Shown here: positions 1 through 64,000 of the stretch, piece by piece
Layout: every line of letters starts with the position of its first letter
Position numbering within the stretch: position 1 is the stretch's first letter
DNA from: Sphingobacterium sp. LZ7M1
GTDB lineage: Bacteria > Bacteroidota > Bacteroidia > Sphingobacteriales > Sphingobacteriaceae
Assembly (NCBI RefSeq): GCF_024296865.1
Contig: NZ_CP101134.1
Location: 4,402,001-4,466,000, forward strand
Reading direction: 5' to 3'
Length of the DNA: 64,000 nt
Made by a program: the position numbers and the translations under genes
The notes under the pieces: model-generated
The model's input: the letters and a program-made list of their open reading frames with translations, nothing else
Told to the model about the DNA's origin: nothing
Database searches by the model: none

Positions 1-1099
1 CTTTCAGGGCAGACTCATGCGCCAAAATACCCACACAGGTTATATTTGCAGATTGCCTAGCATTCGGAAATGGCTGTCTGCCCTCTACCAATGCACTGAT
101 AAATTCATGTACTAAATGCGGATGCGAACCCCCATGCCCACTTCCTTGCAGGAAAGAAAGGTGTTGGTTTTCGCCTTCATCATAAACTCCGGCCCTTGTA
201 AAATGCTGAATCGGTTCCGGTAGCAAATGAGCATAATCTGGACAGTCCACTTCTTCAGGAATTTCAGGCTCCGGACGTTTGGCCACATGCAAGACCAATG
301 GCTTGCCTTCAATCAATGGCCATTCCACGGACTGCTTGGATCCATATACCTCAAAGCTCTCGCGGTATTGCCTAGCCGTATCAAATAGCGACCGGTACAC
401 TTGAGCACTTAGGTCAGAGTTCCTGAATTTTATATGTGCAGATTCAATGGCAAATGGAGAATTGTAATGCCCAACCAGATCCTCGCGGATGGTACCAGAG
501 CCAAAGCAGGACACATACTCCGCTTCATTACGCGTTAAGCCTAAAACCGGCCCTACACAGTGCGTAGCATAATGCATCGGCGGCAGACCCGGCCAATAGT
601 TCGGCCAACCATCCATATCCTGCTGATGGCTCGCTTTAAGGAATTGGATCTTGCCCAGCTCACCCTTCTCGTATAGTTCCTTCATAAATAGGAATTCACG
701 CGCATACAGCACGGTTTCCATCATCATATAGGTTAGACCAGTTTCCTCCACCGCTTCCACGATCTGTCTACATTCATCAACTGTAGTAGCCATCGGAACT
801 GTACAGGCCACGTGCTTGCCGGCACGCAATGCCTTGATCGATTGCTCCGCATGGTTTGGAATAGGTGTGTTGATATGTACGGCATCAATATTTTCATCTT
901 TCAGCAGCTCATCATAATCGGTATAGCGCTTTTCTATCGAAAAGGCATCTCCAATTTCGTTCAGGCTCGCTTCATTACGTTGACAGATAGCATATAGGTT
1001 TGCATGAGGGTGCTGTTGGTAAATAGGAATAAACTCCGCTCCAAATCCTAACCCGATAATAGCTACATTAATTTTTTCTTTCTTCATCATTTCGTTCAT
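1..1099 (-). CDS. Gfo/Idh/MocA family NAD(P)-dependent oxidoreductase (C-terminus beyond window)
   Basis: Reading the minus strand from 1099 gives a Rossmann start (NVAIIGLGFGAEF) with the nucleotide-binding GxGxxA pattern. The central part (HVACTVPMATTVDEC) matches the Gfo/Idh/MocA fold, with the usual EKP lysine region replaced by TVPMA, as in a subgroup of sugar oxidoreductases. About 366 codons are visible and the frame is still open at base 1, so the 3' end is missing. In-frame ATGs lie at 1099, 1090 and 1087; 1099 is chosen because it sits 8 nt after the isomerase stop. It is cotranscribed with that isomerase. The likely role is oxidation or reduction of a free or modified sugar in the cytoplasm; the substrate cannot be read from sequence. 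Confidence 0.85.
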   Translation of the reverse strand, partial: MNEMMKKEKINVAIIGLGFGAEFIPIYQQHPHANLYAICQRNEASLNEIGDAFSIEKRYTDYDELLKDENIDAVHINTPIPNHAEQSIKALRAGKHVACTVPMATTVDECRQIVEAVEETGLTYMMMETVLYAREFLFMKELYEKGELGKIQFLKASHQQDMDGWPNYWPGLPPMHYATHCVGPVLGLTRNEAEYVSCFGSGTIREDLVGHYNSPFAIESAHIKFRNSDLSAQVYRSLFDTARQYRESFEVYGSKQSVEWPLIEGKPLVLHVAKRPEPEIPEEVDCPDYAHLLPEPIQHFTRAGVYDEGENQHLSFLQGSGHGGSHPHLVHEFISALVEGRQPFPNARQSANITCVGILAHESALK

Positions 1100-1107
1100 T
1101 GATTATG

Positions 1108-1980
1108 TTAGTCTAATTTATTGGCCGCCCATTTCTGCAAAAACGCATGCCCATCACGCGCAAATGCATCTTGATCCTCGGCTAGATTGCGCCAAATGCA
1201 AACTGCCGCTGCCAACTCTTTATTTTCTGGTGTAAAACTTTCAATCGATACGGCACCCTTATAGCCGATTGCCAAAAGTGCCTCATAGAAGGCGCCCCAA
1301 CTGGCATTTCCTGTGCCCGGAGTACCACGATAATTCTCCGATACCTGCACATGGATCAACTTATCTCCAGCTTTTCGGATTGCCAATCCTGGATCCGGTT
1401 CCTCGATGTTCATATGGAACATATCCAGACAGATCTTGGCCGCAGGGTGATTGAGGTCATGGATCAATCGCAAAACATCATCTACATTATTGATCAGATC
1501 CGACTCAAAGCGATTTAAAGGTTCCAATCCTAATTCCAAACCTCTGGAAGCCGCCATCTCACAGACCTTCCCTAAATTATCAACCGCCCTGTTCCATTCA
1601 ATTTGGCGCTGTGCATCCGGAACCATCCGAGCTTTGCCCACTGCAGAATACATAGGACCAGCGAAAAAACTGGCTCCCAATTCATTGGAAATATTTAGGC
1701 AATCCTCGATATACTGAAGACCGGTCTTTTGCAAGGACTCATCATCACTGGTCAAATCCCTAGTCGGTCCAAACGCACCGCATACCAGTGCTTGCAAACC
1801 ATTCCTTTCAAGCTCCTTAGCAATCTTTTGGGTATCGATCAACAAAGGGTCTTCCACCGCTATCTCCACAACTTCGTATCCCAAGCTTGCTATTTTCTCA
1901 AACAGGCCAGCAGCATCCTCCGTACGGAAAGGAGAAGTCCATAGCCAGGTGCTAATGCCTAATTTTACAGGTAATTGCAT
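1108..1980 (-). CDS. sugar isomerase/epimerase, xylose isomerase-like TIM barrel
   Basis: This 290-aa protein has the AP-endonuclease-2/xylose-isomerase-like TIM-barrel pattern. Likely metal ligands sit where they do in D-psicose/D-tagatose 3-epimerases: Glu153 (GLEPLNRFE), Asp186 (CLDMFHMN), His210 (HVQVSEN) and Glu247 (SIESF). These enzymes interconvert keto-sugars by C3 epimerisation with Mn or Mg. Length fits the family (about 290 aa) and there is no signal peptide, so it is cytoplasmic. It is the first gene of a two-gene unit with the downstream oxidoreductase; such pairs often act in catabolism of unusual sugars. The exact substrate is inferred only to class. Confidence 0.85.
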   Translation of the reverse strand: MQLPVKLGISTWLWTSPFRTEDAAGLFEKIASLGYEVVEIAVEDPLLIDTQKIAKELERNGLQALVCGAFGPTRDLTSDDESLQKTGLQYIEDCLNISNELGASFFAGPMYSAVGKARMVPDAQRQIEWNRAVDNLGKVCEMAASRGLELGLEPLNRFESDLINNVDDVLRLIHDLNHPAAKICLDMFHMNIEEPDPGLAIRKAGDKLIHVQVSENYRGTPGTGNASWGAFYEALLAIGYKGAVSIESFTPENKELAAAVCIWRNLAEDQDAFARDGHAFLQKWAANKLD

Positions 1981-2315
1981 ATAATTATTTTAATAAATTG
2001 ATGATTCTTAAAGGTTTATAGGCCATACACTTTAGCATTGTCCCTGATCAAATGAAATAGAGCTTGCCCATAACATTATTCAAGGTTGGTTTAAAATGGT
2101 TAATCCTAGAACCCTAAATTAAGATTCATGAAGAATTTTACATACCTATTAAATACCCAATGATGACTGTATTTTACCACAGTTTACAGACAAACAGCAG
2201 AACATTGGACAACAATCAGACATTTACCCGCTGCAAACCTTGCGAATTGCCCCTTAAACCCTTACTTTTGATATGAGCCCCATCAGACCTGGGGACGACC
2301 ATTTATATTCCATCC

Positions 2316-3200
2316 ATGGATATCAACTTCAAAAAAACCGCCGTCCAGAAAACAAGGATACCTTCCTCGCGCATATTCTTTGTGCGAAAGCTTTCCGACA
2401 AACATTTTGATACCACTTGGCATGCCCATTCCGAGTATCAACTTTTCCTTGTCGTAGAGGGTTCCGGAACCAGGTTTATCGGCAATACCATGAAATCCTT
2501 TGTAAAAGGGGACCTTTCTTTTATTGGACCCAATATCCCCCACCTATGGCGAAGTGATGATATTTACTTTGATCCCCAATCCAAAAAAAGCAGCGAAGGC
2601 TTGGTCATTTATATCAATGGTTCAGAATTAGAGAAATTCACTGAAAAAGAGGAGTTTAATCAATTAAAGGTCCTGTTGGAAAAAGTGAGACATGGCATGG
2701 AGATTCAGGGTGCCACTGCCATGGAAATCATCGCATTGATGCATGAACTCCTCAACCTGCATGGCATGGAAAGCATCATTCATCTTTTCAAGATCTTGAA
2801 TGTACTGGCTAAGGGGAAGGATTATGCGCTTTTGCACTATGATGAATTCCAGTATCAGTCCAAAGATGTGGAAACAAACCGCATCAATATCGTCTATAAT
2901 TATGCCCTGAACCATTTCAGGAATAAAATAACCTTGGAAGAAGTAGCCGCTCTGCTCAATATGAAACCCACTTCCTTTTGCCGTTATTTTACAGCCAAGA
3001 CTTCCAAGACCTTTTCCTATTTTATCACCGAGCTGCGCATTAAGCATGCCTGCAAGCTCCTATCCGTTGCCGAATCCAAGAGCGTTGCCCAGATATGCTA
3101 TGATTCAGGATTTAATACCCTGTCCAATTTCAATAAACAATTCAAGACTTTTATCGGAATGACCCCCATGGAGTATAGATTGAAGTTTATGATGCTTTAA
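2316..3200 (+). CDS. AraC family transcriptional regulator (cupin N-terminus)
   Basis: This 294-aa protein has an N-terminal cupin-like sensor (WHAHSEYQLFLVVEGSG around residue 30, then FIGPNIPHLW). A C-terminal double helix-turn-helix spans roughly residues 190-290: the first helix pair around ITLEEVAALLNM, the second around VAQICYDSGFNTLSNFNKQF, then the AraC signature GMTPMEYR. It is divergent from the sugar isomerase/oxidoreductase pair and convergent with the xylanase, so control of sugar uptake and catabolism genes is likely. Ligand and operator are not visible. The long gap upstream (1981-2315) should hold the divergent promoters. Confidence 0.9.
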   Translation: MDINFKKTAVQKTRIPSSRIFFVRKLSDKHFDTTWHAHSEYQLFLVVEGSGTRFIGNTMKSFVKGDLSFIGPNIPHLWRSDDIYFDPQSKKSSEGLVIYINGSELEKFTEKEEFNQLKVLLEKVRHGMEIQGATAMEIIALMHELLNLHGMESIIHLFKILNVLAKGKDYALLHYDEFQYQSKDVETNRINIVYNYALNHFRNKITLEEVAALLNMKPTSFCRYFTAKTSKTFSYFITELRIKHACKLLSVAESKSVAQICYDSGFNTLSNFNKQFKTFIGMTPMEYRLKFMML

Positions 3201-3211
3201 AATACCGTTGG

Positions 3212-4342
3212 TTAATCCTTAGCCATCTCAACTAATTCCCTTACAAAAGGCTTTGCCTGATAGTTTCGGTCAAACAGCAATGGATAGTCTGTCCTTCCTC
3301 TCACTGGCCAATTATTTTTCCAGGAATCAGCATCCGTTACCCCCCACAAAGTAACACGGTCAATTTTATCACGATGCTTTAAAAACAGTGCAAAAAAATC
3401 CTTATAGCGATTGGCCAATTTACTTTCCACTGCTGCTGACAATCCCTCCGCATAAGGGTTTAGGACTTGATCATATTGGTAATTGGTACTGACTTCCGCC
3501 CCTTGTGAAGGACCTGGCATCGGCAACACAGAGATATCAAGCTCCGTAATCATTACTTGTACCCCTAAACTGGAAAACGCCAAGATGCTCGCTTCAAAGT
3601 CAGCAAGGGAGGGGTAATCTAGGCTTAAATGCCCTTGCATACCTATTCCATTCATTCGAACCCCATTATCCTTGAGTTTGCGGACCATGCTAACCACAGC
3701 TTCCCTTTTCCCTTTTTGGGACATGGAAAAATCATTGTAATACAGTTCTGCATCCGGATCTGCCTCATGTGCAAATTGAAAGGCCAAATTAATAAAATCT
3801 TCCCCAATGATCTGATAAAACTTGCTTTGCCGCCAGTCCCCATTATCCAGTATGGCCTCATTGACTACATCCCAGCCCTTTATCCTGCCCTTGTACCTCG
3901 ATACTACGGTTTGTATATGCTTGCGCATCCGTTCGATCAATATTTCCCTAGAAACCTCTTTGCCATCCTTGCCAATAAAGAACCAATCTGGAGCTTGGGA
4001 ATGCCAGATCAAGGTGTGCCCAATAAGTTGCATACGGTACTTCTCACCCAGTTCAACAAATCGGTCAGCATCCTTAAAATTAAATTCCCCTTCCTTAGGC
4101 TGAAGGTACATCGCCTTCATACAGTTCTCCGCCGTAATGGAATTGAATTGTGCTTTAATCAAGGCAGCAGCCTTTTCATCCCGCTCATAGATCTGCCTCA
4201 GGTTTAATGCAGCCCCAATCTCAAACTTCCCAGAAAAAGCCTCCTTTAAGGACAATTCCTTTGGTCCTTTTTGCGCCCATGAATGATTAGCAAGGAAAAG
4301 AAGCGTAATGACAAGAAGTAAAACAGACCTAGGCTTGTTCAT
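3212..4342 (-). CDS. endo-1,4-beta-xylanase, glycoside hydrolase family 10
   Basis: This 376-aa secreted enzyme has a signal peptide at residues 1-23 (MNKPRSVLLLVITLLFLANH, then SWAQ). GH10 hallmarks are present: HTLIWHSQAPDW near 109-120, the acid/base Glu162 in WDVVNEAI, QGHLS near 236, the nucleophile Glu267 in ITELDIS, and LWGVTDADSW near the C-terminus. The family cleaves internal beta-1,4 links of xylan with retention. Length fits a single catalytic domain with no carbohydrate-binding module. It likely acts in the periplasm or outside the cell. Its stop lies 11 nt from the convergent AraC gene, suggesting a small xylan/pentose locus. Confidence 0.95.
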   Translation of the reverse strand: MNKPRSVLLLVITLLFLANHSWAQKGPKELSLKEAFSGKFEIGAALNLRQIYERDEKAAALIKAQFNSITAENCMKAMYLQPKEGEFNFKDADRFVELGEKYRMQLIGHTLIWHSQAPDWFFIGKDGKEVSREILIERMRKHIQTVVSRYKGRIKGWDVVNEAILDNGDWRQSKFYQIIGEDFINLAFQFAHEADPDAELYYNDFSMSQKGKREAVVSMVRKLKDNGVRMNGIGMQGHLSLDYPSLADFEASILAFSSLGVQVMITELDISVLPMPGPSQGAEVSTNYQYDQVLNPYAEGLSAAVESKLANRYKDFFALFLKHRDKIDRVTLWGVTDADSWKNNWPVRGRTDYPLLFDRNYQAKPFVRELVEMAKD

Positions 4343-4439
4343 AGATGGATTCGTATTAGGTGATTTTGTAATGGCTTAGGTTAAATATAGACAATCCATT
4401 TGAAACAGGATGACAGGATAATATCCTGACCCATTGAAA

Positions 4440-4934
4440 TTATGTAGCAGCACTCAGATAGGATATATAATAATTCATGCAATGCAACATGGTCATTAGC
4501 AGTAAATCTCTATTCCTTAATTGATCAAAGCTTGCAGACGTTTCTATATCATAGTTAAAGTTGAGGGTTAGCCATTTGAAATCTGTACTCGCTACCGATA
4601 ATTCTTGATCAGACTCGTCTATTAGAATAAACTTACTATTAATAAAACCTTGCAACTTTAACAGATACTGCCTTTCTTGATTATCAAAATAGGTCTTGAT
4701 CACGATTCCCTTCCAACCCATCTTAAAGTCCAATAAGGTCTGAGATCCATCAATTAATTCAACTTTCGAATCCCAAAAACCTTTTGTGATAAGCTGATAA
4801 TTCTTGCCATCAGACATAATTAAATCAGCATCAAAGGAATACCATTTCTTGATTAGCAATTCGCCTATTTCTTGGTTTTCAAGAGTCACCTTAAAATTGC
4901 GGGAATTTGTAGAGTTTGCCTTGTAGAGTGCCAT
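4440..4934 (-). CDS. hypothetical protein, LURP/tubby-like beta-rich fold suspected
   Basis: This 164-aa protein has no signal peptide. It is rich in alternating strands with repeated polar-hydrophobic turns (LENQEIGELLIKKWY, LITKGFWDSKVELID, DFKMGWKGIVIKTYF), which resembles the single-domain LURP-one/tubby-like beta-barrel proteins found in Bacteroidota; that likeness is my inference. The ATG at 4934 is followed by a normal reading frame and an AT-rich leader. There is no operon partner: the xylanase starts about 100 nt away on the same strand, but a gap with no close coupling separates them. Function unknown. Confidence 0.65.
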   Translation of the reverse strand: MALYKANSTNSRNFKVTLENQEIGELLIKKWYSFDADLIMSDGKNYQLITKGFWDSKVELIDGSQTLLDFKMGWKGIVIKTYFDNQERQYLLKLQGFINSKFILIDESDQELSVASTDFKWLTLNFNYDIETSASFDQLRNRDLLLMTMLHCMNYYISYLSAAT

Positions 4935-5091
4935 GGGTGTTGGATGAGTGTTTATAGATTACTATAAACAATTTACAAATTTACCCCAAATTCAAGAAAT
5001 CTGAATGTTCTTATGTTTTCAGTAATTGATTAAAGGTGCTAATAAGGTAATCAATGATTACTTGGCGTAAATCGTACTGAATAGGGCTACT

Positions 5092-5280
5092 ATGTCTTTA
5101 GCAAGCAACATGCGAATTCGAGCTACGTTTATAATCAGAATCGCTATTTTTACAATGGAAAAAACTCCAAGAGGGGTTACAAGAGGACCACATGCGTTTG
5201 GTGGTACCTATATTCAAGAAGGAAAGTATTCTTATGCAATTAGGTTATATGACCAAGAGGTCGGACGTTCTAATTGTTAG
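5092..5280 (+). CDS. small ORF, doubtful
   Basis: A 62-codon frame that could encode a short basic N-terminal segment followed by a more ordinary stretch (GGTYIQEGKYSYAIRLYDQE) that looks like a beta-hairpin from a larger secreted protein. I do not recognise a family. It may be the tail of a decayed gene rather than an active small protein. The 160 nt after it hold nothing that I can name. Confidence 0.25.
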   Translation: MSLASNMRIRATFIIRIAIFTMEKTPRGVTRGPHAFGGTYIQEGKYSYAIRLYDQEVGRSNC

Positions 5281-5448
5281 CCTCTTAGTATTTTTTATTG
5301 AATGGACGGGGCAGGAAACGCAGACCCTTCGTGAAGAATCATAAAGTCTAGTACAAATCAGAGGCTTTATTTTAACAGCAAACGTGTTTCTAATTATAAG
5401 AGATAGGGCAGAAAAATTTCACCTTTCACATAATAAAAAGTATTGAAT

Positions 5449-5967
5449 ATGATTAAAACGTTTCTTTTTGTAATACTGGTAGTGTTCTTTAATTTTTATA
5501 CAACATTCGGACAGACCAGTGTTATCTCTAAGGTCTCTTCAAAAATCACAGAGAAACAATTGAGAAAAAAAATAATAGAGAAAAAAAATGGCATATCTTT
5601 TTATGAGAATATTCGTAACAAGGTTATTGCTAAGGATAGCTTGAATTTTATCGGCTCATGCGATACCATTTTTTTTCTTGAAACATACGCCATAGAAACT
5701 GGTATTTCCTACGGTAGGATTTGGAGTAGCAGAAAGGCTATTTCATATGAGTACTTTAAGGATGAGTTAACTTTTAGGGAAATCTCTTTTTTTGATGTTG
5801 AGACATTAAAGTTAGTACAAACATGGGATATCAATAGCATACGTAAGTACGAGTCTAAATATTCTACAATGATATCCCCACTTACTATTTACGCATCAAG
5901 AGTTATATTGAATAAAGGGAAGATCGGTGTCGAATGTGTAAAATTTGACGAGATTTTTATACGTTAA
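5449..5967 (+). CDS. secreted hypothetical protein
   Basis: A 172-aa protein starting at the ATG at 5449; an in-frame TTG two codons earlier is a poorer choice. It has a clear signal peptide (MIKTFLFVILVVFFNFYTTFG, cleavage before Q). The mature part is lysine-rich, then has aromatic strands (ISFYENI, FFLETYAIETGISYGRIW). Two cysteines are present, one at SCDTIFF. There is no known domain. It stands alone, at the right edge of what I read as host chromosome, before the att-like region at 6.2-6.5 kb. Confidence 0.6.
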   Translation: MIKTFLFVILVVFFNFYTTFGQTSVISKVSSKITEKQLRKKIIEKKNGISFYENIRNKVIAKDSLNFIGSCDTIFFLETYAIETGISYGRIWSSRKAISYEYFKDELTFREISFFDVETLKLVQTWDINSIRKYESKYSTMISPLTIYASRVILNKGKIGVECVKFDEIFIR

Positions 5968-6197
5968 TATTACAATAAACTGAATCGATAAACTATTTGG
6001 CCAAATCTTTTACTGGATTGGGCTTTTTTTATTACGCATAAGCTTATCCAGGCTTGCATTGTTGATATTGGAAAGGAAAAGAAAAAGCTGGTTGAAACGC
6101 GAGCATGGAAAGCATGAGATCCTTAATTTTAAATTCCTTTTCCTTTCACTTTGGTGCTTACGTTTGCCATAATCATTTCAGCACCAAGCAAACCTTT

Positions 6198-6219
6198 GTG
6201 CCGTATTTGTGACGGTTTT
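6198..6219 (+). repeat. partial att-arm repeat (copy E)
   Basis: This 22-bp stretch (GTGCCGTATTTGTGACGGTT plus TT) matches the distal end of the larger arm repeats A-C with one change (GTGCCG for GTGACG). It lies left of the orphan tRNA half, so it may be debris of an older insertion or chance retention. The surrounding 5968-6312 stretch has no gene. Confidence 0.45.
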
Positions 6220-6311
6220 CCGTGAAGTTCAACAATAAACTATGAAAACACACCGTTTTAAGGGTTTACAAAACGGGAAAAGAGGAAGTTCCAAACCGCC
6301 CTAAGAAAAGC

Positions 6312-6349
6312 AAAAAAGCCGTTTTACGCAAAGTAAAAACGGCTTTTTT
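6312..6349 (-). terminator. rho-independent terminator of the tRNA remnant
   Basis: A GC-containing stem built on AAGCCGTTTTAC and its near-complement GTAAAAACGGCTT, with a short loop and A/T tracts on both sides. It lies 5 nt downstream of the tRNA-Lys 3' end on the minus strand, exactly where a tRNA terminator belongs. It may work in both directions. Confidence 0.75.
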
Positions 6350-6354
6350 GAAAG

Positions 6355-6400
6355 TGACCCCGCTGAGGCTCGAACTCAGGACCCACAGATTAAGAGTCTA
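6355..6400 (-). tRNA. orphan 3' half of tRNA-Lys(CTT)
   Basis: On the minus strand the sequence runs from the anticodon loop CTCTTAA (anticodon CTT), through the 3' anticodon-stem strand TCTGT, the variable loop GGGTC, the T arm (CTGAG-TTCGAGC-CTCAG), the acceptor strand CGGGGTC and discriminator A. CCA is not encoded. The D arm and 5' acceptor strand are missing: to the right of the anticodon the sequence is arm repeat A. This is the classic remnant left when an element integrates into a tRNA gene and rebuilds the intact gene at its other end, so the fragment is not expected to be functional. Confidence 0.85.
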
Positions 6401-6515
6401 AAGGTCTACGATCGACAACAAGGTTAAAATTGTTCATTTCCTGCTTGCTAGAGCAATATATGAACATTTTTCCAATATTCAAAAATAAGGGCTGTGACGT
6501 ATTTGTGACGGTTTT
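6379..6515 (+). repeat. att-like arm repeat, copy A (with Lys anticodon core)
   Basis: This begins in the tRNA-Lys remnant (GGACCCACAGATTAAGAGTC) and continues AACAAGG..., CATTTCCTGCTTGCTAGAGC, ATGAAC, and ends with the doubled GTGACG-tattt-GTGACGG motif. Copies B (37617), C (43837) and D (44317) follow the same order in the same orientation. The pattern (tRNA anticodon-loop core plus an arm with short direct repeats) fits a tyrosine-recombinase attachment site; that function is inferred, not shown. Confidence 0.7.
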
Positions 6516-6978
6516 ATATCTTACCACAGTTGCAATTCTCCTCCCCCCATACTTCGTCTGGCACTCATAATCTAAACTTCTTAGCATACTAATCCCTACA
6601 AGAAAGATTTAGATTTTTATTTTAAAGTTTTCAGGAAAAAGCTGTATCGGTTGAATACTAAACTTTTATAAAGATAATCAAAAAAGTCAGGTAGCGATTT
6701 GGTAACGGTGCTTATTGCTTTGCTTTTCAACGTGTTTCCGTTAGCTCATAGCAAATATGATAAAAATGAGTGAGAAATTTTATTCAGCTTTTATAAAACC
6801 GAATTATGTTTGCTTATTTTAAAAAAGACGGCGTTAAATGCTAGTCATGGTCGGAAGATTTTCTTCCGGCTTTTTTGTTTTTTACATGTGTAAAAATATT
6901 TTTATAATTATTTGATAATCAAATAATTAGTTTTTTTTATCGTTTAAATTATGTATATATACTGATAATCAAACATTT
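6516..6978. other. gene-free AT-rich stretch with one terminator
   Basis: I see no gene here. A perfect hairpin CGGAAGA-ttt-TCTTCCG at 6852-6868, followed by GCTTTTTTG, is a good + strand rho-independent terminator, but no intact gene lies upstream of it, which suggests that the gene it served has been lost. Confidence 0.6.
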
Positions 6979-7110
6979 ATGTCAGTATTCAAAGACCACA
7001 AAGTTTCCCTTAGTCAGGTTCTGGATTTCATTCCTGAGGCGCTTTTAAGCCATCTTTCAGCGACCACCAATGTTGACCATTATACCATTCTTTATCTACG
7101 AATGTTCTTG
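6979..7110 (+). pseudogene. N-terminal stump of IS4-type transposase
   Basis: The first ~35 codons (MSVFKDHKVSLSQVLDF, IPEALLSHLSATT, NVDHYT) match by eye the start of IS4-type transposases common in Bacteroidota, which normally continue past 380 aa. After DHYT the reading changes into an unrelated hydrophobic tail and stops at 7164. No DDE catalytic region or inverted repeats are visible, so this is a dead fragment. Confidence 0.6.
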
Positions 7111-7164
7111 CCGGTATTGCGGAGAAGAATTTTTGTAATTCTTTCAGTTTTACTTTCACTTTGA

Positions 7165-8118
7165 TGTAAAGCGAATTAGGTTTTAACATAATTTTCCTTT
7201 TTTAATTATCCAGGTTAAAACATAAAATAACCTCTCCCATTCAACTTCATCGGCAAACCAATCTTCAATAAAATATTCCTGCATAAGCAAACTCCCCAAT
7301 GGAAAAGTATAAGCACATCGTTGGTGTATCTCGGATAATACAATGGCTGTAATCTATCGCAGATACTGTACACCGGTGGATTGGTTCTTTCTGTGGGAGA
7401 AAAGGCTTTTGTGTTGCCATTAATATTGCACCCCACTAAAAGTTTGTACATAATACTTTCTTTATCACTTCATGATAGAATGATTTATTTAACAATAGAC
7501 TCTCATTAATTCCCATCGGATTTTAATTTTTTCGAATTAATGAAATTCATCACGCCCTATACCAAAAGTGAAATTCCAATGATGAGTACGATTGTGAGTT
7601 GTTGTTGCCATTTATGTTATTTTAAAAAAACCAGGATATGCACATAAAATCGGCAATATCGCCGTCATATTATATGGCACCGTGGTTCAGCCACATTTCG
7701 GTTTCGTTGGTATATTTTATCTTGAACAAAATTCCTCAATTTCTTTAGAACTGACAATCTAATTCACTTAACAAACCGTCTACAGCTTATTTAACAGATA
7801 GATACAAAGTATCTACAAGGGGTTTAAATTGCTTGATTTCAGAAAATTCCGATCAAGAGTCCTCCATTTATTGGTTTCTTTAAAAGAGTATATTTCGTGG
7901 TGGGATTAATTTCGTTACTTCACCTGCTGATTTAGCTGATATTATGCTTATCAAAGTAGTAGATACACATCGCTGGACTACCTTTTCTTTTCGAAAAGAC
8001 TTAAAGTTCTGAGTTTGGAAATGCGTATAAGCCAAACAAAAAGACATCTTCTCGGTTAGACTATTCAATGCCTTAATCCAATAATGTTTTTGCTTTTTCA
8101 TTAGGGTTTCTATGGAAT
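7165..8118. other. degenerate region without a confident gene
   Basis: This is AT-rich sequence with many stops. An ORF on the minus strand at 7215-7451 has no recognisable family. A second at 7880-8140, opening with a TTG, encodes a basic peptide (MKKQKHYWIKALNSL internally) that faces the small gene at 8165 across a perfect inverted repeat. I cannot support either as real. Around 7590 the minus strand shows a short hydrophobic run (LTIVLIIGISLLV) that could be the relic of a tiny membrane protein. Confidence 0.4.
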
Positions 8119-8173
8119 CTTTTTCATATATGATAAACAATTTATAGGTATCATTGTGTCATATATGAAAAAG
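8119..8173. repeat. perfect 15-bp inverted repeat
   Basis: CTTTTTCATATATGA (8119-8133) and TCATATATGAAAAAG (8159-8173) are exact reverse complements separated by 25 nt. The right arm covers the start codon of the 71-aa gene at 8165. The left arm would sit at the start of the opposing frame. It could be a regulator's operator pair or a duplicated gene start in inverted orientation. Confidence 0.8.
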
Positions 8174-8380
8174 AAAGAACCAAAACAAAATCAAAAGGGT
8201 ATTTCAATAAAATCTCGAATTAGGGAACCCAACAAATCATTCCTCAACCACCTTCAGGTACAGGCAAATAAAATGTGTGAGCTCCTAGGAGAAAAACAAG
8301 GAGAACAGTTTATAAAGGATTCTTTAAAAGAATGGCCACATCTAATAAAAAGAGAATTGGAAATTTTCAAAAACCCCTAA
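8165..8380 (+). CDS. small basic protein, unknown
   Basis: This 71-aa protein starts at the ATG at 8165; a GTG at 8156 in the same frame is less likely. The N-terminus is rich in lysine (MKKKEPKQNQKG), followed by an amphipathic helical stretch (FLNHLQVQANKMCELLGEKQ) and a second helix (EQFIKDSLKEWPHLIKREL). There is no signal peptide or known motif. It may be a small DNA-associated or regulatory protein, or a remnant. It lies just after the perfect inverted repeat, which could control it. Confidence 0.45.
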   Translation: MKKKEPKQNQKGISIKSRIREPNKSFLNHLQVQANKMCELLGEKQGEQFIKDSLKEWPHLIKRELEIFKNP

Positions 8381-9238
8381 GTCAGTTATGGATAATACTC
8401 AAATATTAAGTTTGAACCTCAAAATTTTTTCTTACTCTTTTTTTCTTTTTGAAGCTCTAGTATAGAACGTCTATAAATATCATTTCTAATTCTCAAAGAC
8501 AATTATGCAATCTGACGGCCGATGACCATGTTTATGGCTTCTTTTACAATGTACAACTTATCGAAATACAGCCTAAATCTATTGAACCCAATGAATGAAA
8601 TATACATCAATACCAGCCATCCGTCTTTACTCACTTGGGATACTGCCAAAAAAATGAAAAGAAAAATGCGCTGGAGAAGAAATAATTCTTTAATAACGAT
8701 ACTCTGGTCAGCAAAGGAGGAGGGCAAAACCATTATGCTACAGTTTCTCAGGAGAGGGTGTTATTGGAGGCTACAAACTTGTTAATGAATATCAAAAGGT
8801 CATTGAAAAGTTCCGCGATTTGGAGTACTATTCTCGTGATCTACCTGTTTCGGCATGCGAACTAATTGCCGAAGGAAGCCCGTTTACTTATCGGACATTT
8901 ACGATCTTGGCCCTTAAAAATTCGAGCATTTCCTAATCAGTTCACCGACAAACAATGTCTGGATCGAGCCGTGCAATTGCCTCAGCGCTAAACCGGTCGA
9001 CCAAACGTCCCGCCTGAAAGAAGCCATGAAGCCTAGCTAACAGGAACTAAACCATTTTACAGAAATGGAAACAGTTGTTATTTTATAATGCCTATTAAAT
9101 GTGATTGTATATTAAAATTTAACTCTAAATGCCAGAATTCCCGATTAATAATATTCATTACCAGTATATAATAAACATTTTTGAGGTTAAAAAAACTACT
9201 ACATAAATCAATGACTTTAAGTTGAGACTTAGGTCTGA
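8381..9238. other. degenerate coding sequence, no intact gene
   Basis: Fragments of coding-like sequence switch frames. From about 8765 to 8936 (+) one frame reads KLVNEYQKVIEKFRDLEYYS, then ACELIAEGSPFTYRTF, and ends in TAA. A neighbouring frame just before it reads TLVSKGGGQNHYATVSQERV. Together they look like one frameshifted gene, but I cannot name the family. The tail to 9238 holds nothing recognisable. Confidence 0.35.
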
Positions 9239-10897
9239 TTATATTGCATCTTTTACACAACGAATAGGATTAAGTTCAAGTTTCCACCATCCTCCTAAAC
9301 TGGAATATCCCTGCCTAACATGAAGTGAATTGTAGTTTTCGTTTGAGTCAGCTGTGATTGACCAATAATTAGCACCATCCACCATGTCTCGGCTGATATT
9401 TCCATTCCTAAAAGTTCCAGTATACGGAAGAAATAAATATTTTTTCTGTTCAGAAATATCGGAAGGAATTACCACAAGACTGGATGGTCCATAGTACCTA
9501 CCTTTAGTAGATGACGCTCCATAGGTTCCAGGGATACCAGGATTACCGTTAAACTTTGCCCCTGAAAATAGTTTTTGAAAATCACCCTTGGTAGGAGTCC
9601 TCCACTCTGGGGAAACTTTTGAGCAAGGATCACCAGAGGGGTAATCATTATATCTAGAAATCGGAGAGTTCATATTAGTAAAGCTTCTTCCGGGAATAAC
9701 TTTTCCCGCCATCCAATAATCTCCTGACTTTTCGTCCTTTGAATATTGATCTTGATCTGAAAGAAATGAATATGCCCAGGAGGTTCCATTATATAACGAC
9801 ACTAAATTCCCAGGAGCCCAAATAAGGTCTCCTATTTGTATTCCATCGCTAGAAAACTCCTTTATGTTCAATGTAATCTCATATCGGGTTCCTGGAGTAA
9901 TATTCACCGGTACTTCCAAATTGTTTTTTGTCACACCTCCAATAGATAGAGATCCGATCTTTAGAACAGCACCTGTCGTTCCAGATGGAATTGCTACTTT
10001 AACAGGAAGTGAATTGGTTGAAATAATTTCCCTAGAATTGACAGTTGCTGGAAAATCAAATCCTTTCTGAATCAAATTTGACGAAAAGCTTAGACTTCCA
10101 TCAGCTATTTTAGCATTGCCCTCACCATACGAGTCCAAATACACATTCCTAATAGCATTGAAGTTCCCAGAAATTTTTTCTGAATTTATATTCAATTTAA
10201 GAGTTTTAATCTCAGCTATTTTATTGTCCAGTATTACGTCAACTCTATTCTCTGTTTCTCCAGAAAAGGTGATGTTGCCTTTGAAAAAGTACAAAAACTT
10301 CGTATCTGACTCAAGTGGTATAGAAGCTTCGCTAAGTTTTTGAGATGCATTTATCTGAGTTATTGAAGTATTACCAAATGAATAAGCAACTATACTGTAA
10401 CCTGAGCCAGCATCAAGACCGGTAAATGGGGTATTAGTTCCGTTTTGAGAGAATGTTTTTTGTTGCACTAGATTATCACCTTTATAAATTGCAACATGGT
10501 ATTTTATATTGCTTCCCAGAGGCTGCTGTATAGAAGTTGAGTTATTAGATGCCCTCAATTCTTTATTGCTCTCTCCCTGAAATTCATTGACAAAATTTAT
10601 TTCTTCAACTGGATTTAATATTACTTCCATCACATGATCTTTATCAAACTTTATTTGATAGCCCTTTTCATCCGCCACTTTTTGTCTGCCATTGTGAGAA
10701 GCTTTAATAATTTTTTGGTTATTATTTCCAGGAGAGGTTGCTTTACTATTTTTGATCGATTCTCCAATTAAGTTAACGCTGAGGCTCGCCTTTCCATTAA
10801 CAGAAAAATCCTGTTTTTCAGAACATGAAAAAAGAAAAAAAAGGCTGAAGCTCAAAATTGACGCAAAAACTTTTTGCTTTGATATAAACTCGTTCAT
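9239..10897 (-). CDS. fimbrillin-like surface lipoprotein with Fibrobacter-type C-terminal domain
   Basis: This 552-aa protein has a lipoprotein signal (FSLFFLFSCSE, lipid-modified Cys near residue 25). The N-terminal half is strand-rich and resembles Mfa2/fimbrillin-type adhesins. The C-terminal ~200 residues carry IWAPGNLVSLYNG, a WRTPTKGDFQKLF motif and a terminal NPIRCVKD, typical of the Fibrobacter succinogenes major domain fused to fimbrillin-like proteins in Bacteroidota. It probably sits on the outer membrane. It forms an operon with the 62-aa peptide gene 24 nt upstream. Exact role (fimbrial tip or anchor) is inferred from family only. Confidence 0.75.
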   Translation of the reverse strand: MNEFISKQKVFASILSFSLFFLFSCSEKQDFSVNGKASLSVNLIGESIKNSKATSPGNNNQKIIKASHNGRQKVADEKGYQIKFDKDHVMEVILNPVEEINFVNEFQGESNKELRASNNSTSIQQPLGSNIKYHVAIYKGDNLVQQKTFSQNGTNTPFTGLDAGSGYSIVAYSFGNTSITQINASQKLSEASIPLESDTKFLYFFKGNITFSGETENRVDVILDNKIAEIKTLKLNINSEKISGNFNAIRNVYLDSYGEGNAKIADGSLSFSSNLIQKGFDFPATVNSREIISTNSLPVKVAIPSGTTGAVLKIGSLSIGGVTKNNLEVPVNITPGTRYEITLNIKEFSSDGIQIGDLIWAPGNLVSLYNGTSWAYSFLSDQDQYSKDEKSGDYWMAGKVIPGRSFTNMNSPISRYNDYPSGDPCSKVSPEWRTPTKGDFQKLFSGAKFNGNPGIPGTYGASSTKGRYYGPSSLVVIPSDISEQKKYLFLPYTGTFRNGNISRDMVDGANYWSITADSNENYNSLHVRQGYSSLGGWWKLELNPIRCVKDAI

Positions 10898-10921
10898 TTT
10901 AATTTTTATTGTATATTTAAT

Positions 10922-11110
10922 TTACCAACTTACGTCCTGGGTAAAATTATCTTCAGTCCATTTTTCATCCACTTGGTAATCTCCATTGTTTCCCATAGGG
11001 ATAACCTTAGCAGAACCGGCTGCAATAGACTCTTCTAACTCCACTTCACAAATTGTAATCTTTGGGGAAATATAAATTTTAGATTTACCAATTTTGCTAT
11101 ATTTTGACAT
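10922..11110 (-). CDS. small conserved peptide of fimbrillin operon
   Basis: A 62-aa protein: basic N-terminus, the core ITICEVELEESIAAGSAKV, then an acidic, Trp-containing tail (DNFTQDVSW). Short proteins with this VELEESIAAGSA core are, from memory, found immediately upstream of fimbrillin-like lipoproteins in Sphingobacterium and relatives. No signal peptide is present. Spacing to the lipoprotein gene (24 nt) implies cotranscription. Function is unknown; a leader-like or regulatory role is only a guess. Confidence 0.65.
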   Translation of the reverse strand: MSKYSKIGKSKIYISPKITICEVELEESIAAGSAKVIPMGNNGDYQVDEKWTEDNFTQDVSW

Positions 11111-12383
11111 TTTTAAAAACTTAGTATTTGACTATTTGAGTCGGTTTTTAATAAAACCACGCAAATTTAATTGATTTCAGCCTGCTTTTAAGTGTTGTGG
11201 GAAAAGTGAAATTCATTCTGTAGTTTTTATGCTACAGCAGTAATGGTTATTACTGATGTTCTTGAAGAATAATAAATTCTCATGATCAGACCATTTTATT
11301 TTTATTATTGTCTACATCGGAGATTGTCCCATACTTAAAATCCTGGATTGTCGGTTATATACTGTTCTTCATTTATACCTGCTCCCATAATGATTCATAC
11401 GGGAATGCTCTTGTTCAAAAGTTTGTTCCCGCCCATTAACTTAGGTAGGATTATCCTTTATCGTTTGTAGGACAGATTGAGGACCTTTAGGGTGAGACAG
11501 GACGTTAACGAATGGCAGGTTAAATGTAATAGCACCATAGAATGATCGGGGCCTCCGTAAACTATCCCTTTTGACATCGAATTATTCAATTTTGTATTGA
11601 ATTGAATAGTTCCCTTTTTCCCGATGCATTTGTAAAGCTGCTGGTCAATATAATGTTCAAGATCCATGTTAAACGAAATTGTTTCCATGTATTTATCGCA
11701 ACTCGTTAGTCTTACTAAAAAATTAATCTTCTATTAAACAGACATCTCGCATCCAGCAATAAAATCAATAAAAAAAACTTTCTTTAAAACAAAAAAAACA
11801 TTCTACAGCATGTTCAAAATAAAAAAGAGTCAAATTAAAGCCTTTTTTAACCAATAAAATTTATAAATTCAATCAGAACAATGTATTCTATACATTAAAA
11901 ATACAACTAACAGGATTTTATAGACATAAACGTGCGTTTTGTTTTCACAAAACAACTCATTAATCAAAATAATATATGATTTTTTAATAATTTCTTGATA
12001 AAAATCAATAAAAATCCAAATCATCACAACATTAATCGCAACATAACACAATTTATTTATCAAAAAGTACAGTATCAATTAAAAAAATGAGTACTTTTAC
12101 GTGAAATACATTAATAACGTTATTTTTTACTAAAATTGCCCTCTCATAACAAACATAGGTTTATAATTGGTTGATTAATGGTCCCCTTCTCCAGGGGACC
12201 TTAATCTATTTAAGTTTTGTTATAAAAATTTCACTTTGAAATTCTCCATCTAATTGGAAATGCTAGCTGTTATTTTTTTGTCAATAACTATACGCTAATG
12301 CCATATATAGCCCTAATAAAAAAGATATTTTCTTTCCCCCGTTTTTGGTCTGATGCAGATAACTGTTGCCAAATAGTAGAATA
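11111..12383. other. long AT-rich intergenic region with remnants
   Basis: No intact gene. At 11335-11388 (minus) a 17-codon frame (MGAGINEEQYITDNPGF) looks like the tail of a second copy of the 62-aa fimbrillin-operon peptide. ORFs at 11458-11688 and 11869-12078 (minus) have no family features. The block 11700-12130 is extremely A/T-rich. A strong hairpin lies at 12173-12206. Confidence 0.45.
12173..12206. terminator. strong hairpin, likely bidirectional terminator
   Basis: GATTAA-t-GGTCCCC pairs with GGGGACC-TTAATC around a 7-nt loop, with A/T-rich flanks. It is orphaned: no intact gene ends next to it. Confidence 0.65.
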
Positions 12384-12640
12384 TTAATTACCTCCTTCCA
12401 ATTCAAGTTCGCTCCACTCCCCTTGGGATAAGGTAAATCCTATATCCGTAGTTTCCTTCCAAATATGAAAGGTTCTTTCTGGAATAGGAACAAGATACTG
12501 TGGTTTTTAAACAACCGCCCTAAGGCTATCTGTTCAACGGTCATTCCTCTTGTTCGTCTGAATTTATTCAGTTCATTTAATGATTTTAAGGTTTTCCTTT
12601 TTTGCTCCGGATAAATAGTGGAAAAATATGACTATTATCA
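12384..12640 (-). pseudogene. aldo/keto reductase C-terminal remnant, frameshifted
   Basis: Two minus-strand frames join into the usual end of an aldo/keto reductase. The first reads LKSLNELNKFRRTRGMTVEQ then IALGRLFK; the second reads KPQYLVPIPERTFHIWKET, DIGFTLSQGEWSELE and stops. The equivalent intact pattern is MTxAQxALAWLL...VPIPGT...NL...L. The frameshift lies in the TTTAAAAACC run. The TIM-barrel N-terminal two thirds, with the catalytic Tyr and Lys, are missing. Confidence 0.6.
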
Positions 12641-12969
12641 TTCTGTTTTATCCGAACACCAACCCTTATTAAGTGATTTGAACGGCAAACTTTTAGAGGT
12701 TTCTTTTGTCAATTTTTCTGAAAAACTGTTTTTCAGAACTTGAGAATCAGCTTTTAAGTTTGACCTCACTTGAGTTGTAACTGACAGCTAAAATACTACG
12801 AAAGCTAATTTTGGGAGGTGGGCTGAAAAAGGTACTTTCATCGAATATTACAACCTGATTGATACGACAGATTTCTATTCCAGTAATTCATGAAGTTTCT
12901 TCAATTGGGCTTCCCTTAATGTTGTTCATAAGGAAGGGGCAAGGCTACCGAAGAATTGTCCGATAATGG

Positions 12970-13155
12970 TTAACCACGATATAATGTCGGGACCTCTACA
13001 GCCCTCATATGATGGATTGTCCCTTTAATACCACCACCACCAAACCAGCCCAAAACTTTTTGGGCACCGTGGGGAAACATAATAACCCCAAGGACAACTC
13101 TCAGTAGTGTTATTGCCGGGTCGTCCGTCGTACTAAATATTGAAAGTATATCCAT
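12970..13155 (-). pseudogene. truncated DoxX-family membrane protein
   Basis: This encodes only the first membrane helix and the HGAQKVLGWFGGGG loop of a DoxX-type protein (normally ~130 aa), then runs into unrelated residues and a stop at about 61 aa. Its start codon shares base 13155 with the stop region of the VOC gene upstream, so it was translationally coupled. DoxX proteins are small membrane partners in redox pathways. This copy is likely dead. Confidence 0.7.
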
Positions 13156-13658
13156 TAGAAATCCCCCCTTTTTATTTGGTCAAATATCTTTTCATACCCA
13201 AGGTCGAAATACAGTACCTCCAGGTAATGGCCGTACTCTTTTACAGTATCTAAATAGGTGAATTTGGTACTGTCGCCAACCTCACCCGCCTGTGCTATTT
13301 TTAGTCCCTGATCTGTGAGTCTTTTCATAGTAGCATCGTAATCGAACACTTTTACCGCCATATGATGAATGCCCATCCATTCATACTTTTTAAGGAACTC
13401 ATCATAGGTACTGTGTCCGCGAATCGGTTCGATGATTTCTATGTTTGTATTTCCCATTTGACCAAATGCAAGATTTACATCTATATCTAAGGGTTCACCA
13501 TACAAAGTCTGGTTTCTTATTTCAGGCTTTTCCAGTTTCAAAAATTTAGGAACGCCCATAGTCTTCTCGAAAAATGAGATAGACCTGTCCATGTCTGAGG
13601 TCACAAAACCTATCTGGTAAAATCCAGCAAACATCGGATCGATAAATGTTTTTTCCAT
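13155..13658 (-). CDS. VOC superfamily protein (glyoxalase/dioxygenase fold)
   Basis: A 167-aa protein with vicinal-oxygen-chelate features: QIGFVTSDMDRSISFFEKTM at residues ~16-36, NIEIIEPIRG in the middle, MGIHHMAVKVFDYDATMKRL at the start of the second module, and YLEVLYFDLG near the end. Candidate metal ligands are the His and Glu of the paired modules. Members include glyoxalases, dioxygenases and lyases; the substrate is not predictable. It lies next to a fatty-acid cluster and upstream of the DoxX stump. Cytoplasmic. Confidence 0.8.
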   Translation of the reverse strand: MEKTFIDPMFAGFYQIGFVTSDMDRSISFFEKTMGVPKFLKLEKPEIRNQTLYGEPLDIDVNLAFGQMGNTNIEIIEPIRGHSTYDEFLKKYEWMGIHHMAVKVFDYDATMKRLTDQGLKIAQAGEVGDSTKFTYLDTVKEYGHYLEVLYFDLGYEKIFDQIKRGDF

Positions 13659-13794
13659 TTTGAATATCTTTAGATTATAAAATACAAATTTTCAGCTTGT
13701 TACGAAATGCTAAAAGGGCGAAACAACTGTAATCTTAGTTAAAATGACTGTTGTTGGATTAAAGCAGAAATAAATGATGGTTATTAGACTTATG

Positions 13795-14097
13795 CTATTT
13801 TCCTTTTTTCAGCTTCATCATAAATGCGCCTACCGTTTCCGTTAAATCTTTTAATACAGGATTAGGTGTTTTCCGGTTTCTGAGCAAAACTTCACTGAAT
13901 AATTTCAGTCCGATGAAAAATTCGGTGTTGTCATTCGGGTTTTCAAAAATGGCGCTGCTTTTAGCTATTTCGAGTATTTTAAACAGATCATCGTGATTTT
14001 GAAACTCTAAAATCAAGGGCTCGTTTTCAAACGTCTGACCCTGCAGATCTGTCAACCCCTTTATTGTAAGTTGGTAATTGTATGCTTTCTTGTCCAT
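13795..14097 (-). CDS. DUF3861 family protein
   Basis: This 100-aa protein opens MDKKAYNYQLTIKGLTDLQG and continues with EPLILEFQNHDDLFKILEIA, then FIGLKLFSEVLLRNRK. The KKAYxYxxTI start, the EFxNHDDLF segment and the length match DUF3861. Biochemical function is unknown. The gene sits between the VOC gene and the divergent AraC regulator, in an area of lipid-modification genes; it ends 136 nt before the VOC start and probably has its own transcript or shares a weakly linked one. Confidence 0.75.
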   Translation of the reverse strand: MDKKAYNYQLTIKGLTDLQGQTFENEPLILEFQNHDDLFKILEIAKSSAIFENPNDNTEFFIGLKLFSEVLLRNRKTPNPVLKDLTETVGAFMMKLKKGK

Positions 14098-14404
14098 TGT
14101 AATTTATTAAAGTGAAACTGCAATAATTTATAGTGCAAAGTTTCAGCATATCGTGATGAAGTAAAAGGGCAGTTCGACCCTAAACTTAGTCGAAGTGTCT
14201 GTTCGGGAATGATGCTCTCAAAATGGAATATCTAAATATCATTAAGCCTTGGGATACCGTCTATAAACAAAAACGAGAAAATATTTTGATATATTTGGGG
14301 CTTGCAATGAACCTGGAATCTTTGCTTAAATCTTCTTTCGGAATAGTGAAAGCTCCGATGTTTAACAAGGTAAAATCCCCGATGAAGTTATTTAAAGGAT
14401 ATAT
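14098..14404. other. divergent promoter region with doubtful small ORF
   Basis: This lies between the DUF3861 gene and the AraC gene. A 61-codon frame at 14223-14408 (+) overlaps the AraC start by one codon; it has no family features and may be only leader sequence. Confidence 0.35.
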
Positions 14405-15280
14405 ATGAAATCATACGAAAATTTAAAGGAAACCCTTGCATTTTATGGGGTTAATTGCAACGAGCCTTATTATATTTCCTCAGGTAATTCAATTCTTAAA
14501 TTCCCAAAGAAATCATTCCGAATAGATTTTTATGCATTTTGTATCTGTCTTGCCGGTAATATTGAACTTGAAATAGATAACAATACATATAATATCAATC
14601 AGAATGGCTTCCTCATTTCCGCACCTTCTACTATCATAAAATTTAAAAAAGTAAGCAAGGATTTCAGGATGAAGCTGCTATTTTTTTCAAAAGACTTTCT
14701 GCTTAAAAATATTGCCAACCCCTTCATTATTGACAAGATGAATCTGTTTCGGTACGGCTCGTACAATATTCTGGAAGCCGACATACAACAAGCGGTTCCA
14801 TTGTATGCGTTTTTGGACTATCTGCAAATAAAAACTTCCGTAAAAGGTAAATTTACAGAAGAGATAATTCGCACGATTATCTTTAATCTTTTGCTGGAAA
14901 TTGCGGAGATAGTTAGTTTAGAAGGAGGCGATTCGAAAGAGAATAAAAAGAAGAAAAAGGAATTGTTTTTGAAGTTTGATGAATTGGTAAAGGAAAATAT
15001 CCTGCTTTATAAAGATGTCGGTTTTTATGCAAAACAGCTGTGCATATCTGACAAATACCTGATAGAAGTGGTAAAGAAAGCCACCGGCAAAACACCTCAT
15101 CAAATCATCGATGAAGCGCTGCTGAAAGAAGCGTATGTTATGCTTGGCAATCCTGGATTCAATATTTCCCAGATTGCAGATCTGCTTCAATTCAGTTCCG
15201 TTTCAGCTTTCGGTAGGTTTTTCAAAAAATATGCTTCCATTTCTCCTACCGAATATCGTAGGCAGCAGAATATCTCCTAA
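14405..15280 (+). CDS. AraC family transcriptional regulator
   Basis: This 291-aa protein has a cupin-like N-terminal half (FCICLAGNIELEID at ~50; FLISAPSTIIKFK at ~75) and a C-terminal AraC DNA-binding domain: first helix pair at DVGFYAKQLCISDKYLIEVV, second at FNISQIADLLQFSSVSAFGR, then YASISPTEYRRQ. It is directly upstream of the first oleate hydratase gene, separated by a terminator-like hairpin, and is the obvious candidate regulator of the fatty-acid hydration cluster. The effector may be a fatty acid, but that is inference from context. Confidence 0.9.
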   Translation: MKSYENLKETLAFYGVNCNEPYYISSGNSILKFPKKSFRIDFYAFCICLAGNIELEIDNNTYNINQNGFLISAPSTIIKFKKVSKDFRMKLLFFSKDFLLKNIANPFIIDKMNLFRYGSYNILEADIQQAVPLYAFLDYLQIKTSVKGKFTEEIIRTIIFNLLLEIAEIVSLEGGDSKENKKKKKELFLKFDELVKENILLYKDVGFYAKQLCISDKYLIEVVKKATGKTPHQIIDEALLKEAYVMLGNPGFNISQIADLLQFSSVSAFGRFFKKYASISPTEYRRQQNIS

Positions 15281-15316
15281 CCCGAATTTCAGAACGACAT
15301 AACTGAATTTCGGGTT
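15279..15316 (+). terminator. hairpin after AraC gene
   Basis: AACCCGAATTTCAG pairs with CTGAATTTCGGGTT with a single mismatch around a 10-nt loop. It overlaps the AraC stop codon. No strong T run follows on the + strand, so termination may be weak. Confidence 0.6.
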
Positions 15317-15331
15317 GAAAAAGAATTTGAA

Positions 15332-15339
15332 TATATTTG
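15332..15339 (+). promoter_or_regulatory. candidate Bacteroidota -7 box upstream of first oleate hydratase
   Basis: TATATTTG matches TAnnTTTG and lies ~96 nt before the start codon. It is part of a short tandem repeat TTTGAATATA-TTTGAATATA that could also bind a regulator. No convincing -33 box at the usual spacing is seen. Confidence 0.35.
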
Positions 15340-15434
15340 AATATATACGTCACTTTATTAAAGAGCAAGTATGCAAGAATAGATTTCAAAACGTTTTCTA
15401 TTAGCATAACAAAAACATTCTTAAAAAGGAAATT

Positions 15435-17207
15435 ATGTATTACAGCAATGGAAATTATGAAGCATTTGCAAATCCCAAAAAACCCGCAAATGTAGACCAA
15501 AAATCAGCGTATCTGATTGGTTCAGGATTGGCATCTCTTTCTGCTGCGGCTTTTATGATCCGCGACGGGCAGATGAACGGCAGTAAGATTCATATTTTAG
15601 AAGAACTGGCACTTCCAGGCGGCAGTATGGACGGTATCCTGGATGAACAAAAGGGATATATCATTCGCGGCGGCCGTGAGATGGAAGTCCATTTCGAAAC
15701 CTTGTGGGATCTTTTCCGCAGTATCCCTTCCCTTGATACCGAAGGAGCATCTGTACTGGACGAATTTTACTGGCTGAACAAAGAAGACCCTTCCTTCTCT
15801 CATACAAGGGTGATCGTCGATAAAGGAGAACGTCTCTCTACCGATGGACTGCTTACCTTGACACCAAAAGCCATACAGGAATTAATAAAACTGGTTTTGA
15901 TTCCCGAAGAAAAATTGCAGGATTTGCGGATAGACCAGGTATTCACCGAAGATTTCTTCAATTCCAACTTTTGGTTATACTGGGCAACGATGTTCGCTTT
16001 CGAACCCTGGGCCAGTGCATTGGAGATGCGCCGCTATGTGTTGCGTTTCATACCTCACGTAGGCAAAATTGCCGATATGTCTTCGCTTCGTTTTACCAAG
16101 TACAACCAGTACGAGTCGTTGATTCTACCGCTTGTCAATTATCTTAAAGAACAGGGGGTTGATTTTCAATACAATACCCAGGTTCAAAATATTATAGTTG
16201 ATACAAAAGACCATAAGAAAGTAGCACAGCGTATAGAATTGATTCAGGACGGTCAAGAAAAGCAAATCCAATTAACAGAAAATGATTTGGTATTTGTAAC
16301 GAATGGCTCCATCACGGAAAGCACCACTTATGGCGATAACAATACGCCGGCTCCCGTAACGTCAGATATCGGTGGCAGCTGGAAGCTTTGGAAAAAGCTG
16401 GCACGACAAGATGCCAGTTTCGGAAAACCAGAGAAATTCTGCGAAAATATTCCAGAAGCCAACTGGGTCATTTCCGGAACCATTACGTTGACGGACGATA
16501 AAGTATTGCCTTATATTGAAAAAATCACGAAAAAAGACCCGAAGAGTGGCAGTATTGTAACCAGCGGGCCTGTAACCATCAAAGATTCCAGCTGGTTATA
16601 TGGTTTTTCCATCAGCCGCCAGCCCCACTTTAAAAAACAGAAAGACAATGAGGTGATTGTTTGGGTGTATGGATTGTTCTCCGATAAGCCCGGTGATTAT
16701 GTCAAGAAAAAAATAACCGAATGTTCCGGAGCCGAATTGTGCGAGGAGTTATTATATCATATCGGTGTTCCCGAAAGTGAAATCGCAGCTATTGCCCAAA
16801 ATTCGGCTAATACCATCCCTTGTCGTATGCCCTATATTACTTCTTATTTTATGCCTCGTGCATTGGGCGACCGTCCTTTGGTCGTTCCGGAAGGTTCGGT
16901 CAACCTCGCGTTTATCGGCAATTTTGCTGAGACTGAAAAAGATACGGTATTTACGACAGAATATTCCGTACGTACAGCAATGGAAGCGGTTTATACGTTG
17001 TTAGATGTAGACCGGGGCGTTCCTGAAGTTTTTGCTTCCTCTTTCGACATCAGGGTTCTATTAGAATCCATTTATTTTCTGAATGATAAAAAGAACCTCA
17101 AAGAACTGGATCTTCCCTGGCTTTTATCCATTGTAGAAAAATATGGGCTTAAAAAAATTGAAGGAACATACGCTGAAGAAATATTGCGTGAAGCAAAGCT
17201 TTTGTAA
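15435..17207 (+). CDS. ohyA: oleate hydratase, classical active site
   Basis: A 590-aa FAD-dependent fatty acid hydratase that adds water to the cis-9 double bond of oleate-type acids to give 10-hydroxy acids. Residues 26-40 hold the FAD-binding pattern [25 protein letters not shown] follows at 79-88, with Glu82 at the place of the catalytic Glu of the Elizabethkingia enzyme. The [10 protein letters not shown] segment holds the conserved Tyr. Near the C-terminus [15 protein letters not shown] and [20 protein letters not shown] are present. Length is normal. It follows the AraC gene and precedes a second hydratase after a terminator. Confidence 0.95.
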
Positions 17208-17243
17208 CCAACCAATTCCGGCAACCGAGTACAATAATTTTTC

Positions 17244-17258
17244 AACCGGCTGCCGGTT
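17244..17258 (+). terminator. short GC hairpin between the two hydratase genes
   Basis: AACCGGC-t-GCCGGTT followed by TTCAATTTTTA. It would partly separate transcription of the two oleate hydratase genes. Confidence 0.55.
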
Positions 17259-17327
17259 TTCAATTTTTATATAATTATAAAATACAACTAGGAAATACTT
17301 GTTGTTGATCTAAAATTTATTAAAAAT

Positions 17328-18923
17328 ATGAGCACAAACAATTCAGAAAAACACGCCTATTTCGTCGGAGGCGGATTGGCCAGCCTGGCAGGAGCCGTTT
17401 ATCTATTGGAAGACGGTGGATTCAAAGGAGAAAACATCCACATTATAGAAGCCTTGCCCATTTTGGGCGGAAGCAACGACGGGGCAGGCAGCAAGGAAAA
17501 AGGCTTCATCTGCCGTGGCGGAAGGATGCTAAACGAAGAAACTTACGAGAATTTCTGGGATCTTTCCAGCCGCATTCCCTCTCTGGAAGTTCCTAATATT
17601 TCTGTTAAGGATGAAATATTGGCTTTCGACCACGCCAATCCTACGAATGCCCAAGCCCGTCTGATTGATAAGGACGGTAATAGATTGCCCGTTACCGATA
17701 TGCAGTTCGATACCAAGGATCGTATGAAAATGGTAAAGCTGTTTTTTACCGATGAAGATGAACTGGATAATGTAACGATCCGCGATTGGTTCGATGACCA
17801 TTTCTTCACCACCAATTTCTGGTATATGTGGCAGACCACCTTCGCCTGGCAGGAATGGAGCAGCATCTTCGAATTTCAACGCTATATGAAAAGGATGCTG
17901 TTGGAATTTTCCCGTATAAATACATTGGAAGGCGTGACTAGAACGCCCTATAACCAATATGAATCGGTCATTTTACCCATCAAAAAATACCTGGACAAAT
18001 ACAATGTGGACTTTTCACTTCGTAAAACGGTTACAGACCTTCATTTTAAGGACAACGATAACATCACCGTTTCTGAAGTAGAATGTGTCAATGCTGAAGG
18101 AAATACGGAAATAATTGCCGTAAACGAAGATGATTTGGTCTTCTTTACGAATGGATGTATCACCGATAATTCCAACAATGGCGATTATAAAACGCCTGCC
18201 AGATATTTACCCGGCAATCCGCCAAGTTTTGCCCTATGGCGCAAAATAGCAGATAAGAAACCGGGAAGATTGGGCAATCCCGATCCTTTCTTTACCAAAC
18301 CGGACGAAACCAAATGGTATTCTTTCACGCCGACCTTCAAGGGCAACAAGATGCTGAAGCTCATTGAGGAATATTCCGGAAATAAACCAGGAAGCGGAGC
18401 CCTGATGACTTTCAAGGACTCTTCGTGGCGGATGTCCATCGTTGTGGCGGCACAACCGCATTTCAAGGCACAAGGTGATGATACCACCATACTTTGGGGT
18501 TATGGATTATACCCTGATGCTATCGGCGATTTTGTCAAAAAACCGATGATAGACTGTACAGGCGAAGAATTGCTCACTGAATTAATTCACCACCTGCATT
18601 TTGAGCAGCACGAAGCCGACATCAAGGAAAGCGTCATCAACGTTATCCCTTGTATGATGCCTTATATCGATGCCCTTTTCCAGCCGAGAGCCAAGGCCGA
18701 TCGCCCTGCCGTGGTACCTGAAGGTTCTACCAATCTCGCCCTGATCAGCCAGTTCGTGGAAATACCGGAAGATATGGTGTTTACCGAAGAGTATTCCGTT
18801 CGCGCGGCAAGGTGGGCAGTATATACGTTGCTTGGATTGGACAAAAAAGTAGCACCTGTAACCGAATACTGGAAACGACCTGATGTATTGGCTAAAGCCA
18901 TTCATACTTCGTACAGATCATAA
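17328..18923 (+). CDS. oleate hydratase paralogue with altered active-site motif
   Basis: A 531-aa protein of the same family as its upstream neighbour: FVGGGLASLAGAVYLLEDGG at ~12-31 for FAD, PYNQYESVILP in the middle and IPCMMPYIDALFQPRAKADR near the end. The key GGRE motif reads GGRMLNEETYENFW (Met67 where the neighbour has Glu82). A Met in this place is known from hydratases of a different subfamily (such as the monomeric Rhodococcus type), so it may still be active with a different mechanism or substrate range. It is 60 aa shorter than the first copy. The start at 17328 is 13 nt before an in-frame SEKHAYF segment. Confidence 0.9.
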   Translation: MSTNNSEKHAYFVGGGLASLAGAVYLLEDGGFKGENIHIIEALPILGGSNDGAGSKEKGFICRGGRMLNEETYENFWDLSSRIPSLEVPNISVKDEILAFDHANPTNAQARLIDKDGNRLPVTDMQFDTKDRMKMVKLFFTDEDELDNVTIRDWFDDHFFTTNFWYMWQTTFAWQEWSSIFEFQRYMKRMLLEFSRINTLEGVTRTPYNQYESVILPIKKYLDKYNVDFSLRKTVTDLHFKDNDNITVSEVECVNAEGNTEIIAVNEDDLVFFTNGCITDNSNNGDYKTPARYLPGNPPSFALWRKIADKKPGRLGNPDPFFTKPDETKWYSFTPTFKGNKMLKLIEEYSGNKPGSGALMTFKDSSWRMSIVVAAQPHFKAQGDDTTILWGYGLYPDAIGDFVKKPMIDCTGEELLTELIHHLHFEQHEADIKESVINVIPCMMPYIDALFQPRAKADRPAVVPEGSTNLALISQFVEIPEDMVFTEEYSVRAARWAVYTLLGLDKKVAPVTEYWKRPDVLAKAIHTSYRS

Positions 18924-18936
18924 AAACAAAAAGATT

Positions 18937-19833
18937 ATGAATTTTAAAAATGTAACAGTCGCCGGAAGTGGCGTATTAGGATATCAGATTGCTTTTCAAA
19001 CCGCATTTCACGGATTCAATGTAACCGTGTACGACATTAATGATGAAGTTTTGGAAAAAGCAAAAACTAAGTTCCAAATCCTGAGCGAAGCCTTTAAAAA
19101 AGATTTAGGAGCTACGCAGGAACAATTAGATGCTACCAAAAGCCGGTTGTCTTACCACTCGGATTTGGCGGAAGCAGTAAAGGATGCCGACCTGTTGATA
19201 GAAGCAGTACCGGAAAATCCGCAGATTAAAATTGACTTCTACCAGAAACTAGCCAAGGTAGCACCTGAAAAAACGGTCTTTGCGACCAACTCGTCTACAC
19301 TCTTGCCAAGCCAATTTGCCGAGTTTACTGGAAGACCGGAAAAATTTGTTGCCCTGCATTTTGCGAATGAAATCTGGAAACACAATACCGGAGAAGTGAT
19401 GAGGCACCCGGGCACTTCGGATGAGGTTTTTGAAAGCCTTCTCGTATTCGCAAAAGAGATTGGGATGGTACCGTTGGCTATTCATAAAGAGCAGCCGGGG
19501 TATATTGTCAATTCCCTATTGGTACCTTTATTAGGAGCTGGTCTGGGATTGTTGGTAAATGGTATCGCGGACGTGGAAACCATAGACAAAACCTGGATGG
19601 TGGCTACCGGAGCACCGGTGGGTCCGTTTGGGATATTGGATGTAGTTGGGGTTACTACTGCTTACAACATCAACAAAATGGCAGCTGAAGCTACAAAAGA
19701 CCCCGTTAAGCAAAAAGTGGTGGAATACCTGAAAGAAAATTTCATCGACAAGGGTAAACTGGGGATTGCAACCGGCGAAGGATTTTATACATATCCTGAT
19801 CCGGCTTATAAGGACAAAGACTTTTTGAAGTAA
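18937..19833 (+). CDS. 3-hydroxyacyl-CoA dehydrogenase
   Basis: A 298-aa protein starting at the ATG at 18937, 13 nt after the hydratase stop; an earlier in-frame start inside the hydratase gene is rejected. It has a Rossmann NAD site (VAGSGVLGYQIAF, residues 8-20), the acidic end of strand two (VYDIND), the catalytic-region motif FATNSSTLLPSQ, the HFANEIWKH His/Glu pair and the C-terminal GKLGIATGEGFYTY. The family oxidises (S)-3-hydroxyacyl-CoA to 3-ketoacyl-CoA. Here it could act on hydroxy acids made by the adjacent hydratases after chain shortening; that link is inference. Confidence 0.9.
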   Translation: MNFKNVTVAGSGVLGYQIAFQTAFHGFNVTVYDINDEVLEKAKTKFQILSEAFKKDLGATQEQLDATKSRLSYHSDLAEAVKDADLLIEAVPENPQIKIDFYQKLAKVAPEKTVFATNSSTLLPSQFAEFTGRPEKFVALHFANEIWKHNTGEVMRHPGTSDEVFESLLVFAKEIGMVPLAIHKEQPGYIVNSLLVPLLGAGLGLLVNGIADVETIDKTWMVATGAPVGPFGILDVVGVTTAYNINKMAAEATKDPVKQKVVEYLKENFIDKGKLGIATGEGFYTYPDPAYKDKDFLK

Positions 19834-19859
19834 AAATATCCCTTACCATTTAGTACTTT

Positions 19860-19889
19860 CTCCCGATGAAATAGAAATTTCATCGGGAG
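19860..19889 (+). terminator. rho-independent terminator
   Basis: A perfect 13-bp stem, CTCCCGATGAAAT with ATTTCATCGGGAG, 4-nt loop AGAA, then GAGTTTTTAC. It closes the oleate hydratase/dehydrogenase transcript. Confidence 0.9.
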
Positions 19890-19926
19890 GAGTTTTTACA
19901 ATATTGTGCCGGAAATAAAAATTGAA

Positions 19927-20247
19927 ATGACAGACCAGCTAAAATTAACAAATCAGGGATGTTTTCCGGTCTATGCATTGGCCAAAGAAATCGTAAACCA
20001 CTACAGGCCCTATCTGGAAAAGCTGGATTTGACCTATCCTCAATATTTGGTGATGTTGGTATTGTTGGAAGAAAATGAACAGACCGTTACCCAATTGGGA
20101 GAAAAACTGAAACTGGACAGCGGTACTCTGACCCCGCTGCTGAAAAGAATGCAGCAAAAGGAACTGATTTTCAGAAAACGGAGCCATGCGGACGAACGTG
20201 TCGTAAATATATCCGTAACCGAAAAGGGGCAGCAACTAAAAATGTAA
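19927..20247 (+). pseudogene. MarR/OhrR-type regulator, truncated by IS
   Basis: The ATG at 19927 is preferred over the GTG at 19906. The N-terminus (LTNQGCFPVYALAKEIVNHY) has a cysteine at the position of the redox-sensing Cys of OhrR proteins. The winged helix follows: YPQYLVMLVLLEE, VTQLGEKLKLDSGTLTPLLK, and the wing DERVVNISVTEKGQ. OhrR-like proteins are ~145 aa; this one stops at 106 because the IS3 element begins at about 20243, removing the last dimer helix. DNA binding is probably lost. Confidence 0.8.
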
Positions 20248-20309
20248 GCTCCCCCGAAAACAAGACTGTTAGAGAATAGAAAAAAGAGTGCTAACTTTAA
20301 CAGTTAATT

Positions 20310-20573
20310 ATGAAAGGGAAACGATTCAAACCGGAGCAGATCAGTAAGATCTTAAAAGAATTTGAAGCAGGCAAAAGTGTTCAGGAGCTCACACGGGAAT
20401 ACGGGGTGAGTTCAGCCACGTTTTATAAATGGCGTCAGCGGTATGGGGGTATGGAGAGCAGTGAACTGAAGCGGATGAAGGAGCTGGAGGAAGAGAACCG
20501 GAAGCTGAAGCGTATGTATGCTGATCTGGCATTAGACCTGGAGGCGGCAAAGGAGGTGATAAAAAAGCTTTGA
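20310..20573 (+). CDS. IS3-family transposase OrfA
   Basis: An 87-aa DNA-binding subunit: helix-turn-helix in [18 protein letters not shown] ... [20 protein letters not shown], then a coiled coil with leucine/hydrophobic heptads ([20 protein letters not shown]). It ends IKKL at a TGA. It overlaps OrfB by 4 nt, and the OrfAB fusion would be made by -1 frameshifting at 20561-20567. Confidence 0.9.
20561..20567 (+). promoter_or_regulatory. programmed -1 frameshift site of IS3-family element
   Basis: A_AAA_AAG is placed in the OrfA frame (codons AAA at 20562 and AAG at 20565), four codons' distance or less before the OrfA stop at 20571. Shifting back one base joins OrfA to OrfB through Ala-Leu-Lys-Pro. 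This heptamer is the standard IS3-family slippery sequence. Confidence 0.85.
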
Positions 20574-21532
20574 AGCCCTGCCAGCGCAGACAGGTTGCTC
20601 AGGAATTGGTGGATTTGGGCAAAGGCATCAGCAGGGCGTGCCGCACAGTGGGATTGAGCAAGACCTGTTATTATTATGTATCGGATCGCGATGATAGTGA
20701 GGTGGAGAAAGCCTTGCGCATCAAGGCCGAACAGTTCCCCCGGGAGGGTTTCTGGAAAGCCTACGGCCGCTTGCGCCGGGAAGGTCATTTATGGAACCAT
20801 AAGCGGGTACACCGCGTTTATAAGCTGATCGGGCTGAATATCCGCAGGAAAATGAAAAGACGTCTGCCCCAGCGAGTAAAACAACCATGGATCATTCCGC
20901 TCTCGGCCAACGACACCTGGAGCATGGATTTTATGAGTGACGCGCTCAGCAATGGGCGCAAATTCCGTTCCTTCAATGTGATGGACGATTTCAACAGGGA
21001 GGCGCTGCATATCGAGGTGGATTATTCCATGCGCAGCTCACGGGTGGTGTGGGTGCTGAACCACCTGATCAAACGTAGGGGAAAACCCAAGAAAATCTGG
21101 ATGGATAACGGTCCGGAGTTTATTTCACAGATATTGACCGAATGGAGCCAGGTTAATGGTATCGAGTTTCTGTACATCCAGCCAGGAAGGCCTATGCAGA
21201 ACGGACTGGTGGAAAGATTGAACGGTACTTACCGCGATCATGTGCTGGACAGCTACCTTTTCGACACGATAGACGAAGTCAGGGAAGTGACATGGAAATG
21301 GATGGACGATTACAATAATTACCGACCCCATGATAGTCTCGGTGATCTTGCTCCTGTAGAGTATGCCGCTTCCACGATTGCCTACAATCACTTATTAAAG
21401 AACGGGGATAAATACAAAGTACAGCCAAAATTTTATGTGATAAATTTTGACGACCCTCGCAAGAGCCACCGTTGCAACCCACTCAATCCCGACTTTATGA
21501 CCTACATCAGCGACGCCTATGAAGCAGCATAA
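20570..21532 (+). CDS. IS3 OrfB transposase fused to coupling-protein fragment
   Basis: A 320-codon frame. Residues 1 to about 268 are an IS3 OrfB integrase core with DDE residues in [19 protein letters not shown] and [12 protein letters not shown]. After [12 protein letters not shown] the sequence changes to IAYNHLLKN, then [20 protein letters not shown], which is the interior of a TraG/MobC-type coupling protein. The frame ends at TAA 21530, and coupling-protein sequence continues in the same frame beyond it. Catalytic residues are intact, but the C-terminus is foreign. Confidence 0.85.
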
Positions 21533-22651
21533 ACCATAATGTTAAACCTCAACAGGTCGTGGATACAGAAGCAAGGAGATTTCTTCGTGGAAAGCCCGAT
21601 TATTCTATTAGCAGCTATTATTTGGTATTTAAAAATCTATGATAACGGAAAGTATTGTACCTTTCCACACGGCATTGAGTTACTGAATAAAAAGTACGCA
21701 GACGTATTTACGATTTTAACTTCTTATCCTGATTTAGAGAACTATTTATCTCCCTTTATGGATGCTTGGCAGGGAGGCGCACAAGACCAATTACAGGGAC
21801 AGATTGCATCAGCTAAAATACCTTTGTCAAGAATGATTAGCCCACAGTTGTATTGGGTAATGACAGGCGATGATTTTTCATTAGACATAAATAACCCACG
21901 TGAGCCTAAAATCCTTTGTGTAGGAAACAACCCCGACAGGCAAAATATTTATTCGGCGGCTTTGGGTTTGTACAATTCCCGAATTGTCAAACTCATTAAT
22001 AAAAAAGGACAATTAAAGAGTTCTGTCATTATAGACGAGTTACCGACAATTTATTTTAGAGGCTTGGACAATCTTATTGCAACGGCGAGAAGTAATAAGG
22101 TAGCGGTTTGCTTAGGCTTTCAGGATTTTTCCCAATTAATTCGTGACTATGGAGATAAGGAAGCTAAGGTAATTCAGAACACGGTCGGTAATATTTTTAG
22201 CGGTCAGGTCGTGGGCGAAACGGCAAAGAGCCTGTCAGAACGCTTTGGGAAAGTATTACAGAAACGCCAAAGTATGACGATTAACCGAAATGACAAATCA
22301 ACTTCAATTTCTACCCAATTAGACAGTCTTATTCCAGCTTCAAAAATCAGTACACTTACACAAGGTATGTTTGTCGGTTCAGTGTCCGATAACTTTGACG
22401 AACGTATAGAACAAAAGATATTTCACGCAGAAATTGTAGTAGATAACGAGAAAGTTGCTGCCGAAACAAAAGCGTACCAGAAGATACCGGAAATTTTATC
22501 CTTTGTCGATGAAAGCGGAGAAGATAATATGAAACGGGATATTGAGAACAATTATCGTCAGATAAAATTAGACATTGTTCATATCGTGGAAAGTGAAATG
22601 GAGCGTATAAAGAACGACCCGAATTTACAGCATTTGATACAGGAGGGATAA
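21373..22651 (+). pseudogene. type IV coupling protein (TraG/MobC-like), 5' truncated with one nonsense codon
   Basis: The remnant starts in frame inside OrfB (IAYNHLLKN...), meets TAA at 21530-21532 where other members have a Tyr codon, and continues MLNLNRSWIQKQGDFFVESP, DAWQGGAQDQLQGQIASAKI, SSVIIDELPTIYF (Walker B) and FSQLIRDYGDKEAKVIQNTV. The N-terminal membrane region and Walker A are gone. A protein could restart at the ATG at 21539 (370 aa), but without Walker A it cannot be an active ATPase. It belongs to a different coupling-protein type from the intact one at 54907, so it comes from another conjugative element. Confidence 0.85.
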
Positions 22652-22738
22652 TATTGAATTTTTAAATCATTTATTTTGAAATATTTTAAATTACAGCGTC
22701 TTATAAAAGAGAGCAGACTTTTTTATTAACTTTGTTAA

Positions 22739-23134
22739 GTGAAAAAAATGTTTTCAATATTATTATTGTCTGTGTATTTAATTTCGACAACTGAATTAGG
22801 TCAGTTATTGAAGTTTCCTATACTTATAGAGCATTATTTCGATCACAAAGAAAAAAATCCGGAGGTTACTGTTTTGCAATTTTTGGAAGTTCATTACGCC
22901 GGGAGCCATCTGGAAAACCATCCACACGATGACGATTATGAACAAGACAAACAATTACCGTTTATCGTACATATCGATGTTTTGAATATCAGTTTTGTAC
23001 TTGTCCCCCCTTTTAGTTTTGATATAGAAACCAAAAAACTTGTAGGCAAAGAACCCAAAACCTTGCCTTTGGACGATACATTTTCTGATAACAATTACCG
23101 TTCTGCCATCTGGCAACCTCCGAAATTCTGTTAA
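22739..23134 (+). CDS. small His-containing protein preceding metal-efflux genes
   Basis: 131 aa if the GTG at 22739 is used, 128 aa from the ATG at 22748. It starts with a hydrophobic signal/anchor (MFSILLLSVYLISTTELGQL), followed by LLKFPILIEHYFDHKEKN and a His/Asp-rich patch (HPHDDDYEQD). I recognise this type as an uncharacterised Bacteroidota protein found before cusA/czcA genes. The acidic, His-rich part suggests metal binding outside the inner membrane, by inference. It is the first gene of the metal-resistance operon. Confidence 0.7.
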   Translation: MKKMFSILLLSVYLISTTELGQLLKFPILIEHYFDHKEKNPEVTVLQFLEVHYAGSHLENHPHDDDYEQDKQLPFIVHIDVLNISFVLVPPFSFDIETKKLVGKEPKTLPLDDTFSDNNYRSAIWQPPKFC

Positions 23135-23294
23135 TCTTTTTTGATTTCCACGATGAATCCTTTCATCGTGCATTTGCTGTTTGATAATACTTTCATTCGG
23201 GCAGTCGGTGTATTTTGTGTCCGCCTGTAGGATTGATCATGTATTGGAAACGTCAAATCTCTTTATTTATCATTTACGATTAACAGAATAAATT

Positions 23295-26200
23295 ATGCTT
23301 ACAAAAATCATTGAGTTTTCTGTAAAGAACAAACTCATTATAGCATTATTGGTTCTTGGTTTAATCGGCATTGGCTCTTATCAGGTAAGCAAATTACCGA
23401 TTGATGCTGTGCCGGACATTACCAATAATCAGGTGCAGGTTATTACAATCGCTCCGTCTTTTGGGGCAACCGATATCGAACGTCTGGTTACTTTCCCAAT
23501 TGAACAGGCGAACTCCAATATTTCCGGACTCAAAGAAATCCGCAGTTTCTCCCGTTTCGGATTGTCCTTGGTTACCATTGTTTTTGATGATGGTATTGAT
23601 GTGTATTGGGCAAGACAACAAGTGGCAGAGCGGCTGCAACAGGTTCAGAATGAAATTCCGCAAGGTATCGGAACACCGCAATTAGGGCCGATTTCTACCG
23701 GTTTGGGCGAAATCTATCAATATGTCGTTCGTCCTAAAGAAGGTTTTGAACAAAAATACGACGTTACGGAACTCCGTACCATTCAGGATTGGATTGTGCG
23801 TCGACAGCTACTTCAGGTCAAAGGCGTAGCGGAAGTCAGCAGTTTTGGCGGTAAATTGAAGCAATACGAGATTGCCGTGAATCCCGACCGACTTAATGCT
23901 TACGGCATTACCATCAATGATGTTTTTGATGCACTGAATGCCAATAACCAGAACACCGGCGGTGCTTATATCGAAAAAGGGCCAACCGTTCTCTACATTC
24001 GGAGCGAAGGTTTGGTGGGCAATATTGAGGATATTCAAAACATTTCCATTACCAATAAAAACAACGATGTACCGCTGTTTATCCAAGATGTAGCTGATGT
24101 CAAAATTGGTTTTGCCACCCGTTACGGAGCGATGACTTACAACGATCAGGGCGAAGTTTCGGGTGCGGTGGTGATGATGCTGAAAGGTGCCAACAGTAGT
24201 CAGGTCATCAGAGATGTAAAAGCCAAAGTGGCTCAAATCCAGAAAACCCTGCCCGAAGGCGTGGTGATAGAACCCTTTCTTGACCGTACCAAAATGGTGA
24301 ATAATGCCATCAGCACGGTAGAGAGAAACCTTATGGAAGGTGCTTTAATCGTGGTATTTGTCCTCGTTTTATTTCTCGGAAATTTCAGAGCCGGCTTACT
24401 CGTGGCTTCGGTGATTCCACTAGCAATGCTTTTTGCCATTTGTATGATGAACCTTTTCGGGGTGAGCGGCAATCTGATGAGTTTGGGTGCACTGGATTTT
24501 GGATTAATCATCGACGGAGCGGTCATTATTGTAGAAGCCGTCCTGCATCAGTTATCCCTCAATCCTAAGTTCAAGAGCCTGCTGAAAATTCCGTCCAATG
24601 ATATGGATAGTGTAGTTACAGAATCTGCCGGAAGAATGATGAACAGTGCAGTTTTCGGACAAATTATCATCTTCATTGTGTACATTCCGATCCTAACATT
24701 GCAGGGGATTGAAGGGAAAATGTTCCGCCCGATGGCAGAAACGGTGGCGTTTGCATTATTAGGTGCATTTCTGCTTTCCCTAACCTACATTCCGATGATG
24801 AGTTCGGTTTTGTTGAAGAAAAGAAGTTTAAAACCTTCGTGGTCGGACAGGGTAATGAAGAAAGTAGAAGCGCTTTATTTGAAAACCTTGCTGAAAGTTT
24901 TACGCATTCCGAAAACCATTTTTACCATAATCGGGATATTGTTCATCACGGCAATAATTCTGCTAAGCAGAATGGGCGGCGAATTTATTCCGTCTTTGGA
25001 AGAAGGTGATTTTGCGGTGGATACCCGCGTTTTACCGGGCAGCAACCTTACCACCACGATTGAAAGTACGCAAAAAGCAGCCCATATCTTAAAAACCCGT
25101 TTCCCCGAAGTGGAAAAAGTGGTCACCAAGATAGGAAGTGGAGAAGTGCCTACCGATCCGATGCCAATGGATGCTTCGGATATGATGGTCATTCTGAAAG
25201 ACAAAAAAGAATGGACTTCCGCCAAAACGTTTTCCGAATTATCAGAAAAAATGAGCAAAGCACTGGAAGATGTGCCCGGTATTACAGTTGGTTTTCAGTA
25301 TCCGGTAGCGATGCGTTTTAATGAACTGATGACTGGTGCAAGACAGGATGTGGTCATCAAAATCTTTGGCGATAATCTGGATTCTTTGGTGCAAAATGCC
25401 AACCAACTCGGTAAAATCATTGAAACGGTAAAAGGTACACAAAACCTTTATATAGAACCGGTTTCCGGGCTTCCGCAGGTGGTGGTAAAATACAATCGTC
25501 CCGTGATTGCTCAGTATCATCTTTCTGTTGCAGATGTCAATCGGGTGATTAATACCGCATTTGCCGGACAGAGTACAGGTTTGGTTTTTGAAGGCGAAAA
25601 ACGCTTTGATATGGTAGTACGCCTGAATGCCAGTGACCGAAAAAACATCAATGATATTCAAAATCTATTGGTTCCAACACCTGCAGGCAATCAGATCCCG
25701 CTCAATCAGCTGGCAACCGTAGATGTGGTGGAAGGTCCCAATCAAATTCAACGTGAAAATGCACAACGCCGTATTGTCGTCGGCTTCAACATCAAAGACC
25801 GTGATGTGCAAAGCATTGTGGAAGAATTGCAGGGTAAAGTGGACAAACAGATTAAACTTCCGGCCGGCTATTCTATTACGTATGGCGGTTCTTTTGAAAA
25901 TCTGAACAACGCCAAACAACGGTTGATGATTGCCGTTCCGCTGGCATTGGCATTGATATTTGTCCTGTTGTTTATGGCGTTCAAGTCGATTAAAGAAAGT
26001 CTTCTGATTTACACCGCCATTCCGTTGTCGGTCATCGGAGGTGTATTTATGTTGAATTTACGCGGAATGCCTTTCAGCATCAGTGCTGCCGTTGGTTTTA
26101 TCGCTCTTTTTGGCGTAGCGGTTTTGAACGGTATTGTATTGATTTCAGAATTTAACCGACTGCATAAAAACGGCATTAGAAATATCGTCAGAATTGTGAT

Positions 26201-27635
26201 TGATGGCGGCGAAAGCCGATTGCGTCCGGTATTGATGACCGCAGCCGTTGCCTCCCTCGGCTTTATCCCGATGGCAATAAGCACAGGTGCTGGAGCAGAA
26301 GTGCAGCGACCTTTGGCGACCGTGGTAATTGGCGGACTGATATTGGCCACTTTGCTCACCCTTTTTGTCCTACCGCTTTTATATGTCAATATCGAAAATG
26401 GATTTAAAATGAAAAAACCAAAATCCAAACATGTCGCCTCTGTTCTGTTGATTTTTATGCTGTTTTCAGGAATAAAAATGAAGGCACAAACCATAATTTC
26501 TTTAGATGAAGCCGTGCAAACAGCGTTGCAAAACAATCGCAACCTGAAAAATGAAAAACTGCGTTCGGATTATGCCAAAGCATTGATTAAAACTTCTAAT
26601 GCCGATATTCCGCAAACCGCAGTTACAGCAGATTACGGACAAATAAATAGTGCATACAACGATATGAAATTCGGGATTTCACAGAGCATCGCTTTTCCAA
26701 CTGTGTATCAGAAACAGAAAAATTTGCATTCCGAAGAATGGAAAAAAAGCCAGTTGAATGTTTCGCTTAAAGAATTTGAACTGAAAAAAGCCGTCAGCCA
26801 AAGTTATTTCCAGATAGTGTATTGGAAAGATAAGGAAAAATTGCTGAATGAAACGTTGCAACTGTACACCCAATTTTTAGACAAAGCCAGTTTGCGTTTA
26901 AAAGCTGGAGAAAGCAATATTCTGGAAAAAACAACGGCTTCCAACCAAAAATCGGCGATTGAGATTCAGTTGAAACAAGTGCAGCAGGAAATAAAAACCT
27001 TGCAGTTGCAGTTCAGTTGGTTGCTCAATTCCGAAACGGAATATCTTCCTTTGGAAAATTCCAGACCGGTTCTTTTGCTTCAGGAAAATGCTTCGCATCC
27101 CTTGTTACATGTATTGGAACAGCAAAAAACGGTTGCCGGCAAACAAACCGAAGTGGAAAAATCCAGACTTCTTCCGGGTTTGCAAATCGGTTATAATCTC
27201 AATTCGTTCAAAGGTATGGGACCTGATGATAAACTGTATTCTGCTACACCACAGTTTCATTCGGTGATGGTAGGTGTTGGCATTCCAATATTTTCAGGCG
27301 GACAAAAGGCAAGAATTCACGCTTCTAAAGTGGCGGAAAGCATTGCGGAAAACGATTGGCATAATACGGAATTTGCATTAGAGAAAAAACAGAAACAGCT
27401 CAAGCAAATGTATCAAACGAATCTCGAAATCATCAACCGTTACGAAACTGATGAACTGAAAAATGCAGACATCATTACCAAAACAGCACAGCAACAATTC
27501 ATTAACGGAGAAATCAATTATCTGGAATTTGTAATGCTCGTCAATCAGGCAGTTTTGCTCAAAAGCAATTATGCAGATGCCCTATTGAAACTAAACGAAA
27601 GCGTGGTTGAACTGAATTATATCACGATTCAGTAG
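23295..27635 (+). CDS. CusA/CzcA heavy-metal RND pump fused to TolC-like outer-membrane domain
   Basis: A 1446-aa fusion. Residues 1 to about 1037 are a heavy-metal RND transporter: N-terminal TM with KLPIDAVPDITNNQVQV, the periplasmic porter domain, and TM4 with the proton-relay aspartates (GALDFGLIIDGAVIIVEAV). The second TM bundle follows near MAFKSIKESLLIYTAIPLS. From about residue 1038 a new signal-like stretch (VASVLLIFMLFSGIKMKA) leads into a TolC/CzcC-type domain (ISLDEAVQTALQNNRNLKNE; heptad helices; FINGEINYLEFVMLVNQAV). The fused layout is recurrent in Bacteroidota. It exports Cu/Ag, Co/Zn/Cd or similar ions with the adaptor downstream; which ion is not evident. Confidence 0.9.
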   Translation: MLTKIIEFSVKNKLIIALLVLGLIGIGSYQVSKLPIDAVPDITNNQVQVITIAPSFGATDIERLVTFPIEQANSNISGLKEIRSFSRFGLSLVTIVFDDGIDVYWARQQVAERLQQVQNEIPQGIGTPQLGPISTGLGEIYQYVVRPKEGFEQKYDVTELRTIQDWIVRRQLLQVKGVAEVSSFGGKLKQYEIAVNPDRLNAYGITINDVFDALNANNQNTGGAYIEKGPTVLYIRSEGLVGNIEDIQNISITNKNNDVPLFIQDVADVKIGFATRYGAMTYNDQGEVSGAVVMMLKGANSSQVIRDVKAKVAQIQKTLPEGVVIEPFLDRTKMVNNAISTVERNLMEGALIVVFVLVLFLGNFRAGLLVASVIPLAMLFAICMMNLFGVSGNLMSLGALDFGLIIDGAVIIVEAVLHQLSLNPKFKSLLKIPSNDMDSVVTESAGRMMNSAVFGQIIIFIVYIPILTLQGIEGKMFRPMAETVAFALLGAFLLSLTYIPMMSSVLLKKRSLKPSWSDRVMKKVEALYLKTLLKVLRIPKTIFTIIGILFITAIILLSRMGGEFIPSLEEGDFAVDTRVLPGSNLTTTIESTQKAAHILKTRFPEVEKVVTKIGSGEVPTDPMPMDASDMMVILKDKKEWTSAKTFSELSEKMSKALEDVPGITVGFQYPVAMRFNELMTGARQDVVIKIFGDNLDSLVQNANQLGKIIETVKGTQNLYIEPVSGLPQVVVKYNRPVIAQYHLSVADVNRVINTAFAGQSTGLVFEGEKRFDMVVRLNASDRKNINDIQNLLVPTPAGNQIPLNQLATVDVVEGPNQIQRENAQRRIVVGFNIKDRDVQSIVEELQGKVDKQIKLPAGYSITYGGSFENLNNAKQRLMIAVPLALALIFVLLFMAFKSIKESLLIYTAIPLSVIGGVFMLNLRGMPFSISAAVGFIALFGVAVLNGIVLISEFNRLHKNGIRNIVRIVIDGGESRLRPVLMTAAVASLGFIPMAISTGAGAEVQRPLATVVIGGLILATLLTLFVLPLLYVNIENGFKMKKPKSKHVASVLLIFMLFSGIKMKAQTIISLDEAVQTALQNNRNLKNEKLRSDYAKALIKTSNADIPQTAVTADYGQINSAYNDMKFGISQSIAFPTVYQKQKNLHSEEWKKSQLNVSLKEFELKKAVSQSYFQIVYWKDKEKLLNETLQLYTQFLDKASLRLKAGESNILEKTTASNQKSAIEIQLKQVQQEIKTLQLQFSWLLNSETEYLPLENSRPVLLLQENASHPLLHVLEQQKTVAGKQTEVEKSRLLPGLQIGYNLNSFKGMGPDDKLYSATPQFHSVMVGVGIPIFSGGQKARIHASKVAESIAENDWHNTEFALEKKQKQLKQMYQTNLEIINRYETDELKNADIITKTAQQQFINGEINYLEFVMLVNQAVLLKSNYADALLKLNESVVELNYITIQ

Positions 27636-27701
27636 TTGATGAACAGGATATTTTAAACAGTAAACAGAATTTTTCAAATCAATATATAATTAGACAAGAA
27701 A

Positions 27702-28859
27702 ATGAAAATATTAAAATTATACGGTTCTTATTTTTTGGTCTTGATAGTACTGCTTTCCGCAGTTCAATGTCAACAAAAACAAGAAACCACCGCCACCAAA
27801 ACTGCAAATCCGAAAGACGAAAACACGGTTATTTTCACCGATGCACAGTTACACAATACCCCCATTGAAACCGCGGAACTGTCGATGCAGCATATTTCCA
27901 CCGTATTGAAACTCAACGGTAAAATTGATGTACCACCGCAAAATCTGGTTTCCGTAAGTACACCGCTGGGCGGCTATCTGAAAAGCACCCGCCTTTTGCC
28001 AGGGATGAAAGTAGTTAAAGGTCAGGTAATTGCCGTTATTGAAAATCCGCAGTTTGTACAGTTGCAGCAGGATTATCTGATGGCAAAATCCAAATACCAC
28101 TTTGCCCAACTGGATTATAACCGACAAACTAAGCTCAACCAAAGCCAGGCAAGTAGTGATAAAGTGATGCAGCAGGCACAATCCATTATGAGCGATCAGA
28201 AAATTCTGATGAATTCCATTGCCCAGCAACTGAAGTTGGTCAACATAAATCCGGCTAAGATATCTGCCGGAAATATTCAGCAGAGCGTACCTGTCTATAG
28301 TACCATCAACGGTTTTGTGAGCAAGGTGAATGTGAATGTAGGCAAATATGTAACGTCTTCGGATGTGCTGTTTAAACTCATCAATCCTTCTGATATTCAC
28401 CTCAATTTAAAAGTGTATGAAAAGGATTTGGAAATGCTGAAAACCGGGCAACAGATTGTGGCTTATACCAATGTAGATCCTTCAAAAAAATATGCCGGTG
28501 AAATTTTGCTGACGAGTAAAGACGTGGACGGAAGCGGCATGGCTGAGGTTAATTGTCATTTTGAAAAATACGATCCTGCACTCATTCCCGGAATGTATAT
28601 GAATGCCGAAGTGAAAACAGAAAATTCTTTTGCCAATGCTATTCCGGAAGAAAGCGTGGTGGATTTTGAAGGGAAAAGTTATGTCTTTACAGAAACCGGG
28701 AAACAGACCTGGAAGATGGTCCCGGTCACATTGGGAATTTCCGAAAATGGCTTTGTTGAAATCCTCAACTTTGCTGATTTTCAAGGTAAGAAAATCGTGG
28801 TCAAAAACGCCTATACCATATTGATGAAGTTGAAAAATACCAGTGAAGATGAAGATTAA
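27702..28859 (+). CDS. efflux RND periplasmic adaptor (CusB/CzcB-like lipoprotein)
   Basis: A 385-aa protein with lipobox LLSAVQC (Cys about residue 23). Adaptor features are LNGKIDVPPQNLVSVSTPLG (barrel-sandwich start), PGMKVVKGQVIAVIENPQFV (lipoyl half), a helical hairpin (QQDYLMAKSKYHFAQLDYNR), YSTINGFVSKVNVNVGKYV (second lipoyl half) and a C-terminal beta barrel. It lacks the N-terminal Met metal motif of E. coli CusB. It bridges the RND pump and the TolC-like part in the periplasm. Spacing to the pump is 66 nt. Confidence 0.9.
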   Translation: MKILKLYGSYFLVLIVLLSAVQCQQKQETTATKTANPKDENTVIFTDAQLHNTPIETAELSMQHISTVLKLNGKIDVPPQNLVSVSTPLGGYLKSTRLLPGMKVVKGQVIAVIENPQFVQLQQDYLMAKSKYHFAQLDYNRQTKLNQSQASSDKVMQQAQSIMSDQKILMNSIAQQLKLVNINPAKISAGNIQQSVPVYSTINGFVSKVNVNVGKYVTSSDVLFKLINPSDIHLNLKVYEKDLEMLKTGQQIVAYTNVDPSKKYAGEILLTSKDVDGSGMAEVNCHFEKYDPALIPGMYMNAEVKTENSFANAIPEESVVDFEGKSYVFTETGKQTWKMVPVTLGISENGFVEILNFADFQGKKIVVKNAYTILMKLKNTSEDED

Positions 28860-28894
28860 TAGTCAGATAAAATCTCATATAAATATTTAAAAAA

Positions 28895-29368
28895 ATGGAA
28901 ATTATAAAAACAATCATTCCCCTATTACTGATTTTGCTGATTGGCATCCAGTTCTTTGGGGTAACGCCCAATACTTCTGCAATAGTGCCTGAAAGTGCCA
29001 TAGAAAACCATTACAGCATTCCCTCAAATGTGCAGCAAATCCTGAAAACCAGTTGTTACGACTGCCATTCCAATAACACGGTTTATCCATCTTACAACAA
29101 GTTGCAACCCATCAAATGGTGGCTGGCAGAACATATCGCGGATGGAAAAAAACATCTGAATTTTGATGAATTTAATGCATATGCTACAGATCAGAAATTA
29201 CGTAAGCTGGCTGAGATTGAGGAAACCGTAAATGCAGGAGAAATGCCATTGAAAAGTTATACCCTTATCCATAACAATGCAAAATTGTCGGATGAGCAGA
29301 AGCAGCAACTCCGGGATTGGGTCATTGCCACAAAAAAGGTAATCAATCGTAAAGCTATTAACCGATGA
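28895..29368 (+). CDS. haem-binding domain protein (single CxxCH)
   Basis: A 157-aa protein with an N-terminal membrane anchor (IIPLLLILLIGIQFFGV) and one c-type haem motif in TSCYDCHSNNT, then YPSYNKLQPIKWWLAEHIAD and ending near LRDWVIATKKV. The order and length match the Haem_bd family of Bacteroidota. It likely sits on the periplasmic side of the inner membrane. Its location between the adaptor and PAP2 genes, with a 4-nt overlap to the latter, puts it in the metal operon. A redox role in metal handling is inferred. Confidence 0.85.
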   Translation: MEIIKTIIPLLLILLIGIQFFGVTPNTSAIVPESAIENHYSIPSNVQQILKTSCYDCHSNNTVYPSYNKLQPIKWWLAEHIADGKKHLNFDEFNAYATDQKLRKLAEIEETVNAGEMPLKSYTLIHNNAKLSDEQKQQLRDWVIATKKVINRKAINR

Positions 29369-30126
29369 AGAGGGTTATTGTATTAATCCTGTTGTGCTTA
29401 TCCCAATGGAGTGTGGCTCAAAGTGGGTTGCAGAACATTGCCCAAAAGCCGGCATCAGATTCTGTATCGGTATATCAATTCAAATATAAAAAGCTGATAG
29501 TACCATCTGTTTTTATTGGATATGGAATCCTAAGTCTGACTTCTGATGACCTGAAACAGCTGAACCGTTCCACCCAATATGAAATTGGGGAGCATCAGCC
29601 GGATAAAATAAAACTGGATAATTATACCCAATACGTACCTGCAATATTGGTTTATGGATTAAATGCTATTGGACTTAAAGGAAAACATAATTTGAAAGAC
29701 CGAAGTATTATTTTAGGCACATCGTTGCTGATTTCAAGTGCTGTCGTATTACCTACCAAGCATTTGGTGAGAGAAGAACGACCAGATGGTTCTAATAATT
29801 TGTCGTTTCCTTCGGGACATACTACAACTGCTTTTACAACAGCACATTTTATGTTCCGTGAATATCAGGATGAAAATATTTGGTTAAGTTTGTCTGGTTA
29901 TCCAATTGCTGTTTTTACGGGAGTTTATCGCATTTTGAATGATAAACATTGGGTGGGTGATGTGGTTGCAGGTGCCGGTATTGGAATTCTCTCCACAGAA
30001 GTTGCCTATTGGTTGTTCCCAAAAGTCAGTCAATTATTTTCAAAAGATCATAGCAAAAATAGTGCTCTTGTATATCCGTTTTATCAAAATAAAACAATGG
30101 GATTAGGTTTGTCTTTAAACTTTTAA
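29365..30126 (+). CDS. PAP2-superfamily phosphatase
   Basis: A 253-aa protein with signal peptide (VIVLILLCLSQWSVAQ) and the three PAP2 motifs: KHLVREERPDG, SFPSGHTTTAF and RILNDKHWVGDVVAGAG. The His residues of motifs two and three are the catalytic pair. The family removes phosphate from lipids such as phosphatidic acid or undecaprenyl pyrophosphate. It starts inside the stop of the haem gene (ATGA overlap). A role in envelope upkeep during metal stress is a guess; this gene type is a frequent neighbour of RND metal pumps in this phylum. Confidence 0.85.
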   Translation: MKRVIVLILLCLSQWSVAQSGLQNIAQKPASDSVSVYQFKYKKLIVPSVFIGYGILSLTSDDLKQLNRSTQYEIGEHQPDKIKLDNYTQYVPAILVYGLNAIGLKGKHNLKDRSIILGTSLLISSAVVLPTKHLVREERPDGSNNLSFPSGHTTTAFTTAHFMFREYQDENIWLSLSGYPIAVFTGVYRILNDKHWVGDVVAGAGIGILSTEVAYWLFPKVSQLFSKDHSKNSALVYPFYQNKTMGLGLSLNF

Positions 30127-30136
30127 ATTTATAAAA

Positions 30137-31930
30137 ATGAAAAATATATATAAATTCATTATCGTTCTCAGCATTGCCTTAGTGGCACTTGTTCTGGAAT
30201 TTATCCTGAAAGAACCGCATTATGCTAAAATCTTAATTACGGCAACCGGCATTTTGATGTCCATTGTTCTTCTGAAAGGAATGATCGACGTGCTTCGTTC
30301 CGGGAATTTTGGCGTGGATATTTTGGCGATTTCTGCCATTGCTGCAACCTTAGCTGTTGGTAATTATTGGGCGGCACTCATTATCCTCATTATGATTACC
30401 GGAGGTGATTCGTTGGAAGATTATGCCCAGAAAAAAGCCCGGAAAGATTTAAAATCATTGCTTGATAATACACCCCGAATTGCTCATAAAAAAACAGGAA
30501 ACGATTTACATGATGTTCCTGTGGAGGATATTAAAATCGGTGACATCATCATCGTAAAACCCAAGGAAATTATTCCCGTGGACGGAATTTTACTGAGTGC
30601 AGAGGTGCTGCTGGACGAATCTTCGCTCACGGGCGAATCCAAACCCGTCAACAAAACCAAAGGCAACAGCTTATGGTCGGGTTCGGTGAATGGTTCGGGA
30701 GCCATTACCATTCAGGTTTCCAAACTCGCCAAAGACAGCCAGTACCAGCAACTCGTGCAATTGGTGCATAATTCCGAAAAAGAGCCGGCACATTTTGTGC
30801 GAATGGCGGATCGGTACGCTTTGCCTTTTACCATCGTTGCTTTTTTAATTGCCGGAATTGCTTATTTGATTACCAAAGATCCCAACCGCATTGCCGAAGT
30901 GTTGGTGGTGGCTTCGCCCTGCCCGCTGATTCTGGCGGCTCCCATTGCCCTGATAGCCGGAATGAGCCGTTCCAGCAGAAATGGGGTGGTGATAAAATCC
31001 GGGACTGTCATCGAAAAACTGGACAGAATGAAAGCCATCGCCTTCGATAAAACCGGAACCTTAACCAAAGGCGATCTTACTGTGGACGACATCATCCCGG
31101 AAAATTCTTATTCGCAAGACGAACTGATTGATTTTGTAGCCAGCGTAGAACAGCAGTCTTCCCACGTTTTGGCGGTTTCGGTGATGAAATATATCGGGGA
31201 TAAACCGATTCCTCTGGCAACAGATTTAAAGGAAATAGAAGGAAATGGTATTGAAGGAAAAGTAAACGGCAAACTGGTGAAAGTGGGTAAACTGAATTTT
31301 GTAACGACCGAACCCATTTCAATTAAAACGGAAAAAACCTCGTTATTTGTTTCGGTGAATGACAAATATGCAGGGGAAATCACCTTTACCGATGAAGTGC
31401 GCCCCGAAGCCCGGCAAACCATTGCCCAATTAATAAAAATGGGTATCCAAAAAATTATGATGATTTCCGGCGACAAGCAAAGTATTTCTGAAAACATTGC
31501 CAAAGAAATTGGCATTACGGAAGTGCACGGTGGCTGTTTGCCGGAAGACAAACTGAAAATCCTGAAAAGTATGCCCGACGAATTTCGCCCGGTTGTAATG
31601 GTGGGTGATGGCGTGAACGATGCACCGTCGTTAACCGTTGCCGATGTAGGCATTGCGATGGGTGCTAAAGGATCGAGTGCCGCCAGCGATTCGGCAGATG
31701 TGGTGATTTTAAGAGACAATCTGCAAAAAGTGAGTGATACTATTCTCATTTCCAAAGAAACGATGAAGATTGCCCGTCAATCCGTTTTCATTGGCATTGC
31801 CGTTTGTACCGTGCTGATGCTGATTGCAGCCTTCGGTGTTTTACCGGCATTGATTGGTGCAGGATTGCAGGAAGTGGTGGATCTGATTTCCATTACCTCG
31901 GCATTAAGGGCTTTGAAGGACAGAACGTAA
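30137..31930 (+). CDS. heavy-metal P1B-type ATPase with SPC motif
   Basis: A 597-aa transporter with short TM helices at the N-terminus and no cytosolic metal-binding domain. Actuator loop LDESSLTGESKPV, ion-binding helix ASPCPLILAAPIALI, phosphorylation motif AFDKTGTLTKGD (about residue 304) and hinge VVMVGDGVNDAPSLTVADVG are present. The SPC triplet instead of CPC places it with P1B-4 (CoaT/PfeT-like) pumps, which move Co, Zn, Cd or Fe(II). This argues that the operon handles divalent ions rather than Cu/Ag. Ten nt from PAP2, last gene of the operon. Confidence 0.9.
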   Translation: MKNIYKFIIVLSIALVALVLEFILKEPHYAKILITATGILMSIVLLKGMIDVLRSGNFGVDILAISAIAATLAVGNYWAALIILIMITGGDSLEDYAQKKARKDLKSLLDNTPRIAHKKTGNDLHDVPVEDIKIGDIIIVKPKEIIPVDGILLSAEVLLDESSLTGESKPVNKTKGNSLWSGSVNGSGAITIQVSKLAKDSQYQQLVQLVHNSEKEPAHFVRMADRYALPFTIVAFLIAGIAYLITKDPNRIAEVLVVASPCPLILAAPIALIAGMSRSSRNGVVIKSGTVIEKLDRMKAIAFDKTGTLTKGDLTVDDIIPENSYSQDELIDFVASVEQQSSHVLAVSVMKYIGDKPIPLATDLKEIEGNGIEGKVNGKLVKVGKLNFVTTEPISIKTEKTSLFVSVNDKYAGEITFTDEVRPEARQTIAQLIKMGIQKIMMISGDKQSISENIAKEIGITEVHGGCLPEDKLKILKSMPDEFRPVVMVGDGVNDAPSLTVADVGIAMGAKGSSAASDSADVVILRDNLQKVSDTILISKETMKIARQSVFIGIAVCTVLMLIAAFGVLPALIGAGLQEVVDLISITSALRALKDRT

Positions 31931-32370
31931 CCACAACATTTGTTAATTGTCAGGAAAACCTTCAAAGGTCGCTGTTCAAGTAAAATAAAAACGTCCATAA
32001 AGACCGAAGGGCAAAACATCTATTATCTGGGTTACATCAGCGTCGATAATGACCTGTTGAAAGGCATAAAGGGTTGTTAAAAAGAATCGCTTCTAATTAA
32101 GCAATTTTAAAAGGGGATTGTCTCACAAGGACAGCCCCTTTTGTTTTGGTTTAGCGTGCTGTTTTCATAGCCTTACAGTTTTATCGGAATACCACTGTTA
32201 CAAACGGCATCCACTAATCCAAGTATAAAATTCCTACTATCAAATGAGAACTTTTCACAGGTAAAACCCAAGCTGTGAAAGATTTATTTCCATTTCTGTT
32301 TGCCGGATAAATTTTATTCTTTAATTTTACATAACCAATTATGTAAATAGTTATTTAATCCGTTTATGAT
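31931..32370. other. intergenic region with C-terminal gene remnant and terminator
   Basis: From about 31985 to 32080 the + strand reads KTSIKTEGQNIYYLGYISVD, then NDLLKGIKGC and a stop, clearly the end of a lost gene of unknown family. A terminator follows at 32109-32142. Upstream of the thioesterase gene lies A/T-rich promoter-like sequence. Confidence 0.5.
32109..32142 (+). terminator. rho-independent terminator
   Basis: The outer stem AAAAGGGG/CCCCTTTT and inner TGTC/GACA pairs surround a small loop, followed by GTTTTGG. It ends transcription from the metal operon or the remnant gene behind it. Confidence 0.8.
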
Positions 32371-32817
32371 ATGCAACAAATTGAAAGGAGGAAACTAACA
32401 CCAGAACACGAACAAAGAATAAGGGTAGGTATTCCAAAACAGGTACTAATGAAAATGTACAATGCAAGTGCTGAAAGCGTTGCAGAGGGCTACGTCCAAA
32501 TTGCCGTGCCACATCAGGAAAGTTTGGTAAGAAAAGGCGGAATTTTTTACGGTGGTGTACTATCAGCATTGGCAGATACAGCCGCCTATTTTTCGGCTGC
32601 ATCATTACACGATGCAGATGCTTACTTCCTTACCGTAGAACTCAAAATAAACTATCTAAACCCAGCAATAGGCGAAAAAGTTTTTGCCACGGGGGAAGTA
32701 GTGAAAAATGGTAAAACATTGAATATCTGTAAATCTGATATTTATGTAGTTACAGGCAATGAAAGAAAATTAGCTTGTACTTCCCTTGTTACTTTAATGC
32801 AGACAAAAAGAAAATAA
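32371..32817 (+). CDS. PaaI-type hotdog thioesterase
   Basis: A 148-aa protein with the hotdog-fold pattern: VAIPHQESLVRKGGIFYGGV-like segment (here VPHQESLVRKGGIFYGGVL), helix LSALADTAAYFSAASL with the catalytic-position Asp, strand FLTVELKINYLNPAIGEKV and VFATGEVVKNGKTLNICKSD. The family hydrolyses acyl- or aryl-CoA thioesters. The N-terminal 35 residues are basic and do not look like a signal. The DinB gene follows after 1 nt, so the two are cotranscribed. Confidence 0.8.
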   Translation: MQQIERRKLTPEHEQRIRVGIPKQVLMKMYNASAESVAEGYVQIAVPHQESLVRKGGIFYGGVLSALADTAAYFSAASLHDADAYFLTVELKINYLNPAIGEKVFATGEVVKNGKTLNICKSDIYVVTGNERKLACTSLVTLMQTKRK

Positions 32818-32818
32818 T

Positions 32819-33328
32819 ATGGAAATCACATCTGTAAAATCATTTATTGATTACTACGAAAAAATTAGAGAGCGTACCAATCGTATAATAGCAATCATAC
32901 TGCCCGAACATATTGACTTTGCTTACAAGCAGGGAAAATACACCATAGGCGACCAAATACGTCACATAGCCACCATTGAAAGGTATATGTATGCCGAAAC
33001 CATTTCGGGCAGAAAAAGTGCTTATCAAGGTTGGGGAAAAGAACTTGCCGACGGCTACGAAAATATTATAGATTTTTTTAACCGTTTACACAAAGAAACA
33101 ATAGACATCATTAGTCAGTTTTCCGATGAAGATTTAAACCGAAAATGTTTAACACCTGCCAATTCTGAAATCATTATTTGGAAATGGCTTCGGGCAATGG
33201 TGGAACACGAAATACACCACAGAGGCGAATTATACATTTACCTCAATTTGCTTGGAGTGGAAACAAAACCACTTTACGGATTTACAGCAGAAACGGTACA
33301 GGAAGTTAGTGTACAATTACCTAAATAG
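32819..33328 (+). CDS. DinB family protein
   Basis: A 169-aa four-helix-bundle protein. The three-His metal site typical of DinB/YfiT is visible: His in IGDQIRHIATIERYM, and the pair in MVEHEIHHRGELYIYL. The family includes putative metal-dependent enzymes and thiol S-transferases (for example bacillithiol-dependent); actual activity is unknown for this one. It is tightly linked to the thioesterase upstream and 37 nt before the panB frame. Confidence 0.85.
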   Translation: MEITSVKSFIDYYEKIRERTNRIIAIILPEHIDFAYKQGKYTIGDQIRHIATIERYMYAETISGRKSAYQGWGKELADGYENIIDFFNRLHKETIDIISQFSDEDLNRKCLTPANSEIIIWKWLRAMVEHEIHHRGELYIYLNLLGVETKPLYGFTAETVQEVSVQLPK

Positions 33329-33365
33329 AAAATATTATGTCAATCCATACAGAAGATAGAAAAAA

Positions 33366-34154
33366 GTGACCACGCTTCAGCTAAAAAAGATGAAGCAGAA
33401 CAGCGAAAAAATAAGCGTATTAACGGCTTATGATTACACTACGGCAAGGATTTTAGACGGAGCAGGTATTGATGTGATACTTGTAGGCGATAGTGCGTCT
33501 AATACAATGGTAGGCAATCCCACAACAGTAGGCATTACGCTTGACCAAATGATTTACTATTCCAAATCAGTAGTAAACGGAACAAAGAAAGCATTGGTTA
33601 TTGCCGATATGCCATTTGGTACGGTATCCGGCAATCCTATAAAATCCCTCGAAGCCTCAATCCGTATGATGCAGGAAACAGGAGTTGATGCAATCAAAGT
33701 AGAGGGTGGAGCAGAAATAAAAGAAGATGTCAAAAAAATAATTGATGCAGGTATTCCCGTTATGGCACATTTGGGCTTAATGCCACAATCCATAAACAAA
33801 TACGGAACGTATGCCATTCGTGGTAAAGAAGAAGCCGAAGCAAAGAAACTCATTGAAGATTGCCTTTTAATGGAAGAATTGGGAGCATTCGGCATATTGC
33901 TTGAAAAAATCCCTGCAAAACTTGCAACCGAGATTTCCGAAAAAATAGCAATCCCTACAATCGGTATCGGTGCAGGTGTCGGAACAGACGGACAAGTATT
34001 GGTTATACAGGACGTAATGGGAATGAACAAAGATTTTTCGCCTAAATTTTTAAGATGTTATGCAGACCTGCAAACCATAATGACCGAAGCAACACAGCAT
34101 TATATCAGTGATGTAAAGTCACAGAATTTCCCGAACGAAAATGAGAGTTATTAA
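33366..34154 (+). CDS. panB: 3-methyl-2-oxobutanoate hydroxymethyltransferase (N-terminal frameshift)
   Basis: A 262-aa protein that converts 2-oxoisovalerate to ketopantoate with methylene-THF, the first step of pantothenate synthesis. Motifs: AYDYTTARILDGAGIDVI, ILVGDSAS and IADMPFG (metal Asp residues), AIKVEGG (Lys/Glu) and LLEKIPAKLATEI. The family start MSIHTEDRKK lies at 33337 but hits TGA after ten codons; one extra A in the A6 run before GTG would join it to this frame. The GTG at 33366 may serve as a new start, losing only ~10 non-catalytic residues, so activity is possible. Confidence 0.9.
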   Translation: MTTLQLKKMKQNSEKISVLTAYDYTTARILDGAGIDVILVGDSASNTMVGNPTTVGITLDQMIYYSKSVVNGTKKALVIADMPFGTVSGNPIKSLEASIRMMQETGVDAIKVEGGAEIKEDVKKIIDAGIPVMAHLGLMPQSINKYGTYAIRGKEEAEAKKLIEDCLLMEELGAFGILLEKIPAKLATEISEKIAIPTIGIGAGVGTDGQVLVIQDVMGMNKDFSPKFLRCYADLQTIMTEATQHYISDVKSQNFPNENESY

Positions 34155-34195
34155 ACCGTAAAAAATTAAAAATCAATTTAAAGATATTCAAAGCT

Positions 34196-34615
34196 ATGTT
34201 TAAGATTAAATCAGCATTTCTGTTAGCAATGTCCGCAGTTCTTTTAGTTTCGTGCGGCATCAACAAATCAGCCCAAACAAATACTGTTAAGGCAGATTGT
34301 AAAGAAATTTCGGGTAAAACCAATATCAGAATAAAAAATAACAGTCAATACACTTTGGAAAATGTTACTGTTACGCCTTCCGAACAAAAAATCAATTTCG
34401 GTAAGTTGGAAAAAGGCACATACTCTTGTTACCACTCATTTGAAAAAGCGTATAGATATGCTTATGTCAAAGTAACGATTGAGGGTAAAGAATACGAATT
34501 AACCCCGATTGATTATGTAGGGGAAAAAGAATTGGGAGCAGGTTCATTTACTTACGTTTTAGAAGTAGATAAATCAAATGAATATGCCCCATTAAAAATA
34601 AAATTGGAAAACTAA
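34196..34615 (+). CDS. small lipoprotein, unknown
   Basis: A 139-aa protein with lipobox MSAVLLVSCG (Cys about residue 18). The mature domain is strand-rich with paired aromatic residues (NNSQYTLENVTVTPSEQKI, YRYAYVKVTIEGKEYELTP), suggesting an immunoglobulin-like or transthyretin-like fold. It has two more cysteines (KADCKEI, TYSCYHS) that may form a disulphide. No family recognised. It sits between panB and the MarR-GNAT gene, same strand. Confidence 0.7.
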   Translation: MFKIKSAFLLAMSAVLLVSCGINKSAQTNTVKADCKEISGKTNIRIKNNSQYTLENVTVTPSEQKINFGKLEKGTYSCYHSFEKAYRYAYVKVTIEGKEYELTPIDYVGEKELGAGSFTYVLEVDKSNEYAPLKIKLEN

Positions 34616-34629
34616 ATAAACGTATTACA

Positions 34630-35589
34630 ATGGACATCTTCAACAAAACAGGTAAAATGGCATTAGGTAGCAGGTTGCGTTTGCTAACTGCAAAAGTAAC
34701 CGATGATGCAGCAAGAATTTACGAACTGTACGATGTGGATTTTTCGCCAAAATGGTTTCCTGTATTTTTTGTGTTGTATGACGAGGGAGCAAAAACCATT
34801 ACAGAAATAGCCGAACAAATCGGACATTCTCAACCGTCCGTTACCAAGATTGTAAAAGAAATGGCAAATGCAGGATTGGTAAAAGATAACCTTAAATCAA
34901 ACGACAAACGCAGAAATGTTGTAGGATTGACAGAGCAAGGTGCAGTAGTTGCCGATAAAATGATAAACGTACAATGTGCCGATATTGATATTGCCATAGA
35001 CGGAATTATTGCAGAAGCCACACACAACCTTTGGGAAGCATTGGCAGAATGGGAGTTTTTATTGGAACAAAAATCAATCTACAAACGAGTAGTAGAACAA
35101 AAGAAATTGCGTGAAAGTAAAAATGTTCAGATTGTAGAATATGAACCGCAATACCATTCTGCATTCAAAGCATTAAACGAAGAATGGCTTACTACCTATT
35201 TTGAGATAGAAGATAGCGACCGTATTTCATTAGCTGACCCCAAGACATATATTTTAGACAAAGGCGGAAAAATATATGTCGCACTATACAAAGGCGAGCC
35301 TTTGGGGGTTTGTGCCTTGATGAAAATGGACGACCCCGATTATGATTTTGAATTAGCTAAAATGGCAGTTTCTCCAAAAGCACAGGGTAAGAATATGGGC
35401 TATTTATTAGCCGAAAAAATTATCAGCACAGCCAAAGAATTGGGAGCGACAAAACTGTTTTTAGAAAGCAACACCTCTTTGAAACCTGCAATAAACCTAT
35501 ATCAGAAATTGGGGTTTCAAAAAATCACGGGACGTATCTCGCCTTACAAACGTGCCAATATTCAAATGGAACTTGATTTAACAAAGTAA
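34630..35589 (+). CDS. bifunctional MarR-type regulator / GNAT acetyltransferase
   Basis: A 319-aa two-domain protein. Residues ~5-150 are a MarR winged helix (TITEIAEQIGHSQPSVTKIV; wing KSNDKRRNVVGLTEQG). Residues ~165-319 are a GNAT domain with the acetyl-CoA loop region ELAKMAVSPKAQGKNMGYLL and FLESNTSLKPAINLYQKLGF. Such fusions occur widely, often near amino-acid-modifying genes. The regulator may sense or acetylate an amino-acid-like molecule handled by its neighbours. Nine nt separate it from the dehydrogenase. Confidence 0.9.
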   Translation: MDIFNKTGKMALGSRLRLLTAKVTDDAARIYELYDVDFSPKWFPVFFVLYDEGAKTITEIAEQIGHSQPSVTKIVKEMANAGLVKDNLKSNDKRRNVVGLTEQGAVVADKMINVQCADIDIAIDGIIAEATHNLWEALAEWEFLLEQKSIYKRVVEQKKLRESKNVQIVEYEPQYHSAFKALNEEWLTTYFEIEDSDRISLADPKTYILDKGGKIYVALYKGEPLGVCALMKMDDPDYDFELAKMAVSPKAQGKNMGYLLAEKIISTAKELGATKLFLESNTSLKPAINLYQKLGFQKITGRISPYKRANIQMELDLTK

Positions 35590-35597
35590 AACTAAAT

Positions 35598-36536
35598 ATG
35601 AAAGTAGTCCTTTTAGATAAGAAATATTTCCTGTCAGAATTTCCCGTAAACGAATTAGGTGTTGAATGGGAAGAATACGACAGCACACCAAAAGATAAAA
35701 TGCTATCACGGTTGCAAGATGCCGATATTGTATTGACACACGGAGTTGTTTTTGACAGAGAAACCATACGACAGTTACCCAAGCTTAAAATGATTTCTGT
35801 AAATAGTACAGGATATGAAAGAATAGACATAACAGCTTGCAGAGAATTTGGGATAACGGTTTGCAATGTCAAAGATTGGTGTACCAACTCGGTAGTAGAA
35901 CATATCATATCCTTTATGTTTTCGCTCAACCGTTCCCTGCCGTCCTATCACGATTTTGTACAAAGCGGAAATTGGAAAGGAACGCCCTACGAAATGGCCT
36001 ATAAACCTGCAAAAGAAATCAGAGGTTCTGTAGTGGGAATTATCGGTTACGGAACATGAGGAAAACATTTGGCGGAAGTCTGCAAAGCATTAGGCATAGA
36101 CGTATTGATTGCCGAACACAAGCACAGCACAGACATACGGCAAGGTTACACCCCATTTGATGATGTCATAAAACAAAGTGATTTCATTGTAGTACAAGCC
36201 CCGTTAAATGAACAAACCAAGCACATTATTTCTTATCCCGAATTGGAAATGATGAAACCGGATGCTTATCTCATTAACTGCGGACGTGGCGGTTTGGTAA
36301 ATGAAACAGCGTTATTGGAAGCATTGGAGCAAAAGGAAATTGCAGGTGCAGGGTTAGATGTGATAGAAGCCGAAAGTTTTAAGAATGCTCAACTTCTCAA
36401 CTATGTAGGACACAATCTAATTCTTTCGCCACACATCGCATTTACAAGTCAGCAATCCATAGCCAACAATACGATGATGGTTGCCGAAAATGTGAAACAG
36501 TTCATTAACGAAACCCCCATAAACGTAGTGAGTTAA
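35598..36536 (+). pseudogene. D-2-hydroxyacid dehydrogenase with in-frame TGA
   Basis: One continuous frame of 313 codons split by TGA at 36057-36059. The first part (153 aa) ends VVGIIGYGT; the second resumes GKHLAEVCKALGIDVL. The stop is inside the NAD-binding GxGxxG motif, where a TTA (Leu) to TGA change would explain it. Catalytic features remain downstream: INCGRGGLVNE (Arg), then SPHIAFTSQQSI (His). The family reduces 2-oxoacids such as pyruvate to D-hydroxyacids. Without readthrough it is non-functional; an annotation pipeline would show two ORFs. Confidence 0.85.
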
Positions 36537-36562
36537 TAATATAACGGATAGAATTTTGAACA

Positions 36563-37096
36563 ATGAAAACAGACCGAATTACCGATTTCAAAATTATCAA
36601 TACCAATGCACAGGATTGGGAAATGGTCATCGACCTGTTCAATAAAGCCAACGGACAGCAAGGGCAGGACGGATATAAGGTATGGGGCGAGGAAATGGAC
36701 AGAACCGTAATAGAAAAAGATATATAAAGCGGTCGCCATTACAAAATCGCCACGGGCAATGATGTGCTGTGCATCTTTAGTGTGCAATATACAGACCCCG
36801 TGATATGGCGTGAGAAAGACAAAAACGATGCTCTTTACCTCCATAGGGTTGTAGTCAATCCCGTTTACAAAGGACAGAAACAATTTATGAAAGTCCTGAA
36901 TTGGGCAAAGGAACACGCCCTGCAAAAAGGCTTAAAGTTTATCCGAATGGACACTTGGGCTGAAAACACAAAACTCACAGACTATTACAAGTCTTATGGT
37001 TTTGAAGTAGCTGAATATTATACCACCCCTAATGAAGCAGGAATACCCATTCAATATCGAAATGTAGAGGTTGTACTTTTTGAAATGGAATTATAA
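36563..37096 (+). pseudogene. GNAT acetyltransferase with in-frame TAA
   Basis: The start ATG at 36563 reads MKTDRITDFKIINTNAQDWE ... GEEMDRTVIEKDI, meets TAA at 36725-36727, and continues in the same frame SGRHYKIATGNDVLCIFSVQ. The GNAT core follows: LYLHRVVVNPVYKGQKQFMK (acetyl-CoA region) and FIRMDTWAENTKLTDYYKSY. Total intact length would be 177 aa. It is the second successive gene in this block broken by one stop. Confidence 0.85.
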
Positions 37097-37114
37097 AACA
37101 ATAAAACAAGGAAT

Positions 37115-37438
37115 ATGAAAAATGTGGTAAAAAAAGAAAACGGCGTACCGAGACAGTTTTTAGGCGTTGATTTCGTCGTGCTGTCAATCGGTAAAGATAC
37201 AATGGTATCAAAGATGCTTTACAAAGCAACTGATAATGTACCGTTCCACAAGCACCCGACCGAGCAGAGCGGTTATGTAGTTTCGGGAAAGTACAAATTG
37301 AAGTTTGACGGGAACGAGTATCTATTATCAGAGGGCGACACCTATTCCATTCCTGCCGATGTGGACCATTCCATTGAGATTTTGGAAGCAGGCGAAGTCG
37401 TGGACGTGTTCAGCCCGATAAGACAGGATTACCTTTAA
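37115..37438 (+). CDS. cupin-domain protein
   Basis: A 107-aa single-cupin protein with both motifs: FHKHPTEQSGYVVSGKYKLKF (metal His/His/Glu region) and GDTYSIPADVDHSIEILEAG (second His). The length is that of small cupins acting as isomerases, lyases or sugar/metal sensors. Function not predictable. It lies between the broken GNAT gene and the cut threonine aldolase, all same strand with gaps under 20 nt, so one operon. Confidence 0.85.
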   Translation: MKNVVKKENGVPRQFLGVDFVVLSIGKDTMVSKMLYKATDNVPFHKHPTEQSGYVVSGKYKLKFDGNEYLLSEGDTYSIPADVDHSIEILEAGEVVDVFSPIRQDYL

Positions 37439-37450
37439 AACACTCCCCAT

Positions 37451-37616
37451 ATGTACAGTTTTAAGAATGACTATGCCGAGGGTACACATCCCGATATATT
37501 ACAGAAATTGCTCGAAACCAATCTGGTGCAACATACGGGATATGGTGAGGACGCCTATTGCTCAGAAGCCAAAGAACTTTTAAAAAGTAAGGTGGCAAAC
37601 CCTGATGCCAACGTAA
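37451..37616 (+). pseudogene. threonine aldolase, 3' end lost at arm repeat B
   Basis: The first 55 codons (MYSFKNDYAEGTHPDILQKL, VQHTGYGEDAYCSEAKELLK, PDANV) match the N-terminus of low-specificity L-threonine aldolases, PLP enzymes of ~340 aa that split threonine to glycine and acetaldehyde. At about 37616 the sequence passes into repeat B, and the frame ends 20 codons later (TRSKIFISCLLEQFMNNF). The PLP lysine is absent, so the gene is dead. The break point marks a recombination junction. Confidence 0.85.
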
Positions 37617-37717
37617 CAACAAGGTCAAAAATCTTTATTTCCTGCTTGCTAGAGCAATTTATGAACAATTTTTGACTATTCAAAATTTGTAGCTGTGACG
37701 TATTTGTGACGGTTTTT
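37617..37717 (+). repeat. att-like arm repeat, copy B
   Basis: CAACAAGG..., ATTTCCTGCTTGCTAGAGCA, TTATGAACA and the GTGACG-tattt-GTGACGG end match copy A over ~100 bp with scattered changes. Unlike A, C and D it lacks the tRNA-like core on its left; threonine aldolase sequence abuts it directly. Gene-free sequence continues to 37832. Confidence 0.75.
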
Positions 37718-37832
37718 TTGTTTAATGGATTTATGATTGGGAAAGTCACTTCCTATATTCCTCCATTTTATTCATATAGATGAGCAGAAAGTAATTGGCA
37801 TGCAAATATGTTATTGACCAATAACTTCATTA

Positions 37833-38078
37833 TCAGACAAGGCTTGTTGACAGCCCGACATTATTGTCGTTCTCATGTCTCTGGGCAATGATCCTTGTAT
37901 ACAAATCCTTAAGTAGTCTCAAACGGACAGCGGAAAAGACTTCATATTCTGTTTGGCTCAATTCATCCTTATTCTCTTCCAACAAACGATCAATGGTCCG
38001 AATATCAACTTGTTGATAAATGGATTGAGCCGTGGAAAAATATTCCGTGTTTATCTGCCCAGATCTCACATTACCCAT
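37833..38078 (-). CDS. small protein at the end of the ars operon
   Basis: An 81-aa protein, mostly helical and charged ([40 protein letters not shown]), without cysteines or a signal. It overlaps the acr3 stop by 8 nt, so it is translated with the arsenite exporter. No family recognised; it is the distal gene of the operon. Confidence 0.5.
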
Positions 38079-39102
38079 AGTATCGTTTCTTTAGCCAAAG
38101 ACTGGCCTTTACAAGTAATATCAATACAGGTACCTCAACTAAGGGCCCGATAACGCCAACAAATGCTTGCGGAGAGTTGATACCAAATACTGCGATGGCG
38201 ACTGCAATTGCCAGTTCAAAATTGTTTCCTGTGGCCGTGAACGCTATGGATGCGTTTTTATCATATGGAACCTTCATTGATCTGTTTACAAAGAAGCTCA
38301 CGAAAAACATTAGGACAAAATAGATGACCAGTGGAATTGCTACTTTTACCACATCCATCGGAAGCTCCACTATTTTTTCACCTTTTAAGCTGAACATTAA
38401 GACGATCGTAAATAATAAAGCGTACAATGTTATAGGCGATATTGTGGGTACAAATTTTCTATTGTACCATTCTATACCTTTTGATTTAACTAAGATATAT
38501 CTGCTTAGGAAGCCTGCCAGAAAAGGAATACCCAAATAGATAAGAACACTTTCAGTGACGTCCGTCATTGAAACACTGACATTGAAGTTGGCTAGTCCTA
38601 ATTTACCGGGCAGTACATTGATAAATAACCATACAAAGAAGCTATAGGTAAATACCTGAAAGATACTGTTTAAGGCGACTAATAAGGCTGCGTATTCTCG
38701 GTTTCCTTTAGCGAGATCATTCCATACAATCACCATTGCAATACATCTGGCCAAACCAATAAGAATTAATCCGATCATATAGTCCGGCTCATCTCTTAAA
38801 AACAAAATGGCAAGAACAAACATTAAAATTGGTCCTATCACCCAATTTAATAATAATGATATACTGATTACTTTTTTATCCCTAAAAGCAGTAGGTAAAA
38901 GAGAATAGTCAACTTTAGCGAGTGGGGGGTACATCATTAAGATTAGTCCAATAGCTAACGGAACGTTAGTTGTACCTACGGATAGGGAATCCATAACTTT
39001 TGAAGTCCCGGGAAATAAGAAGCCCAAGCCCACTCCAACTGCCATAGCAAGAAATATCCATAAGGTCAGGTATCTGTCAAGAAATTTTAATTTTGGCTGC
39101 AT
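38071..39102 (-). CDS. acr3: ACR3-family arsenite efflux transporter
   Basis: A 343-aa inner-membrane protein with about ten TM helices. Signature stretches: [20 protein letters not shown] at the N-terminus, [35 protein letters not shown] (containing the essential ACR3 Cys) and [20 protein letters not shown]. It exports As(III), and in some cases Sb(III), using the membrane potential or proton gradient. Seven nt after the ArsN-like gene, in an eight-gene ars operon. Confidence 0.95.
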
Positions 39103-39108
39103 ACTATT

Positions 39109-39600
39109 TTAATTTATTCCTATTGTTTTACTTCTTCTTTCCATAATAATCGTGTCGCGCCAGGTATCTCCCAGTTTTCCTATTTTCTCACGGAAACCGA
39201 CAATTCTAAAACCAAAGCGTTGATGAAGCGCTACTGTTGCTTCATTTTCAGGAAACATTCCGCTTTGAAGCGTCCAAATTCCATAAGCTTCGCTTTCTTC
39301 AATTAGCCTGGCCATCAAGGTCTTTCCGACGCCTTTTCCTTTATGAGAATTAGAAACATAAATACTTACTTCTGTAACACCTCCGTAAACGCAATGGCCG
39401 CTCACTGCCGAAAGGGCTGCCCAGCCAACGATGATACCATCAACTACTGCTGCAAACCTACTGTGTTTTAGTTTCCTTTTATCCCAATCTTCCCACTCTG
39501 GGGCAGTTGTTTCAAAAGTGGCATGGCCTGTTTCAATGCCTTCTTTGTATATTCTGGAGATATTTGAATAATGCTCCTTACCGCTTGCTGTTATTTCCAT
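39109..39600 (-). CDS. arsN: ArsN-type GNAT acetyltransferase
   Basis: A 163-aa protein of the phosphinothricin/arsinothricin N-acetyltransferase group: HATFETTAPEWEDWDKRKL, VVDGIIVGWAALSAVSG, VYGGVTEVSIYVSNSHKGKG (acetyl-CoA loop) and LHQRFGFRIVGFREKIGKL. ArsN proteins acetylate arsenic-containing amino-acid toxins such as arsinothricin. Its place in the ars operon supports this over a phosphinothricin role. One nt separates it from the arsC pseudogene stop. Confidence 0.75.
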   Translation of the reverse strand: MEITASGKEHYSNISRIYKEGIETGHATFETTAPEWEDWDKRKLKHSRFAAVVDGIIVGWAALSAVSGHCVYGGVTEVSIYVSNSHKGKGVGKTLMARLIEESEAYGIWTLQSGMFPENEATVALHQRFGFRIVGFREKIGKLGDTWRDTIIMERRSKTIGIN

Positions 39601-39601
39601 T

Positions 39602-40213
39602 CTATTTGTTTACCAGTGAAAAAACATAAAACATTTCTGCTGAAATCTGCAAGCTTCTTTCCGCATACACCTCTGTTTGCTGTGGGCTATTGTCCGAGGC
39701 TTTGGGATCATCGTATTTTATCGGGAATCTTGCCTCAGCTCCAAAAACCAAAGGACAGCCTTCATCTGCATTGTTACAGGTCATGATGGCACCGAATTCA
39801 TTTTTAGGATTAAATTCGCTGTTATACTCTTTGGAAAAGCAGATAACCGCGGTCTCATTTTCGGCATATTTAATTGCATAGACAGGATTTTCTGTTCCGC
39901 TGAGCTTTTGAATCTGAAACCCCTGATCGCTCAATGTTTCTGCAACTTTGGGGAACATTGCAGTTGCCTCAGTACCACCTGAATAGCAAAACACATTAGT
40001 AATCCCAAAATGATAGGCCATTGTCTGAGCCCAGATCTGTGATAAATGGCTACGGCGGCTGTTATGCGTACAGATGAAATTTAAGCGAATTGTCTGGTTT
40101 TCTCTTACCTTCCTCTATATGTAGTCTGCCAATGGCTGTAAAACTGTTTTTCTTTCTTCTGAAATACTATTTGTTGAAATGGATTCAATGGTCGTTATAA
40201 TTTTATGGTTCAT
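39602..40213 (-). pseudogene. arsC: arsenate reductase (LMW-phosphatase type) with in-frame TAG
   Basis: From the ATG at 40213 the frame reads MNHKIITTIESISTNSISEE ... LQPLADYI, then TAG (40117-40115), then RKVRENQTIRLNFICTHNSR. The P-loop CTHNSRRS carries the catalytic Cys and Arg; later AIMTCNNADEGCPLVFGAEA has the partner cysteines. A CAG to TAG change fits. A restart at an internal ATG (40021) would lose the P-loop. So arsenate reduction is probably lost unless the stop is suppressed; arsenite export genes remain intact. Confidence 0.85.
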
Positions 40214-40228
40214 TTTTATGATTTAAAA

Positions 40229-41002
40229 TTAATAGCCTCTTCTTAGATTTTCTGCATATTCATTAGGCAGGGGGCTTTCTTCTACCGCCTTTGCTGCTTT
40301 TTCAATGTCATAATCAAATCGTATAAACTCGACACCGATGCTTTCTTTGTTCAGCACAGAACTATTTTCATTGATTGTCAGCATGACGTAAGCTCCCCTC
40401 ACATCGTTATCCTTAGGCTTCCCAACGGAACCGATATTGACCGCATGACGAAAATGAGCCGGGTCTTCGGATCCAGAATTTAAAATGCGATGGTAAGGTT
40501 TGTGCGTATGCCCGAAACACATGATATCTGCATCAGCCTGCTCCATAATCCTGAGCATACTTTTTTCTTCACGGTCTTCAAAAAGATATTCATTGATCTT
40601 CCTTGGGCTGCCGTGCACCAAAAGCAAATTGAGCTTATCTTCATTTAATTGAAACTCAACTTTGATATGTGCAGGGAGCGTGCGCAAATAGGCACGTTCA
40701 TTGTCCTTCATGATAGAATTTGTAAAAGAAATGGAGATATTGCCATTGTCTTTTTCACTATTGGTTTTATAGGCACAGCCACATTCATTGCTCATACGTC
40801 CGATACCGAAGTCGTAATTTCCTGCAATGGTTGGAATTTTCCGCTTACGGATTTCGTTAATCACTTCGTTTGGCCATATATTGTAACCTACCAGGTCACC
40901 CAAACAATAGATACTATCTGGATTTCTTTTACCGACATCTTCAAAGAAAGCTTCCAAAGCGGGTAAATTGGCGTGTATATCGCTGAATAATGCAATTTTC
41001 AT
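40229..41002 (-). CDS. metallophosphoesterase (calcineurin-like, YfcE/MJ0936 group)
   Basis: A 257-aa protein with the dinuclear-metal motifs: FSDIHANLPALEAF (DxH), YCLGDLVGYNIWPNEV (GDxxG), IAGNYDFGI (GNxD), LLVHGSPRKIN and CFGHTHKPYHR (GHTH). Family members cleave phosphodiesters or monoesters. Metallophosphoesterases occur in several Bacteroidota ars operons, but their substrate there is unknown to me. Fifteen nt before arsC, 6 nt after arsO. Confidence 0.85.
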   Translation of the reverse strand: MKIALFSDIHANLPALEAFFEDVGKRNPDSIYCLGDLVGYNIWPNEVINEIRKRKIPTIAGNYDFGIGRMSNECGCAYKTNSEKDNGNISISFTNSIMKDNERAYLRTLPAHIKVEFQLNEDKLNLLLVHGSPRKINEYLFEDREEKSMLRIMEQADADIMCFGHTHKPYHRILNSGSEDPAHFRHAVNIGSVGKPKDNDVRGAYVMLTINENSSVLNKESIGVEFIRFDYDIEKAAKAVEESPLPNEYAENLRRGY

Positions 41003-41008
41003 ATTATA

Positions 41009-42070
41009 TTAGTTACTATTTTTTAAAAATTCTTCAATCTCAAGTATTGTTTGTTTTGCTGTTTTATTTACACCTATGATTGTGGCGGATGCATAACCGG
41101 TCCAATTGCCGTATCCGACGAGCCACAATCCGGGCATTTCTAATGATTTACTTTCACTGGTCTTTGCAACGCCCTTTTCGTCTATGTGTATCAATGATTT
41201 CAGATAAGAAGTATCATAACCGAATCCTGTACACCAAATAATAGCATCAAATTCCTCCTTGTCCCCACTATGCCAAATCACCCCCTTATCATATAACTTA
41301 TCGAATGTGCCGCTTGACACTAATACGCCTCTGCTTTGGGCCTCTTTAACAGATGGAACCATGACGATATTTCCTAGATTATACTGCGATGCATCGAAGG
41401 GTTTGCCTTCTTTTTCGGCCTTGTATCGCGCCGAGGCTACGTTAAACAGATAATATCCGTCTACTTCATCAGGCAAAAATTCAGGTTCCTTTTTGGTTGA
41501 CCACTTTACAGCGGTAACTTTTGAGACCTCTGCGACAATCTGGGCACCGGAGTTACCTTCGCCTACCACCAGCGTTTTCAGTCCAGTAAAGTCTTTTGGA
41601 TTTTTATACTTTCCTGAATGAATTTGAAGCCCCTTAAAATCTTCTATTCCTGCTAGCTTTGGAATAGCCGGATTGCCCCATGTCCCAGTTGCCGAAATAA
41701 CTGTTTTAGCTTTTAAAGCCCCCTGATGGGTAAGGACCTTAAAAACAATCCCATCCTTTTTAATTTCAACAACTTCAACACCCCTCCTCACATTCAGTTG
41801 ATAATGCTCTTCGTACTTACGCAAATAGTCAATTGCTTCTTGTCTGAGCGGAAACCGATGCTCAGATTTTGGCATCAGCCATCCCGGTAAAGAGCTGTAA
41901 TCTGCTGGAGAAAATAGGGTCAGGCTATCCCAGCTATGGAGCCAGGCACCACCCGAAATATCCTGTTTATCCAGTATAAGATATTTCAGTTTTGCCCGCC
42001 TTAGATAATATCCACATGCTAGCGCACTTTGGCCTCCGCCAATAACAATAACATCAAAGATCTCATCCAT
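41009..42070 (-). CDS. arsO: ArsO-like flavin-dependent monooxygenase
   Basis: A 353-aa FAD/NAD(P)H oxidoreductase with two Rossmann motifs: VIVIGGGQSALACGYYLRRA at the N-terminus (FAD) and TLVVGEGNSGAQIVAEVS in the middle (NADPH). The motif KSLEMPGLWLVGYGNWTGYA near the end is typical of the ArsO/CzcO group. Such proteins appear in ars operons and may oxidise organoarsenicals; the exact reaction is unsettled. Normal length, no signal. Confidence 0.8.
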   Translation of the reverse strand: MDEIFDVIVIGGGQSALACGYYLRRAKLKYLILDKQDISGGAWLHSWDSLTLFSPADYSSLPGWLMPKSEHRFPLRQEAIDYLRKYEEHYQLNVRRGVEVVEIKKDGIVFKVLTHQGALKAKTVISATGTWGNPAIPKLAGIEDFKGLQIHSGKYKNPKDFTGLKTLVVGEGNSGAQIVAEVSKVTAVKWSTKKEPEFLPDEVDGYYLFNVASARYKAEKEGKPFDASQYNLGNIVMVPSVKEAQSRGVLVSSGTFDKLYDKGVIWHSGDKEEFDAIIWCTGFGYDTSYLKSLIHIDEKGVAKTSESKSLEMPGLWLVGYGNWTGYASATIIGVNKTAKQTILEIEEFLKNSN

Positions 42071-42123
42071 TGATTTAGCTTTAATACATGTTATTTAAAA
42101 GACATCTGACATTCTACAGCGAA

Positions 42124-42597
42124 TTAGCAACATCCTCCACCCGGTGTACACGAATTATTTTCAGTACCTGTAACTACAGAAAGATTTATCTTTTGCTTTT
42201 CGGAAGGTATCCCGCATGCATCCTGTGCAAGACAGGCAGTAGTCTTACTTTTCAATATAAAAGTTCTGCCATTGAATTCCAGATCATATTTCCCAATTGT
42301 GTCACTTTGATATTCCACTTCGATCTCGGCATCTTCCATGCCTAATTTTTCCTCCGAAAGGCTGATAATATGTAATAATTTTCCGGGTTTTAATCGGTGT
42401 TCATAATCATCGGCGTTCCATAGCTGAAAGTTCACGGCCTTTTCATCACGTATTACACCACCACAGTCAATGAATCTTTTATTGATCTGGCCGACTTCGG
42501 TCACATGGAAATGCTCTGGTACAAATGTTCCGTTTTCTAATTGAAATTCAACATTCTTCAATGTTGGAAGGATTTCTTTGATTTCTGATAATTTCAT
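42124..42597 (-). CDS. DUF6428 family protein, Cys-rich tail
   Basis: A 157-aa protein starting at the ATG at 42597 (upstream in-frame codons belong to leader). It opens MKLSEIKEILPTLKNVEFQL and has PEHFHVTEVGQINKRFIDCG, FQLWNADDYEHRLKPGKLL, CLAQDACGIP and ends CTPGGGCC. The order matches DUF6428 proteins encoded in ars operons of Bacteroidota. The clustered cysteines suggest As(III) binding, by inference. It has its own ArsR-like operator 22 nt upstream, so it probably starts a second transcript that includes arsO to acr3. Confidence 0.8.
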   Translation of the reverse strand: MKLSEIKEILPTLKNVEFQLENGTFVPEHFHVTEVGQINKRFIDCGGVIRDEKAVNFQLWNADDYEHRLKPGKLLHIISLSEEKLGMEDAEIEVEYQSDTIGKYDLEFNGRTFILKSKTTACLAQDACGIPSEKQKINLSVVTGTENNSCTPGGGCC

Positions 42598-42618
42598 TGT
42601 TTTATATTTATAGTTATA

Positions 42619-42634
42619 ATGCAATATTGCGATA
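42619..42634 (-). promoter_or_regulatory. predicted ArsR operator 2
   Basis: ATGCAATATTGCGATA, with the perfect palindrome GCAATATTGC, shares 14 of 16 positions with the site in front of arsR. It sits just upstream of the DUF6428 start. Confidence 0.65.
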
Positions 42635-42661
42635 AATTCAAGCAAATTTTTTAACAGCACT

Positions 42662-43219
42662 TTAGCTGTAAAAGCTAAAATACTTACTGAATCTGGGAAT
42701 GTAAAGCAGCACATGTAAGAGGCTTATGATAATCGCTCCCGGCAGTAGATTTTTAGCTATAATTTGGAAAGTATCATAGCCTGCGCTATGGCTAAACTTA
42801 TTTACTAACGATATACCGCTAGATTGAAAATTGAGTTTGATCACTAAAAATATGGCAATAGCGGCAAAATGTAAGCCGTTCACCAGCAGATGGATAATAT
42901 ATTCCCAACGGGGAAGTCCACCCATAAATTGTCTGCTGTCTTTTTCCACATAAGCATCCAACAGCAATGTAATGATATCCGCAACAATCAAAAGGCATCC
43001 GAATACAAACAGGTTGTTGTTTTCGATATTTATAAATAAAGAGACAAGTATACCTGTAAATAAAAAGGCCCGCATCGTATGAATAAGATGTTCAAAACGG
43101 CTTTCCTTATGTTCATAGAGGCGATATTTGTAAAGATGCAAAAATACACCATCAAATACTGCCAATAATGAATAGCTGATCAGTAATACCGAAGATACAA
43201 TGAAAGCAGTTTCCATCAT
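42662..43219 (-). CDS. five-helix membrane protein of the ars operon
   Basis: 185 aa from the ATG at 43219, which overlaps the arsR stop (TAATG); an ATG at 43228 is also possible. Hydrophobic helices: AFIVSSVLLISYSLLAVFDG, FLFTGILVSLFINI, LFVFGCLLIVADIITLLL, LHFAAIAIFLVIKL and LLPGAIIISLLHVLLYI. Charged loops hold HLYKYRLYEHKESRFEHLIH. No family name recognised. Translational coupling to arsR implies a linked role, perhaps metalloid sensing or transport, unproven. Confidence 0.7.
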   Translation of the reverse strand: MMETAFIVSSVLLISYSLLAVFDGVFLHLYKYRLYEHKESRFEHLIHTMRAFLFTGILVSLFINIENNNLFVFGCLLIVADIITLLLDAYVEKDSRQFMGGLPRWEYIIHLLVNGLHFAAIAIFLVIKLNFQSSGISLVNKFSHSAGYDTFQIIAKNLLPGAIIISLLHVLLYIPRFSKYFSFYS

Positions 43220-43545
43220 TAACAACATTTTTGATTGGTTACTGTAGAAATTATTTTTGAAAAATACTCTTTCAATATATTGAATGTATTTTCGTCAATA
43301 CAGTAGCATACAGATGTTCCCTCAATGCTCCCTTGTATTAATCCCGCATTTTTTAATTCTCTCAAATGCTGTGATACGGTTGGCTGTGCTAGTGGCAGCT
43401 CATTGACAATATCTCCGGTGATACAGGTATTGACTTTTAGCAGATATTCTATAATAGCAACCCTTGCAGGATGGCCCAATGCTTTAGCAATAACCGCAAT
43501 CTGGTTTTGGCGGTCCGTAAAATGATCTGTCTTTGTTGCTCCCAT
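43219..43545 (-). CDS. arsR: ArsR-family metalloregulator
   Basis: A 108-aa winged-helix repressor from the ATG at 43545; upstream in-frame codons are rejected because they overlap the operator. HTH: TGDIVNELPLAQPTVSQHLR; wing: GLIQGSIEGTSVCYCIDENT. Possible As(III) thiols are Cys in VNTCITGD, VCYC and the C-terminal KCC. It should repress the operon until arsenite binds. Matching operators lie at 43561 and 42619. Confidence 0.9.
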   Translation of the reverse strand: MGATKTDHFTDRQNQIAVIAKALGHPARVAIIEYLLKVNTCITGDIVNELPLAQPTVSQHLRELKNAGLIQGSIEGTSVCYCIDENTFNILKEYFSKIISTVTNQKCC

Positions 43546-43560
43546 TTTTAAATTATTATA

Positions 43561-43576
43561 TTGCAATATTACGATA
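43561..43576 (-). promoter_or_regulatory. predicted ArsR operator 1
   Basis: TTGCAATATTACGATA, an imperfect palindrome, lies 15 nt upstream of arsR. Compared with operator 2 the core TGCAATATTrCGATA is kept. Confidence 0.65.
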
Positions 43577-43836
43577 CTATAATGAAACAAAAAAATAATA
43601 AATGCAATTTTATTTTGCCATGATCATAAAACTAGGCCGTATAGAGAAAAATGTTAAAAAATGGAAGACACTTTGGGTCAAAAAATTGTATGAGTTGATT
43701 CGTGAGTTTTCGAGATATATACTGTTTATTTTCTACTTTTTTTCCGTGAATGTTTTTGTGCCGTTTTCACCATCTTTTAATACAACATTCAACAGGAATC
43801 GAAAGCAAGTGCAATTTTGGCAATGTTGTTTATCAT

Positions 43837-43975
43837 GGACCCACAGATTTTGAGTCTATAGGTCTGCATTCATCAACAAGGGCACAAATGTTTGTTTCCT
43901 GCTTGCTATAGCATTTTATGAACATTTTTTCAATATTCAAAATTTGTGCTGTGACGTATTTGTGACGAATTTTTT
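43837..43975 (+). repeat. att-like arm repeat, copy C (Leu-type anticodon core)
   Basis: GGACCCACAGATTTTGAGTC parallels copy A but, read on the minus strand, the loop is CTCAAAA (anticodon CAA, Leu type). Then AACAAGG, GTTTCCTGCTTGCTATAGC, ATGAACA and GTGACG-tattt-GTGACGA follow. Left of GGACCC there is no T arm, so the tRNA-like part is short. Confidence 0.75.
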
Positions 43976-44316
43976 CAAATATAGTTAAGCGTAACTCACG
44001 TTAAAATGGGCAAATTTTTCACTAAGGTCTCTTATTTCCTTGTGGTAGCTTTTAAATTGTTTTTCAACCTTACCTTCTAAGAAGTGATTTTTTATTTAAT
44101 TCGTGAGTTTTTTTTACTGCAAAATTTGTGGCATAAAAGTTTTCCCGACGTGAACATAATAAATCTAAGTATTATTGAATCCGTTTAATTTTTGAGGACA
44201 AGCCGTCTCGGAAAGTTCTGAAAGTAAAGGGGGAGGATTCAATAGTGCGAATAGAATCGATAAAAGTCATTTTTATTATTCAGAAAAACAACTTTCAATT
44301 TTATGAGTCCAAACTG

Positions 44317-44455
44317 GGAACCAGAAGATTATGAGTCTTTCGGCCTGTACCTCTTTACACGGTGCAAAATCGTCGTTTCCGACTTGCAGAAGCAATATAT
44401 GAACTATTTTTGGAACCGTGAAATTTTTCTTCGTAACACATTTGTAACGGTTTTT
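44317..44455 (+). repeat. att-like arm repeat, copy D (diverged, Met-type anticodon core)
   Basis: AGAAGATTATGAGTCTTTCG gives, on the minus strand, the loop CTCATAA (anticodon CAT, Met type). The arm is diverged (GTTTCCGACTTGCAGAAGC, ATGAACT) and its terminal pair reads GTAACA-catttG-type repeats: both GTGACG units have changed to GTAAC, an apparent paired change. Confidence 0.55.
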
Positions 44456-44484
44456 ATTCTTTTGAACATTACAAATCCGAACGA

Positions 44485-46377
44485 CTACCGTACATCCTTA
44501 ATAAGATAGCCTTTGCTTTCAAGATTGACATTAAATCTCTTTTTAAAAACAAACCTTTTTAATGCATATCTAATGGTCTTCACAACTTCTTTATCTTCTA
44601 TTTTATATTCTGGCATCCATTCTTGGATATAACCCATATAACGTTCAAGCAACAAGTAGACTTCTTGTTGTTGGTCAGTAGCATTTTTAGGGATTAAAGT
44701 TCTTATGTAGTCGAATTTCTCTATAATACTCAAGAGGATGTTTTTTGCAGCAGGGTTCTTATCAAAATTTTTCATAGCATGGTAAGCAATTGCTTTAATT
44801 TCATTGATTACATAAGCATTGAGTTTACTAATTCTATATAGATAATCGAATCCTTTCATTTCAATTTGAAAAGGTATCTGGCTTTGAATTCTGTCAATTT
44901 CGTAGGTGGTTGCTGTAGAAAAAGGATAAAATTCCCAAGCGATTTCTACGTCTAATTTAGGGGCAAACTTTTCAAAAGATTTTAAGGCCGATGGGCAGTT
45001 AAGCTGTAGCAAATAGACTTTAGTATTCCGTGTATTTTTTGAGTCAATAATCGACAGGTTTGTCGTAGTGTAAAAATTGGATATCTCTTGGTACAAAAAG
45101 TATTTCTTATATGTAGCAATTTGATCAAATATCTTTGCAAAGTCATAGTAAGCAGTACTTAGAAAAAAAGAAGTTTTATCATTCGGGAAACGTTCTCCTT
45201 TGGGATAATCGTAATTTATGGCGGGCAAATAGACTTTAATGATAGTCTCACACCACCATTCACGTAAATTTTGTATAATTCTTTGACTGACAGTATCTTC
45301 ATTAGATTGAAGACTTTTTGATAAGAATTGCTCCAAAACGACTTTAAACCTTATGCCATCATATAGATGTTCATCCAAGTTATGTACATTAAAGTCTTTA
45401 AAATTTTTCACATAAAATTCCTCAACCTCTTTACAGAGATTTACCATTAAAAGAGCAGCGACGTCATTACGTTCCTTAATAGCAATAGAAAAAAGATTGC
45501 GTATCAAATCATCTATCTTATCATAAAAGATGATTGGATGTAATTCTTTGTTTTGTTTATAATCTGCGAACATTTTTTGGAAGTGTTCCAAACAACCACT
45601 TTTAATTTCAAGTAGGGTTGTTCTATCAAACTCCTTAATAGCTGATGTTCCTATTTCTATAAGGAGCGTAATTGGATCACGATGATAATGTTCATTCCTA
45701 TTACCTTGTCGCCAAAGCACGTGGATATGATAGCTTAGTGACCAATCCATGTTAAATTGCTTAATAAGTGACTGAATATTGTTACGGCTTTGGGATGAAC
45801 GTAGCAGCAAAACAAGTGTAGGAATGATAGACACAACCAATAATAAAGAAATTGCTAATGAAAATAAAAAGAAAGCATCTCCATAAGAAGTACGAGATGC
45901 CCCCTCTTTCAAATAGCTACAAGTGTATATAAGTAAGATCATATCACTAACAAACAAAGTGAATATGAATTTTATATAGCGATTTGTGAAAAATTTGATA
46001 AAGGTGAACCGTCCAAAATACTTATAAAAAATATTAAAAGACAGTATAATAAAGGAAAACACAATACCCACAAAAATACTGACAGTACGAAGCGTATTTT
46101 CGGTAATGTAAACTTGCGTTTCAAGGTTAGGCATACCTATATACAAAGGCTCTTGATAAAAAACGAAAAATATGATGATTACAAAAAGAACTAATAAACT
46201 TAATAGTCTAAAGTCGATAGAGATAAGTTCATTGACTCTAGGATTAAAAATAAAATACCTAAAACGATAATAAAGTATTTTTACTAATTCCCATGACTTT
46301 TTTGGCAAATGATATAAAGCAGATAATACCTTTTGTATTTTACTTTTATTTGTAGTTTTTGTTTGGTTTGGAGACAT
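44485..46377 (-). CDS. four-TM protein with large cytoplasmic domain, candidate defence component
   Basis: A 630-aa protein. A short basic N-terminus is followed by four predicted membrane helices between residues ~50 and 190 (LLSLLVLFVIIIFFVFY, TVSIFVGIVFSFIILSFNIF, FIFTLFVSDMILLIYTCSYL, FFLFSLAISLLLVVSIIPTL). A ~430-residue helical cytoplasmic part comes next, with no motif that I can name; the layout recalls DUF2254-like proteins. It is the last gene of a three-gene minus-strand operon with DUF4209 and HEPN proteins, 46 nt after the former. Membrane proteins of this shape often act as killers in abortive infection; that is inference from context. Confidence 0.65.
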   Translation of the reverse strand: MSPNQTKTTNKSKIQKVLSALYHLPKKSWELVKILYYRFRYFIFNPRVNELISIDFRLLSLLVLFVIIIFFVFYQEPLYIGMPNLETQVYITENTLRTVSIFVGIVFSFIILSFNIFYKYFGRFTFIKFFTNRYIKFIFTLFVSDMILLIYTCSYLKEGASRTSYGDAFFLFSLAISLLLVVSIIPTLVLLLRSSQSRNNIQSLIKQFNMDWSLSYHIHVLWRQGNRNEHYHRDPITLLIEIGTSAIKEFDRTTLLEIKSGCLEHFQKMFADYKQNKELHPIIFYDKIDDLIRNLFSIAIKERNDVAALLMVNLCKEVEEFYVKNFKDFNVHNLDEHLYDGIRFKVVLEQFLSKSLQSNEDTVSQRIIQNLREWWCETIIKVYLPAINYDYPKGERFPNDKTSFFLSTAYYDFAKIFDQIATYKKYFLYQEISNFYTTTNLSIIDSKNTRNTKVYLLQLNCPSALKSFEKFAPKLDVEIAWEFYPFSTATTYEIDRIQSQIPFQIEMKGFDYLYRISKLNAYVINEIKAIAYHAMKNFDKNPAAKNILLSIIEKFDYIRTLIPKNATDQQQEVYLLLERYMGYIQEWMPEYKIEDKEVVKTIRYALKRFVFKKRFNVNLESKGYLIKDVR

Positions 46378-46423
46378 ATTAGTACTTTTTTACAAGAGAA
46401 GAAAAAATATGATTTCACTTTAT

Positions 46424-48064
46424 TTATTTCAAATTAGGAAACCATACTTTAGTTTGGACAACCAGCTTCAATGTCACCCACCATAAGTACATCCCGTATT
46501 TTTGAATTTCTAAAGGTTCCATGAGTCCGTGTAACAAGTCGTTTCTAAAATTACGGCTATTCCCATCTACTAAGAAACTAATCATTTCATCGATAAGATC
46601 GGAATTGTCAATATGTCGGAGTTTTTCCAAACAGCCACCTAATAAATTTTCATGTTGTTTTTCTTTTTCCCAAGTAGTTACGTTAACTCCACTTTGCACG
46701 GCGATATGCCTAAGACTATTTTCAACTTGTGGCATGAGAATATGAGCAGCAGTTATAAAGTCATTGTTAAACCCTTTGGTTATTCCGATGACATAGAGGT
46801 ATTTGCGGCTGTCTGGAATAAAAGGGCTTGCTATTCTATTCAAGAGCTCGTCTATGAACGATTCAGTAACTTCATCATAGACATCCATTTTATTTTTTAT
46901 TGCATGGATAAATGCCAAAATTCTTTCTCTGTAAATCGTTCGCACGAAATTAGCGTGGCCTTCTTCGACGCTTTGAGTTGCTACGTGTGCGCCTTTATTA
47001 TTGACTTTAACTTGTTGAGGAAATGCAGTTGCCAAAAAACTATTTGAATCAAATACATTTGGAACCTGTTTTTCAATCAATTCCTGCGGAATAATTGGAA
47101 TATTCAGTAACTCACGATAACCATCGTTAAAACTATTTATTTCTAATTCAGCCAAAGCGACACGGAGCTCTTGAAAATCAATGTCTTGAAAAAGATTTAC
47201 ACCTACCGTCTGAACCATTTTAAAATCCTCTTGTTGTTCTTCTGCAACCTTTTTTTCTAACCTTTTTCGTAATTCTTCACAGCTTGGAATAGACGTAAGC
47301 AACCTAAGACCTTTAAGATAATTCTGTGAGATTGTGGGATAAAATGTGTTGGGTTGTTTATTTGACACTTGGTGATCTGCTTCAAGTTCATAACTTTCTG
47401 CTAACTTAATTCGACATTCATGGGCACTCAAAGATTTGATGGAATGGAGTGTTTCAATCGAAATGCGTACGGCATCGAAATCATGATTTTTATAAAAATC
47501 AGAAATCTGTTCATTCAATTTTTGAGAAAATTCCTTTTGGCATTTGGTTAGTCCGAATGCCCCAACCATTTCAATTAAAAGCCTCTTTTGTAAGTACGCA
47601 GTTTTTGGATTTATTACAGCTTTTTTCGCTTCTTCAAATAAAACATCGCTGTCTTGCTCAAAGATTTTCTTCGCATATCTTACTAAGGCAACTGAACGCA
47701 TTAGGTAGATATAATCGCCATTAGTATGATAAATATCCGCGTAAGATGTTCTTACTAATTTGATATTTTCTTTTAGGTATTTTTTATCCAGTGTTAATAG
47801 TACATCCAACCATCTGGCAATAACTTCTTTATTTTCAATTATGTTTATGTCGATAGATTTTAATGTGGATAGTTCTCCGTCGTTAAAATCACTTTTTAAC
47901 TTTTTGGTATCGAAATCCAGTAAATCAACTCTCAAAAGTTTCAAGATTAAGTCTAAGATATTGCTTTGACTGGGGTTAGTGTTTCGATAAACATATATCT
48001 TTTGCTTTAGGTCGAACCCATAAGTTCCATCTTCGATTTTAATATGTATTTCTTTCGGATTCAT
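46424..48064 (-). CDS. DUF4209 protein with HEPN-like RxxxxH motif
   Basis: A 546-aa cytoplasmic protein. The N-terminal 400 residues are helical, with charged repeats. The C-terminal domain (about 420-546) matches DUF4209: YLYVIGITKGFNNDFITAAH, ILMPQVENSLRHIAVQSG, then NSRNFRNDLLHGLMEPLEI. The last segment has Arg507-x4-His512, the catalytic pattern of HEPN ribonucleases. DUF4209 is found in phage-defence neighbourhoods. The gene lies 8 nt after the Apea-like gene, so translation is coupled. Confidence 0.75.
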   Translation of the reverse strand: MNPKEIHIKIEDGTYGFDLKQKIYVYRNTNPSQSNILDLILKLLRVDLLDFDTKKLKSDFNDGELSTLKSIDINIIENKEVIARWLDVLLTLDKKYLKENIKLVRTSYADIYHTNGDYIYLMRSVALVRYAKKIFEQDSDVLFEEAKKAVINPKTAYLQKRLLIEMVGAFGLTKCQKEFSQKLNEQISDFYKNHDFDAVRISIETLHSIKSLSAHECRIKLAESYELEADHQVSNKQPNTFYPTISQNYLKGLRLLTSIPSCEELRKRLEKKVAEEQQEDFKMVQTVGVNLFQDIDFQELRVALAELEINSFNDGYRELLNIPIIPQELIEKQVPNVFDSNSFLATAFPQQVKVNNKGAHVATQSVEEGHANFVRTIYRERILAFIHAIKNKMDVYDEVTESFIDELLNRIASPFIPDSRKYLYVIGITKGFNNDFITAAHILMPQVENSLRHIAVQSGVNVTTWEKEKQHENLLGGCLEKLRHIDNSDLIDEMISFLVDGNSRNFRNDLLHGLMEPLEIQKYGMYLWWVTLKLVVQTKVWFPNLK

Positions 48065-48072
48065 AATTCTTG

Positions 48073-49203
48073 TTAAAAAAGTTTGTTGAGTATGTCATTG
48101 ACACCAAATCTGATAGAAGACGGTGGAATAGGATTCTTATCGGCTATTAGCTTCCGTATCCCATAACTAATTAGTGCAATATTTAGATTTTTCAATTCCC
48201 AGAAAGATTCCAAAATCATTTTCTTTTTCTCCTTTGTCTTCCCGGGCATATAATCATAAAGCCTATAATGCAAACCACCATGTGCTACTTCATTTCGTAT
48301 TCGAAAGCTGTTAAGAAGAAGTTGGTCAATTTTTTGTGTGTCTTGCCTGTTATTTGCAATGATAATCGAGGTAACTAACCGCATCATTTCCGTAGATGTG
48401 TTTTTGTCAAAAAAACTTTCCAAGGCAAAAACTAAGTCTAAAAAGCTATCAATAGTAATATAATTTGATTGTACTGCTTTTAAGAAACGGTGGAAAGACC
48501 ATATATTTTTATGCCAAACTTGAGCAATCAAACCCAAATTTGTTGCAAGAATATCGAGCCTCTTTTCTTCCAGCAAAATTGGATATGACATTATATCTGA
48601 ATGTTCATCCATTATATATCTCCCTCCCTCATGTGTAAACGAAAGTAATCCGCTCGATTGTGGTGGCGTAGACTCGTGATAAGTGGAATGAGTAGGATAA
48701 GTAAGATGTAGACCTAATAAAAAAAATGCGCAAATATCATTGGCAACGGAAATAATAGCTGACTTTAAATTTTCAAACTCATCGTTCCAACTGAATATTT
48801 TCTCTATATCATATTCCTCCTCTAATTTTAGATTGGGAGAATAAGAAATATCGGCATTCAAAGACATTTGGACTATAATCAATCCCTGCATCCTCCTTAG
48901 ATTCCCTCTCGACACGATATGTTGATAATCTCCAAATGCTCCTATTTCTTTTTCTACTATTGATTCAGCTTCATTAGTGTTGCTCATAGGAGCACTTGTG
49001 AACGGATAAATCTTAATCGTAATATTACTGAACTTTTCTACTAACAAACGATCAAATTGGTAGCTTCTATTAAAATGTATTTCTCTTTCGAAATATAGAT
49101 CGTTACTAAAAAAGGTTTTACAGTATTTTGTAATATCAAATTCAAAATATTTTTGGTTACTACGTATGGAAGTAGGTAAAAACCATCTAAATATATGTTC
49201 CAC
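48073..49203 (-). CDS. Apea-like HEPN protein
   Basis: A 376-aa protein starting at a GTG (49203). The N-terminal two thirds are of unknown fold. The C-terminal part shows SFLDLVFALESFF at ~253-265 and FRIRNEVAHGG at ~300-310, with Arg303-x4-His308. This pairing of an ALE helix and RNxxAHG is the pattern of Apea-like HEPN domains in abortive-infection proteins, likely RNases. First gene of the three-gene operon; promoter box TATCTTTG at 49226-49233 (minus). Confidence 0.75.
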   Translation of the reverse strand: MEHIFRWFLPTSIRSNQKYFEFDITKYCKTFFSNDLYFEREIHFNRSYQFDRLLVEKFSNITIKIYPFTSAPMSNTNEAESIVEKEIGAFGDYQHIVSRGNLRRMQGLIIVQMSLNADISYSPNLKLEEEYDIEKIFSWNDEFENLKSAIISVANDICAFFLLGLHLTYPTHSTYHESTPPQSSGLLSFTHEGGRYIMDEHSDIMSYPILLEEKRLDILATNLGLIAQVWHKNIWSFHRFLKAVQSNYITIDSFLDLVFALESFFDKNTSTEMMRLVTSIIIANNRQDTQKIDQLLLNSFRIRNEVAHGGLHYRLYDYMPGKTKEKKKMILESFWELKNLNIALISYGIRKLIADKNPIPPSSIRFGVNDILNKLF

Positions 49204-49356
49204 TTTATGTTTTTATTGTCTTAAACAAAGATAAGAATTCGCTATCGCATTGACTCTTAATATTATCCACACACGATAGGATATGCAAGAGTCAAATCTC
49301 GTTTAGGCAAAGTTTTATTGGTTTATTATCTTTGTTAATATATGATAATTTGATTT
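49204..49356. promoter_or_regulatory. divergent promoter region of the HEPN/AbiJ cluster
   Basis: Both directions carry the same -7 box TATCTTTG: 49327-49334 on the + strand (23 nt before the AbiJ-like start, with TTTA 21 nt upstream as a weak -33) and 49226-49233 on the minus strand before the HEPN gene. Shared boxes suggest coordinated expression. Confidence 0.6.
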
Positions 49357-50175
49357 ATGGAAAGATTTTCAAAGCGTAATGGACATTCTTCTGCTGAAAA
49401 AGAAATCATTATTAGAGAGGATGCACCTATAGGATTGAGACAATTTATCCCGCAACTTCTGTTTGATTTACGGATGTCACCAAATGAAGTTCGAGCGATT
49501 GTTTGCCGAGTGTTAAGGGTGGCTCCTGACACACAACATAATTGGGGAGAACCAAACGTAAGCAATGAAATATATGAATTGCTTGAAAATTGTGAATGGT
49601 TTTTTGTCTATGATATTATCGAAAGATTCTATCACGTATTAACCCCTATTAATAGACCAGAATTTGCAGAAGAAATCAATGATTATTTTAAAACGAATGG
49701 GATAGGTTGGAAGTTGGAAAATGGTCGTATAGAATTTCGTGGAGACGAATTATTTGAAAATGATTTGGAAAAGGTTGTTAAAGATTTAGGAGATGTCAAG
49801 CTACATACTGCCCAGAATGAAATCAGGGAAGCGATTAATGATCTTTCGAGAAGACCAGAACCTGACATTACGGGTGCGATTCAACATGGAGTAGCATGTT
49901 TAGAATGTGTTTCGAGGGATGTGGTTGGGAACAACAAAATCACATTAGGTGAGCTCATCAAAAGAAATCGTGAAATAGTGCCCCCTACAATTGATACCAG
50001 TGTAGAGAAAATATGGGGGTTTTCTTCGGAACAAGGTAGGCATCTGCGTGAACAAAGAGAACCGTCTTATGAAGAAGCGGAATTGATGTTAGGATTATCC
50101 GCTTCGATTTCAACTTACTTGGCCAAAAAAAAGAAGTTACTACAACCACCACCTGATGTATGGAATGATTTTTAA
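49357..50175 (+). CDS. AbiJ-like abortive infection protein
   Basis: A 272-aa protein. The N-terminus FSKRNGHSSAEKEIIIREDA and the following helices (LRQFIPQLLFDLRM; ENCEWFFVYDIIERFY; FAEEINDYFKTNGIGWKLEN) match the AbiJ N-terminal domain type 4. The C-terminal half (DITGAIQHGVACLECVSRDV, ITLGELIKRNREI, YEEAELMLGLSASISTYL) resembles the helical HEPN-like effector half of AbiJ/related proteins. Such proteins stop phage growth by killing or arresting the host cell. Divergent from the HEPN operon; the next ORF starts 9 nt downstream. Confidence 0.75.
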   Translation: MERFSKRNGHSSAEKEIIIREDAPIGLRQFIPQLLFDLRMSPNEVRAIVCRVLRVAPDTQHNWGEPNVSNEIYELLENCEWFFVYDIIERFYHVLTPINRPEFAEEINDYFKTNGIGWKLENGRIEFRGDELFENDLEKVVKDLGDVKLHTAQNEIREAINDLSRRPEPDITGAIQHGVACLECVSRDVVGNNKITLGELIKRNREIVPPTIDTSVEKIWGFSSEQGRHLREQREPSYEEAELMLGLSASISTYLAKKKKLLQPPPDVWNDF

Positions 50176-50184
50176 AAAATTCTT

Positions 50185-50625
50185 ATGACGATTAATGAAA
50201 CCAAAAAAATTGTTAGTTCGTATTTTGAAAAAAATACTACTTGCATAGAATGCAAAAGTGATAAGAAACTTATTGTCAATAGTAATAAATACAGAATCCG
50301 TCCAGATGACGCTTTTTATTTTGCCAACAAAGTATTTATTATGGAGTATGAAAATAATTTGCGACCTGTCGAAAGTATCTCAAAATATTTTTGGTTATTC
50401 CGACAAACAGACTGGCTAAAAGAAAATATCAAAATTTTGATGCTACTAACAATAAATAATAGCAAAGTATAAAAAGAACACCGTATTAGGGTGGAAAGCG
50501 TTCGGGAATTAGGGATGGTACTTAAACAGCTCTATCCAAATAATTTTGATTTCATCCTACTTAATTATTCTGAACTTAATAGCACGAATATAATTGAAAG
50601 TCTGGATTCGTTAAGAAGCAAATAA
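50185..50625 (+). pseudogene. nuclease-like small protein with in-frame TAA
   Basis: A single frame of 146 codons interrupted by TAA at 50470-50472. The first part has RPDDAFYFANKVFIMEYENN, a spacing (PDD, then acidic residue after a hydrophobic strand) like PD-(D/E)xK nucleases. The second part continues KEHRIRVESVRELGMVLKQL and ends LDSLRSK. It follows the AbiJ-like gene by 9 nt. If active it would be a 95-aa truncated protein. The nuclease assignment is tentative. Confidence 0.5.
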
Positions 50626-50627
50626 TG

Positions 50628-51443
50628 TTATCGTGTCCGAGGGTCAACCGCAATAATATACATATCGTCTTTCAATATTTGTATTTCGTAATTCTCTCTC
50701 GTATCTGGATCAAACCAAAGATTATCTTTTACTTTTGTAAACTTCTCATCTAAATCAATTATAAGTTGTTTGTGAAACCAATCTGTATAATGTAACCTTT
50801 GACAATATAAAAAGCCTTTACCACCCGAATATTTAGGGTTTGCTCTTTGATAGTCGATAAAATCCGTAAAGCGACCAATGGAATTTGGGGCTCCGATTAG
50901 CAAAATATTGACTTTTTCGTATAAGACTTTGACCTGCAAAAAATCGATTTTTTTCTGACGGTCTATGCTGGCTTTGAGAATATTTCCATCTTTATCTATC
51001 TTAGTGGCATAGCGATATGTTTCTGCCGACCGATCCAATATTTCAATCAAGTCGATGAGAAAGTCATAATACTTAGTAAACTCTAATTTCTCATCCTTAT
51101 CCAACCCGAGTTGCTTATGTAGCCGATAATAATAGATTTTAAATTCATCAGCAAGTTTGTCAAGCTCATGGCTTTTTTCTAAATCTACTAATCTTTCAAA
51201 ATTTGTTAGACTTACAGTTTGGGCATATTCCATGAAGAAATTTATGTTCTCCTTTAGACCAAGTTCGATGCCATGTGAGATTGTATGTAAAAACGGAATG
51301 GAGATTTCATCAAAACGGCGTTTAGTAGTTGGATAACTTTCAAAAAGGTAATCTACGAGACGGTTATATTGCCCCCATATACTTCCATTGTTGTCAGCCC
51401 AACCAACATAAGCAATCCAACTATCACGTTCTGCTAAATTCAT
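50628..51443 (-). CDS. unknown protein, possibly HEPN-like
   Basis: A 271-aa protein, helical in its first two thirds: FLHTISHGIELGLKENINFF, then SHELDKLADEFKIYYYRLHK, then IEILDRSAETYRYATKIDKD. This order (HxIELxLK, HxLxxL, DxxSxxxRY) recalls a group of HEPN-like proteins that I know by pattern only. The C-terminal 80 residues are a separate small domain. It ends 2 nt from the convergent nuclease-like ORF. Probably part of the same defence cluster. Confidence 0.5.
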   Translation of the reverse strand: MNLAERDSWIAYVGWADNNGSIWGQYNRLVDYLFESYPTTKRRFDEISIPFLHTISHGIELGLKENINFFMEYAQTVSLTNFERLVDLEKSHELDKLADEFKIYYYRLHKQLGLDKDEKLEFTKYYDFLIDLIEILDRSAETYRYATKIDKDGNILKASIDRQKKIDFLQVKVLYEKVNILLIGAPNSIGRFTDFIDYQRANPKYSGGKGFLYCQRLHYTDWFHKQLIIDLDEKFTKVKDNLWFDPDTRENYEIQILKDDMYIIAVDPRTR

Positions 51444-51496
51444 ACTTCAAATTTAAGGTAAATTCATCACTTAATTATGTAATACTAAACAACAAA

Positions 51497-51524
51497 ACCC
51501 CTGACCCAATTAAGGATCAGGGGT
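51497..51524 (-). terminator. terminator of the conjugation operon
   Basis: ACCCCTGA pairs with TCAGGGGT; on the minus strand it is followed by TTTTGTTGTTTAG. It lies 15 nt after the last gene of the transfer operon and separates it from the defence cluster. Confidence 0.8.
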
Positions 51525-51539
51525 GCGGGATGGGCTGGC

Positions 51540-52163
51540 TCAGATTAGCCCGTTTATAAAGGATTGGTAGAACGTTTCAAATGGTGCTTTGGGTTTATGG
51601 GTTCTGATACCTGCACGTATGCCGGACAATCTTTCAAAACGGTTCAATGAAAAATCACCAACCGGAATACGGTATCTCTTTTTGTTGCAATAAAATTCGC
51701 CATGTTCATCAACAAGGCTGAACCTCGCATTCTTACCGAGTTGCCACGTCGCTACTTTGCAATCGGCTACACGGCCACTTATTCCCCCGTCAAATACCAT
51801 ATGTATTTTGGCATTGGTGAAAAGGGCTTTCAGCCAAGTAAACTGTTCTTTGGTTGGCAACAAACCCAATGAAGCAAATGCACTCGGACAGTGTGGAATA
51901 ATCCAATTGGGGTAATAATGACAGAAGCACATTATATCACCAGCCGAATGACCAATAAAAAGGTCGGTAACGGACAAAGGCAAGTTGTTCGTCGCCAACC
52001 ATACACCTTTGCTTACCGGAATACGGATACCGTTTTCACTCCAACGTTCATGGTCTATGATCTGGTTTTTCAATGTATAAGGGAATAGAATATTACCCTC
52101 GACCATATCCATATAGGGAGCAAAGAAGTTCCTTACTTCGGCTTTTAATCGGAGAAATACCAT
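51540..52163 (-). CDS. element protein of unknown function, Toprim-like hint
   Basis: A 207-aa protein: N-terminus MVFLRLKAEVRNFFAPYMDM, then LFIGHSAGDIMCFCHYYPNW, KIHMVFDGGISGRVADCKVA and a basic C-terminal third. The VFDGGISGRxxD strand-loop is reminiscent of Toprim nucleotidyl-transfer/relaxase-primase domains, but without the full acidic signature. The start codon shares base 52163 with the stop of the DUF3945 gene, so coupled translation. Last gene of the operon. Confidence 0.5.
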   Translation of the reverse strand: MVFLRLKAEVRNFFAPYMDMVEGNILFPYTLKNQIIDHERWSENGIRIPVSKGVWLATNNLPLSVTDLFIGHSAGDIMCFCHYYPNWIIPHCPSAFASLGLLPTKEQFTWLKALFTNAKIHMVFDGGISGRVADCKVATWQLGKNARFSLVDEHGEFYCNKKRYRIPVGDFSLNRFERLSGIRAGIRTHKPKAPFETFYQSFINGLI

Positions 52164-52978
52164 TACCTCGAAACGGTACGTCCGTACCCTCTACTTTCTT
52201 GTTTATCCCGAAGATTTTGCGCAAGGTCTTGAACGGTTTTCTCGTTCCCTTTTTCCCTTATCTTTTTGTCGGCCATCATCATGTCGGACAACGCACGGTT
52301 GTATCCGGCGGTATAACCCTCATCCTGCGGTTCGAGCCTACCTCTTAGGTTATTGATACCACGGAATACCAAGTATGAGATACCGCCGTCCAATAGCACG
52401 GATAGGATAAGCCGTTTACTGTCTGAACGAATACCCTTATTGTCCGTTGCCGAGTGCTGGATTTTCGTTCCGTCTTTGAGTTCCACCACTTCACCGTTAC
52501 GGAAAGCCTCCTGTTGCTTTTCAGAAAGTTCTTCGCCATTTACCCTAATGGGGGTCTGCACTTCTTCGGGCTCATACGCCACAAACTCCTTTGTGAGATC
52601 GTCGTATTCAATGATGACTTTCTTCTTTTTGTTTCCACCGATCTCCTGTTCTTTGCTCACTACGTGTTTTTCTCCGGCAATCAATGCTTTTTCTTCGTCG
52701 TCGCTCAATAGCGGGTGCCATTGTGGTTCACGATAAATAGGATGTACGTTAAGCTGGACAGTACCGTCCTCACCTCGGCTAAGAGATAGCTTTGCATCCA
52801 GTTGGCGGATGGCAAACCCATCGATATTCAGATTGGCCATGCTCAACATATCGGTTCTTCTACCTGCAAGCAGGGCATCGATATTCTCCGGGCTTATGCT
52901 AAATCCACCGTTTATGTAAAGCCCTAATTTTTCAAGTTCGTTTAGGGGCATTTCATGTTCGTTGATAGGGTATTTCAT
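52163..52978 (-). CDS. DUF4099/DUF3945 element protein
   Basis: A 271-aa protein from the ATG at 52978; an upstream in-frame start overlaps ardC and is rejected. N-terminus (EHEMPLNELEKLGLYINGGF, then NIDALLAGRRTDMLSMANLN, IDGFAIRQLDAKLSLSRGED) matches DUF4099; the middle (EPQWHPLLSDDEEKALIAGE, VNGEELSEKQQEAFRNGEVV) matches DUF3945, a module of Bacteroidota conjugative elements. Lys/Arg-rich C-terminus. Function unknown, possibly nucleic-acid linked. Confidence 0.75.
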   Translation of the reverse strand: MKYPINEHEMPLNELEKLGLYINGGFSISPENIDALLAGRRTDMLSMANLNIDGFAIRQLDAKLSLSRGEDGTVQLNVHPIYREPQWHPLLSDDEEKALIAGEKHVVSKEQEIGGNKKKKVIIEYDDLTKEFVAYEPEEVQTPIRVNGEELSEKQQEAFRNGEVVELKDGTKIQHSATDNKGIRSDSKRLILSVLLDGGISYLVFRGINNLRGRLEPQDEGYTAGYNRALSDMMMADKKIREKGNEKTVQDLAQNLRDKQESRGYGRTVSR

Positions 52979-53009
52979 GATGTAATTGTTTTTTGGGGTT
53001 TTAATAATT

Positions 53010-54236
53010 TTATCTTCTGATACCGTAGGCGGCGACAACCTCCATTTCAGTATGCGCCGGGCGCTTTAGGTCTGCATCTACCTTGACAGCTTCGGGATGC
53101 TGTTTGGCTTGGAGCAGGGAATTATATAGCTGGTCTGTCTTGGATAGGGAAAATACATTTCCGGTTGTCAGGTCTTCCACACGCATACGTCCACGTTTCA
53201 GATGGCCTTGCACTTTGTACACCGTATTGTTATAGGCGATTTCATCACCCATAGAAAGGGTAGTTTCTTTCACCTTTTGTGATTGTGTTACGGTGAGTTT
53301 TTCGACCGCCACATCGGCGGCGGCTTTGATTTCCCTTTTTTGTTCAAATGCCAATAGGTATTTGAATATTTTTTCAGCATCAGCAGCGGCGGCGTGTATT
53401 TCAAAAGGTGTATCGCGCAATATCTGAATCCAATTGTCCACGTAGGCAACGTGTTGGCCGGGATCGTGGCCAATGTGGAGTTCTTGACCTATGAGCATGG
53501 ATGCAATTTCGGCGCGGAGTTCCTCGCGGGCATACCCCTCTGTTCCAAACTTGTTTATAAGGCTTCTGTCCAGACGGTTTTCGTGTCCTGTCCAATGGCC
53601 GAGCTCATGGAGCACGGTGGCATAGTATTTATCCGGTGCATCGAATTGTTCACGGAACGGCATGGTAATACTGTCACGGAGTGGGCTATAAAATGCTTTG
53701 TCGCCCGCTCTGTGGGTTATGTTAGCTCCCGAAGCCTGAATGAGGTTTTCTGCCCTTTCGATAGGATCCCATTGGAATTGTTTTACATCAGGTTTAACCA
53801 AAGGTTCGATACCGTTGATCTGCTCCGCATTGAACACCCAAGCGGTTGTAATGATCGGTCTGTCCAACCTTACCTGAACCTTAACAGGTTTTCCTTTTTC
53901 GTCCAAAATCGGTTTGCACTGCTCGTCTTTCTTAGGCAACAATTGGTGTAGTTTGACATACTGGATAAGGGAAGCCTTTTCACCTTTCCGCACTTGCAAG
54001 CCTTTTTCCGATGCTTGCTTAAAGGTCATCCATCGGGGGTCATCACGATCAGCCATCAAGAGGGAAAAAATATTAATCCCTTTATAGCGGTTTCCCGTTG
54101 TGGCATTGTATGGGATTTCAAAGGCTGGGCCGTTGTGATTCCACGGTTTTTGCCACGGTGCAGTACCCTCTTCGAGTTTCTTGATGATATTTGCGGCTAC
54201 TATTTCATGCAGGGATTTTGAATTTTTACTGCTCAT
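53010..54236 (-). CDS. ardC: ArdC-type antirestriction protein
   Basis: 408 aa from the ATG at 54236 (MSSKNSKSLHEIVAANIIKK). The N-terminal ssDNA-binding domain carries APWQKPWNHNGPAFEIPYNA and GNRYKGINIFSLL. The C-terminal zincin domain has HELGHWTGHENRLDR with metal His210, His214 and Glu211. ArdC proteins protect incoming plasmid DNA from restriction. A C-terminal extension after ~330 residues (LSMGDEIAYNNTVYKVQGHL) looks like a small added domain. Overlaps the 52-aa gene start region by 11 nt. Confidence 0.9.
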   Translation of the reverse strand: MSSKNSKSLHEIVAANIIKKLEEGTAPWQKPWNHNGPAFEIPYNATTGNRYKGINIFSLLMADRDDPRWMTFKQASEKGLQVRKGEKASLIQYVKLHQLLPKKDEQCKPILDEKGKPVKVQVRLDRPIITTAWVFNAEQINGIEPLVKPDVKQFQWDPIERAENLIQASGANITHRAGDKAFYSPLRDSITMPFREQFDAPDKYYATVLHELGHWTGHENRLDRSLINKFGTEGYAREELRAEIASMLIGQELHIGHDPGQHVAYVDNWIQILRDTPFEIHAAAADAEKIFKYLLAFEQKREIKAAADVAVEKLTVTQSQKVKETTLSMGDEIAYNNTVYKVQGHLKRGRMRVEDLTTGNVFSLSKTDQLYNSLLQAKQHPEAVKVDADLKRPAHTEMEVVAAYGIRR

Positions 54237-54384
54237 ATTCATCCACCTCCGGGGATTCGTCATCAGGCCATTCGTCGGCGTATTCCACGCCATAAACGGC
54301 GGCTTCCTGTGGGGTTAGACCAATATCCTCACCACTGGCCAGGATACTTAGTTTTTGTTGTAGTGATCTTAAATGATAGTCCAT
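54226..54384 (-). CDS. 52-aa acidic protein, unknown
   Basis: The ATG at 54384 lies right after the M23 stop (54386). The sequence is MDYHLRSLQQKLSILASGED, IGLTPQEAAVYGVEYADEWP, ending in a run of Asp/Glu. It overlaps ardC by 11 nt, the packing expected of a real gene. Acidic small proteins beside antirestriction genes may be DNA mimics, but nothing proves it here. Confidence 0.6.
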   Translation of the reverse strand: MDYHLRSLQQKLSILASGEDIGLTPQEAAVYGVEYADEWPDDESPEVDEYEQ

Positions 54385-54385
54385 A

Positions 54386-54910
54386 TTATTCGATGTTTAA
54401 AGGTTTATCCGATTGTTCTCTTAGCCTGTGCAGGAATTTCAATGGGTCAAGGTATTTCCCTTTGAATTTCACCGAGAAATGCAAATGCTCACCCGTCACC
54501 CTGCCCGTTGCTCCCGTAATACCAATGGGTTGCCCCACCGTCACCGTATCACCGGGCGAAACGAGTATTCGGGAAAGATGTCCGTAAATGGTTTCCACGT
54601 CTCCGTGAAGTACCCGTACATATTTGCCAAGTGCTTTATGCTTTCCGGTTGCTTTGACCCGACCGTCAAGCACATTGAATACAGGGTCGGAACGGGCGGC
54701 AAAATCGGCACCGTTATGGTGCGATGCCTTACCATTTATCGGGTGGATACGGTAGCCGAACGGTGATGTAACCTTTAGCTTGTCCAATGGCGGACTGTAA
54801 TCGATGCCCTGCCCATAAAGCATAAAGGGTACAAGTAGCAACCACCCCAAAACAAGGCTGGGGATAGTTAATATGTTCCGCTGATAGGCAGAACGTTCTG
54901 TGTTGTTCAT
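54386..54910 (-). CDS. M23-family peptidoglycan endopeptidase
   Basis: A 174-aa protein with an N-terminal membrane anchor (LTIPSLVLGWLLLVPFMLYG) and a lysostaphin-type M23 domain: GYRIHPINGKASHHNGADFA (His/Asp ligands), YGHLSRILVSPGDTV and GEHLHFSVKF (HxH). It cuts cell-wall peptides, probably to open the way for the transfer channel. ATGA overlap with the coupling-protein stop. Confidence 0.9.
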   Translation of the reverse strand: MNNTERSAYQRNILTIPSLVLGWLLLVPFMLYGQGIDYSPPLDKLKVTSPFGYRIHPINGKASHHNGADFAARSDPVFNVLDGRVKATGKHKALGKYVRVLHGDVETIYGHLSRILVSPGDTVTVGQPIGITGATGRVTGEHLHFSVKFKGKYLDPLKFLHRLREQSDKPLNIE

Positions 54911-56931
54911 GATGTTTTGGTTTCGGTTGGAGTGGGAATCTGGGGTGTGTCCTGTGTCGGCATTAACTGCTGGACCATTTCCTGCACTTCCTTGTTGATG
55001 CGGAAAAAATTGTCCAATAGGATTTCCTCTTTCCGTCCACCGAAGTCGTAATAGGTCGGCAGTTCCCGATAATTTGCTTCTTCCTTTTTAATGGCTTCCA
55101 TGTCCAGATTGACACGGCAATTGACCGCCGAGGTCTGGTATTTTCCCGTATAGGTTTCCACAGTATCACGTGCAACGATACCGACGATTTCACCTGTCTT
55201 TAGTGATGCTATCTTCCCGGCGGGAATCAACGGTTCGAGTTTTTCATTCAACGATAGCGAGGTTCTTGTACGGTCGATGCTTAGGCTTTCACCCGTTTGC
55301 TTGACCTTGCCAAACAGGCGTTCCAACCACTCCAAGGTTTCCTTGCTCCTGACAGAGCCAGACAGTACATTTCCCATGATGGACGTGATGACCTCTGCTG
55401 TTTCCTTGCCATATTGCTGGAGTAACATAGGTAACTCCTGAAGCCCCAAAACCACTCCGGAAAAATTGGATCGGGCCTGTGCCACGAGTAGGTCGACACG
55501 GTGGATATACAGACTTGGAGCCTCATCCACCACTAAACCGATGGGCAGATTGCCCTTTGTATTGATAAGTTTGGTAACCCGATTAAGCACCACGGACAGG
55601 CAGGCGGAATTGATGCTCTGCGTACTCGGGTCGTTAGCAAGCACCAAAATACCGGGGTGCTTGGGGTTACTGACCTGTAGCTCGAAATCATCCGCACCGA
55701 AAACCCAGAAAGTTTCTTTGGTTGCCATTCGGCTGATAAAGATTTTGAGCGTTCCGACCTGTCCCTCCAATTGGTCAAATGCCTTTGCTTTGTAGGCAGA
55801 TAAAAATGGTGATAATAGGGAAGCAAGCTCCCCGTTACTGAACAGCACCGTAAAAATCTGTTCATACGAAAGATTAAGAAAGGCAAGTACATGGGGCAGA
55901 CTGGAATAACGTCCATCTTCGTACCTACTGAAAAAGTAGATACAGGCGGCAAGGAAATTGACGGCGGACTGCGTAAAGAATTGGTCGCTTCCACCGGACT
56001 TGTCGCCTTTTTTCAAGGCTTCAACAAGTGCTTCGGCCGTTTCCGAAGCATCGGCAAGTGTACCCAGATAAGCACGTTTCAAAGGGTTTACCCGTCTGCT
56101 CTTTGCAGGGTCGTTGAGATTGATAACGTGGAAACGGTAATCCTTGCACCGACCGTTCTGTTTGGCAAGCAGGTAATGATAATATGCAATTTTGCCGAGA
56201 TCGGGGTATTTCAGATCGTATAGGCACATGGTGAACGAATTGGCAATCATTTGGCGGATAATCGGCATGATGATCCCAAACGATTTTCCACTGCCCGGCA
56301 CTCCGCAAACCAAACAGCCCCTAAAAATATTTTCGAGCGGTATATACCCCTTTCGGACTTTTCCCTTGTAATAGAACAAGGTCGGGATGTTGATCGAGTA
56401 CGGTGTTATCACGGGTTCAGTCGGCTGCATAAAGGATTCTTCCTCAATGTTCCAACGATCCTTTCCCAGATTGGAGCTGATAATCTTGGAAACGTTGTCC
56501 ATTGCAACGTGTACCAAAACGGCACCCGCAAAAGCACTTGTGATATAGGCAAGGTCATACCAATTGACTTGCCCCCATATCGGAGCCGCTCCACGTCCTT
56601 GCAACCACAAGCCCGAAAAAAGAATGAGCATCCCCAATGCCAAAGGGTAACCGATCTGGGTCTTGGGATTGAGGTCTTTTTTCTTTCGGCTTAATGTTCC
56701 GATGGAGACCAGACAGATCAGTACAAGCGTAAAGAGTTTGCTGTTTATCAATTCGACATAGAACGGCACCCTCGAAAGCCTCTCCGCAAAGAGTAGCAAA
56801 CTGTTATTTGCTACCCCTGCCAAGAGGAATCTATCTACATAGAAAAACAAAAAGACTTCGAGGACAACGGATAGGTATATGCCAAATTGCAGGGAGCGGT
56901 AAAGCCCCTGTTGCTCTTTGGTTTCTTCCAT
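54907..56931 (-). CDS. traG: type IV coupling protein TraG
   Basis: 674 aa from the ATG at 56931 (MEETKEQQGLYRSLQFGIYL); the longer upstream frame is rejected. Two to three membrane helices in the first ~150 residues, Walker A CGVPGSGKSFGII near residue 235, Walker B IGLVVDEAPSLYIHR, and the RNA/DNA-pump arginine-rich ending. It couples relaxosome DNA to the type IV channel at the inner membrane. A distinct family from the broken one at 21373. Its leader has a hairpin (57003-57028), and the Fic gene sits between it and the tra genes. Confidence 0.9.
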   Translation of the reverse strand: MEETKEQQGLYRSLQFGIYLSVVLEVFLFFYVDRFLLAGVANNSLLLFAERLSRVPFYVELINSKLFTLVLICLVSIGTLSRKKKDLNPKTQIGYPLALGMLILFSGLWLQGRGAAPIWGQVNWYDLAYITSAFAGAVLVHVAMDNVSKIISSNLGKDRWNIEEESFMQPTEPVITPYSINIPTLFYYKGKVRKGYIPLENIFRGCLVCGVPGSGKSFGIIMPIIRQMIANSFTMCLYDLKYPDLGKIAYYHYLLAKQNGRCKDYRFHVINLNDPAKSRRVNPLKRAYLGTLADASETAEALVEALKKGDKSGGSDQFFTQSAVNFLAACIYFFSRYEDGRYSSLPHVLAFLNLSYEQIFTVLFSNGELASLLSPFLSAYKAKAFDQLEGQVGTLKIFISRMATKETFWVFGADDFELQVSNPKHPGILVLANDPSTQSINSACLSVVLNRVTKLINTKGNLPIGLVVDEAPSLYIHRVDLLVAQARSNFSGVVLGLQELPMLLQQYGKETAEVITSIMGNVLSGSVRSKETLEWLERLFGKVKQTGESLSIDRTRTSLSLNEKLEPLIPAGKIASLKTGEIVGIVARDTVETYTGKYQTSAVNCRVNLDMEAIKKEEANYRELPTYYDFGGRKEEILLDNFFRINKEVQEMVQQLMPTQDTPQIPTPTETKTS

Positions 56932-57002
56932 AAATGTTTGTCTTTGTAAGGTTGGAAGGATGGCGTCGCCGTTCTTCCATGATAATTTGATTTTCAAAGA
57001 AT

Positions 57003-57028
57003 GGAAGACTGCCTTACGGCAATCTTCC
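57003..57028. other. hairpin in the traG leader
   Basis: GGAAGACTGCC and GGCAATCTTCC pair with one mismatch around a TTAC loop, 72 nt upstream of the traG start. No T run on the minus strand; may be an RNA structure or a protein site. Confidence 0.5.
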
Positions 57029-57060
57029 GTAGCAATTAAACTAAGATTGATTCATAAAAA

Positions 57061-57083
57061 AAGCCAGCGACTTACGCTGGCTT
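57061..57083 (-). terminator. terminator of the Fic gene
   Basis: AAGCCAGCG pairs perfectly with CGCTGGCTT, loop ACTTA; the minus strand continues TTTTTTTATG. It lies 36 nt after the Fic stop, so the Fic gene ends its own transcript. Confidence 0.85.
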
Positions 57084-57118
57084 ATATGACCATAAAAAAT
57101 TTAAAAAAATATAATCCG

Positions 57119-58600
57119 CTATTCCCCTACGATTTTCAAGATATAATCTTCACCTTCTTCAAAGGCGTTACTTTGGGTAAGTACATGATGTATATTATCC
57201 ATATCCTCACCAGAGACCGTTGCACTAAATTTCCATGCGCGTAAAAGCATACGGATATATATATTAGTTTCATTCCGTCTTGAAATTGCCCGTAAAGCAC
57301 CCAAATAATCATCTCTAAAGACTGTCGGAATAATAATCTTACTTTGTTCGGCCCTGACCAACTCGGCATTCATCATCACTCTCGCTAACCTCCCATTGCC
57401 ATCGAGAAAAGGATGTACTTCGCTAATCAGGAACATCATATAGGCAGCTTTGGCGAAAGGTTCATTGAGTGCCTGATAGAACTCAAACCCTTTAATCAAT
57501 GTACCCCGAACCAGTTCCACCTCAACAAAATCTGTATTACCTGCTCTATTGTTCCTATCCTTAAATTCGCCCGGGTTTTTGGATGGCCGGGCATTGAGCA
57601 TAATTTTATGTCTATATTGAAGTATTTCGAGCAAATGATCTGGATTTTCCGGCGTGGTACTCATTTCCTTTCGATTACTGACTATCTGGTATGTACCTAA
57701 TATATCATGAGAATCTTCATCTCTGGCAGGCATAGGCTTTCCGGTTTCGATGATTTTCAGCGCTTCATCTATTTTGAATTTTGTACCCTCGATATAATTG
57801 GAGAAATAGGCCTCAAAAAATGCGAAATTACGGAATGCCGTATTGCTTATGTTTGGGTCTGTAACAGGTGTAAACTCCAACTGTTGCAATGTGATGAAAA
57901 GGTTCTCAAAAAGTTCTATCCTCTTGAGATCAAACGGTTGTCCAAATGCTCTCGCCAAGGCAACGGGAGACTTTAGGATGTTAGATGGCTTTGTTGAGAG
58001 CATTGCCCCAATAAGCCTGTCCAATTTTTCAAACTCCTTTTCCATATTTATCCCGGAAGCAATTTCCCTCGCCCTATCCCGTAGGGCATTCAACCCATCT
58101 TCTCCCTTTGATCTTGCAATTTGTTCAAGTTTCCCCTCTATTTCCGGCAAAGCCATGGTCTTAGACGACGGCCCCGGTCTTCGGGAAGATTGCAGGTTTT
58201 CCAAAAATGCTCTTGCTTGTTGTGATACATGCAACCCGTCCACAAATAGATTATCTCCCTCGATAGGCGGTGAACCTTCCAACATATTCAGCGTAACACC
58301 GGGCAACTTGATTTTCCGCTCATAGTTATAGGTCAAAAAAATATCTCCACTTGAAGTTGGCCGATACTCGAATGCTGAACGATGGCTGAGCAGAGCACCG
58401 GCATATAATTGACCTATGATTTTAAATAGATTTCTCTTGATTATCTCTGCTTCGTTATCATCCAGGTTTGAAGTATATATCCGGGGTGCAATTTTTTTTA
58501 GCTTGCCATCCTTTACTAACGCTGATATGGTTCGACTAATCTCCGGATTGCTGGAAGAAAATATTATTTCTTGTAGGTGTAGTGGAATACTCTTGTCCAT
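57119..58600 (-). CDS. Fic-domain AMPylase with AbiEi-like N-terminal wHTH
   Basis: A 493-aa protein. Residues 1-130 form an AbiEi-type winged helix (NPEISRTISALVKDGKLKKI, APRIYTSN; SHRSAFEYRP; LHVSQQARAFLENL). Residues ~220-490 are a Fic domain with the active loop HPFLDGNGRLARVMMN (His396) and an inhibitory helix motif SNYIEG (Ser267, Glu271, Gly272). Fic enzymes transfer AMP to target proteins. A DNA-binding autoregulator fused to the enzyme is suggested by the iterons upstream. It has its own promoter region and terminator between traN and traG, so it is an inserted cargo unit, more AT-rich than the tra genes. Confidence 0.85.
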   Translation of the reverse strand: MDKSIPLHLQEIIFSSSNPEISRTISALVKDGKLKKIAPRIYTSNLDDNEAEIIKRNLFKIIGQLYAGALLSHRSAFEYRPTSSGDIFLTYNYERKIKLPGVTLNMLEGSPPIEGDNLFVDGLHVSQQARAFLENLQSSRRPGPSSKTMALPEIEGKLEQIARSKGEDGLNALRDRAREIASGINMEKEFEKLDRLIGAMLSTKPSNILKSPVALARAFGQPFDLKRIELFENLFITLQQLEFTPVTDPNISNTAFRNFAFFEAYFSNYIEGTKFKIDEALKIIETGKPMPARDEDSHDILGTYQIVSNRKEMSTTPENPDHLLEILQYRHKIMLNARPSKNPGEFKDRNNRAGNTDFVEVELVRGTLIKGFEFYQALNEPFAKAAYMMFLISEVHPFLDGNGRLARVMMNAELVRAEQSKIIIPTVFRDDYLGALRAISRRNETNIYIRMLLRAWKFSATVSGEDMDNIHHVLTQSNAFEEGEDYILKIVGE

Positions 58601-58647
58601 AAATCTGCAAAAATCTCATGTTAAAAAAGTCTATTGTCAATTATTGC

Positions 58648-58799
58648 ACAAATTTTTCACGTCAAAAACCTTTGTTTTACAAATTTTTCATGTTTATGAA
58701 CAAAACACTTCATACAAAAATTTTTGCTTAACTGACATAAACATCTGCAATTTACAAATTTTTCAAGGTAAAAACGGTTGTTTTTACAAATTTTTCAAG
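58648..58799. promoter_or_regulatory. iteron-like direct repeats upstream of the Fic gene
   Basis: ACAAATTTTTCA followed by CG, TG, AG, AG occurs at 58648, 58679, 58754 and 58786, with a worn copy at 58714 (ACAAAAATTTTTGC). Spacings of 31 and 32 bp put pairs on the same helix face. This array fills the gap between the Fic start and traN stop and is a likely binding array for the Fic protein's own wHTH domain. Confidence 0.75.
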
Positions 58800-58815
58800 A
58801 CAAAAGTCACGAATA

Positions 58816-59664
58816 CTAAAAGGTGTCGGCTTTCAGAATATCTCCGTACCTTATCTTTAGGTTGACCGTACGGCCGGAAATCTGCTTTTCGGTGAGCGTT
58901 ACCCGAAGTACCTTGTTGCCGGGAAAGGTGGCCTTTTTCAGTACGAACACATTGCGGTGTCTTTTCTTAAATTCCGTCAATGGTTGGTATTGCCACAGGG
59001 GTTTGATTTCCACGGTCTGCACGTTCGTTGCCTTGGTGATCTTCTTGTCCTCGATGAAAAACCGGAGTTCGTCTACATTGTAGGAAAGGTTTGAGGTATT
59101 GGTAAACGACACGTCAAGAAAGATATAATCGCCCAATGTGCTGATGCTGTTCAGCACAATGCCCACGCCGTAATCCCTCGTGCTTCTTACCGGACGGTGA
59201 ACGCTTTTAGTAAGCAGGCCAAGTGCAAGGTTTTTCATCTGGCTACGGCTCAATCCGATTTCCGAAATTTCCAAAGGGCGGGTATGTTCCAGTTTGATTT
59301 CCAGCATGGCCGGAATGCTCGCATCGTTCATCCACAATGGGGCCGTCAGACGGTATTGCGCCACGAAGTTACCGCCGACAATGGTAACCGTTCCAAGTTC
59401 ATACCCGTGTTGTTCAGTTTCTGTGGTGTCTTCGTGCAATTTGATACGCAATACGTTTTCAAGGGGTAGGTCGCCGGATACATGGTGCGAAGCGATGTCA
59501 ACGTATTGTATCGGTTCGGGTGAAAGGATATGCACCGTATGGCCACGGTGCAGGGTAAGTTCGGGAAGTGTTCCCAACCGGGTTTCCGTGGCCTGTTGAC
59601 TGTGGGCAGAATATCCGATAACACATAAAAGGAAAAGGATTAGAAAATGATGTTTCTTTTTCAT
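58816..59664 (-). CDS. traN: conjugative transposon protein TraN
   Basis: A 282-aa protein (DUF4138, VirB9-like) with signal peptide (HHFLILFLLCVIGYSAHS). Strand-rich: PELTLHRGHTVHILSPEPIQ near the N-terminus, YGVGIVLNSISTLGDYIFLD, then ELRFFIEDKKITKATNVQTV and a final TEKQISGRTVNLKIRYGD. It forms part of the outer-membrane core of the transfer channel. TraM lies 19 nt upstream. Downstream the operon is broken by the Fic unit; TraO-Q are not seen. Confidence 0.9.
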   Translation of the reverse strand: MKKKHHFLILFLLCVIGYSAHSQQATETRLGTLPELTLHRGHTVHILSPEPIQYVDIASHHVSGDLPLENVLRIKLHEDTTETEQHGYELGTVTIVGGNFVAQYRLTAPLWMNDASIPAMLEIKLEHTRPLEISEIGLSRSQMKNLALGLLTKSVHRPVRSTRDYGVGIVLNSISTLGDYIFLDVSFTNTSNLSYNVDELRFFIEDKKITKATNVQTVEIKPLWQYQPLTEFKKRHRNVFVLKKATFPGNKVLRVTLTEKQISGRTVNLKIRYGDILKADTF

Positions 59665-59683
59665 GATGGAATCTTAAATGGTT

Positions 59684-60847
59684 TTACTGTTTGTAATTCT
59701 GTTGGCTTTGGCGGAGTGCCTGCGGATCGATGAGGTACACCACCGTATTATATTTCAGTTTGGCCCTGTTCTTCCGTATATGCTTTGATACGGCAGTCGT
59801 TGTGGATTGGAACATCCGTTGAATGGCACTCATGACCAACTGGCTGTTGTTTTCGGCCTGTTGCTGCAGGGTAATCCCCTGCGTGGTGTTACCGCCGAGC
59901 TCCCGGCTAAACTCCCTGAATGCCGAAGCGGGCACGTACAGTCCAGGGGAACCGTCGTTATCATAGACTTCCAACCGGACAGGTAATATGTTGTTCCCGT
60001 GCATAATGGACGTGATGGTAAGCAGCACCCGTTGTCCTGAAAAACCTGAAATTTTTGCAAATACGTGAGCGCCTTTTTTTACCACGTACTGGCCGACCAA
60101 TAGGTCGTCCATAAGCCGTATCCGCAAGCGGGAATCGGCATACCCTGTTATGTTTTCGTCGATAATGGCCTGTATGAAAGTATTATCGCTTTCGGCACGA
60201 ATGGTATTGAACGTTCCCTGACCTGTACCGTATTTGGAAACGGACAAAAGGGGCTGGTTTTCGAGTTCCCGTTTCGCTTCTTCGATGCGCTCACGTTCCC
60301 TGCGGGCTGCCTGTTCGTCGGGATCGTTAGCCCTTGCCATGCTGTCCGCATAGGCCATCTGCTGGCGGAAAAGTTCCATCGGATCGGCCTTGTCGGGTGT
60401 CTCCCTGATCGGTTCGGGTCTTCGCTGTAATGACGAAAGGGCCTGTTGCAAGGCTCTGTCTTGGTCGTCGTTTTCCGAATCTCCATTAGTGGAAACAGGT
60501 CGCTCGTTTTTGAGCGCCCGCGCGATGGAATCAAGCCTGCGCTTTTCTTCTTCGTTGTACATTTCATCAAAACGGAATTGTTCGGCCCGTTCTTCCTGTA
60601 ACTGGCCTATTGCCGTATAGCCGTCACCACGGCGGTACTGCTCACGGTAGGCGGCAAGTTTGTCGGATAGGGCGCGGTTCTTGACGTCTTCCGATACATC
60701 GGCAATCTGCCCCTGCAAGGGATCGCCCTCTTGCTGGGGTGCTTCATCCTTTGCAAAACCTGTCTGGTAGACGTAAAAAAACAGGCATAGAAAGGGCAAC
60801 GCTATGAGGGGTAGCACATAGCGTGGCTGTTTGAAATTGATTTTCAT
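59684..60847 (-). CDS. traM: conjugative transposon protein TraM
   Basis: A 387-aa protein with one N-terminal membrane helix (VLPLIALPFLCLFFYVYQTG) and a long charged, Gln/Arg/Glu-rich middle that is likely coiled coil in the periplasm. A C-terminal beta domain follows (SVSKYGTGQGTFNTIRAESD; VGQYVVKKGAHVFAKISGFS; LPVRLEVYDNDGSPGLYVPA). It is the VirB10-like bridge between inner and outer membrane. Typical length for the Bacteroidota family. Confidence 0.9.
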   Translation of the reverse strand: MKINFKQPRYVLPLIALPFLCLFFYVYQTGFAKDEAPQQEGDPLQGQIADVSEDVKNRALSDKLAAYREQYRRGDGYTAIGQLQEERAEQFRFDEMYNEEEKRRLDSIARALKNERPVSTNGDSENDDQDRALQQALSSLQRRPEPIRETPDKADPMELFRQQMAYADSMARANDPDEQAARRERERIEEAKRELENQPLLSVSKYGTGQGTFNTIRAESDNTFIQAIIDENITGYADSRLRIRLMDDLLVGQYVVKKGAHVFAKISGFSGQRVLLTITSIMHGNNILPVRLEVYDNDGSPGLYVPASAFREFSRELGGNTTQGITLQQQAENNSQLVMSAIQRMFQSTTTAVSKHIRKNRAKLKYNTVVYLIDPQALRQSQQNYKQ

Positions 60848-60862
60848 GGTTGTTGGATTGTA

Positions 60863-61303
60863 TTAGGGTGAATTATGCTGTTTGTTTGCTTCGGCCAATC
60901 GCTTTTCCAGAACCTGCATCCTGTCGATGGCACGCTCCATCAGCAGGCTGTCGGAGCTATCCAGATTGTCCTTTTGCATGAGTGTATCAAGGACGGTACG
61001 GATTTCAAGCAGTTCTTTTAAGGCTGAAACGGTGATGACAATACCGCCCATTCCGTCCATTAAGGGTTGTTGCACGGAAAGTTGTAAGGGCTCTTTTTTC
61101 GGTGTTTCCTTTGGGAGAAAAAGAAAGCATCCAACGGAAACGAGGATGCTTGCCACCATTGCAAAAAACACCGTGCGTGGCCGGGCTTCAAGGAACCTTT
61201 TGGTACGGTGCGCACCTCCATCGATGTACTTGCCAAACTCCCTGTAAAAAGCTGTCCACACCGTCGTGTCGGGCGGGCGGTTAGAAGTTATTTTTTTGAA
61301 CAT
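60863..61303 (-). CDS. traL: conjugative transposon protein TraL-like (DUF3989)
   Basis: A 146-aa protein with a basic N-terminus, one membrane helix (VFFAMVASILVSVGCFLFL) and a short C-terminal helical part rich in Leu/Glu (LKELLEIRTVLDTLM; LLMERAIDRMQVLEKRL). Its position between TraK and TraM and its size match DUF3989/TraL. It overlaps the traK stop by 23 nt. Role in the transfer apparatus is unknown. Confidence 0.8.
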   Translation of the reverse strand: MFKKITSNRPPDTTVWTAFYREFGKYIDGGAHRTKRFLEARPRTVFFAMVASILVSVGCFLFLPKETPKKEPLQLSVQQPLMDGMGGIVITVSALKELLEIRTVLDTLMQKDNLDSSDSLLMERAIDRMQVLEKRLAEANKQHNSP

Positions 61304-61901
61304 AGCTGATGTCTTTGTTTTCGAGTGTCTTCCATCGGGTTATCAGTACGCCGTGGCCATTGTTCTCCGTGCGCATTTCAAGGTCGCGGAGATAACCCTC
61401 CGTGACGAGTGTGCGCACCACCGTGGAGCTTCGCCGATCTATGGTCTGTTTGCCATAGTACCGGAAGTATTTGTTCGCCGGATCGAGATGGATGGAATCC
61501 GTCTGGATGGTGAGCACGGAGCTGGACGACAGCACGGAATTGAAAAAACCTTTTTCCCGTAGGTTGTTGTACTGCAGTGCCCCGGATTCATCGATCAGGT
61601 ACATGGCTTTTTTCATCTGGTATTCGATGAATTTATCGTCCGGTGCGAGGGTGAAAAACAACGAATGGAATAGGTTGATATGTGTACGGTACTCGACTGG
61701 TCTGTTCACCTCAACGTCTGTCTGTCGGGCGGAAATGGGTACATTGTTGGCATCGAGTATATACACGGATTTACGTGCATTGCCGACCTGTTTATAGGCA
61801 AAAAAAGATACCGCCACTACCATGAGCAGGGCGGCGGTCAGACTTGCCCCCGCAATAAAGGTGGCAAGCCTGATCTTGGTCTCGATATTTTTAATTATCA
61901 T
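61281..61901 (-). CDS. traK: conjugative transposon protein TraK
   Basis: A 206-aa VirB8-like protein: IKNIETKIRLATFIAGASLT and one membrane helix (ALLMVVAVSFFAYKQV), then the periplasmic domain NARKSVYILDANNVPISARQ, FHSLFFTLAPDDKFIEYQMK and LITRWKTLENKDI. It nucleates the inner-membrane platform of the channel. Position between TraJ (21 nt) and TraL (overlap) is canonical. Confidence 0.95.
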   Translation of the reverse strand: MIIKNIETKIRLATFIAGASLTAALLMVVAVSFFAYKQVGNARKSVYILDANNVPISARQTDVEVNRPVEYRTHINLFHSLFFTLAPDDKFIEYQMKKAMYLIDESGALQYNNLREKGFFNSVLSSSSVLTIQTDSIHLDPANKYFRYYGKQTIDRRSSTVVRTLVTEGYLRDLEMRTENNGHGVLITRWKTLENKDISYVQKNNF

Positions 61902-61922
61902 GAAAAATGGGATATAAGGGTT

Positions 61923-63071
61923 TTAGAATTTGGCGATCATCCTCCTTGCGGCGCGGCCCATGTTGGATGCCCCGCGACCCATCGTGCTTGCGGCCGAGGT
62001 GATACCGCTGGTCGATACGATCCAGGTGCTGATGCTCGGTACGGTTAACATGGTCAATCCTCCGATCAGGAACGTCACGATGACGATGCCGAAACTCAAC
62101 AGTCCATTGCCCGCAAACCGCGACATTTTTTCCAACGTGTCACCCGTGCTTTCAAGGAGCTGCTGGTAACGGGTGATCTCGGCCTCCATAGCATACTGTT
62201 GGAACAGGCTTGCTATGTGCATGACCAGATAGGCAATCCCCGAATACAGGTTTACGCTGATAAACCGGGCTATCCACGTACCAAAGGAATCCCGGAATGC
62301 GGGCAGGATCGAGGCGGCAACACTAAAAGGGCCCAAAATGATAAGGATGGTCGAATAGATGATCTGGATGATGAATATGATATACACACATATTCGGAGT
62401 ATCCAGACCGCCAGCGTTTCCAGCACATAGGTGGCCAGTAGCTGCAACCCGACCTGCATCCGGTTTTTGAGTTCTACTATCGGATTCCATACGGTGGCAA
62501 ACCCCTCTTTTACGGTAGAGGCCACGGCATCCCACGCCTGCCCGTACCATGTATCCGCTTCTTTTTCGGCGATCTCGGTTTCGGCCTGTATGGTGGTGAG
62601 CTGATCGGCGACGTCCACCATGAGTTTTGCCCGTTGCAGGCGCAGGTTGTTCACTTCGATCTGCCCGCTGTCAAACAGGCTTTCCGTCTTGGCGGCCACG
62701 ATGTCCGTAGGATAGGCGAGTACGCGGGTAAACGTTCCCCACCAGACGATGACCATGACCAGCCCGAACGGGCGTAACAACGGCATGATTTCCATTTTTT
62801 TGTCGCCCGCCATCATTTCGTATGATTTGATGGCAAAGAAGATGAGCATGAAAATGGCGGAAAGCGCCTGTGCATCGTATATGAACGTGTCAAAATGCTC
62901 CCAAACCGTATTCTTCATCCCTTTGAGGAAGTGCATCACACCCTCCTCATACACGCCATTCCCTTGCAGGAAATTGAATGTTTTCTTAAAGGAGTCCGGC
63001 ACGTCCACCGGATTGGGATTGGCCTGTAAAATAAAACGGGGCATTAGCCCCGTCATGTTAATAAAATCCAT
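61923..63071 (-). CDS. traJ: conjugative transposon protein TraJ
   Basis: A 382-aa VirB6-like polytopic membrane protein. It opens MDFINMTGLMPRFILQANPN and has helices at AQALSAIFMLIFFAIKSYEM, LVMVIVWWGTFTRVLAY, AVWILRICVYIIFIIQIIYS and FGIVIVTFLIGGLTMLTV, with long soluble coiled segments (RAKLMVDVADQLTTIQAETE). It forms part of the inner-membrane pore. The C-terminus is Gly/Ser/Ala rich. Confidence 0.95.
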   Translation of the reverse strand: MDFINMTGLMPRFILQANPNPVDVPDSFKKTFNFLQGNGVYEEGVMHFLKGMKNTVWEHFDTFIYDAQALSAIFMLIFFAIKSYEMMAGDKKMEIMPLLRPFGLVMVIVWWGTFTRVLAYPTDIVAAKTESLFDSGQIEVNNLRLQRAKLMVDVADQLTTIQAETEIAEKEADTWYGQAWDAVASTVKEGFATVWNPIVELKNRMQVGLQLLATYVLETLAVWILRICVYIIFIIQIIYSTILIILGPFSVAASILPAFRDSFGTWIARFISVNLYSGIAYLVMHIASLFQQYAMEAEITRYQQLLESTGDTLEKMSRFAGNGLLSFGIVIVTFLIGGLTMLTVPSISTWIVSTSGITSAASTMGRGASNMGRAARRMIAKF

Positions 63072-63090
63072 ATCGTAATTTTCTTTTTGG

Positions 63091-63876
63091 TTATCGGCTT
63101 CTCTTTAGTATGTCCTCCGCGATCTGTATGTCGGAGCGGCCGCCGGAAAATTCCGGCAGATCGGGGTTGTCACTGTTCAAGCGGTCACGGCTTTGGGCCA
63201 ATAAAATGAATTTGGCGGCATAGTTCTTTTTGGCTTCCCATGCGGCGAGCAGTTTGCGGTGTTCCCCAAGCAGGCGGTGGTAGGCCAGTATGCGGCTGCC
63301 CCGGTCAAGGGTGGTCGTCCGGGCGGCTTCCAGTCGTTCTTTCAGTTCCGCGCGTTCTTCGCTGTACCATTCCAATAGCCCTTTGTTCCTTAGATAATCC
63401 CCCACCTCCGGCGAAAGTCCGGCGAGCGGATCGGTGTCCGTGCCGCCCGTCAGGCTTCCAAATTCCCTGCGGTAATACAGGAGCCACAAGGGGTCGGCAT
63501 CCGTGACCAGACCGGAATAATTGAGGGCTTCGGTGACCGCTACGTTTCGGATGGTGTCCGCATGTTTTTTATAGGCTTCGTCCGTTTGTTGCATGGCCAG
63601 TACCATGCCCATGCGCAGGGTCTGCGGACCCGTACCGCTCAACGGTCGGCGGTCTGTCTTGGGGTAATCTGGGTGCCACGCCCAGGTAAGCCAATATTGG
63701 TAATTGAGACCGAGAAATCCGCTGGTCGGCGTAAACTTCTTGCGGTTCCATTGCTTGTGCACCATACGTTCCTGTTGGTGCACGATGTGTTTGTCTGTCT
63801 GGCGCTTCACGTTCTGTGCCATTGTTCCCCCAAAGGGGAGCAGGAACAGCAGCCAGATTAAAGGGTGTGTTTTCAT
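63091..63876 (-). CDS. TraI-position conjugation protein
   Basis: 261 aa from the ATG at 63876; the longer frame upstream overlaps the preceding gene. Signal peptide (LIWLLFLLPFGGTMAQ). The mature part starts with basic residues, then FTPTSGFLGLNYQYWLTWAW, then helical stretches (EERAELKERLEAARTTTLDR). The slot upstream of TraJ is usually TraI (DUF4141), but the sequence differs from that family and may belong to another such as DUF5045. Probably a periplasmic part of the transfer system. Confidence 0.65.
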   Translation of the reverse strand: MKTHPLIWLLFLLPFGGTMAQNVKRQTDKHIVHQQERMVHKQWNRKKFTPTSGFLGLNYQYWLTWAWHPDYPKTDRRPLSGTGPQTLRMGMVLAMQQTDEAYKKHADTIRNVAVTEALNYSGLVTDADPLWLLYYRREFGSLTGGTDTDPLAGLSPEVGDYLRNKGLLEWYSEERAELKERLEAARTTTLDRGSRILAYHRLLGEHRKLLAAWEAKKNYAAKFILLAQSRDRLNSDNPDLPEFSGGRSDIQIAEDILKRSR

Positions 63877-63878
63877 GT

Positions 63879-64000
63879 TCAGTCCTTGATTAGATAATAA
63901 TTCCGTATGATCTCGTCCGCTTTGCGTTTGTCCATATTGATAAAGTTTCTGTATGGATTCGCCGTTTTCAGTACGCCATTGATCTTCGCCCAATACATAG
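63879..64000 (-). CDS. C-terminal end of a gene extending beyond the window
   Basis: The minus-strand frame reads MYWAKINGVLKTANPYRNFI, then NMDKRKADEIIRNYYLIKD and TGA, 2 nt before the next start. Only 39 codons are visible. Context says a conjugation gene preceding the TraI position; no family can be assigned from this piece. Confidence 0.6.
   Translation of the reverse strand, partial: MYWAKINGVLKTANPYRNFINMDKRKADEIIRNYYLIKD

Follow-up and report, generated by a model that had tools for sequence, protein, structure and literature searches.

An orphan tRNA-Lys(CTT) 3′ half in Sphingobacterium sp. LZ7M1 and the elements that appear stacked on both sides of its tRNA gene

What does half of a tRNA gene mark when it stops abruptly against a repeated sequence: the edge of a genomic island, or a seam between elements? 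The question is raised by a window of 64,000 nucleotides (the whole stretch of DNA analysed) from Sphingobacterium sp. LZ7M1. The window is G000:C1:4402001-4466000, G000 being the window's own genome, a single contig of 4.59 Mb; positions above 64000 are given in window-scale coordinates. The original prediction described an orphan tRNA-Lys 3′ half at 6312-6420, took it for the left boundary of an island left by one element, and expected an intact minus-strand tRNA-Lys(CTT) to the right of the window, near an integrase gene.

The orphan proved to be real. Bases 6354-6399, read on the minus strand, are the 3′ half of tRNA-Lys(CTT) from the anticodon loop (with a few stem bases) to the acceptor end, and they match 46 nt of the intact gene (102714-102759) without a mismatch. 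An exact same-strand match of this length is not chance. The similarity takes in the terminator and adjoining DNA (6292-6353, minus strand): 6292-6399 is 95% identical to 102652-102759 over 108 nt (E 1.6e-42, search of G000), and the terminator of the orphan is a perfect 15-bp inverted repeat (6311-6325/6336-6350). When G000 was searched with 6290-6420, that same-strand region was the one strong match besides self, and the next best reached 81% over 42 nt (43837-43878). Genome and pattern searches of G000 found no further 3′ half fit to be the original chromosomal one, and ARAGORN called no tRNA within the window or at the orphan junction. The place of the 5′ half is taken, as had been claimed, by repeat A (6400-6515, plus strand), which is the non-integrase end of an int3-type element and has copies at 37616, 43837 and in the relative G029. 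The extent given to the block held for the tRNA half and failed at both margins: 6400-6420 is element end and not tRNA, and the block common to the intact locus begins not at 6312 but already at 6148.

The intact tRNA gene and the crossover site

The intact tRNA-Lys(CTT) was located by ARAGORN at 102714-102787 on the minus strand, 96.36 kb from the orphan (core to core), and an integrase gene, int3, adjoins it, so that both were found where the original prediction had placed them. The int3 gene (101213-102529, minus strand, 438 aa) starts 184 bases from the tRNA and reads away from it; its assignment to the tyrosine integrases rests on PF13102, the phage-integrase SAM-like domain, because the catalytic-domain model PF00589 was not reported for it. 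Islander looks for an intact tRNA gene and a cognate fragment on the same strand and 2-200 kb apart, a tyrosine integrase gene within the interval, and a fragment that is a tRNA end on the correct side. Here both halves of the pair lie on the minus strand at the distance given, int3 lies between them, and the 3′ fragment is downstream of the tRNA.

A 7-nt core, CTCTTAA (TTAAGAG on the plus strand), lies in the anticodon loop at 6390-6396 (minus strand) and again at 102750 and 116737. The bases before CTCTTAA vary in ten 3′ orphans and those after it vary in five 5′ orphans; the part common to them all is the 7-nt anticodon loop, a shared core that is partly a criterion, since the orphan table picked sites with an exact CTCTTAA. 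The similarity of orphan to tRNA stops at the edges of CTCTTAA, in agreement with the predicted integration in the anticodon loop. With its stem, the 7-bp loop resembles the canonical overlap region as an excerpt of PMC8371274 describes it. When the flanks were joined at the cores, with either or both of the segments removed, ARAGORN called tRNA-Lys(CTT) each time; it called no tRNA at the present outer junctions. In itself, the orphan is an ordinary scar of tRNA-targeted integration.

The DNA around the orphan 3′ half

To the left of the orphan, 6147-6291 (minus strand) is similar to the intact locus and reads as a decayed int3-side attachment arm with the first codons of an int3-type integrase, belonging to an older element. 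The match to the int3 arm and integrase start comprises 84 of 98 bases at 6147-6244 and 74 of 85 at 6245-6329, and weaker, gapped similarity runs on leftwards to about 5991. With this remnant on its left, the orphan separates an older from a younger element and is not the island edge. Most likely, its 3′ half and terminator arrived with the older int3-type element, whose integrase has since decayed. The backbone shared with G029 stops at 4397 and resumes at 120497, about 116 kb away, so that 4398-6146, between backbone and remnant, is DNA non-syntenic with G029. The remnant and the end of synteny both lie further left, and the claim that the orphan is the left island boundary must be given up.

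Among the strains compared, none had the same flanks around a completely empty site, and the nearest relative has left-side insertions of its own. The two left anchors, GH10 and a gene of 1163 aa, were traced in 17 genomes each; G029 is the one genome besides G000 in which both lie close to the tRNA locus. The leftmost 3′ orphan of G029 has a different terminator and may, though this is unproven, be the native 3′ half. Between this orphan and the shared backbone, G029 carries a cluster that reads like carotenoid biosynthesis (G029:C1:4541449-4547102, L043). A further copy lies in G029 at 1931014, the single G000 copy lies at 1847345, and the carotenoid-like stretch of G066 is about 30 kb from GH10 on the GH10-anchor contig, not on the tRNA contig. 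The cluster was considered as a marker of the native 3′ flank of tRNA-Lys and dropped, its positions differing among G029, G066 and G000.

The 96-kb interval from 6.4 to 102.7 kb holds one intact int3 against three repeat-A ends. Besides the end at the orphan, there is one at 37616-37719 (plus strand) that lacks a tRNA core and one at 43837-43975 (plus strand) with the variant core CTCAAAA in place of CTCTTAA; some element ends have thus been lost or changed. The variant core (43837-43858) recurs in G029 (4557005), where it adjoins the same module at the corresponding position. An origin from another tRNA was considered for it and dropped, because a 22-nt pattern with up to 3 mismatches matched, in G000 and G029, only the attachment sites of this locus and tRNA-Lys copies. 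Two modules are common to G029: 22023-32122, an RND efflux module (98-99.7% identical), and 38077-43975, whose genes read as arsenic-type from Pfam matches (95% identical). In G029 they stand in reversed order with a 3′ orphan between them, and this, together with the internal repeat-A ends, indicates that the interval is composite. It is not a tandem array in which every member has its own fragment and integrase, since of the older integrase only a remnant is left.

The one element of the original prediction was therefore too simple a picture, the more so as a second element in opposite orientation lies 5′ of the intact tRNA (see below). A single 96-kb element, integrated once and with the orphan as its true left edge, would explain why the orphan is at one end and the intact tRNA with an integrase at the other. 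It would leave unexplained the decayed int3 arm to the left of the orphan, the end of synteny about 1.9 kb further left than the orphan junction, the repeat-A ends within the interval and the different module order in G029, and we regard it as improbable.

The interval carries conjugation genes: a TraG/TrwB-like coupling protein of 696 aa (54907-56997, minus strand, Pfam), a conjugative transposon TraM protein (59684-60847, minus strand, PF12508), a TraG ATPase and a MobA-type relaxase, plus a ParA-like ATPase. An integrative and conjugative element is expected to have integrase, relaxase, coupling protein and T4SS genes; with the integrase, the first four make the interval a candidate for one. 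Among known systems, the Bacteroidota conjugative transposons come close in TraM, the TraG P-loop ATPase, the coupling protein and the MobA-type relaxase, and differ in the site, here a tRNA-Lys. Elsewhere in the interval, proteins of 46424-50175 match the candidate defence models PDC-S39 and PDC-S32 (the PDC-S32 one with an AbiJ N-terminal domain), and two MCRA-family genes are neighbours at 15435-18923. At 20570-22651, a transposase-type integrase-core gene directly precedes a TraG/TraD-like gene whose product has 370 aa, against 696 aa for the coupling protein above.

The orphan 5′ half and a proposed model for the locus

The stretch 102748-102861, which comprises the tRNA 5′ half and its promoter, recurs with 96.5% identity at 116735-116848, on the same strand as the intact tRNA and 13.99 kb further right. 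Between the two copies lie int5 (102968-104125, plus strand, PF00589), a RadC-domain gene and a gene for a SIR2-domain protein with a sub-threshold STAND-NTPase match. G000 thus shows the arrangement of a 5′-fragment island, with the 5′ fragment upstream on the same strand and an integrase between. The int5-type insertion is missing in G029, where the promoter is followed by backbone after about 25 bases.

The relatives show which 5′ half was displaced. G015, where the int5-type element sits 3′ of the tRNA, has the same sequence before its intact tRNA as G027 and G096 have before their orphan 5′ half; this common upstream sequence looks like a gene end. Before their own intact tRNA, G027 and G096 have different DNA. 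The native upstream sequence has stayed with the orphan, which at the sequence level establishes that another promoter and 5′ half took the place of the native ones, now displaced, in these two genomes. Identity between the two promoter blocks of G096 is no more than 82% over 60 bases, so that the promoter sequence really changed. In G075 they are identical over 150 nt, and in G000 over 60 nt upstream of the tRNA, diverging beyond; for the DNA of G000 itself the direction of donation rests on geometry, and was presumably the same as in G027 and G096. Of the two G000 copies, the one at the intact tRNA matches the G029 promoter block over a longer stretch and a little more closely. Upstream of the intact tRNA of G000, the block 102788-102850 contains TTTG-N19-TACCTTTG, and a TTG-N19/20-TAnnTTTG motif, which we take to be the Bacteroidota promoter type, lies upstream of the intact tRNA in all five genomes (G000, G027, G075, G096 and G062). 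The donated promoter probably drives the tRNA today.

Ordinary segmental duplication or homologous recombination could also leave two 5′ halves, with no part for an int5 element, and the identical promoter blocks of G000 and G075 would suit such an origin. It is very unlikely, given that five genomes share the layout, each with the break at the anticodon loop and an int5 homologue next to the intact tRNA, that the promoter copies of G096 differ as described, and that the native upstream sequence stays with the orphan in G096 and G027.

Further right, a conserved stretch (116105-116447) that lies near the tRNA in four relatives was considered as a small gene and rejected, having no convincing ORF. 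The 3.6 kb of 116849-120497 (L012, L063), missing in G029, hold an AAA-ATPase gene that matches defence models including mad3, AriA and PtuA, with AACTTTTCTGA near both ends of the stretch. Six loci of relatives (L047, L052, L054, L055, L058 and L062) have a tRNA-Arg(CCT) and a tRNA-Tyr some 5-9 kb upstream of their tRNA-Lys(CTT); neither was found in the 18 kb beyond 120001 of G000.

Patterns for the two tRNA halves, with 3 mismatches allowed, were run on 93 genomes of the genus. The 3′ pattern matched in 56 and the 5′ pattern in 70 of them, and the orphan counts are a minimum because genomes with no match may have diverged tRNAs. Unpaired 3′ halves were found in nine (G000, G004, G008, G015, G016, G021, G029, G066 and G073); one further 3′ match (G029 position 261851, 2 mismatches) is outside this count. 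In three of the nine (G008, G021, G073) the unpaired half is on another contig than the intact tRNA. That of G073 (G073:C2:602219-602261, L077) is >300 kb from either end of a contig of 913,634 bases, and is thus not a simple island end. Unpaired 5′ halves were found by pattern in four genomes (G000, G027, G075, G096), to which int5 added G062; these five have the 5′ orphan and int5 together. Extra 5′ matches in G013 (aligning across the whole tRNA), G007 and G030 were left out of the count. Both kinds of orphan were found only in G000. In G030, 1.1 kb separates two complete tRNA-Lys(CTT) genes (L060).

The distance from the orphan to the intact 3′ half is 18,480 bases in G029 and 18,483 in G066, and the 18.48-kb int3 unit between orphan 3′ half and intact tRNA is 99.75-99.8% identical between the two. 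Its flanks are about 72% identical on the right, and on the left no DNA aligns in the stretch compared. A near-identical unit in divergent flanks argues that int3 units bounded by tRNA halves move, and the sequences would be consistent with a recent transfer of such a unit.

A tRNA pseudogene made by duplication and decay, independently of integration, would also be without a 5′ half, but we give this almost no credence in view of the perfectly preserved 3′ half and terminator, the sharp break at the loop, the adjoining element end and the nine genomes with unpaired 3′ halves. Repeat A and the tRNA halves are repeats able to mislead assembly, yet an artefact at repeated ends is hardly credible in a genome of one contig, with the same junction types in other assemblies.

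We hold it highly probable that the orphan is a 3′ half displaced by site-specific integration at tRNA-Lys(CTT), with elements stacked on both sides of the gene. An int3-type element would recombine in the 7-nt anticodon loop. Its int-proximal arm would bring along its own tRNA 3′ half with terminator; the gene would be restored next to int3, and the 3′ half that had been there would end up at the opposite end of the element. The half pushed off at 6399 would itself have come from the older int3-type element that has since decayed. 5′ of the tRNA, an int5-type element would use the same loop, bring a promoter and 5′ half, and push the resident ones to 116735-116848. Sequence and comparison show the halves, the core, the integrases, the remnant and the displacement in two relatives; that int3 and int5 catalyse these steps, and in this order, is inferred. 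Each half of the intact tRNA thus appears to have been replaced by a different element. Several observations count against this model: the missing empty site, the absence from G000 of another 3′ half fit to be the original, the three repeat-A ends to one intact int3, the unpaired 3′ halves that lie on other contigs, the identity of the two G000 promoter blocks and the better match of the G029 block to the copy at the intact tRNA. On balance we favour the fuller reading that the only tRNA-Lys(CTT) found by pattern is a chimera with no native half (3′ half and terminator from an int3 element, promoter and 5′ half from an int5 element), that the int5 lineage switched once within Sphingobacterium from replacing the 3′ half to replacing promoter and 5′ half, while keeping target and orientation, and that expression of a core tRNA gene has in this way passed to a mobile element.

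In part, these arrangements are familiar. tRNA fragments left by integration are widespread (PMC9897764), and of the 3919 islands in the Islander table (PMC4383910) the fragment is from the 3′ end in 3760 and from the 5′ end in 159. The locus is like the Islander-type islands in its intact tDNA, same-strand 3′ fragment, internal integrase and anticodon-centred crossover, and unlike them in that the fragment was most likely itself donated and lies beside a decayed older integrase end. Tandem accretion of ICE, IME and CIME at one att site is well known (PMC5704250); there, too, a single tRNA has successive element ends, not all with an integrase, whereas here both sides of the tRNA are occupied, by elements with two different integrases in opposite orientation. 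Archaeal pTN3-type elements are islands with a displaced 5′ fragment (PMC8371274). As in such islands, the element here supplies a 5′ half and promoter and displaces the native ones; unlike them, it belongs to a bacterial int5 family with 12 of 26 loci beside a 3′ fragment, and it shares its tRNA with a 3′-type island. In bacteria, loss of the original promoter from a rebuilt tRNA is seldom met; with very few exceptions it is kept (PMC8371274, citing Williams 2002). A literature search, covering mostly titles and abstract openings of the best-ranked matches, returned no report of a tRNA gene that owes its two replaced halves to different elements, which is weak evidence that none has been described. 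The two-sided, promoter-replacing arrangement is a rare variant and is more interesting than the orphan. Related integrases that at one tRNA either keep or replace the host promoter offer a natural pair for testing whether an element can take over the expression of a core tRNA, and whether it is then harder to lose. A displaced tRNA half need not mark the border of chromosome and island.

The int5 family

Homologues of int5 (E 1e-60 or better) are present in 14 of the 93 genus genomes. A wider profile scan, run with two peptide patterns, turned up 26 loci, and all of these belong to Sphingobacteriaceae. Upstream of the integrase there is an intact tRNA-Lys in six (among them G027, G062, G075 and G096) and a 3′ tRNA fragment of one of several isotypes in twelve, of which L124 is ambiguous, ARAGORN still calling a tRNA there. 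The upstream DNA is unclear in the other eight, among which L125, L131 and L132 have an intact tRNA-Met on the strand of the integrase, and L116, L127 and L134 begin at or near a contig end. A 3′ fragment is thus the usual neighbour. Both ends were resolved as 3′-replacing in G004, G015, L118 (Thr) and L129 (Phe), and as 5′-replacing in five Sphingobacterium genomes.

The tree has 28 rows, namely 25 of the 26 loci (the partial L134 omitted) with G000, G098 and G002; a partial copy from G009 was not used. The five 5′-replacing rows group together at a support of 89/79 (not starred), next to the 3′-replacing row of G004, and with G004 they are united at 100/100. Counting the 5 rows labelled 5′ and the 13 labelled 3′ (both ends read in 4 of the 13), one change is needed. 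A single switch from 3′ to 5′ replacement in a mainly 3′-replacing family is likely, if not firmly shown. Two Pedobacter loci, L117:9725-9798 and L119:9715-9788, have an intact tRNA-Lys beside an int5 relative; they were not counted as 5′-replacing, there being no 5′ orphan in the stretch examined (the L119 contig ends 1.8 kb past the integrase). Counted as 5′, they raise the changes on the tree to 3, and a tree uniting them with the five Sphingobacterium rows was rejected (p-AU 2.78e-40); they are a possible second origin of the 5′ type. As speculation only, the switch might go back to a faulty excision where tRNA-Lys genes stand in tandem, as they do in G030. In L110 and L111, from two named strains, the int5 genes are nearly identical and the promoter blocks before the intact tRNA are different.
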